A stretch of 25,142 nucleotides of DNA, taken from IMG/VR virus record IMGVR_UViG_3300006802_000513, positions 1 through 25,142 of that record, one strand, 5' to 3'. Each line of letters begins with the position of its first letter. Positions within the stretch are counted from its first letter, which is position 1. The notes below the pieces were generated by a model. It was not told where the DNA came from and ran no database searches. It saw only the letters and a program-made list of their open reading frames with translations. A program made the position numbers and the translations under genes. Positions 1-25,142 of the stretch are shown in pieces. This DNA comes from a virus.

Positions 1-615
1 GCTAAAAGCCCTCTCGCCCAATCCATCATTGAGGCAAACCAGTCGCTCAAAAAAGCAGGCTTGACCATTCGTTCGGTAAAGATAACCAAAAGAGATACGC
101 AACTATCAAAAAGATTACAAAAGTCAGTTGAACGAGCCGCAAAAATAATCGGCAAAAGCAAAAACTTTGCTCCATTCACCCAAGAAAGATGGTTTTTTGA
201 GGCGGTCAATCTTATGAGAAGTAGCGTTGAGTTTGAGGACTACGGGGAATACAACTATCGCAACCCCGACCCTGAAGGTCAGTTCGTTATTGTGGTTGAA
301 AAGGGCAATCTGATAGTCGGTGCCATGAGATACGACCCCAGAGTTGACCAGCAAGGAGGCGGAGTTATTCCTACCGCTGGCTCATTGAGGGTTGCAAAAG
401 GGGTTGGCACCGCAATGTTTGGAGAAGCAATCAAACTAGCGGCAAAAATGGAAATAAGTAAAATAAGCATAGAGGCGTTGAACACCGCTGAAGGATTTTG
501 GAAGGCTCAAGGTTTTGAGCGGGTTGAGGGTGCCAAACTCAAGGAAAATCAAACCTACGACATGACGCTAAACGGAGACGCAGTAAAAGCACTTGCCAAG
601 GAGATTTCGTCGTGA
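1..615 (+). CDS. GNAT acetyltransferase-like protein, 5'-truncated by the window edge
   Basis: The reading frame is open from base 1, so the real start lies left of the window; 204 residues are visible. The C-terminal half looks like a GNAT N-acetyltransferase fold. A beta strand (QFVIVV) is followed by a strand ending in VGAMRY, then the acetyl-CoA loop region KGVGTAM at about bases 397-417, a helix, and a terminal FWKAQGF segment, the usual GNAT 'FYxxxGF' position. The Gln/Arg of the canonical Q/RxxGxG loop seems replaced by Val, so activity is uncertain. The preceding lysine-rich stretch may end an unrelated N-terminal domain. The stop overlaps the next start (GTGA), implying translational coupling. 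A tag like those downstream could lie upstream but is not visible. A TTG at base 61 could serve as a start, but no convincing ribosome site precedes it. Confidence 0.65.
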   Translation, partial: AKSPLAQSIIEANQSLKKAGLTIRSVKITKRDTQLSKRLQKSVERAAKIIGKSKNFAPFTQERWFFEAVNLMRSSVEFEDYGEYNYRNPDPEGQFVIVVEKGNLIVGAMRYDPRVDQQGGGVIPTAGSLRVAKGVGTAMFGEAIKLAAKMEISKISIEALNTAEGFWKAQGFERVEGAKLKENQTYDMTLNGDAVKALAKEISS

Positions 616-3600
616 CCATCCCAACTCTTGACGAAATGGACGATGCCGTTGAGGGCTTGTTGGAACTTTTTGAGGAAGAAGATTCGGAATCTGCGGATGA
701 CCTCATCAAAGCCTCTTTCGGTGGCGACAGGTCGGCGGCTGGTAGATACGCCGCACAACAGCGTTGGAAGAATCATGTCAAACGGCAAACTCAAACTGGC
801 GGGAACCGTTCAACCGATGAACAACTATCTCAAGGACCGAAGAATCTTGCTTTTGGGCGTGACGAGAATGGTTTGCCGATAGTCGGAACACGGAAAGAAC
901 TGGAAGCAAGGTACGGGAAAACCGACAAGGAACGGGCGGCGTATTTCAAGAAAAAGTACGGTATCAAAGTAACTTTTGCCGACATAAAAGGTCAAGATGG
1001 CAACCGACATCCTGATGCGATAGAAGCAAAACTTGGTTCCCTTCAAGCGTTGGATGACATACTTTCCAATCTGAATGTGATACCCGTTGGTTTGACAACG
1101 AATCCCCCAATCTCGGAGATTCGTATTGGAACCGAAAACGAGATGCAAGGATTGTTTGGTTCTGTCCCTATCGGTTTTGTCATTCACGGCAAAGAAGACA
1201 GCAGACAGTTCAGGTTGCAGATAGATACCGCCGAATGTGATGCGATGGCTATGGATTTGATTGCTAGGACATTGCCAGTTACGGAACAAGAAGCGTTGAT
1301 GGGCTTAGAAGATGATTCACCCTTGAATCTCGTCAACTTGCGCCGTGAGGAGGAAACTGGTGGGCTGACCATTGCTTCAAGATTCGGTATTAGAGAGGCA
1401 AGCCGTGACAAAACGAAACAATCACGGGAAGACGAACAAAGTGTTGTTAGACGCCTTGGTTACGCCATCATGGTTCACGAATGGGGTCATGTTTTGGACA
1501 CTCAAAGTTTATTTGATTCCGAACAGCGAACCAACATCAAGGACTACACAAGTGACCGTTTGTTTGATTCGCCTGCTTGGAGGGAAACGCCAGAAGTTTC
1601 AGAATACGGCAGGTCCAGAACTTGGGAGAAGATAGCGGAGGGTTTCAGTGCATGGTTTTTGTTCTCGCAATCAACGAAACCAGTTCTTTATTACTCGCCC
1701 AAAACAAATGTTTATTCCAGTGAGGCTTCTAGGTGGTTGAAAAATCAAGAAGTTCTTGATGTACAAAGTCTTATTTCCCCAACGCTTCGCCCGTTGTTTG
1801 ATTCGCTTCGTCCGCCACAGACATCCGAGCAGGTATTGAAACAGGTTGGAAGTTTTGTTACGACCGTTGCCGATTTGCCGTTTGACCATCCAGTTGTCGT
1901 GTTTGCTTTGCAACCGTCTACGGATGACAGCGTGAAGAAGGTAAAGATTCGGGTTGATGCGATGATTCAAGCGGCTTTAGCCAAAGCATCTTTTGGCGGT
2001 GACCGTTCGGCGGCGGGCAGGTATGCCGCACAACAAAGGTGGAAAGGGCACACCAAGAAGGAACCCAAAGGAAGGAGTGGACGCCTTCCTTCTTCGGAGG
2101 TTCGGACGATTGAACAGAAACTCGCCGATGGTCCACAATCGTTTGCGTTTGGTGTTGACGAAAAAGGTCTTCCAGTTATCGGCACGGTTCAACAACTGGA
2201 AGCACGCTTCGGAAACGATTTTTTGGCGCAAGAAAAGTATTTTATGGATAAATACGGCTTGAAAGTGGTGGTCGGTATTGGGTCTGGCGACAGACGGCGT
2301 GACCCTTTGGAAAAAAATCAAACCGTGTTGATTCAGGCTCGGCTTTCGGCGTTGCAAGCGTTGGATGACATCTGTTCCAATCTGACCAGAGTTCCTAAGG
2401 GGTTGGAAGTTTTTGTTACTGACAGCATCACGCCGAGAGGTTACACGACTCTGGCACGAATAAACGGATTCGTGCAACGCAACGAAGAAGATACACGGAT
2501 TGCCACTCTCGGGGTGAACATAAAAACGATAGATGATTGTGTGTCGTACTTGAGCGGCAAACAGTTTCCGTATGAGCGAAAACAGGATGTTGAAGAAAAG
2601 GTAAATGTTCGTTTCATGTATGAGGGTGAACCGAGTGCTGTTCAGGCTGTGACAACGAATCTAAAGTCGGCGTCAGAAGAAGATAGGGCTACGATTGTTT
2701 CTCGTCTCGCTTACGGGGTGATGGTTCACGAGTTTGGGCATGTGTTGGACTTGAAAGGTCCGTGGTTGCCCGAAAACTTTGCAAGGCACAAGATTCGCTA
2801 TGCCCATAGAAGTCCTGCTTTTGATGACGATTTTCGTGAGGCACCTTCTGTTTCTGGGTACGGGTCAGTGCAGGCGAAGTGGGACCCTCAAGAGAAGATG
2901 GCGGAAGGTTTTGCTTCGTGGTTTTTGTTTTCTCGTTCGTCAAACATTGTTGTTCCTATGTATTGGGATGCTGACGGGAAAGCGGTTTCTAAAGATACTG
3001 TCAACATGAAGACGGCTACTTCACGGTTGATGCGACCGTTGTTGGAAGAGTTGAAGGATGTTGTCAAACAACTTGACATAAGTTTGGACATCACAAAACT
3101 GTTGCCAACTCATCCAGTGTTGTTGTTTGCTTTGCAACCATTTGCTGATGATGGTGTGGAGAAGGCTCGTCCTGAGAATCCGTGGAAGCGTGGGTACAAC
3201 ACTGAATACTTCCGTTTTCGTGATGCTGTTTTGGCTAGGAAGCCGTTGTGTTACAAGTGCAGAAAGAATCAGGCAATGGAGGTTGACCATGTGAGACCGC
3301 TTATCAACGGTGGCAGTAATACGGTTGGGAACCTTCGCCCTATTTGCAGGTCGTGTAACAGGAAGTCTGGGGGTGGGGAACGGAGGGTCAAGAAATCTGT
3401 CAGGGTTGATGCGATGGTTCAGTTGGCATTTGATAAAGCAAGTTTTGGTGGGGACAGGTCAGCCGCAGGTAGGTATGCGGCGGAGCAACGCTGGAAAGGT
3501 CATGTAAAACGGGAGGACATGCCTAAACCGTCAGGGTTTATTGGCGTAAGCCGTACCAACAGAGGCACAGAAGCGTACCCAAGTCACTTGTACGACCTTG

Positions 3601-4463
3601 CTTTGTCCCGAATGTTGCGGGAAGACATGGAGGAACTAAATCGCCGAGCAGGGACACAGTACGAGGATGACCCAAGTGATTCATTGCCGAGTGCGAACTG
3701 GAACGCTCACTTGGGTCTGCCAGATAATCGGAAGTTGGCAAAACACACATTGGTGAGTGATTTGGCAAAAGCGTTGGTGGCAACACTGCCACCCGAAGTT
3801 ATTTTGCAAGCCTCTTACGAACTTGACCGCAATCCAGATGACCCACCAATCAAGCCAGTGACATCTGCCGACCTTCAGAAACCGCCTCTCGCTGGAATAA
3901 ACATGGAAGATAGGGCTGTTGATGTTGTCAACAGGATTATTGGGCAGTGGGCGCAGTCATCAAACGATTCTTTGAGATTGAGTCTTGCCATTCAACAGGT
4001 TGTTGCTAGGGAGTTCGGCTTGACAGAACACGCTCCTGTTTCGGCAATACGCTACGCAGACAAATCGGTAGATGAACAAGCAAAAGAGTTGAGTGACCCC
4101 AACAGCGCATCGGGTAAGTTGCTTGCGGCTGTAGTTAGGCAACAATACGCTAATACTCAAGCCTATTTTGAGGCTAAAGGAATCAAAGAAGTGACACTTC
4201 ACAGGGGGTTTGACGACCCTCAGATTGGGGTAGGAGAACAAGAGGTCGTGTTGCGCCCGCTGTCATCGTTTTCCGCTTCTAACTACATTGCCAGTCGGTT
4301 TGCATCAGAAGAAGTGAGGGACGGCAAGGTGATGATAGTCAAAGTGGCAGTATCACAGATTTTTTCTACGCCGTTCACAGGTATCGGTTGTTTGCCAGAG
4401 GAAGAGTTTGTTGTTTTGGGCGAGCCTATGACCGCAAGCGTGGAAAGAAGGGTAGACGGATGA
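612..4463 (+). CDS. Large multidomain tagged protein: two HExxH metallopeptidase-like modules, HNH module, ADP-ribosyltransferase-like module
   Basis: 1283 residues. The GTG start overlaps the upstream stop and has AAGGAG eight bases before it. Order: acidic leader (1-30); tag (33-55); module 1 with HEWGH at 289-293 and a likely third zinc ligand E343 in AEGFSAWF; tag (458-480); paralogous module 2 with HEFGH at 706-710 and E765 in AEGFASWF; an HNH-type module (about 853-925) with CxxC at 880/883, DH at 892-893 and CxxC at 912/915; tag (942-964); and a C-terminal R-S-E ADP-ribosyltransferase-like module with R1198 in LHRGF, SSFSAS at 1218-1223 and EEE at 1263-1265. Both metallopeptidase modules share landmarks such as AFG, LQALDDI and FALQP, so they arose by duplication. 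The domain calls come from motifs only. The whole reads as a polyprotein of effector-like enzymes separated by tags; substrates are unknown. Confidence 0.85.
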   Translation: MTIPTLDEMDDAVEGLLELFEEEDSESADDLIKASFGGDRSAAGRYAAQQRWKNHVKRQTQTGGNRSTDEQLSQGPKNLAFGRDENGLPIVGTRKELEARYGKTDKERAAYFKKKYGIKVTFADIKGQDGNRHPDAIEAKLGSLQALDDILSNLNVIPVGLTTNPPISEIRIGTENEMQGLFGSVPIGFVIHGKEDSRQFRLQIDTAECDAMAMDLIARTLPVTEQEALMGLEDDSPLNLVNLRREEETGGLTIASRFGIREASRDKTKQSREDEQSVVRRLGYAIMVHEWGHVLDTQSLFDSEQRTNIKDYTSDRLFDSPAWRETPEVSEYGRSRTWEKIAEGFSAWFLFSQSTKPVLYYSPKTNVYSSEASRWLKNQEVLDVQSLISPTLRPLFDSLRPPQTSEQVLKQVGSFVTTVADLPFDHPVVVFALQPSTDDSVKKVKIRVDAMIQAALAKASFGGDRSAAGRYAAQQRWKGHTKKEPKGRSGRLPSSEVRTIEQKLADGPQSFAFGVDEKGLPVIGTVQQLEARFGNDFLAQEKYFMDKYGLKVVVGIGSGDRRRDPLEKNQTVLIQARLSALQALDDICSNLTRVPKGLEVFVTDSITPRGYTTLARINGFVQRNEEDTRIATLGVNIKTIDDCVSYLSGKQFPYERKQDVEEKVNVRFMYEGEPSAVQAVTTNLKSASEEDRATIVSRLAYGVMVHEFGHVLDLKGPWLPENFARHKIRYAHRSPAFDDDFREAPSVSGYGSVQAKWDPQEKMAEGFASWFLFSRSSNIVVPMYWDADGKAVSKDTVNMKTATSRLMRPLLEELKDVVKQLDISLDITKLLPTHPVLLFALQPFADDGVEKARPENPWKRGYNTEYFRFRDAVLARKPLCYKCRKNQAMEVDHVRPLINGGSNTVGNLRPICRSCNRKSGGGERRVKKSVRVDAMVQLAFDKASFGGDRSAAGRYAAEQRWKGHVKREDMPKPSGFIGVSRTNRGTEAYPSHLYDLALSRMLREDMEELNRRAGTQYEDDPSDSLPSANWNAHLGLPDNRKLAKHTLVSDLAKALVATLPPEVILQASYELDRNPDDPPIKPVTSADLQKPPLAGINMEDRAVDVVNRIIGQWAQSSNDSLRLSLAIQQVVAREFGLTEHAPVSAIRYADKSVDEQAKELSDPNSASGKLLAAVVRQQYANTQAYFEAKGIKEVTLHRGFDDPQIGVGEQEVVLRPLSSFSASNYIASRFASEEVRDGKVMIVKVAVSQIFSTPFTGIGCLPEEEFVVLGEPMTASVERRVDG
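708..776 (+). repeat. Tag copy 1 (coding repeat)
   Basis: First of ten coding copies of the shared tag, residues 33-55 of the 1283-residue protein. It is preceded by DDLI, ends in QRWKNH, and precedes metallopeptidase module 1. It carries TCT for the Ser before Phe and AGG for the Arg after Asp. Confidence 0.9.
1983..2051 (+). repeat. Tag copy 2 (coding repeat)
   Basis: Residues 458-480 of the 1283-residue protein, between the two metallopeptidase-like modules and preceded by VDAMIQAALA. Its DNA is almost the same as copy 10 about 16.5 kb downstream, with changes mainly at a few codons in the middle. Confidence 0.9.
3435..3503 (+). repeat. Tag copy 3 (coding repeat)
   Basis: Residues 942-964 of the 1283-residue protein, preceded by VDAMVQLAFD, between the HNH module and the ADP-ribosyltransferase-like module. 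The Ser before Phe is AGT, not TCN, so this copy is old and the peptide is selected. Confidence 0.9.
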
Positions 4464-5224
4464 AACCCTTTGTTGTAGATAACAGTGTTTCCAACTCGGA
4501 TTGGATAAAGCAAGGCAAGTATGGGTTTGATTTCCCGTTCGTGAAAACGGTAGAGGATTTTGAGCGAGAGTTTCGTGTGCCTGCTGATGAGCCTGCTCGT
4601 GGTAAGAGGTTGGAAGAGTTGGCGAAGTTGCCTTGGGTGGATGTTGCTCCTGAGCCGATTCAAGAGTTGTTGTTGGGCGTGAGGAAGTCTGTTGTGTTGC
4701 GGAAGATAGCGGTGCGCCGTGATGCGATGATTCAAGTTGCTTTAGCCAAAGCCTCTTTTGCTGGGGATAGGTCAGCGGCAGGCAGGTACGCCGCTGAACA
4801 GCGGTGGAAAGGGCATGTCAAGGCGGAGCCGAAAGGGCGTGATGTCAGGGGTGAGATTATTGAGACGGTGCGCCGTGAAGAGGGGATGTCGGTCAAAATA
4901 GATTCTGGGTTACAGCCGACAAGCGGTTACATGGTGGCTAGGAAGGAATACAGCAAGATTGTTTCGGCTGAGGATTTCTTTGATGCGAACAAAGGGAGGA
5001 AGATTTTGAGTGATTTCTTGAAACAGAACCGTGAGCATTTTCAGGAAGACCAGTATCTAGGTATTTGGTTCAATACCAATAACGGGAAAGTGTATTTGGA
5101 CATTACTGATAACATTGCGGACAGACAAAAAGCCGAGAGTTTGGGCAGGGAACGAAATCAGATTTCTATTTGGGATGTTGTGAATAAGGTTGAGATTCAG
5201 ACTGGAGGAACAGGTGAAGGATAA
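4460..5224 (+). CDS. Tagged phage protein with C-terminal domain of unknown function
   Basis: 254 residues from the ATG that overlaps the upstream stop (ATGA), with a GAAAGAAGGG purine run upstream. A 95-residue N-terminal region contains two short Trp-bearing segments and ends in RRDAMIQVALA. The tag follows at residues 97-119, in the SFAGD variant. The C-terminal domain (about 150-250) contains YLGIWFN, GKVYLDITD, LGRERNQISIWD and a final EIQTGG. I recall similar arrangements in other actinobacterial phage proteins, but I know no function. It has the same layout as its neighbours, tag then C-terminal module, so it is probably another member of the tagged set. The next small gene starts inside its last codons. 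Confidence 0.8.
   Translation: MKPFVVDNSVSNSDWIKQGKYGFDFPFVKTVEDFEREFRVPADEPARGKRLEELAKLPWVDVAPEPIQELLLGVRKSVVLRKIAVRRDAMIQVALAKASFAGDRSAAGRYAAEQRWKGHVKAEPKGRDVRGEIIETVRREEGMSVKIDSGLQPTSGYMVARKEYSKIVSAEDFFDANKGRKILSDFLKQNREHFQEDQYLGIWFNTNNGKVYLDITDNIADRQKAESLGRERNQISIWDVVNKVEIQTGGTGEG
4748..4816 (+). repeat. Tag copy 4 (coding repeat, SFAGD variant)
   Basis: Residues 97-119 of the 254-residue protein. The first Gly of the core is Ala; the rest matches. It is preceded by RRDAMIQVALA, paralogous to the segments before copies 2 and 3. Confidence 0.9.
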
Positions 5225-5354
5225 GCCGAATGATGATGTGGTGTATGTGAAGCCATCTAAACCGATTTCGGAAATGTCCGATGAGGAGATTGACGAGTTT
5301 GCAAATCAGGTTTGGTTGTCGCTGTTCAAGGACAAGGATGGGGATGACAAGTAA
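5214..5354 (+). CDS. Small acidic protein, 46 residues
   Basis: A GTG start with GGAGG five bases upstream (5204-5208). It overlaps the end of the preceding tagged gene by 11 bases and the start of the next gene by 11 bases. The product is short and acidic, with a central SDEEIDEFANQVW helix-like segment and a charged KDKDGDDK tail. I recognise no family. Tight coupling to the tagged effector-like gene makes a partner or immunity role conceivable, but nothing in the sequence proves it. Confidence 0.55.
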   Translation: MKDKPNDDVVYVKPSKPISEMSDEEIDEFANQVWLSLFKDKDGDDK

Positions 5355-5589
5355 GGGGTTTGTTCTTCAGCGTCGGGTTGACGGTTGGAGAAGGTTTTTG
5401 GTGTCGGATGAGGTGTTGGCTAAGCGGGCTGGGGCTACGGGGCGTTTGGTGCGGGCGATGGTGTTTCCGACCGTTCAATCGGCGGAGTTTTTTAGGTCTC
5501 TTCATGGTTTGACCCAGTTTGAGGTGGCGGAGGCTGACGGGGATGATTCGGAGGCGGAGATGCGACGATTCAAGGCTTACAAAAAGTAA
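5344..5589 (+). CDS. Small hypothetical protein, 81 residues
   Basis: I start it at the ATG at 5344, after a purine-rich AAGGATGGGG; an ATG at 5338 is an alternative. It overlaps the previous gene. The product begins MTSKGFVLQRR, has a basic central part (KRAGATGRLVRAMVFP) and an acidic patch (EADGDDSEAE) before a lysine-rich end. No family is recognised. It is the last gene of the first overlapping cluster, and the next gene has its own promoter. Confidence 0.6.
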   Translation: MTSKGFVLQRRVDGWRRFLVSDEVLAKRAGATGRLVRAMVFPTVQSAEFFRSLHGLTQFEVAEADGDDSEAEMRRFKAYKK

Positions 5590-5599
5590 AGCCAAAGGC

Positions 5600-5628
5600 T
5601 TGACGGTGGGGCACCACTGGGGTATGCT
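5600..5628 (+). promoter_or_regulatory. Sigma-70-type promoter (first of the repeated set)
   Basis: TTGACG at 5600-5605 and TATGCT at 5623-5628 with a 17-base spacer. The first ATG follows 24 bases after the -10 box, behind GAGGAAAGAGACC. The promoters at 6223 and 6716 have the same geometry. Confidence 0.65.
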
Positions 5629-5652
5629 TGGGTCGTGAGGAAAGAGACCACG

Positions 5653-5769
5653 ATGACCAAGAAAACGCTTCAACGGTTGTTGTTGCCGATTGACTGGGCA
5701 AATCCGACTCTGACTCAAACCGTGAAACCCCAAAATCCGAACAAACCACCGAGGAGGCAAGATGATTGA
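5653..5769 (+). CDS. Possible 38-residue peptide
   Basis: Its ATG sits at the same place relative to the promoter as the starts of the genes at 6276 and 6769 (24 bases after the -10 box) and has a GGAAAGAG ribosome-site-like run. The peptide starts MTKKTLQRLLLPIDW and has a Pro/Asn/Lys-rich tail. It runs eight bases into the next gene. It may be a real small gene or a leader peptide that couples translation of the next gene. Confidence 0.4.
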   Translation: MTKKTLQRLLLPIDWANPTLTQTVKPQNPNKPPRRQDD

Positions 5770-6226
5770 ACCACATGACCTAACCCCTGAACAGGCGGAC
5801 AAGTTGCTCAAGGCAATCCTTGACCCGAACGGGTTGTCTGAGATGCGACCCGATGACCCACTACCCATCGCTTTAGTGCTGTACAACGCAGGCTATTTTG
5901 AGGGTGCTTCCAAGGCGGAAAAAATCGTGTCCGACATGATGCAACTTTCGCCAGACATGACCCCCGAAGATGCCAAGACGGTTCGGGCTATGGCTTCTGC
6001 CACGATTCTTGAGTTTTTGGAATCGGGCACTTTGGAGCGGTTTGCCAGAGGGGCGTTGGTTGAAGCGGCTTACGCTTCGGATGATGCGACTCTTGCCGCC
6101 CTTGTGGAAGCAGGGGTTCCCGAGTGGAACGAGCATCTTGGTGACAAGTTCCGTGACGGGCACATGGCGGCGTTTCTGGATGTGTTGGAGCAGAGGCTCA
6201 CGAAGATTCGTGAAGAAAACATTTGA
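5762..6226 (+). CDS. Hypothetical helical protein, 154 residues
   Basis: An ATG start with a strong GAGGAGG seven bases upstream. The product is acidic and looks mostly helical: an N-terminal LTPEQADKLLKAIL segment and later Ala/Leu-rich helices (RAMASATILEFLES, ALVEAGV). No signal peptide, membrane segment or catalytic motif is seen, and no family is recognised. Its stop codon lies inside the -35 box of the next promoter, so the next gene forms a separate unit. Confidence 0.7.
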   Translation: MIEPHDLTPEQADKLLKAILDPNGLSEMRPDDPLPIALVLYNAGYFEGASKAEKIVSDMMQLSPDMTPEDAKTVRAMASATILEFLESGTLERFARGALVEAAYASDDATLAALVEAGVPEWNEHLGDKFRDGHMAAFLDVLEQRLTKIREENI

Positions 6227-6251
6227 CAAGGGGGCATACATGGGTTACACT
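6223..6251 (+). promoter_or_regulatory. Sigma-70-type promoter (repeated set)
   Basis: A perfect TTGACA at 6223-6228 and TACACT at 6246-6251, 17-base spacer. The ATG follows 24 bases later behind CGAAAGGGGAC. The -35 box overlaps the stop of the previous gene. Confidence 0.7.
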
Positions 6252-6275
6252 CAAATCATCACGAAAGGGGACAAA

Positions 6276-6710
6276 ATGACCACATACGAGCAGGAAATGA
6301 ACCTGATTCTCAACGAACAAGGTTCTTTGGTGCATACCTACGACCAAAATGGGGAAATCGTTTGGCATCCCAAACTTGAGGTGCCAGCAACTCCAGAAGG
6401 CGTGTACAAAGACATTTGGAAAATGTTGCACCGAGGTTTTGTTTGGACATCTGCAACATACATTTTCAGCGTCAACGGCGAAGACAAAACCGTTTTTCAG
6501 ATGACCGAAGCCGAGCGACTTCAGTGGTGCGCTGAGGCACTTGCCGATTGGGAGTCAACGGATGATGAGGGGCGACCTCGCAAATCCGACCGTGACCGAG
6601 ATTGGGAGAACATCTACTATTCGGGCTACGGTGACAGGGTGGGGCTAGACCCATTCGCCTACGACAACCAAGGCAACGACACTGGGTTGCGGATGAGTGA
6701 TTTCATCTGA
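6276..6710 (+). CDS. Hypothetical protein, 144 residues
   Basis: The frame is open further upstream, but the ATG at 6276 is chosen because it follows GAAAGGGGAC and lies 24 bases after the -10 box; an earlier start would sit in the promoter. The product is acidic and rich in aromatic residues (WHPKLEVP, DIWKMLHRGFVW, DWENIYYSGYGD), with a C-terminal DPFAYDNQGND segment. No catalytic motif or family is recognised. It is a self-contained promoter-plus-gene unit like the next two, resembling the 'moron' genes that phages carry between core genes. Confidence 0.65.
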   Translation: MTTYEQEMNLILNEQGSLVHTYDQNGEIVWHPKLEVPATPEGVYKDIWKMLHRGFVWTSATYIFSVNGEDKTVFQMTEAERLQWCAEALADWESTDDEGRPRKSDRDRDWENIYYSGYGDRVGLDPFAYDNQGNDTGLRMSDFI

Positions 6711-6715
6711 ACGAC

Positions 6716-6744
6716 TTGAAACAGGGACACCGTTGGGATACAAT
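6716..6744 (+). promoter_or_regulatory. Sigma-70-type promoter (repeated set)
   Basis: TTGAAA at 6716-6721 and TACAAT at 6739-6744, 17-base spacer. The ATG follows 24 bases later behind GTGGAAAGGAGACCACC, a leader almost repeated before 19501. Confidence 0.7.
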
Positions 6745-6768
6745 CAAACTGTGGAAAGGAGACCACCA

Positions 6769-7221
6769 ATGACAATCACCCATCAACGGCAGGGGCATTT
6801 GTACGAGGCAACTCGTCATCTTCCTCTCAAGGAAGTAACCGCCCTTGTCCGCAAGGAGGCTCGTGAAACGGTCGCCAAGTGGAACGCCAAAAATCCGACT
6901 ATCGGAGAAGTCAAAATCTCTGTGAGGATGTCCCATCACTATGCTATTGACGCAGACCTCAAGGTTGACGGGCTTGTCCACACACTCCACAAGGAGTTTG
7001 GGGAGGTTGCCTACGCCCAACGGTTGCGTGAACGGGTGGAGGACATTGAATCGCTCGGCGAGCGGTTCGTGCCTCTCGTGAAACTGTACGAGTTGCGGGA
7101 TGCGATTGAAGAAATCCGTGCCAAGTACAACTACAACGATTCTGACCCGATGACCGATTACTTCTCGGTTCGCTACTACGGCTCAACGACCATTCGCAAC
7201 AAGTTCGGGGGGTACGCATGA
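6769..7221 (+). CDS. Hypothetical protein, 150 residues
   Basis: The ATG lies 24 bases after the -10 box with AAAGGAG upstream. The N-terminal half has basic helices (LKEVTALVRKEARETVAKW). A central strand region (VKISVRMSHHYAIDADLKVDG) precedes a long charged helical part (YAQRLRERVEDIESLGERF to IRAKYNYND). The end is RYYGSTTIRNKFGGYA. No enzyme motif is visible and I do not recognise the family. The stop overlaps the next start (ATGA), so the two genes form one unit. Confidence 0.65.
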   Translation: MTITHQRQGHLYEATRHLPLKEVTALVRKEARETVAKWNAKNPTIGEVKISVRMSHHYAIDADLKVDGLVHTLHKEFGEVAYAQRLRERVEDIESLGERFVPLVKLYELRDAIEEIRAKYNYNDSDPMTDYFSVRYYGSTTIRNKFGGYA

Positions 7222-7403
7222 CATTCCCTACCGTGGCTGAGTTTGATGCGTATGAAACTGGGATGATGACCGACGACGAGGTTGTTGAGTTCTTTCAACG
7301 GCTTGTGGATTTCGGGGTCATCTGGCAACTTCAGGGGCATTACATACGGACGCTTCGTTCGTTGGTGCAAGCGGAGATGGTAAATCTTCCCGCAAAGCGT
7401 TGA
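7218..7403 (+). CDS. Small conserved-type phage protein, 61 residues
   Basis: An ATG overlapping the previous stop by four bases. The product contains TVAEFDAYETG, MTDDEVVEFFQRLVD and WQLQGHYIRTL. I recall very similar small proteins in many other tailed phages, without a function. It is acidic at the N-terminus and helical. Its stop overlaps the -35 box of the promoter for the next gene. Confidence 0.7.
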   Translation: MTFPTVAEFDAYETGMMTDDEVVEFFQRLVDFGVIWQLQGHYIRTLRSLVQAEMVNLPAKR

Positions 7404-7427
7404 ACCCCACAACTGACCCGATACAAT
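7400..7427 (+). promoter_or_regulatory. Sigma-70-type promoter (repeated set)
   Basis: TTGAAC at 7400-7405 and TACAAT at 7422-7427, 16-base spacer. The next ATG is 26 bases after the -10 box behind AAAAGGAG. It drives the regulator gene at 7454. Confidence 0.6.
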
Positions 7428-7453
7428 GAATAACCAACAAAAGGAGAAATGAC

Positions 7454-7678
7454 ATGGCTACAGCAAAACAGCAACGCAGTATCATCGCCGAACGGCTACG
7501 GGATTTCCGTACCGAATCGGGATACACGCAGGAGAAACTTGCCAAAAAAGCAGGTGTGGACCGCAAGACAGTGAACCGCATTGAGAACGCTTTGTTCTCG
7601 CCAACTGTGGACACCCTCTACCGTTTGTGCAAGGTGCTGGAAATCACCCCGTCTAAGTTCTTGGATGGTTTGCGTTGA
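7454..7678 (+). CDS. XRE-family helix-turn-helix regulator, 74 residues
   Basis: ATG with AAGGAG upstream and its own promoter. Almost the whole protein is one HTH_3-type domain: an N-terminal helix (ERLRDFRTESG), then YTQEKLAKKAG, the recognition-helix region VDRKTVNRIENA, then SPTVDTLYRLCKVLEI, the usual end of Cro/CI-like domains. Such proteins bind operators as dimers. No operator was identified, though the promoter just upstream is the obvious place for autoregulation. It is coupled by a TTGA overlap to the acidic protein that follows, so a regulator-partner pair is possible. Confidence 0.85.
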   Translation: MATAKQQRSIIAERLRDFRTESGYTQEKLAKKAGVDRKTVNRIENALFSPTVDTLYRLCKVLEITPSKFLDGLR

Positions 7679-8115
7679 CCGAAGTTTTTGACCAAAGCGA
7701 GTGGTCACCGTTGACACTTCCTGTGGACAGGTTGGTGATGGATGACGACTTGAAACGGTTGCCGCCACTGTTCTTCACTGAGGATGACGACATTGAAAAC
7801 TTGTTGCTCATCTTCAAGTTCGTGGCGGTTCACAATCCCCGCCTTGAGGTTTATGTCTATGAGCATGACAAGGGAATCTTCTCGGCGATGGTTGTTGACC
7901 GTGGCGTCAAAGTGTTGGCGTTCTCGTTGACTTCGTTGCATCTAAGTGCAGTGGAGCAGGGGAGACGGTTTGAGTTGGTGGGCAGGTTCAAGCCTCGTTC
8001 CATCGGTGAACTGTTCAATGAAGCGGAAATAAGCGGACTGACGGTTCGGGCTGAAGACAACCTTGAACTTTCAGATGATTTGTTCGGAGAGTTTTTTCCT
8101 TCGGACAATCCTTAG
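7675..8115 (+). CDS. Acidic hypothetical protein coupled to the XRE regulator
   Basis: A TTG start overlapping the regulator's stop by four bases, 146 residues. The protein is acidic, with strand-rich segments (LEVYVYEHDKGIFSAMVVDRGVKVLAFSL broken by short turns) and an Asp/Glu-rich C-terminus (ELSDDLFGEFFPSD). No catalytic residues stand out and the family is not recognised. Coupling to a small HTH protein is the arrangement seen in many toxin-antitoxin or regulator-effector pairs, but the low charge and lack of a toxin motif make that only a possibility. A strong hairpin follows 12 bases after the stop. Confidence 0.65.
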   Translation: MTEVFDQSEWSPLTLPVDRLVMDDDLKRLPPLFFTEDDDIENLLLIFKFVAVHNPRLEVYVYEHDKGIFSAMVVDRGVKVLAFSLTSLHLSAVEQGRRFELVGRFKPRSIGELFNEAEISGLTVRAEDNLELSDDLFGEFFPSDNP

Positions 8116-8126
8116 GGCTGGGCTAA

Positions 8127-8163
8127 AGCACCCAACAGTCAAAACCATTGGTTGTTGGGTGCT
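8127..8163 (+). terminator. Hairpin after the accessory cluster, possible terminator
   Basis: Perfect 11-base arms, AGCACCCAACA at 8127-8137 and TGTTGGGTGCT at 8153-8163. The 15-base loop contains a further AACC/GGTT pairing. No T-run follows, so it may act as a weak terminator, a processing site or a transcript-end stabiliser. Confidence 0.5.
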
Positions 8164-8174
8164 ACCTTGCCCGC

Positions 8175-8333
8175 ATGTCTTTGCATGACTCACCTCTAGT
8201 TGGTGCCGCTGTGGCACTCAACGAAATGTTCCTGACGCTATGCGTTTCAGGTTTCACGGAAGAACAGGCTTTGCGCCTGATTGCTTTTCTGATTGAGGAC
8301 ATGCAGTTCTCATCACCCGAGCAACCCCAGTAG
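8175..8333 (+). CDS. Small hypothetical protein, 52 residues
   Basis: I start it at the ATG at 8175 because an earlier in-frame ATG at 8148 lies in the loop of the upstream hairpin. No good ribosome site is seen. The product has a hydrophobic helix-rich body (GAAVALNEMFLTLCVSGF, then TEEQALRLIAFLIEDM) and an SSPEQPQ end. It is not clearly a membrane protein, and no family is recognised. It lies between two hairpins, and its stop codon is inside the left arm of the second. Confidence 0.5.
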   Translation: MSLHDSPLVGAAVALNEMFLTLCVSGFTEEQALRLIAFLIEDMQFSSPEQPQ

Positions 8334-8355
8334 ACCGCTTCTCTACTGGGATTTA
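8326..8355 (+). terminator. Terminator-like hairpin before the portal gene
   Basis: Nine-base arms CCCAGTAGA (8326-8334) and TCTACTGGG (8342-8350), a seven-base loop, then ATTTAT. It would separate the accessory cluster from the portal operon. The T-tract is weak. Confidence 0.55.
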
Positions 8356-8373
8356 TCATAGACTTCCCCGATT

Positions 8374-9855
8374 ATGGCGAGTAAAGACGATTTCATTGAA
8401 CTTGGCTCCTCGGGTCTTGGTAAAACCTCGGGCTTCGTTATTGACGAGTTCATTGCAGAACTTCGTGGAATCCGTGGTGCCCGTGTCTACCGAGAAATGT
8501 CGGACAACGACCCCGTTGTTGGGGCGATGGTTTATGCGATTGAAAAACTGATTCTTGCTATCAAGTGGGAGGTCGCACCATACCAAGATGGCGACCAGCC
8601 AGTCAAAAAGAAAGACCAAAAGAACGCCGACTTCCTTGAGGAGTGCATGTACGACATGAGCGAATCATGGTCGGCGATGGTTTCGCAGATTCTTTCGTTC
8701 CTCGTCTACGGGTACGCCTTCTGTGAGATTGTGTACAAGAAGCGTGTGTCTCCTGATTCCAAGAACGGCGAGAAGCGTTCCAAGTACACGGACGGCAAAA
8801 TCGGTTGGCGCAAGATTGCTTTGCGTGGTCAGGAAACTTTGTGGGATTGGGTGTTTGATGCGAATGGTGGTGTGCGGGCGTTTCAACAGCAAGACCCTTA
8901 CGCCGATAAAGGTTTGGTGACGATTCCTATTGAGAAGGGTTTGTTGTTCCGCACCGCCAATCCTCGCAACAATCCTGAGGGTCGCAGTATTCTTCGTAAC
9001 GCTTACCGTCCGTGGAAGTTCAAGAAGACGATTGAGGAGATTGAAGCGGTTGGTATTGAGCGTGATTTGGCTGGTTTGCCTGTTGCTTATGTTCCGCCGT
9101 CAATGCTGTCTTCGGCGGCGACAACTGCCGAGGTGAGTGCCCGTAATGCGATGCAGGATTTGATTCGTCGCATCAAACGAAACGAGAACGAGGGTGTGTT
9201 GTTTCCGTTGGCTTACGACGAGCAAGGCAGGGAACTGTACAAGTTGACGCTTCTGAACTCTGGAGGCACACGCCAGTTCAACACGGATGCAGTGGTTCAA
9301 CGGTATGACCAGCGGATAGCGATGACAGTGCTGGCTGACTTCATTCTTTTGGGGCACGACAAGGTTGGTTCGTTCAGTTTGGGTGCATCCAAGATTGACT
9401 TGTTCACTTCGGCGATTCAACAGATTGCCGACACGATTGCCGATACTTTCAACGACCATGCCATTCCTCGTTTGTTCAAGTTGAACGGTTTGGACACGAC
9501 TCGTTTGCCCGAAATCAAGGCTGGTGAAATCACCCATGTTGACCTTGGTGTGTTGGGTGACTTTGTTTCTAAGATGACTGCCGCTGGGGCTATGCAACCC
9601 GATACGGCGATGGACAACTATCTGCGTGGTTTGGCGAATCTGCCTCCTCGTTCTGAGGAAGAGGGTGGGATGATGGCTCCTCAGGGGATGGACCCGTTGA
9701 TGGGTGGACAACAGCCAGCGGGGGCACCGCCAGCGGGGGCACCGCCCGCACCCCCAGCGGGCGCACCCGCAGGCGCACCGCCCGCTGATGCGACTGCTTC
9801 TTCTCCGAACTTCTTTGAGATGGCGGTTCAGCAGGAACAACAAAAGGGAGGCTGA
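8374..9855 (+). CDS. Portal protein (DUF935/Mu gp29-like)
   Basis: 493 residues, a usual portal length. Portals form the dodecameric ring at one capsid vertex through which DNA is packaged and ejected. Recognisable segments are PVVGAMVYAIEKLI near residue 50, SFLVYGYAFCEIVYKK, RGQETLWDW, the NPRNNPEGRSILR segment, and a long stem-like helical part (KKTIEEIEAVGIERDLAGLPVAYVP without the final residues shown). The last 60 or so residues are a Gly/Pro/Ala-rich tail. The immediately downstream MuF-like gene supports the call. The ATG at 8374 has no Shine-Dalgarno match; I keep it because the frame closes shortly upstream. Confidence 0.9.
   Translation: MASKDDFIELGSSGLGKTSGFVIDEFIAELRGIRGARVYREMSDNDPVVGAMVYAIEKLILAIKWEVAPYQDGDQPVKKKDQKNADFLEECMYDMSESWSAMVSQILSFLVYGYAFCEIVYKKRVSPDSKNGEKRSKYTDGKIGWRKIALRGQETLWDWVFDANGGVRAFQQQDPYADKGLVTIPIEKGLLFRTANPRNNPEGRSILRNAYRPWKFKKTIEEIEAVGIERDLAGLPVAYVPPSMLSSAATTAEVSARNAMQDLIRRIKRNENEGVLFPLAYDEQGRELYKLTLLNSGGTRQFNTDAVVQRYDQRIAMTVLADFILLGHDKVGSFSLGASKIDLFTSAIQQIADTIADTFNDHAIPRLFKLNGLDTTRLPEIKAGEITHVDLGVLGDFVSKMTAAGAMQPDTAMDNYLRGLANLPPRSEEEGGMMAPQGMDPLMGGQQPAGAPPAGAPPAPPAGAPAGAPPADATASSPNFFEMAVQQEQQKGG
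9716..9785 (+). repeat. PAGAP-encoding tandem repeat in the portal C-terminus
   Basis: Two perfect 15-base units (9716-9730 and 9731-9745) followed by degenerate units encoding PAGAP/PAGA. It gives a flexible low-complexity tail, and such tracts often vary in copy number. Confidence 0.75.
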
Positions 9856-9856
9856 A

Positions 9857-10804
9857 ATGCCTACCCACAGTCACGACATTGACTTTGAGGCGGTAACGAA
9901 GGCGGAGATTCTTGACCCTGTATTGGCTCAGGAGATTCAGGCGTTAGCCAATCTGTACGATACGGCGTTTCGTGGGCTTGCCGCCGCCGCAGAGCGGGCT
10001 AGGAACGCCATGATTGCCGCTGGAAGGACATCTACAGCCGATTTGAGGGGCTTTCAGGAGGTCTTTGCGGCGGAGGTGCAGAGAACCCTCGGAGCGTCGC
10101 TCTCGGATGTTTCTGAGGGCACTCGTGCCCAGTTGTTGAGGGATGTTGAGCGTTCTATCAGAGAGTTGCCTCAAGGAATCAGTGTGACGATGCGATTTGA
10201 CCGCACTGACCCAAGGGCTATTCAGTGGGCTTCTACTCGTGCTGGAACTTTGATTCGCCAGATTCAGTCGGAGACATTGACGGCTGTTAGGCGCATTGTT
10301 GCTGAGGCTTTGACTGAGGGTTCTGGGGTTTTTGCGGCGGCTCGTCAACTGTCTCGGGTGGTCGGGTTGCATGACCGTTGGCAGACCGCTGTTGACAACT
10401 TTTATGAAAGCGAGGTTGAACGGTTGGCAGAGTTGTTTCCTGAACTGGGTGCCGACGAGTTGGCTCAAAGGGCGCAGGTGTCGGCTGAGTCGTATCGGGA
10501 ACGGTTGATTGCTTCTAGGGCTGAGACGATTGCTCGGACGGAGATTATTGCCGCTCAGAATACGGGGCAGTTGGTGTCTTGGTTGCAGGCGGCTGACCAA
10601 GGGTTGTTGGACTTGAATCGTGCTCAGAAGGAGTGGGTGGTCGGTCCTGATGGTTGGGCGGGCATTGCGGTATGCGAAATCTGTTTGGAGTTGGGTGGGG
10701 AAACGGTGCCTGTGCTTGGGGTGTTTTCTAATGGTGAGGCGTATCCGCCTGCTCATCCAAACTGTCGTTGCAACATGAATCTGATTGTGGAGTTGGAGGA
10801 CTGA
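9857..10804 (+). CDS. MuF-like head morphogenesis protein
   Basis: 315 residues, ATG after GGGAGG. The N-terminal part is helical (LAQEIQALANLYDTAF, AAAAERARNAMIAAG). The MuF domain occupies the C-terminal half: RTEIIAAQN (R227, T228, E229) in the conserved central helix, then a Cys pair C273/C276 (CEIC) and HPNCRC at 300-305, likely zinc ligands. MuF proteins (SPP1 gp7 family) are minor head proteins bound to the portal. In many temperate phages the MuF domain is fused to C-terminal toxins. Here it ends right after the domain, and toxin-like modules sit in separate tagged genes. It directly follows the portal, and the next gene starts two bases after its stop. Confidence 0.9.
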   Translation: MPTHSHDIDFEAVTKAEILDPVLAQEIQALANLYDTAFRGLAAAAERARNAMIAAGRTSTADLRGFQEVFAAEVQRTLGASLSDVSEGTRAQLLRDVERSIRELPQGISVTMRFDRTDPRAIQWASTRAGTLIRQIQSETLTAVRRIVAEALTEGSGVFAAARQLSRVVGLHDRWQTAVDNFYESEVERLAELFPELGADELAQRAQVSAESYRERLIASRAETIARTEIIAAQNTGQLVSWLQAADQGLLDLNRAQKEWVVGPDGWAGIAVCEICLELGGETVPVLGVFSNGEAYPPAHPNCRCNMNLIVELED

Positions 10805-10805
10805 G

Positions 10806-12305
10806 ATGCCTTGGTCTTTGATGCGACGAGATGGGGATGTTTTGGTTGTTCGGGATAGGGATAACAAGGTTGTTGGGAGACATAAGAATCGGGCGAAGGC
10901 GTTGCGCCATTTGAGGGCGTTGTATTCGCTTGAGAAAGCCTCGTTTGGGGGCGACCGTTCTGCGGCTGGGCGGTACGCCGCAGAGCAGAGGTGGAAGGGG
11001 CATGTGAAGCGGGAGGGTGCTGGTAGTCCGCCGTCTGGTGGGGCAGGCGACTTCATGCGATTGGTCAACGGCACGCCGCAGACCTACACGGTCAAGGGTG
11101 TGATTCAGGTTCATGGGTTCGGCATTGAGGGTGCTGGTTCGTACTACGACGATTTGGTCAAAGCCGACCCGACTGAGGAAAGCAACTCAAGTGGCGTGTG
11201 GCAGACGACCGTTGGAGAGTTTCGGCGTATGGCTACCAGCGGTCAGTTGGACTTGTCACCAAAATGGGTTGACCATGTGGTTCGCAATCTGCAAGACCAG
11301 CCAGATGACACGAGGGTTGCGGTGGAGATTGGCGTTGGTTCCGTGGTATTTAGAAAAGAACCAGTGACACCAGTTAGACCCGACGAGCCGCACACTCCAC
11401 AGGACATCAGAACGCTCGGTGTCGCTTGGAACAGTAGCGCACAGTTGGAAGAGGATTCTGGATTGGCGAATGACACCGAAAAGAAGTTGACCGTCAACAC
11501 GAGTCCCAGGAACAGGGGACCAGTCAAGTCTGGAACGCTTAGCCGCTGGGAGAAAGGGTGGGAAACGGATTATTACAACATGCCCTACTGCAAGGAAATC
11601 GCAAGTCACGCCGCCTATCTGATGGGACAAATAGATGCTCCAGTGGAACGATGGGGGCGTCGCACGGGTTTCAGGGCACCATCGGATTCAATGTTGGCGC
11701 AGGACGCCAAAGATTTGTTGGCGGGCGTCAACCAAGGCGTTGAAGGTCAACCTGTTCTGTGGCGGGGCTTGGATACACGGCAGTCTGCCGCCAAAAAAGC
11801 GGTCGCCGATGCCAAAGTGGGAGACACGATGACCCTCGGTTTGGCTTCAACCAGTAGGGATTTGCTTGCGGCGGCGAAATACACCCCGTCCTATTCGGAG
11901 GGGGTTCCGCTGGTAGTGATGCGGATAGAGGAAGGGTCAAAGGGTGTTTCTATCGGCGATAGGGCGGTGTATCGGCACGACCAAGAGGTGATAACGAGCG
12001 GCAAGTTTGAGGTCACCGAGATACAAAAGGTGACCGTGCCCAAATGGCGGTTTCCCAAAGCCAGTTTGGGTGGCGGGGTTGAGACGATGGAGCCGTCCAA
12101 GAAAGTCGCCTTGGAGCGTGATGCGGCACAAAGGTTGAAGGGGCTGTTGACACCAAAGCAGTATGCGCCCATTGAGCGGTACTTGCGGGGGCGAGAAAAA
12201 GAAGCCGCCAAATACGAGAAGGAAACCATCACGGTGAAGGTTGTTTCGGTTCGTCAGACGGAGACTTTCAACCCTGAGACTGAGGAGTTTGAGACAAATG
12301 GCTGA
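10806..12305 (+). CDS. Tagged ADP-ribosyltransferase-like protein
   Basis: 499 residues. The ATG at 10806 follows GGAGG; a longer upstream frame is ignored because it overlaps the MuF gene without a ribosome site. A short N-terminal unit (VLVVRDRDNKVVGRHK, then a KALRHLRALY helix) resembles N-terminal pieces often seen on phage capsid-associated proteins. The tag is at 44-66. A middle region of about 170 residues is unassigned. The C-terminal half has an R-S-E ADP-ribosyltransferase pattern: R320 in LWRGLD, STS at 348-350 (LASTSRD), and D392-Q393-E394, where E394 would be the catalytic Glu. Such enzymes transfer ADP-ribose from NAD+ to target proteins; T4 Alt is an encapsidated example. The target here is unknown. 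A charged helical tail follows. Confidence 0.8.
   Translation: MPWSLMRRDGDVLVVRDRDNKVVGRHKNRAKALRHLRALYSLEKASFGGDRSAAGRYAAEQRWKGHVKREGAGSPPSGGAGDFMRLVNGTPQTYTVKGVIQVHGFGIEGAGSYYDDLVKADPTEESNSSGVWQTTVGEFRRMATSGQLDLSPKWVDHVVRNLQDQPDDTRVAVEIGVGSVVFRKEPVTPVRPDEPHTPQDIRTLGVAWNSSAQLEEDSGLANDTEKKLTVNTSPRNRGPVKSGTLSRWEKGWETDYYNMPYCKEIASHAAYLMGQIDAPVERWGRRTGFRAPSDSMLAQDAKDLLAGVNQGVEGQPVLWRGLDTRQSAAKKAVADAKVGDTMTLGLASTSRDLLAAAKYTPSYSEGVPLVVMRIEEGSKGVSIGDRAVYRHDQEVITSGKFEVTEIQKVTVPKWRFPKASLGGGVETMEPSKKVALERDAAQRLKGLLTPKQYAPIERYLRGREKEAAKYEKETITVKVVSVRQTETFNPETEEFETNG
10935..11003 (+). repeat. Tag copy 5 (coding repeat)
   Basis: Residues 44-66 of the 499-residue ADP-ribosyltransferase-like protein, preceded by ALYSLE. 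The Ser before Phe is TCG. Confidence 0.9.
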
Positions 12306-13899
12306 TTTAGGTTTTATTGGCGACCTGTGGTTTGACAGAACTGACGAACTGGATGAGCGGATGCGATTGGCTGACCTCATCAAAGCCTCGTTTGGTGGTG
12401 ATAGGTCTGCCGCTGGGCGGTATGCGGCTGAGCAACGCTGGAAGAATCACAGGAAGAAGGAAGAGGATGCGAAAGGTCGTCAGGCTGGTGACGGGTCGTT
12501 GGACGATGAGATTTCTCGTGTTGTCGGTTTGATGTCTGCTTTGCGGGAGTTGCCTTATTCTGTTAGCGGCAACGACATTATTGAGGTTGAGGAGTGGGAA
12601 AACTACAGCGGGTCGTTGTTTGTTGGCGTGTTGATTCGGGGTAAAAGATTTAGGGTTGCTACGAAGCAAGTTATTGAGGCTGAGCAGGCAGTGAACGCTT
12701 TGGGTAAGCGGGTATTGAAGGAGATTACGGAGAAGTTGATTGCCGAAGGAAAGTTGACTCAGCAACAAGTTGATGATGCGAAGAAGTTTCGGTCGGCTGA
12801 GGAAGTTGGTGCTGATGCCGAAAAATCTTTGATAGATAAGGCGATGAGGGGTGATGATGATGTGCCCGACGAGGTTCGTGAGGCGGCGATAAAAGTGTCT
12901 GAAGCAAAGGAGAAAGCATCTGAGGCGAGGAAGGCTTTGATGAAAGCCACGAAGGCGTACAACCAACATAGAGAAATAAGTGGTTCCTATGACGAAAAAA
13001 GTCGCCAGTTGTATTTGGCAAGGGTAGAGGCTAAAAACAACAGTTCTATCGCTCGTAGTGCTCTGAAAGATGCGGAGTATGAGTTGGAACGGGTTGTCGG
13101 GTTTGTTGTGGCTGGGGAAAGGGAGATGGCTGGCGAAACCCAAAAGTCAAAGGAAGCGCAGAAAGCGAACTCGGTTTTGGTTCAGCAGATTATTGGCGCA
13201 GAGTTTCAGGCGTTTTTGTCATCTCGCCGAGAAATGGGTGAAGTGTATCCGTCCAGAAATACCACGGTTCCTCAAAGGGTATTTGATAAGAGTGGGAAAC
13301 TGGTTGATGGTAATGCTCTTGCGGCTGACATTATGGGTGCGGCGGCGAGACGATTCCCCCAAGCATTGTTGTCCAAAACAGAAACTCCTTTGGGTAAAAA
13401 GGTTGAGATTGTTTTTGGTGGTCGTGGCGGTTCATACAATGAATCAAATAATCGTATTCGTTCTGACTTGGATGACAGTGACACTTTGACGCATGAGACG
13501 GTGCACAACATCTCGTATTACAGTCGTGAAACTCGTGCTATTGAGCAGGCGGGGTTACAGCGAAGGATTTTTGGGAAGGTTGATGAGGGTGATGCTTCGT
13601 TTGCGGAGAAGTTGAAGATTGGTTTGCAAAAAACGGTTGGTGCGACTAAGGCGTTGGGGTACAGATTTGAGGGCAGTTATGTTGAAGACAAGTTTGTCAA
13701 TGGTTATCAGGGGCGTTTGGATTACAACTATGGTTCACGAAAAGAGGGTTACAACTTGACTCGTGCTACCGAGATTTTGACTGTTTCTACGGAGAACGCT
13801 TTTGGCGGTAACTACAAGTTCAAGCAGACGGGTAAGTTGGATGATGATTTGTTGGCTACGGCTATTGGTTGGTTGTTGACTGCGGAGGGTGGACAATGA
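12298..13899 (+). CDS. Tagged HExxH metallopeptidase-like protein with long coiled coil
   Basis: 533 residues; the ATG at 12298 overlaps the previous gene's end by eight bases. A short leader (MADLGFIGDLWFD) is followed by DLI and the tag at 29-51. A long Ala/Lys/Glu-rich helical or coiled-coil region covers about 120-290 (KVSEAKEKASEARKAL is typical). The C-terminal part has HETVH at 399-403 and a candidate third zinc ligand E492 in RATEILTVS, giving a zinc-peptidase pattern. The SLEAD-like residues of well-known families are absent, so the exact family is not assigned. It differs from the two HExxH modules of the 1283-residue protein, so the tag is paired with at least two peptidase types. 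The stop overlaps the next start (ATGA). Confidence 0.75.
   Translation: MADLGFIGDLWFDRTDELDERMRLADLIKASFGGDRSAAGRYAAEQRWKNHRKKEEDAKGRQAGDGSLDDEISRVVGLMSALRELPYSVSGNDIIEVEEWENYSGSLFVGVLIRGKRFRVATKQVIEAEQAVNALGKRVLKEITEKLIAEGKLTQQQVDDAKKFRSAEEVGADAEKSLIDKAMRGDDDVPDEVREAAIKVSEAKEKASEARKALMKATKAYNQHREISGSYDEKSRQLYLARVEAKNNSSIARSALKDAEYELERVVGFVVAGEREMAGETQKSKEAQKANSVLVQQIIGAEFQAFLSSRREMGEVYPSRNTTVPQRVFDKSGKLVDGNALAADIMGAAARRFPQALLSKTETPLGKKVEIVFGGRGGSYNESNNRIRSDLDDSDTLTHETVHNISYYSRETRAIEQAGLQRRIFGKVDEGDASFAEKLKIGLQKTVGATKALGYRFEGSYVEDKFVNGYQGRLDYNYGSRKEGYNLTRATEILTVSTENAFGGNYKFKQTGKLDDDLLATAIGWLLTAEGGQ
12382..12450 (+). repeat. Tag copy 6 (coding repeat)
   Basis: Residues 29-51 of the 533-residue protein, preceded by ADLI and ending QRWKNH. 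The leader resembles that of copy 1 (DDLI). Confidence 0.9.
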
Positions 13900-14204
13900 T
13901 TGAGTACAAGTGGTTTGTGTTGGTTGACGGTGTTGAGGAGGAGGTTGTTTGGGATTCGGTGAGTCAAATGTTGTTGGGTCCGCCGTTGATTTCGTTGACG
14001 GCTGAGAAACTGGTGGAAAGTGGGGAGATTGTTTTGATGACGCCTGTTGGTCCTAGGGTGCAAGCGGATTTGGAGGAGCATTTGTCTGCATGGGCGACTA
14101 TTTCGTATGCGATTGAGTTGTGTGGTTACGAGTTGGTGGACGGGTCTCCTGCGCCCATTACACCCGAATCAGAGTTGGTGGCTGGTAACCCCGCTAACGA
14201 ATAA
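13896..14204 (+). CDS. Small acidic protein coupled to the metallopeptidase-like gene
   Basis: 102 residues; its ATG overlaps the upstream stop by four bases. The protein is acidic with a strand-rich start (YKWFVLVDGVEEEVVWDSV), a middle LISLTAEKLVESGEI segment, a helix (LEEHLSAWATISYAIELCGYEL) and a disordered Pro/Glu end. No family is recognised. Tight coupling to a tagged peptidase-like gene could mean a partner, inhibitor or chaperone. Its stop lies at the base of the hairpin at 14204. Confidence 0.65.
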   Translation: MIEYKWFVLVDGVEEEVVWDSVSQMLLGPPLISLTAEKLVESGEIVLMTPVGPRVQADLEEHLSAWATISYAIELCGYELVDGSPAPITPESELVAGNPANE

Positions 14205-14233
14205 CTGAAGGTAGGTCTACGGCTATCTTCAGT
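14204..14233 (+). promoter_or_regulatory. Hairpin immediately before the capsid protease gene
   Basis: Arms ACTGAAGGTAG (14204-14214) and CTATCTTCAGT (14223-14233) pair with one G-T wobble; the loop has eight bases. It ends three bases before the ATG at 14237. There is no T-run, and the usual ribosome-site position falls inside the right arm. It may limit translation of the protease fusion or end an upstream transcript. Confidence 0.5.
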
Positions 14234-14236
14234 GGG

Positions 14237-16984
14237 ATGGCTGACAGTTATTCACCGCCTGAGGGTGTCCGTGCGGAGGCTCGTCGTGCCTTGAAGTGGA
14301 TTGAGGAAGGTCAGGCTGGTGGTGGTTTCACGGATGTGGGTCGTAAGCGTGCATCGGATTTGGCTCGTGGAGCGTCGGTGTCGTTGAAGACAATCAAACG
14401 AATGAACTCTTATTTGGCTCGGCATGAAGTTGACAAGCAGGGGAAGGGTTGGTCGCAAGGTTCGGATGGTTACCCGTCCGCTGGGCGTGTTGCTTGGGCG
14501 GCTTGGGGTGGTGATGCGGCGAAGTCGTGGGTTGGGAAGATTCTTCGCTCGGTAGAGAAATCAGTTGATGCGATTGCTGTTGACCCTGCTCAGATGGATT
14601 TGGATTTGGCGTTGGGTTGGGCTGAGGGGGAGATTGCTTGGGAAGAGTTGCCTGACCATGTTCGGGAGGCTATTGACGAAGTGATGTCTGAGGAGATGCC
14701 GAAGGATGTTGAGGCGGATGTTGATGCGATGGTCAAAGCCGATGAGCAGGTTGAGTTGTTGCATAAGTCGGATTCGGAGCATCGTTTTACGCTCGGTCCT
14801 TGGTACATCCCTAATCGGTATGACGCTCACGGTGAGTGGACTGATGCTGATGAGTTGCAGAAGGCGTTGTGGGAGTATGTGAGGACTGGTGACCGTGACA
14901 TCAGATTGCAACATAATCGGGACATTGTGGCTGGTGAGTGGTTGGAGGCGATGTCGTTTCCCGTTCCTGTGAGTATCGGTATGCAGAAGTCTGGGGAAGC
15001 GAAGCAGGTGACTTATCCGTCTGGGACGGTGTTTCTTGGTGTGCAGTGGAAGCCGTGGGCGTGGGAGATGGTGAAGGAGGGGAAGATTCGGGGTTTTTCC
15101 ATTGGTGGTGCGGCGGCTCGTATTGAGATGGAGATGCCGTCCGATGCGATTGAAAAGGCTTCGTTCGGTGGTGATAGGTCGGCGGCGGGACGCTACGCCG
15201 CTGAGCAACGCTGGAAAAATAACTCCAGTTATCCGCTTCGTATGGCTGAGGATGTTGCTTCTCACATTGCTGGGCGTTTGGCGATGGCTCGGGCTAGGAA
15301 AAAGTTGATGCAGGAGGAACGGGGTAAGCAATCTTTGTGGGAGCGAATCAAGTTTGTGTTTTCTCGGGAGTACACGAATCCTGAACCGTTGGCTCGTAAG
15401 TGGGTGAGGGAGGCGGCACGGTTAGCGATGCAAGACAGGGGGCGACTTGCCGACCCTGAGGTGGCTTCGGTCGTGGATTTGCCTGCTGGACGGCAAGCGA
15501 TTTTGAGTCGGGGCAAGTTGATTACGGTCGGGAAAACTGTTGACCGTGATGAAATCAAGAGTCGGATGAGGGAAGTTGCAAAGCAACAGCCAACTTCCAC
15601 GCAGGTGCATGTTGACAGCATTATGGGCGGGAAGAAGAAGCGTAAGAAGAAGCAAATAGATGTGCCGATGGTGAAGAAAGTTCGGAATGTTCCCACGGAC
15701 ATGAAGTTGTATTCACGGGTGAAGTCTGAGGCTAAGAAAAAGTTTGATGTCTACCCTTCGGCTTATGCGAACGCTTGGCTGGTGCAGGAGTACAAGAAGC
15801 GTGGCGGAAAGTACAAGATTGAAAAGGCTGTTTCATTTGGGGGTGACCGTTCAGAGGCGGGTAGGTATGCGGCTAACCAACGGTGGCAAGGTAGGGGGCA
15901 TGTTGCCCAAAAGTATGTACGGCAATGGCACCGTGAGAATGGTCGTGGACCTATTCGGTACCCGACAACACCGCAAGGTAAGATGTTGGGTAGGAGCGTG
16001 CCAAGTCTGCAAACTTGGTGCGATTTAGATGCTCTTGCTCAGGATTTTGCCGCTCAAGGTAAAAGCCTTGACAGCGTTGACGCACCAGCAATCATCTACG
16101 AGCATTTGAGTGACGAACGCCGTGCAGTCTGGGATGCGATTATTCGCAAAGGTGGTGAGGGGGTTCCCCAAGGAACGAACCCGAACGGTTCACGAGTGTT
16201 TGTCAAAGCGGGTGGTGGTGGTGCGGGCAAGTCGTCAACACCACAGATTGAAGGAGTTGCCATCCCTACGGCTGGCGAGAAAGATGCTGATGGAAAACCG
16301 ACGCCCCGTTTGGCGGTGATGACCAATGCCGATGACATCAAAGAGGTTTTGCCCGAGTGGAAACAAGCGGAAACTGCCAGCGATGCTGGTCGTACCAAAA
16401 CCCCCAGAGGCAAAGAAGTAGCAACTGGACCGCTGATGGATAGGCGTGCATCTATGGTGCATGAAGAATCGTCACAGATTGCCGCATTTCAAGTGACTTC
16501 CGCCATCAAAGCAAAACAAGATGTGATTGTTGACGGTACGATGGACAACGGCGTAGATAAATCTCTCGCCAAACTCGCTTCATACCGTGATAACGGTGCC
16601 GCCGAAGTACACATGATTGCCTATTCGTGTGACACAAATGAAGCAGAAGACCGCGCTTACAGGCGTGCCAAGGAAACAGGAAGAAAGGTTCCAACCGAAA
16701 GTTTGCGTAATGCTCACATCAAAGTGTCAACGAACTTCCCCGTCTATCTGGAAAAAGGCAACTTGGATTCGGTAACCGTCATTGACACAAACAGAAACGA
16801 TGATGGTTCCAAGCGTCCAGCGGAAAAGATTTTTGAGTACAAGCCAAGTGGCGGTATCAAGATTCTGAATCAAGCGTTGTATCAGAGGTTCCTTGACAAA
16901 AGGAACGACTCTAAGAAATCGGGCATCAACCCGAACAGGATTGACCAAGAAATACGAGAAGAGATACAGAGGAGTGAAGCGTGA
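14237..16984 (+). CDS. Capsid maturation protease (S78_2/XkdF-like) fused to a zeta-toxin-like kinase
   Basis: 915 residues. The first ~100 residues form an arginine- and glycine-rich helical domain (DVGRKRASDLARG, RMNSYLARHEVDKQGKGW, PSAGRVAWAAWGGD) often found before phage proteases. The protease domain (about 180-305) has FTLGPWYIPN, H226 (LQHNRD) and the nucleophile motif GFSIGG with S288. Tag 7 follows (307-329). Then come a helical region, QPTSTQVHVD (451-460), a lysine-rich KKKRKKK patch, a DUF5872-like segment (PSAYANAWLVQEYKKRGG) and tag 8 (about 533-555). The C-terminal third is zeta-like: Walker A GGGGAGKSS (659-667, K665), HEESS (742-746), DGT (766-768) and Arg-rich R806-R810/R816. 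Zeta toxins phosphorylate UDP-sugar cell-wall precursors. The fusion links head maturation to a toxin-like enzyme. Confidence 0.85.
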   Translation: MADSYSPPEGVRAEARRALKWIEEGQAGGGFTDVGRKRASDLARGASVSLKTIKRMNSYLARHEVDKQGKGWSQGSDGYPSAGRVAWAAWGGDAAKSWVGKILRSVEKSVDAIAVDPAQMDLDLALGWAEGEIAWEELPDHVREAIDEVMSEEMPKDVEADVDAMVKADEQVELLHKSDSEHRFTLGPWYIPNRYDAHGEWTDADELQKALWEYVRTGDRDIRLQHNRDIVAGEWLEAMSFPVPVSIGMQKSGEAKQVTYPSGTVFLGVQWKPWAWEMVKEGKIRGFSIGGAAARIEMEMPSDAIEKASFGGDRSAAGRYAAEQRWKNNSSYPLRMAEDVASHIAGRLAMARARKKLMQEERGKQSLWERIKFVFSREYTNPEPLARKWVREAARLAMQDRGRLADPEVASVVDLPAGRQAILSRGKLITVGKTVDRDEIKSRMREVAKQQPTSTQVHVDSIMGGKKKRKKKQIDVPMVKKVRNVPTDMKLYSRVKSEAKKKFDVYPSAYANAWLVQEYKKRGGKYKIEKAVSFGGDRSEAGRYAANQRWQGRGHVAQKYVRQWHRENGRGPIRYPTTPQGKMLGRSVPSLQTWCDLDALAQDFAAQGKSLDSVDAPAIIYEHLSDERRAVWDAIIRKGGEGVPQGTNPNGSRVFVKAGGGGAGKSSTPQIEGVAIPTAGEKDADGKPTPRLAVMTNADDIKEVLPEWKQAETASDAGRTKTPRGKEVATGPLMDRRASMVHEESSQIAAFQVTSAIKAKQDVIVDGTMDNGVDKSLAKLASYRDNGAAEVHMIAYSCDTNEAEDRAYRRAKETGRKVPTESLRNAHIKVSTNFPVYLEKGNLDSVTVIDTNRNDDGSKRPAEKIFEYKPSGGIKILNQALYQRFLDKRNDSKKSGINPNRIDQEIREEIQRSEA
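15155..15223 (+). repeat. Tag copy 7 (coding repeat)
   Basis: Residues 307-329 of the protease fusion, directly after the protease domain and preceded by SDAIE. It ends QRWKNN instead of ending in His. Confidence 0.9.
15824..15901 (+). repeat. Tag copy 8 (divergent coding repeat)
   Basis: Residues 530-555 of the protease fusion, in front of the zeta-like kinase. Variants: an extra Val before Ser, Glu instead of the first Ala after DRS, ANQRWQ instead of the usual AEQRWK or AQQRWK, and an added Arg-Gly before His. Confidence 0.85.
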
Positions 16985-17229
16985 TTGAACCCAATGATTA
17001 TGAGATGTGTAAGCACATTGCCGACATGCTGATGGAGGGTGCAACCGAAGACGATTTGAGGTCTTTCGGTTATCTGAATACGGACGAAAGCCGTTTGTGT
17101 TATGCGGCGGCTAAGGAGCGTCCTGAGTACTGGTCAAACATTGCTTTGGATACGGAAGCGGCTGGTTGTATGTCGTATCTGCCCGAGGAATGGTTGGAAC
17201 GAAACAAGGATTGGTACACACCGTTATGA
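16981..17229 (+). CDS. Small acidic protein coupled to the zeta-like kinase gene
   Basis: 82 residues. The GTG start overlaps the protease-kinase stop by four bases, and GAGGAG lies upstream. It is helical and acidic: YEMCKHIADMLMEGATEDDL, then CYAAAKERPEYWSN, then YLPEEWLERNKDW. No family is recognised. Zeta kinases in plasmid systems are held inactive by a small helical epsilon antitoxin of about 90 residues. Size, charge and position make this a candidate partner for the upstream kinase domain, but I see no epsilon sequence signature. The next gene starts inside its stop (ATGA). Confidence 0.65.
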   Translation: MIEPNDYEMCKHIADMLMEGATEDDLRSFGYLNTDESRLCYAAAKERPEYWSNIALDTEAAGCMSYLPEEWLERNKDWYTPL

Positions 17230-18296
17230 CATGCGATTGTGGTTGCGGTTCTTCGCTCTCCAAGGGTGAGCAGAAGGTATTGAAACATTTGAGGGATGGG
17301 GTGTTGTGGGGTTTGCCTGACGCTTTGTGGTCGCAGGTCGTTTCGGAGGTTGAGAAGGCGGGTTCTATTACGAAGGTTGCTGGTTCGGCGCAAGTCATTT
17401 TGTACGATGCGATTCAGAAAGCCGCTGGAGGTTTCGGTGGTGACCGTTCCGCCGCTGGTAGGTATGCCGCTCAACAGCGTTGGAAAGGTCATGTGAAACA
17501 AGAGCCTCAAGGGGCTGGTGGTGGTGCGGCTGGTTTGCCTGCTGGTACCAGTGAACGGTTGGGTGCGCCTGTGAGATGGGACCCGAAATCTCGTCGGGAA
17601 ATCGTGAAGGTTTCTACGGTGGAAGAGGCTTACGAGGAGATTGCCAAGGGAAATCTTGTGGAGATGAACTCTCCTCAGGAGGCGTTCACCATCGTTGAGA
17701 AGATGGCGGAGTATGTCAAAGAGGTTGAGAAGAAGACTGGTGAGAAGGCAAAGAATCTGAACTTTTGTCAAATCTCAGTTCCAGGTACGAACTTGTTTTG
17801 TGGTTCGTCTGTGGCTACAGACAAGTATCCCGATGGTGTGCCTCGTGCTGAGATGCCTCAGTTGTCGGGTATCCCCGAGGAGGGCAGTAAGGCTGACAAG
17901 TTGGCTCGCATTGACGAGGAGGGCAATGTTGACATTTCTAAGAGTTTGATTGAGAGGTTGGCTAAGGCTGGTGTGGAGACGAAGGAGATGGAGGTGTCGG
18001 CTTCTATGTTGAAGGCGTCGCAGAGCGAGTTGAAGGGTAAGACGGTTTCGTTCTTTTTGACGCCTAAGGGTCAGAAGATTCTGAATGATGATTCGGCTGT
18101 CATTTTCGTTTCTCGTGATGGTTATGTGATTGACGGTCATCATCGTTGGGCTGGAAAGGTTTTTCAAGACTTGCAGGATGGCAAAACTGGGGATGTGAAG
18201 ATGCGGGTGAAGGTGATTGACATGCCGATTATGGAGGTTTTGGACGCCGCACTTGACCACAGTGATGACATGGGCATCAAGAGGAAGAAAGGATAA
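17226..18296 (+). CDS. Tagged ParB/sulfiredoxin-like protein
   Basis: 356 residues; the ATG overlaps the previous stop by four bases. The N-terminus starts with a Cys-rich TCDCGCGSS, then a roughly 50-residue helical unit (LWSQVVSEVEKAG, VILYDAI) that is paralogous to the N-terminus of the next gene. The tag, with a two-residue insertion, is at 65-89. After a Gly-rich linker, the C-terminal domain contains NLNFCQISVPGTNLFCG, PQLSGIP, an EVSASMLKASQSEL segment and SRDGYVIDGHHRW with DGHHR at 303-307, the signature loop of ParB/sulfiredoxin folds. I recall this domain in many prophage proteins, usually annotated ParB-like nuclease. Other proteins of the fold cleave DNA, hydrolyse CTP or phosphorylate, so the true activity is open. 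Confidence 0.8.
   Translation: MTCDCGCGSSLSKGEQKVLKHLRDGVLWGLPDALWSQVVSEVEKAGSITKVAGSAQVILYDAIQKAAGGFGGDRSAAGRYAAQQRWKGHVKQEPQGAGGGAAGLPAGTSERLGAPVRWDPKSRREIVKVSTVEEAYEEIAKGNLVEMNSPQEAFTIVEKMAEYVKEVEKKTGEKAKNLNFCQISVPGTNLFCGSSVATDKYPDGVPRAEMPQLSGIPEEGSKADKLARIDEEGNVDISKSLIERLAKAGVETKEMEVSASMLKASQSELKGKTVSFFLTPKGQKILNDDSAVIFVSRDGYVIDGHHRWAGKVFQDLQDGKTGDVKMRVKVIDMPIMEVLDAALDHSDDMGIKRKKG
17418..17492 (+). repeat. Tag copy 9 (coding repeat, with two-residue insertion)
   Basis: Residues 65-89 of the ParB-like protein: KAAGGFGGDRS in place of KASFGGDRS, then the normal core and QRWKGH. Ser is replaced by Gly before Phe. Confidence 0.88.
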
Positions 18297-18303
18297 TGTT
18301 TTG

Positions 18304-19356
18304 ATGCGTTTGGCTGACCAGTATCTCCTTGCCCAGATTAGGGAAAAGTTGTTGAGCCACATCCCCGATGACCAGTGGAGGCTGGTTGAGGAGGAGGTTG
18401 ATAAGGCTGGCGGTGTTCGTGAGGTTGGCGGTTACACGGGAGTGTTGTTGACCGATGCGATTAGCAAAGCGAGTTTTGGCGGTGACCGTTCGGCGGCTGG
18501 TCGTTATGCCGCACAACAAAGGTGGAAAGGGCACACCAAAGACGACACCAGCGATAGTCCGAGGGCACAAGCGGCAGGTGCCGCACCGCCGCCAAATCCA
18601 AATGGACCCAGTGGCAGGAAAGCCGCCGACGCTCGCTCGGCACAACGCAACGCTGGTCCTAAGGCAGAACTCAGTGCCGACATCAAAGATGCTGATTTGA
18701 GTGAGTTGGCGGGCATGATTGTTCGTGACTTGAGAGCGCAGGGTAAGCAAGTTCCTGCGGCGGCGAAACCGTATCTTGATGCAATGCGAACGATGGGAAG
18801 CATAAACGAAAACTACGGCATGGACAGCGGTGCTTCTATTGTCGGCTATTTGTTGAGTAATCTGAGTCAATACAAAGGTGAAACTGCTCGTCTAATCAAA
18901 GCGGAGTTGAAGTCTCGGTTGAAGAATCAGAGACTTTCTGACATGGAACCCAACCCCAACAGGCGTGACACGATAACAACCGCTTCTCCGATGGGGGGAG
19001 ATACGCAGATTGTTCGCTCAGAGCCTAAAGGTTCTGCAAAGTTCAACAGTGGGAAAAAAATGATGCTTGACTCCCTCAGAAGGGAGTTTTACCCAAAGGT
19101 AAATGCGGCTTTGGCGAAAGACCCCGAGAAAATCAAGGCAAACTACGAGAAGGAGATTCAACGAAAAGAGAAAGACCTTGACCGCCTTCGTGCTGGCAAA
19201 ACGAACTTTGGGGAGTTCAACACATTGAATCCAAGGAAAGCCACGATAGGCAAAAGAATCAAGGAGATTGAAGGACAAATAGAAGGCTTGAAGGGCGAAC
19301 TAGCGGGAATAGACGAGTATCTGGATGAGACTTCGCCAGGATTTTTCTCTTCGTAA
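18304..19356 (+). CDS. Tagged protein with C-terminal coiled coil, function unknown
   Basis: 350 residues; ATG with AAAGGA ten bases upstream, seven bases after the previous stop. The N-terminal ~54 residues (LREKLL-like helix, QWRLVEEEVDKAG, VLLTDAI) match the plan of the upstream ParB-like protein. The tag lies at 55-77. A Pro/Ala/Gly linker (AAGAAPPPNPNGPSG) leads to a helical middle (LSELAGMIVRDLRAQG, YLLSNLSQYKGETARLIKAEL) and a Lys/Glu-rich coiled coil near the end (YEKEIQRKEKDLDRLRAG, then RIKEIEGQIEGLKGEL). No catalytic motif is seen, so I cannot assign a function. It could be a further effector or a structural cargo. A terminator-like hairpin lies inside the gene at 19070. AT-rich noncoding sequence follows. 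Confidence 0.75.
   Translation: MRLADQYLLAQIREKLLSHIPDDQWRLVEEEVDKAGGVREVGGYTGVLLTDAISKASFGGDRSAAGRYAAQQRWKGHTKDDTSDSPRAQAAGAAPPPNPNGPSGRKAADARSAQRNAGPKAELSADIKDADLSELAGMIVRDLRAQGKQVPAAAKPYLDAMRTMGSINENYGMDSGASIVGYLLSNLSQYKGETARLIKAELKSRLKNQRLSDMEPNPNRRDTITTASPMGGDTQIVRSEPKGSAKFNSGKKMMLDSLRREFYPKVNAALAKDPEKIKANYEKEIQRKEKDLDRLRAGKTNFGEFNTLNPRKATIGKRIKEIEGQIEGLKGELAGIDEYLDETSPGFFSS
18466..18534 (+). repeat. Tag copy 10 (coding repeat)
   Basis: Residues 55-77 of the 350-residue protein, preceded by TDAIS. The Ser before Phe is AGT. The DNA nearly matches copy 2, including an identical run from the Tyr codon region through the QQRWKGHT codons. Confidence 0.9.
19070..19090 (+). terminator. Terminator-like hairpin inside a coding region (weak)
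   Basis: ACTCCCT (19070-19076), loop CAGA, AGGGAGT (19081-19087), then TTT. The shape resembles an intrinsic terminator with a seven-base stem, but it lies within the coiled-coil gene. It may be chance, or it may attenuate read-through. Confidence 0.25.
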
Positions 19357-19464
19357 AATCGTTGCAACTTATTTTTTGTAAAAGTTTTGGTGGCGTGAAT
19401 ACTTGGTTCTAAATCTTTGTTGAATCGTTTTTGACCGTTTTTGCAATGGGGCGCAAATGGGGTG

Positions 19465-19473
19465 TGATACAAT
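19465..19473 (+). promoter_or_regulatory. Extended -10 promoter in the 144-base gap before 19501
   Basis: TG at 19465-19466, one base, then TACAAT at 19468-19473. This extended -10 may offset a poor -35: TTGCAA at 19441 is 21 bases away. The leader GTGGAAAGAGAGGAGACC repeats the set at 5600-7427. The rest of the gap (19357-19464) is AT-rich, with T-runs and no gene. Confidence 0.5.
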
Positions 19474-19500
19474 GTTGTTGTGGAAAGAGAGGAGACCACA

Positions 19501-19920
19501 ATGACATTCACCCGAGGAGATACCGTCTACTGGGCAAAAGAACCGAAAGGCAGGTTCGTCTTTGTCGGCGTCAACAAGGACGGTTCGTACCACATCGTCG
19601 GCGGTGAGGACGGATACCGTAGCGGACGAGACGCCTTGCCCGAGCAGGTTGCGGTAGTTCCATTTGAGGGCACCGACCAACTGCTCTACTACGCCAAACA
19701 GGAAGTCAACTTTGCCGTTGAGGTGACGGTTGCCATGTTGGCGGAGAAGTTCAATCTTCCAACTTCTACGGTTGGGAAGTTCGTCCGAGAGAACCCGCAC
19801 CTGTTCAGGAAGATTGGGCACGGTAAGTATGAGGTTCGTGGACATGCGGACGAAGCCCGAGCAACAGCGGAGCGTCAAGCGATGCGAACCCAAAGGAAGA
19901 TAAAGAAGGTTCGGGCTTAG
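19501..19920 (+). CDS. Small basic protein with helix-turn-helix-like region
   Basis: 139 residues; ATG behind AGAGGAGAC, with its own promoter. The N-terminal half is strand-rich (DTVYWAKEPKGRFVFVGVNKDGSYHIV), like a small beta barrel. Residues about 75-115 (VTVAMLAEKFNLPTSTVGKF, then a PHLFRKIGHGKYEV wing) look like a winged helix-turn-helix. The end is basic (RTQRKIKKVRA). DNA binding is therefore likely, but the target is unknown. It is a one-gene insertion between tagged effector genes and the capsid operon, using the same promoter and leader style as the small genes at 5653-7678. Confidence 0.7.
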   Translation: MTFTRGDTVYWAKEPKGRFVFVGVNKDGSYHIVGGEDGYRSGRDALPEQVAVVPFEGTDQLLYYAKQEVNFAVEVTVAMLAEKFNLPTSTVGKFVRENPHLFRKIGHGKYEVRGHADEARATAERQAMRTQRKIKKVRA

Positions 19921-19942
19921 TCTCCCGAGTATCATCAACCCA

Positions 19943-20287
19943 ATGTCAAACGGGTTGGTGTTCGTGGTCGGTTTTGGTTCTTCTCTAGCCGTTGTGATTC
20001 TGATTGTGGTGTTACTTGTTTATCGCCGTCATCGTCAAGAGCAGAGGTTTCAGCAGGCGTTGGCTTTGGTTGAAAGTTTGGAAGGCAACACGCAGTATGG
20101 CGGTAAGGATTTGTTGATGGTGACAAGTGCAATGTCTTATGACCTGTTGCTTCGCCAAGCGATACTTGAGCGATGCGAAGGTATTGGTGATGACTATGAG
20201 CGTGAATCTTTCGTTGATGATTTGGTTGAGATTGCCGAGGCTTACGGCAATGGTTTGGTGAAGCGTTCCAAATCCACCAACTACTAA
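19943..20287 (+). CDS. Single-pass membrane protein, 114 residues
   Basis: The N-terminus (residues about 5-27, LVFVVGFGSSLAVVILIV then VLLVY) is one hydrophobic helix followed by YRRHRQ positive charges, predicting a short outside end and a cytoplasmic C-terminal domain. The soluble part is acidic and helical (RFQQALALVESLEG, LRQAILERCEGIGDDYERES, DDLVEIAEAYG). No clear ribosome site precedes the ATG. The lone helix and long soluble domain do not match the usual holin plan. Function unknown; a superinfection-exclusion or host-membrane role would be speculation. Confidence 0.6.
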   Translation: MSNGLVFVVGFGSSLAVVILIVVLLVYRRHRQEQRFQQALALVESLEGNTQYGGKDLLMVTSAMSYDLLLRQAILERCEGIGDDYERESFVDDLVEIAEAYGNGLVKRSKSTNY

Positions 20288-20357
20288 ACCCTCGTTGACA
20301 AGTCGGGTGATGCGATGACTGTTCTACACTCGCTTCTGTCCAGATAAGAGGTTCCAT

Positions 20358-21143
20358 TTGAGCAAGAAACAGCGAAAGATGGTGGCTCTCAAAGTCTTGG
20401 AGACGAGCGGTGTAGACCACCCCGCCCATCTTGAAGAGGGCTGGATTGTAATGAAGAACGCAGGAACCACAACGGAGGAAACCGTGTCAGAGAACAACGA
20501 GATGACTTCACAAGAGATTGACCCAACGCTGGAAGAGGCGTACATTGACCGCATCGTTGAGTTGGAGAAGTCGCTCGCCGCTTCTGAAAAACTTGTCGCC
20601 GACCTCACTGAGACTGCCGAGAAGGCAAAGATGAAGGCGGAAGAGGAAGAGGAGGAAGAGGACGAGGAGGAGATGGACGAAGAGGCAACCTACAAGGCTC
20701 TCGTCAAGTCACTCCCAGAACCCGTCCGTGAAATGTTGAAGAAGGCGGAAGATGCCGCCGCTTCGGCAACCGAGGAACTTCGCAAGGAGCGGGAAGCCCG
20801 CCGTGACGAAGAGTTCGTTCAGAAAGCCGCAGGATGGGAACACATCACTGTTGATGCCAAGGAGTTCGGACCAGCACTTCGTCGTCTGACCGACATTGAC
20901 GCAAATCTCGCCGAGCAGGTGGAAAAGGCTTTGGAAGCCGCCAACGCTCAAGCCGAAAGTGCCGCCATCTTCTCGGAGATTGGTAGCGGAAGTCGTCCAG
21001 ATGAGAGCAGTGCCTACGCCAAGGTGCAGGCAATGGCGAAAGCCGCTCATCAGGCAGGAGAGTTCTCCACCGTTGAGCAGGCGGTGTCGGGAATCATTGC
21101 AAAAAACCCAGACCTCTATGCGGCATACCGCAACGAGCAATAA
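20358..21143 (+). CDS. Capsid scaffold protein (XkdF C-terminal-like)
   Basis: 261 residues; TTG start with AGAGG upstream. The beginning (VALKVLETSGVDHPAHLEEGW, then IVMKNAG) resembles the segment that opens the scaffold half of XkdF-like proteins. The centre is a very acidic coiled coil (a run of Glu/Asp at about 94-106) followed by long Ala/Glu helices (AEDAAASATEELRKEREARR, EQVEKALEAANAQAES), ending YAAYRNEQ. Scaffold proteins shape the prohead and are removed, often by the head protease. The order scaffold, cement protein, major capsid supports the call. In many phages protease and scaffold are one polypeptide; here they are separated by three tagged or coupled genes and a small insert. 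Confidence 0.8.
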   Translation: MSKKQRKMVALKVLETSGVDHPAHLEEGWIVMKNAGTTTEETVSENNEMTSQEIDPTLEEAYIDRIVELEKSLAASEKLVADLTETAEKAKMKAEEEEEEEDEEEMDEEATYKALVKSLPEPVREMLKKAEDAAASATEELRKEREARRDEEFVQKAAGWEHITVDAKEFGPALRRLTDIDANLAEQVEKALEAANAQAESAAIFSEIGSGSRPDESSAYAKVQAMAKAAHQAGEFSTVEQAVSGIIAKNPDLYAAYRNEQ

Positions 21144-21158
21144 CCAAGGAGCAATCAC

Positions 21159-21554
21159 ATGGCATACGAAGTAGCGGGCTACGCCCTACGAATCACACTC
21201 CCAGCAGGGGGAGACCTCTCGGCGAAGCAGTATCACTTCGTCAAGGTCAACACCTCGGGTGAGGCAGTTATTTGCGCCGCCGCAACTGACCGCCCAATCG
21301 GCGTTCTTCAGAACAACCCAACCTCGGGTCAGGAAGCCTCAATCGTCGTCGTTGGTGGCACCAAGGTGGTGTCCAGCGCATCCATTGACGAAGGCTCACT
21401 CATTGGCACGAACAACGCTGGTAAGGCTGATGCGAAGACGCCAGGTAGCGATGTCACCGAATACGGTGTTGGAACTGTCATTCTCGCCGCTGGTGCGGAC
21501 AACGAAATCCTTACCGCAGTTGTCAACTGCGCCGCCCCAGCCCGAGCCGCCTAA
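21159..21554 (+). CDS. Head decoration/cement protein (DUF2190-like)
   Basis: 131 residues; ATG after AAGGAG, 15 bases after the scaffold stop. It is Gly/Ala/Val/Thr-rich with short strands: ALRITLPAGGDLSAKQYHFV, DRPIGVLQNNP, EASIVVVGGTKVVSS, then a loop (IGTNNAGKADAKTPGSD) and TVILAAGADNEI. This is the pattern of DUF2190 small capsid proteins, which attach to the outside of HK97-type shells and stiffen them. It lies directly before the major capsid gene, as is usual. Confidence 0.8.
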   Translation: MAYEVAGYALRITLPAGGDLSAKQYHFVKVNTSGEAVICAAATDRPIGVLQNNPTSGQEASIVVVGGTKVVSSASIDEGSLIGTNNAGKADAKTPGSDVTEYGVGTVILAAGADNEILTAVVNCAAPARAA

Positions 21555-21582
21555 CCGAATCTCACAACAGGAGAAATAAACC

Positions 21583-22533
21583 ATGCCACAGCCAACATCA
21601 ACCCAAGTCCATGTTGATGCGATTCTGACCAACATCAGCGTCGCCTACATGCAACAGCAGGCGAACTTCATCGCCACCAAGGTGTTCCCAATCGTCCCTG
21701 TGTCAAAGCAGTCGGACAAGTTCTTCACTTACACGAAGAACGACTGGTTCCGTGACGAAGCACAGCGTCGTGCTGATGCGACCGAATCCGCTGGTGGCGG
21801 TTACGGGCTGTCAACGGATTCGTACCAGTGTGATGTGTACGCCTTCCACAAGGACATCGGTGACCAGACTCGTGCAAACGCAGACGCACCGATTCAGGTT
21901 GACCGTGAAGCCGCAGAGTTCGTCACCAGCCGTTTGATGCTGAAGATGGAGACGCAGTTCGTGTCCACCTTCTTCACCAGCGGTGTGTGGGCAACCGATG
22001 TGACCCCAAGCAACCTGTGGAGCGACTACACCTCGTCTGACCCGCTCAACGATGTTGAGAGTGGCAAGCGTGCAATCCTCGCAACCACTGGCTACGAGCC
22101 GAACACTCTGGTGCTTGGTTACGATGTGTTCAAGACACTGAAGAACCACCCAGACCTCGTTGACCGCATCAAGTACACCTCGTCGCAAACGCTGACCGAG
22201 GGTTTGATGGCGTCACTGTTTGACATCCCACGAGTAATGGTGGCGAAGTCGGTCAAGGCAACCAACGCCGAAGGTGGCACCGCCGCTTACGATTTCACCC
22301 ACGGCAAGAACGCCCTCCTCACCTACTCGGCTCCCTCGGCAGGACTTCTCCAGCCTTCGGGTGGCTATGTGATGTCGTGGACGGGTGTATCGCAGGGTCT
22401 CGGGCAGACCGTTGGCACCAGCCGTATCCGCATGGAGCAGTTCAAGGCTGACCGCATTGAAGCCGAAGTGTCATTTGACATGAAGGTCATCGGTTCGGAC
22501 TTGGGCTACTTCTTCAGCGCAGTCGTCGCCTAA
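21583..22533 (+). CDS. Major capsid protein (HK97 fold)
   Basis: 316 residues; ATG with AGGAGA upstream. Typical landmarks: N-arm QPTSTQVHVDAILTNIS, then VAYMQQQANFIATKVFPIVPV, FFTYTKNDWFRDEAQRRA, an alpha/beta core with ILATTGYEPNTLVLGYDVF and KNHPDLVDRIKY, and a C-terminal YFFSAVVA. This form of coat protein is common in siphoviruses of Actinobacteria. Codon use here is richer in C-ending codons than in neighbouring tagged genes, as expected for the most expressed gene. Unlike HK97 gp5 there is no large N-terminal scaffold domain, so scaffolding is supplied by the gene at 20358. The ten residues QPTSTQVHVD also occur in the protease fusion. Confidence 0.92.
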   Translation: MPQPTSTQVHVDAILTNISVAYMQQQANFIATKVFPIVPVSKQSDKFFTYTKNDWFRDEAQRRADATESAGGGYGLSTDSYQCDVYAFHKDIGDQTRANADAPIQVDREAAEFVTSRLMLKMETQFVSTFFTSGVWATDVTPSNLWSDYTSSDPLNDVESGKRAILATTGYEPNTLVLGYDVFKTLKNHPDLVDRIKYTSSQTLTEGLMASLFDIPRVMVAKSVKATNAEGGTAAYDFTHGKNALLTYSAPSAGLLQPSGGYVMSWTGVSQGLGQTVGTSRIRMEQFKADRIEAEVSFDMKVIGSDLGYFFSAVVA

Positions 22534-22545
22534 TAGGAGCGTTCA

Positions 22546-23034
22546 ATGACCAATCTCATTAGCAAAGGTGAAGCGGTTGCAGGTAAGTTGACTGCATCTC
22601 AAGATGTTGAGGCGAAGGACGACCTCATCGCAGGTGATGACCTCACCGTTGGCGATGATGCGACTGTCTCAGGAGATTTGAGCGTCACTGGTCAGTTGAA
22701 GCATGTTCGTAGCATCGCCAACATTGAAGATGGCGGTTCTATGGCGGCTTCAGCGGCGAATGTCGTGACCAGCCGTATCATCACTGCCACACCGACTGCG
22801 GCTCGTGACATTCAGTTGCCTGCCGCCGCCGACATTATCGCCTTGACGGGCGCAACTGTTGGCACCACGGTGGAGTTCCTTGTCGTGAACCTTGCTGGTG
22901 CTACTCATGCGTTGACCTTGACGGTCAATACGGGTACGACGATTCAGGGTTCGGCGGCTGTTGCCGCTAACACGAACGGTTCGTTCCTCGTCCGTGTGGC
23001 GAGTGGTACGACTGTGGTGGTGTATCGCAAATAG
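22546..23034 (+). CDS. Beta-rich head-associated protein
   Basis: 162 residues; ATG with TAGGAG upstream, 12 bases after the capsid stop. The N-terminal third has Asp/Gly/Val repeats (DDLIAGDDLTVGDD, VSGDLSVTGQL) typical of beta-helical fibre or decoration proteins. The rest is Thr/Ala/Val-rich (PTAARDIQLPAAADII, HALTLTVNTGTTIQG, ending GTTVVVYRK). No catalytic motif. Its place right after the coat gene suggests an external head fibre or decoration; a tail role is less likely. Confidence 0.65.
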   Translation: MTNLISKGEAVAGKLTASQDVEAKDDLIAGDDLTVGDDATVSGDLSVTGQLKHVRSIANIEDGGSMAASAANVVTSRIITATPTAARDIQLPAAADIIALTGATVGTTVEFLVVNLAGATHALTLTVNTGTTIQGSAAVAANTNGSFLVRVASGTTVVVYRK

Positions 23035-23083
23035 TCTGAGACTTCGGTTCAAGTGACCGTTGTGTCCTAACATCGGAGGAAAC

Positions 23084-23353
23084 ATGGCTTACAAAGTATT
23101 GAAACCCATCCCGAAAGGTGATGGTACAAGTATTCCTGCTGGGACGGTTGTAGATGCTTCTTCGTGGCGTAATCTTCGTTCGCTTATCGGGGGTAGGTAT
23201 TTGGCTGAGATTGCGGATGCGATTGTTCCAAAGGCGGTCAAGGCTGAGGTAGCAAAACCTGTTGAGGTTGTGAAGGTTGCGGAGCCTGTTGAGGAGGAAA
23301 AGCCACGCTTGGTTCGCAAGAACCGTAGGCGTGACCAGCAGACCGAGGAGTAA
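23084..23353 (+). CDS. Small head protein with PEVK-like tail
   Basis: 89 residues; the ATG at 23084 follows CGGAGGAAAC. The N-terminal half (YKVLKPIPKGDGTSIPAGT, then SSWRNLRSLIGGRYL) is a compact unit common in phage head operons. The second half is Lys/Val/Pro/Glu-rich (KPVEVVKVAEPVEEEKP) and ends in basic KNRRRDQQ, so it is probably disordered. The role in the head is not known. Confidence 0.65.
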   Translation: MAYKVLKPIPKGDGTSIPAGTVVDASSWRNLRSLIGGRYLAEIADAIVPKAVKAEVAKPVEVVKVAEPVEEEKPRLVRKNRRRDQQTEE

Positions 23354-23356
23354 GCG

Positions 23357-23785
23357 GTGACTTGGAGTTATTCAGGCAACCCTTCCAACTCGGCGAACGA
23401 CAAGGTTCGTTTTCTGTGCGGTGATACGGATACGACGAATCAGCAGGTTTCCAATGAGGAGATTGCTTTTCTTCTTACCGAATGGAACTCCAACGCTTAT
23501 CTAGCGGCGGCGTTTGCTTGCGATGCGATTAGCGGTAAGTATTCGGCGAAGGCTGACCTGTCTCGTTCGGTTGGTGATTTGTCTATCTCCAGCCAGTATG
23601 GGGCGCAGGCTAAAACTTTTATGGAGCGTGCCGCTTCGCTTCGTTCGTTGGCTGTTCGTGCGGTGCCTCCGTCGCCGAACTTTGACACGACCACTTTCAA
23701 TGGCGAGTTTGATTTCTATGTGGGTATGGATGAGAACTACGGTTCGTCTACCACTTCGCCTCCGCTCCGACCTTTGACGGGGTGA
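23357..23785 (+). CDS. Head-tail connector (adaptor) protein
   Basis: 142 residues; GTG start four bases after the previous stop with GAGGAG upstream. The N-terminal segment NDKVRFLCGDTDTTNQQVSN, then EEIAFLLTEW and a helical AAAFACDAISGKYS, matches the layout of gp6/gp15-type connector adaptors that bind the portal. The C-terminus is loop-rich (PPSPNFDTTTFNGEFD). Its position between capsid and stopper/tail-completion genes fits. Confidence 0.7.
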   Translation: MTWSYSGNPSNSANDKVRFLCGDTDTTNQQVSNEEIAFLLTEWNSNAYLAAAFACDAISGKYSAKADLSRSVGDLSISSQYGAQAKTFMERAASLRSLAVRAVPPSPNFDTTTFNGEFDFYVGMDENYGSSTTSPPLRPLTG

Positions 23786-23788
23786 GTT

Positions 23789-24112
23789 GTGACAATAGAA
23801 ACCGAGTTTCTGGATTTGATGCCGACGACCGTTACTATTTTTGCTAAGACCGCTACGGACGCTTACGGTAAGTTCACTTTTTCTGGCACTGGTACGGCGG
23901 TGAGGTGTCGGTTGCAACCGTCCAACGATGTTGTTACGACGATGGATAATCGTGAGATTGTCACTAGGGGAACCATCATTTTTTATGGGACGCCGACGAT
24001 TACCAATGATTCCAAGATTCAGTTGCCCGACGGAACGGTTCCTTTGATTGTTTCTGTCATGGTTCGTAACGACGACACTGGTGCTCATCACACGACTGTG
24101 ACTTACGCATGA
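23789..24112 (+). CDS. Head-tail stopper-like protein
   Basis: 107 residues; GTG start. The protein has a strand-rich small-barrel pattern (PTTVTIFAKTATDAYGKFTF, RCRLQPSN, IIFYGTPTITNDSKIQLPDG) seen in stopper and gp16/gp7-type connector proteins. The four-base overlap (ATGA) with the next gene shows it belongs to the same unit. Confidence 0.65.
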   Translation: MTIETEFLDLMPTTVTIFAKTATDAYGKFTFSGTGTAVRCRLQPSNDVVTTMDNREIVTRGTIIFYGTPTITNDSKIQLPDGTVPLIVSVMVRNDDTGAHHTTVTYA

Positions 24113-24564
24113 AAGGGAAGTTGGTAAGCATTGAGGTGACGGGGTTGCGGGATGTTTCGGCTGTTTTGTTGGCTGGTCAAAAGAATGTGTTGGATGCGAC
24201 CAAGGAGGCTTTGTATGCGGAGGCGCATGTCGTGTTGGCGGAATCCAAGCGACAGGTTCCTTTTCGTCACGGTGTTTTGTCTAGTTCGGGTATGGTGCAT
24301 CAGCCGTATTCGGCTGGTAAAAAAGCCGCTGTAGAGATTTCTTACGGTGGTGCGGCGGTTGATTACGCTTTTATTCAGCACGAAAATCTGAACTTTCGTC
24401 ATGCCTCTGGGCGTAAGGCGAAGTATTTGGAAGACCCTGTTGTTGATGCTCAGGAACGGTTGGGGAAGAGGATTCGTCTTCTTGTGGAGCACATCTTGAG
24501 GCGTCGTGGCTCTGTTCCTACTTGGTTGGATTCGGATTATGCAGAGAGTGAGGAGGCTGACTGA
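24109..24564 (+). CDS. HK97 gp10-like neck/tail-completion protein
   Basis: 151 residues; ATG overlapping the previous stop. An N-terminal helical part (LDATKEALYAEAHVVLAESK) is followed by QVPFRHGVLSSSG and the family's usual centre: DYAFIQHENLNFRHASG, then KAKYLEDPV, and a C-terminal helix (ERLGKRIRLLVEHILRRR). Such proteins lie at the head-tail junction. The last bases overlap the next start (TGATG). Confidence 0.75.
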   Translation: MKGKLVSIEVTGLRDVSAVLLAGQKNVLDATKEALYAEAHVVLAESKRQVPFRHGVLSSSGMVHQPYSAGKKAAVEISYGGAAVDYAFIQHENLNFRHASGRKAKYLEDPVVDAQERLGKRIRLLVEHILRRRGSVPTWLDSDYAESEEAD

Positions 24565-24959
24565 TGGCGATTCTTGATGCGTTGGGTGCTTACCTTCAGG
24601 CTCAGGGGCAGGGCACGGTGGCAACCGACATCTTTCTGGCTCGGATGCCCGCAACGCCCGATGAGTGTGTGACCTTGTATGAGAATCAGGGGATTGGTCC
24701 CGACCATACTTTCGGGGCTGGGGTGAAGGCTATTGACCATCAAAGGATTCGGGTGTATTGCCGTGCTGGGCGGAATGATTACCCTACGGCACGAACGAAG
24801 GCGGAGAATGTTCGTGCTGTCCTTGGTGCGATTCGTGGTACGACGCTTTCTGGGGTTGTGATTCTGTCGGTGTTGTCCACCTCGGAGTTGTATCCGTTGC
24901 AACGAGACAACGATGACAGGGCGATTATCGGGTGTGACTTTACGGTATGGCTGAGTTAG
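24564..24959 (+). CDS. Minor capsid/tail terminator-like protein
   Basis: 131 residues; ATG within the previous stop. N-terminal helix (ILDALGAYLQAQGQG), then VATDIFLARMPATPDECVTL, a central strand IRVYCRAGRNDYPTARTKAE, a helix NVRAVLGAIRG and ending IIGCDFTVWLS. This resembles the Minor_capsid_3 / tail-terminator group, which caps the tail tube. Next to the gp10-like gene this is the expected order. Confidence 0.7.
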   Translation: MAILDALGAYLQAQGQGTVATDIFLARMPATPDECVTLYENQGIGPDHTFGAGVKAIDHQRIRVYCRAGRNDYPTARTKAENVRAVLGAIRGTTLSGVVILSVLSTSELYPLQRDNDDRAIIGCDFTVWLS

Positions 24960-25105
24960 ACCCGAAACCCGTTGACCCGTATGGGAGGGGTTCTAGGTCG
25001 GATGAAGCACCTCGTTGTTGGCGGTGTAAGAAGATGTTGGCGGTGTCAGTTACTCGTCCGTGGACGATTATTTGTCCTCGCTGTAAGGCTCGGAACGCCG
25101 CATAA
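24947..25105 (+). CDS. Com-like zinc-ribbon protein
   Basis: 52 residues; the ATG overlaps the previous gene by 13 bases. After a Pro/Asp-rich start the protein has CWRCKKML (C24, C27) and IICPRCKARN (C43, C46), a four-cysteine zinc ribbon with the spacing and ending of the Mu Com family. Com in phage Mu activates translation of mom mRNA. No mom-like gene is in view, so the role here is open; a small RNA- or DNA-binding regulator of the following genes is plausible. The gene is too short to be sure, but the cysteine pattern is clear. Confidence 0.65.
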   Translation: MAELDPKPVDPYGRGSRSDEAPRCWRCKKMLAVSVTRPWTIICPRCKARNAA

Positions 25106-25129
25106 CCCCCCTGTTTTTAGGTGATTGCC

Positions 25130-25142
25130 ATGCGACCACCGA
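25130..25142 (+). CDS. Possible start of the next gene, cut by the window edge
   Basis: An ATG at 25130 with AGGTGA upstream (25119-25124) opens a frame MRPP up to the window end. A GTG nine bases earlier is an alternative. A short C-run and TTTTT lie just before. Too little is visible to name a product. Confidence 0.3.

What the first reader, a model, noticed from the sequence alone, without database searches (positions are those of the whole stretch)
14237..16984. Capsid protease fused to a zeta-toxin-like kinase through two tags
One 915-residue frame contains an S78_2-like protease (H226, S288 in GFSIGG), two tags, and a C-terminal kinase with Walker A GGGGAGKSS, HEESS and DGT. Zeta-type domains are known as toxins and as C-terminal parts of some phage MuF proteins. 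Joining one to the head maturation protease, behind the same tag, suggests the protease cuts itself away and the kinase stays in the particle for delivery.
Basis: partly seen in the sequence, partly recalled or inferred. Interest (0 to 1): 0.8.

Follow-up and report, generated by a model that had tools for sequence, protein, structure and literature searches.

The report
Phage capsid protease carrying swappable kinase
In a group of uncultured phages, the enzyme that matures the virus shell carries at its end a toxin-like kinase that, together with a small neighbouring gene that looks like its antidote, is swapped between phages as a unit at a short shared joint, which suggests a kinase loaded into the virus particle for delivery to the next host.

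Summary
14237-16984 is one 915-aa frame: N-terminal domain, S78_2 capsid protease, tag, DUF5872, tag, zeta-fold kinase. It is not a frameshift artefact. In a scan seeded by the protease alone, 24 of 25 complete protease frames bearing the tag also carry the kinase. AlphaFold gives a confident zeta fold (pLDDT 88; Z 17.8 to epsilon/zeta, 18.4 to AvrRxo1), with conserved active-site motifs.

Best reading: a polymorphic-toxin-like kinase/immunity cassette carried on the prohead protease instead of MuF. Packaging, cleavage at the tag, delivery, substrate and immunity are inferred, not shown. Protease self-release at the tag is unproven; scaffold and capsid protein lack the tag. New variant of a known kind.

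The parts
14237..16984 (+). 915-aa protease-tag-DUF5872-tag-zeta kinase gene
   Evidence: single frame; Pfam; same fusion in relatives
14252..14629 (+). N-terminal domain, phrog_2859-like (residues 6-131); part of a separate tagged gene in L068, L074, L106
   Evidence: PHROG 1e-40
14750..15127 (+). S78_2 (XkdF-type) capsid maturation protease, residues 172-297; H226 and S288 invariant
15155..15223 (+). tag 1 (KASFGGDRSAAGRYAAEQRWKNN), about 10 residues after the protease domain
15692..15835 (+). DUF5872 core (residues 486-533)
   Evidence: Pfam 1.5e-11; conserved in relatives
15830..15895 (+). tag 2 (VSFGGDRSEAGRYAANQRWQGR), upstream edge of the kinase module
   Evidence: boundary role shown in relatives
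15914..16981 (+). zeta-fold kinase module (residues 560-915; Pfam range 658-853), Walker A K665
   Evidence: AF2 pLDDT 88.4; PDB fold matches; conserved motifs
16981..17229 (+). small acidic ORF (82 aa, pI 4.2, GTG start overlapping the kinase stop): candidate immunity protein of the kinase
612..4463 (+). tagged gene, three tags (708-782, 1983-2057, 3435-3509): two HExxH metallopeptidase-like modules, an HNH, an ART-like module
   Evidence: HNH by Pfam; tags; HExxH and ART by eye
4388..5224 (+). tagged gene, one tag (4748-4822); module of unknown function
10785..12305 (+). tagged gene, one tag (10935-11009); module without a Pfam match, ART-like by eye
12241..13899 (+). tagged gene, one tag (12382-12456); metallopeptidase-like (HETVH) by eye
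17166..18296 (+). tagged gene, one tag (17430-17498); ParB-like (DGHHRW) module by eye, phrog_2859 match
18217..19356 (+). tagged gene, one tag (18466-18540); unknown module
8374..9855 (+). portal protein (Mu type), no tag
   Evidence: Pfam 8e-32, PHROG 1e-83
9854..10804 (+). MuF-type minor head protein, no tag
   Evidence: Pfam 8e-10
20358..21143 (+). scaffold-like acidic protein, no tag
   Evidence: position and composition; no Pfam match above cut-off
21583..22533 (+). major capsid protein, no tag
   Evidence: Phage_cap_E 3e-5

Best explanation
The gene is a carrier plus cargo. The carrier is the S78_2 protease that matures the prohead. The cargo is a zeta-fold kinase attached behind a short basic tag and encoded with a small acidic partner protein. 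Shown by sequence: the fusion is conserved, the kinase keeps its active-site motifs, kinase and partner are inherited and exchanged as one cassette whose upstream edge is the tag, and the same tag heads many other modules in these phages. Inferred: the tag is the phage's own address label for its prohead (like the T4 capsid targeting sequence) and may lie next to a cleavage site; the kinase enters the prohead with the protease, stays with the DNA and is ejected into the next cell, where it phosphorylates a sugar-nucleotide or NAD-like substrate; the small acidic protein neutralises it in the producing cell. It works like a polymorphic toxin whose trafficking domain is the capsid protease.
For: Conserved fusion: 24 of 25 complete tagged protease frames carry the kinase in a scan seeded by the protease alone. 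Fold: AF2 pLDDT 88.4; VIA Z 18.4 AvrRxo1, 17.8 zeta (3q8x), 16.7 PezT, next fold 11.8. Invariant GK, D, HEES, DG positions. Cassette exchange: L106 and L074 differ by 0.4% over 2560 nt up to the tag, 22.5% from tag to kinase stop, 15.9% in the small ORF, 1.5% after it. L087 and L106 have 100% identical protease domains but 39% kinase identity and unrelated small ORFs, while L087 and L068 share 74% and 72%. The small ORF tracks the kinase given the protease (partial Mantel 0.72, p 0.0002), not the protease given the kinase (-0.06, p 0.69). Small acidic ORF after 29 of 45 kinase frames against 29 of 680 controls, p 2e-24; it also follows kinases that stand alone away from the protease in L174, L175, L178, L181. 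The tag heads 53 module families joined to 76 upstream families in combination, including ART, GNAT and kinase domains. Other lineages have another repeated joint at the same spot. Zeta-MuF fusions and virion delivery of such domains were proposed earlier (PMC5512222), and T4 internal proteins share only a targeting sequence (PMC3012670).
Against: No virion proteomics, no cleavage data, no toxicity or immunity data. Tags also occur in ORFs outside the head genes in some contigs, so the tag is not strictly a head-gene feature. The small ORF has no match to any known antitoxin, and its two sequence types are only weakly linked. The count is not of fully independent loci. One phage lacks the kinase but keeps protease and tag (L098), and some tag-bearing contigs have a protease without tag or kinase, so the kinase is dispensable. 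All relatives are uncultivated contigs.
Confidence: 0.55

Rival explanations
1. The kinase acts in the producing cell, not the next one: released from the protease late in infection, it weakens the cell wall or halts the host, and the small protein times this.
For: Zeta kinases act in the cell that makes them; the partner gene lies directly downstream and overlaps the stop codon. Nothing here shows packaging.
Against: Fusion to a protein that by its job enters the prohead is an odd choice for a cytoplasmic effector; it occurs with two protease families (S78_2; S78 in L121) and with MuF (L127, L120), all prohead proteins.
Confidence: 0.2
2. The kinase is a virion-delivered counter-defence or metabolic enzyme rather than a toxin, for example acting on NAD or nucleotides, and the small protein is a subunit or chaperone.
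For: Closest solved fold is AvrRxo1 (Z 18.4), known from own knowledge as an NAD kinase; other tagged modules include ART domains.
Against: Z scores of AvrRxo1 and zeta are tied within 1; a strictly co-swapped acidic partner is typical of immunity, less so of chaperones.
Confidence: 0.2
3. The tag is only a recombination-friendly linker that lets modules be shuffled, with no role in packaging or cleavage. (Concerns the tag only; compatible with the other readings of the kinase.)
For: Exchange and deletion boundaries fall in tags; tags join many module pairs.
Against: Tags differ at most synonymous sites (388 of 435 codon differences synonymous), so DNA homology is weak while the peptide is held; a mere linker would not need an R-S-x-A-G-R-Y-A-A-x-x-R-W core (the core is partly fixed by the search pattern).
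Confidence: 0.25
4. The fusion is a frameshift or assembly artefact joining two genes.
For: Single metagenome contig; the tag is a repeat.
Against: Same architecture in about 20 contigs from independent samples, with protease down to about 70% and kinase down to about 28% identity.
Confidence: 0.01

Closest known systems
MuF polymorphic toxins of temperate phages (Jamet et al. 2017, PMC5576092)
   Same: Head-associated phage protein with an exchangeable C-terminal effector domain.
   Different: Carrier is the prohead protease, not MuF, which is a separate untagged gene here; a shared internal tag marks the joint; that paper does not mention zeta.
Polyvalent proteins (Iyer et al. 2017, PMC5512222)
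   Same: Several unrelated enzyme domains on phage polypeptides proposed to be injected with DNA; zeta kinases fused to MuF are named there.
   Different: Not in the passages read: a prohead-protease carrier, a repeated joint tag common to the modules, a co-swapped small partner gene.
Epsilon/zeta and PezAT toxin-antitoxin systems (and AvrRxo1 with its partner ORF2)
   Same: Zeta kinase fold with a small protein encoded beside it.
   Different: Kinase is the C-terminal part of a capsid protease; the partner is downstream and matches no known antitoxin family.
T4 internal proteins with capsid targeting sequence; P1 DarB N-terminal signal
   Same: Diverse virion proteins with a short signal (PMC3012670, PMC9024508).
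   Different: The tag is internal, may be repeated within one polypeptide, and targeting is untested.
S78_2 proteases of Arthrobacter and Microbacterium phages
   Same: 50-62% identical protease domain; next to portal and a second protease/MuF-position gene in Kovu.
   Different: No match to tag or kinase in the records seen; often annotated as RNA ligase or aldolase.

Membership tests
Zeta_toxin kinases (PF06414) | profile match above curated cut-off | tested here: met
   45.8 bits against 22.3
Zeta_toxin kinases (PF06414) | zeta fold | tested here: met
   AF2 model, VIA Z 17.8 (rmsd 4.4, 238 aligned) to 3q8x, above the next fold at 11.8
Zeta_toxin kinases (PF06414) | conserved Walker A lysine and catalytic aspartate region | tested here: met
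   invariant G114 G115 G119 K120, D154, K157 in the alignment
Zeta_toxin kinases (PF06414) | phosphorylates UDP-N-acetylglucosamine | not testable with these tools
   needs an assay
Epsilon/zeta toxin-antitoxin systems | cognate small antitoxin gene beside the kinase | tested here: inconclusive
   small acidic gene co-inherited with the kinase; no match to a known antitoxin
Peptidase_S78_2 / XkdF prohead protease | profile match and catalytic His/Ser | tested here: met
   43.1 bits against 24; H226, S288 invariant
Peptidase_S78_2 / XkdF prohead protease | gene between portal/MuF and scaffold/major capsid protein | tested here: met
   window gene order
MuF polymorphic toxins | MuF domain as N-terminal carrier | tested here: not met
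   no MuF match in the 915-aa protein; MuF is a separate gene
Polymorphic toxins in general | exchangeable C-terminal effector behind a constant carrier, swapped together with a neighbouring small gene | tested here: met
Polymorphic toxins in general | the neighbouring gene gives immunity to the effector | not testable with these tools
   needs co-expression
Polyvalent proteins | two or more disparate enzymatic domains on one phage polypeptide | tested here: met
   protease plus kinase; tagged frames with up to five tags
Polyvalent proteins | packaged and injected with DNA | not testable with these tools
   needs virion proteomics
Capsid targeting sequences (T4 type) | short signal shared by otherwise unrelated virion proteins | tested here: inconclusive
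   shared tag shown; virion location unknown
Capsid targeting sequences (T4 type) | N-terminal position | tested here: not met
   tag is internal, tens of residues from the start or between modules

The most novel reading that the evidence does not exclude
These phages run a particle-borne, modular effector system: one lineage-specific peptide joint marks every cargo module for the prohead, the maturation protease itself carries a toxin kinase, and a previously undescribed family of small acidic proteins is the cognate immunity protein, so that kinase and immunity are swapped as cassettes between phages as in bacterial polymorphic toxin systems. The same cassette has been attached to two prohead protease families and to MuF.
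Probability: 0.45. Interest if true: 0.87.

Novelty: new variant of a known kind. Interest (0 to 1): 0.74.

Why it matters
It puts a toxin-type kinase and a candidate immunity gene on the head maturation protease, a protein whose job takes it into the prohead, and shows by natural recombinants that the pair moves as a unit at a defined joint. That makes three open questions directly testable: how phages choose which proteins to load, whether head proteases free cargo, and whether phages protect the producing cell from their own particle-borne toxins. The small acidic family would be a new group of zeta partners, and the joints would be candidate labels for loading proteins into phage heads.

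Tried and rejected
Frameshift or assembly artefact: rejected by about 20 independent relatives. Tag as a known domain: no Pfam match, almost absent from cultured phage records, no held paper prints it. Tag in 84,980 genomes: two chance-like hits only, no host prophage found. Small ORF as a known antitoxin: no match in Pfam, PHROGs or PDB sequences; the link between its two types is weak (hhalign P 0.001, probability 8%). Full-length AF2 of the 915-aa protein was poor (mean pLDDT 62): tags lie in low-confidence linkers with a short predicted helix, which is compatible with an exposed joint but not evidence for it; no fold claim is made for residues 1-485. Most tagged modules had no Pfam match; the ATLF hit at E 0.014 is below cut-off and taken as an HExxH chance match. 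dN/dS of the kinase is saturated for several pairs. Scaffold and capsid protein were searched for the tag and lack it. In cyanophage PSS2 the kinase lies in a minor head protein that runs on for most of 1500 residues, so the small-partner test does not apply there.

Full report
What is there. The window is a 25,142-base viral contig holding the head genes of a tailed phage: Mu-type portal 8374-9855, MuF protein about 9854-10804, the gene in question 14237-16984, a scaffold-like acidic protein 20358-21143 and a major capsid protein 21583-22533. The gene is a single 915-codon frame. From the N terminus it holds a phrog_2859-like domain, an S78_2 (XkdF) protease, tag 1, a middle region, DUF5872, tag 2 and a zeta kinase.

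The tag. It occurs ten times in the window in seven genes. Between copies 388 of 435 codon differences are synonymous, so the peptide rather than the DNA is conserved. Pattern scans of 2.9 million viral contigs found it on about 70 contigs, almost never in cultured phages and not credibly in cellular genomes. The core R-S-[AE]-A-G-R-Y-A-A-x-x-R-W is flanked by K-A-S-F-G-G-D and K-G-H; part of this invariance is imposed by the search pattern. Cutting proteins at the tag gives 76 upstream and 53 downstream families in many combinations; some upstream families occur with 9 to 12 different downstream modules. Downstream modules include ART, GNAT and zeta domains by Pfam and HExxH and ParB-like modules by eye. 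Related phages without this tag have another repeated motif in the same place, preceded by K: KH..HDQxTH, NPNHD..GRF or HGDPSRPNY, nearly always one kind per contig. That each lineage has its own label read by its own assembly machinery is an inference from this.

The fusion. Protease and kinase are in one frame in about 20 contigs. In a scan seeded with the protease domain only, 24 of 25 complete protease frames with a tag had the kinase, 49 complete frames had neither, and three had the kinase without this tag, two of them behind a KH..HDQxTH joint and one behind HGDPSRPNY. In six larger contigs with a kinase it is always in the protease frame; one 61.8-kb contig has the protease but no kinase. 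Contig L121 has a different protease family, S78, fused to the kinase, and L127 and L120 have MuF fused to it. The held literature names zeta-MuF fusions (PMC5512222), but I found no report of a prohead-protease carrier; most subscription papers are not held.

The kinase. AlphaFold2 on 15 relatives gave pLDDT 88.4 and pTM 0.86. The best solved matches are AvrRxo1 (Z 18.4), zeta (17.8) and PezT (16.7), clearly above the next fold (11.8). The glycine-lysine of Walker A, D and K of NADDIK, HEES and DG are invariant, and the late arginines nearly so. An active kinase is therefore likely; AvrRxo1 and zeta are tied, so the substrate is open.

The small neighbour. A GTG-started 82-codon ORF at 16981-17229 overlaps the kinase stop. 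Small acidic ORFs (pI 4.05-4.67) sit at this spot in the tagged relatives with enough sequence downstream; in L031 it is fused to the next tagged gene. Kinase frames are followed by such an ORF in 29 of 45 cases against 29 of 680 other long frames (p 2e-24); at least three of the kinase frames counted as negative (L174, L175, L178) do have a directly adjoining small ORF of the same type that fell outside the test's criteria. It also follows stand-alone kinases some kilobases from the protease, and is absent where the kinase is absent (L098, L083, L112).

Cassette exchange. Protease and kinase trees disagree. L106 and L074 differ by 0.4% over 2560 nt up to the tag, 22.5% from the tag to the kinase stop, 15.9% in the small ORF and 1.5% beyond; dense differences start inside the tag core and stop 20 nt before the end of the small ORF. 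L087 has the same protease domain as L106 (100%), but its kinase and small ORF are of the L068 type (74% and 72%). Over 14 phages the small ORF tracks the kinase when the protease is held fixed (0.72, p 0.0002), and not the reverse (-0.06, p 0.69). In L098 the kinase and small ORF are missing, and the protease frame runs through a tag straight into the ParB-like module of the next gene, with the junction inside the tag. Kinase and small ORF thus form a unit, and the tag is its upstream edge. This pattern is what toxin and immunity genes show in polymorphic toxin systems; the immunity function itself is inferred.

How it most likely works. Shown: conserved carrier-cargo fusion, intact kinase motifs, a co-exchanged partner, a common joint. 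Inferred: loading into the prohead with the protease, release near the tag, ejection with DNA, action on the new host, neutralisation in the producing cell. T4 internal proteins share only a targeting sequence (PMC3012670), and 30 residues of P1 DarB suffice to load a reporter into heads (PMC9024508), so a short label is plausible. Against the tag as a plain protease site stand its length and its absence from scaffold and capsid protein. Several tags in one polypeptide (56 of 259 tagged frames) fit cutting apart better than targeting alone. I hold the packaged-toxin reading at 0.55.

Limits. All relatives are uncultivated; some contigs are near-duplicates; E-values from the local profiles are relative to the fetched loci; module names marked as by eye are not profile matches; the host is unknown, although the protease is closest to those of Arthrobacter and Microbacterium phages.

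Noticed in passing
window about 15580-15625 (residues about 449-463 of the 915-aa protein) and 21583-21627: The middle region holds QPTSTQVHVDSIM, nearly the N terminus of the major capsid protein, MPQPTSTQVHVDAIL. Similar PT...VHVD peptides occur in the protease proteins of L182, L198 and L093. It could be a capsid-arm mimic or a cleavage site.
   Followed up: partly
L098 3718-5550: Protease frame fused through a tag to the ParB-like module of the next gene, with kinase and small ORF deleted: looks like a natural deletion between two tags.
   Followed up: yes
L121 775-2385: A prohead protease of another family (S78, PF04586) is also fused to a zeta kinase and followed by a small acidic ORF.
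   Followed up: partly
L217 5308-8748: A 1146-aa frame with protease, zeta kinase and, behind the kinase, a stretch resembling the small acidic protein, all in one polypeptide.
   Followed up: partly
L174, L175, L178, L181, L180, L182, L189, L194-L196, L198, L217: Other repeated joint motifs (NPNHD..GRF, KH..HDQxTH, HGDPSRPNY) stand where the tag stands in this window, nearly always one kind per contig.
   Followed up: partly
window 3249-3371 (residues 880-920 of the 612-4463 frame): An HNH endonuclease lies between two tags inside a multi-module tagged protein.
   Followed up: no
Arthrobacter phages Kovu gp20, Salgado gp18, Laroye gp18 and others: S78_2 protease genes are annotated as RNA ligase or aldolase class I in GenBank records; PHROG 14859 carries the RNA ligase label too.
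   Followed up: no
L030 63-110: A tag interrupted by an in-frame stop (RYAAE*RW), possibly a decayed module or a sequencing error.
   Followed up: no
L087, 3' of the small ORF: A reading frame that looks Dps/ferritin-like by eye lies between the kinase/small-ORF cassette and the next gene shared with L106.
   Followed up: no
L112 and L113 (G005 25000-42500, G004 33000-39000): Tagged ORFs also occur outside the head gene cluster, near nuclease-like and other non-head genes.
   Followed up: partly
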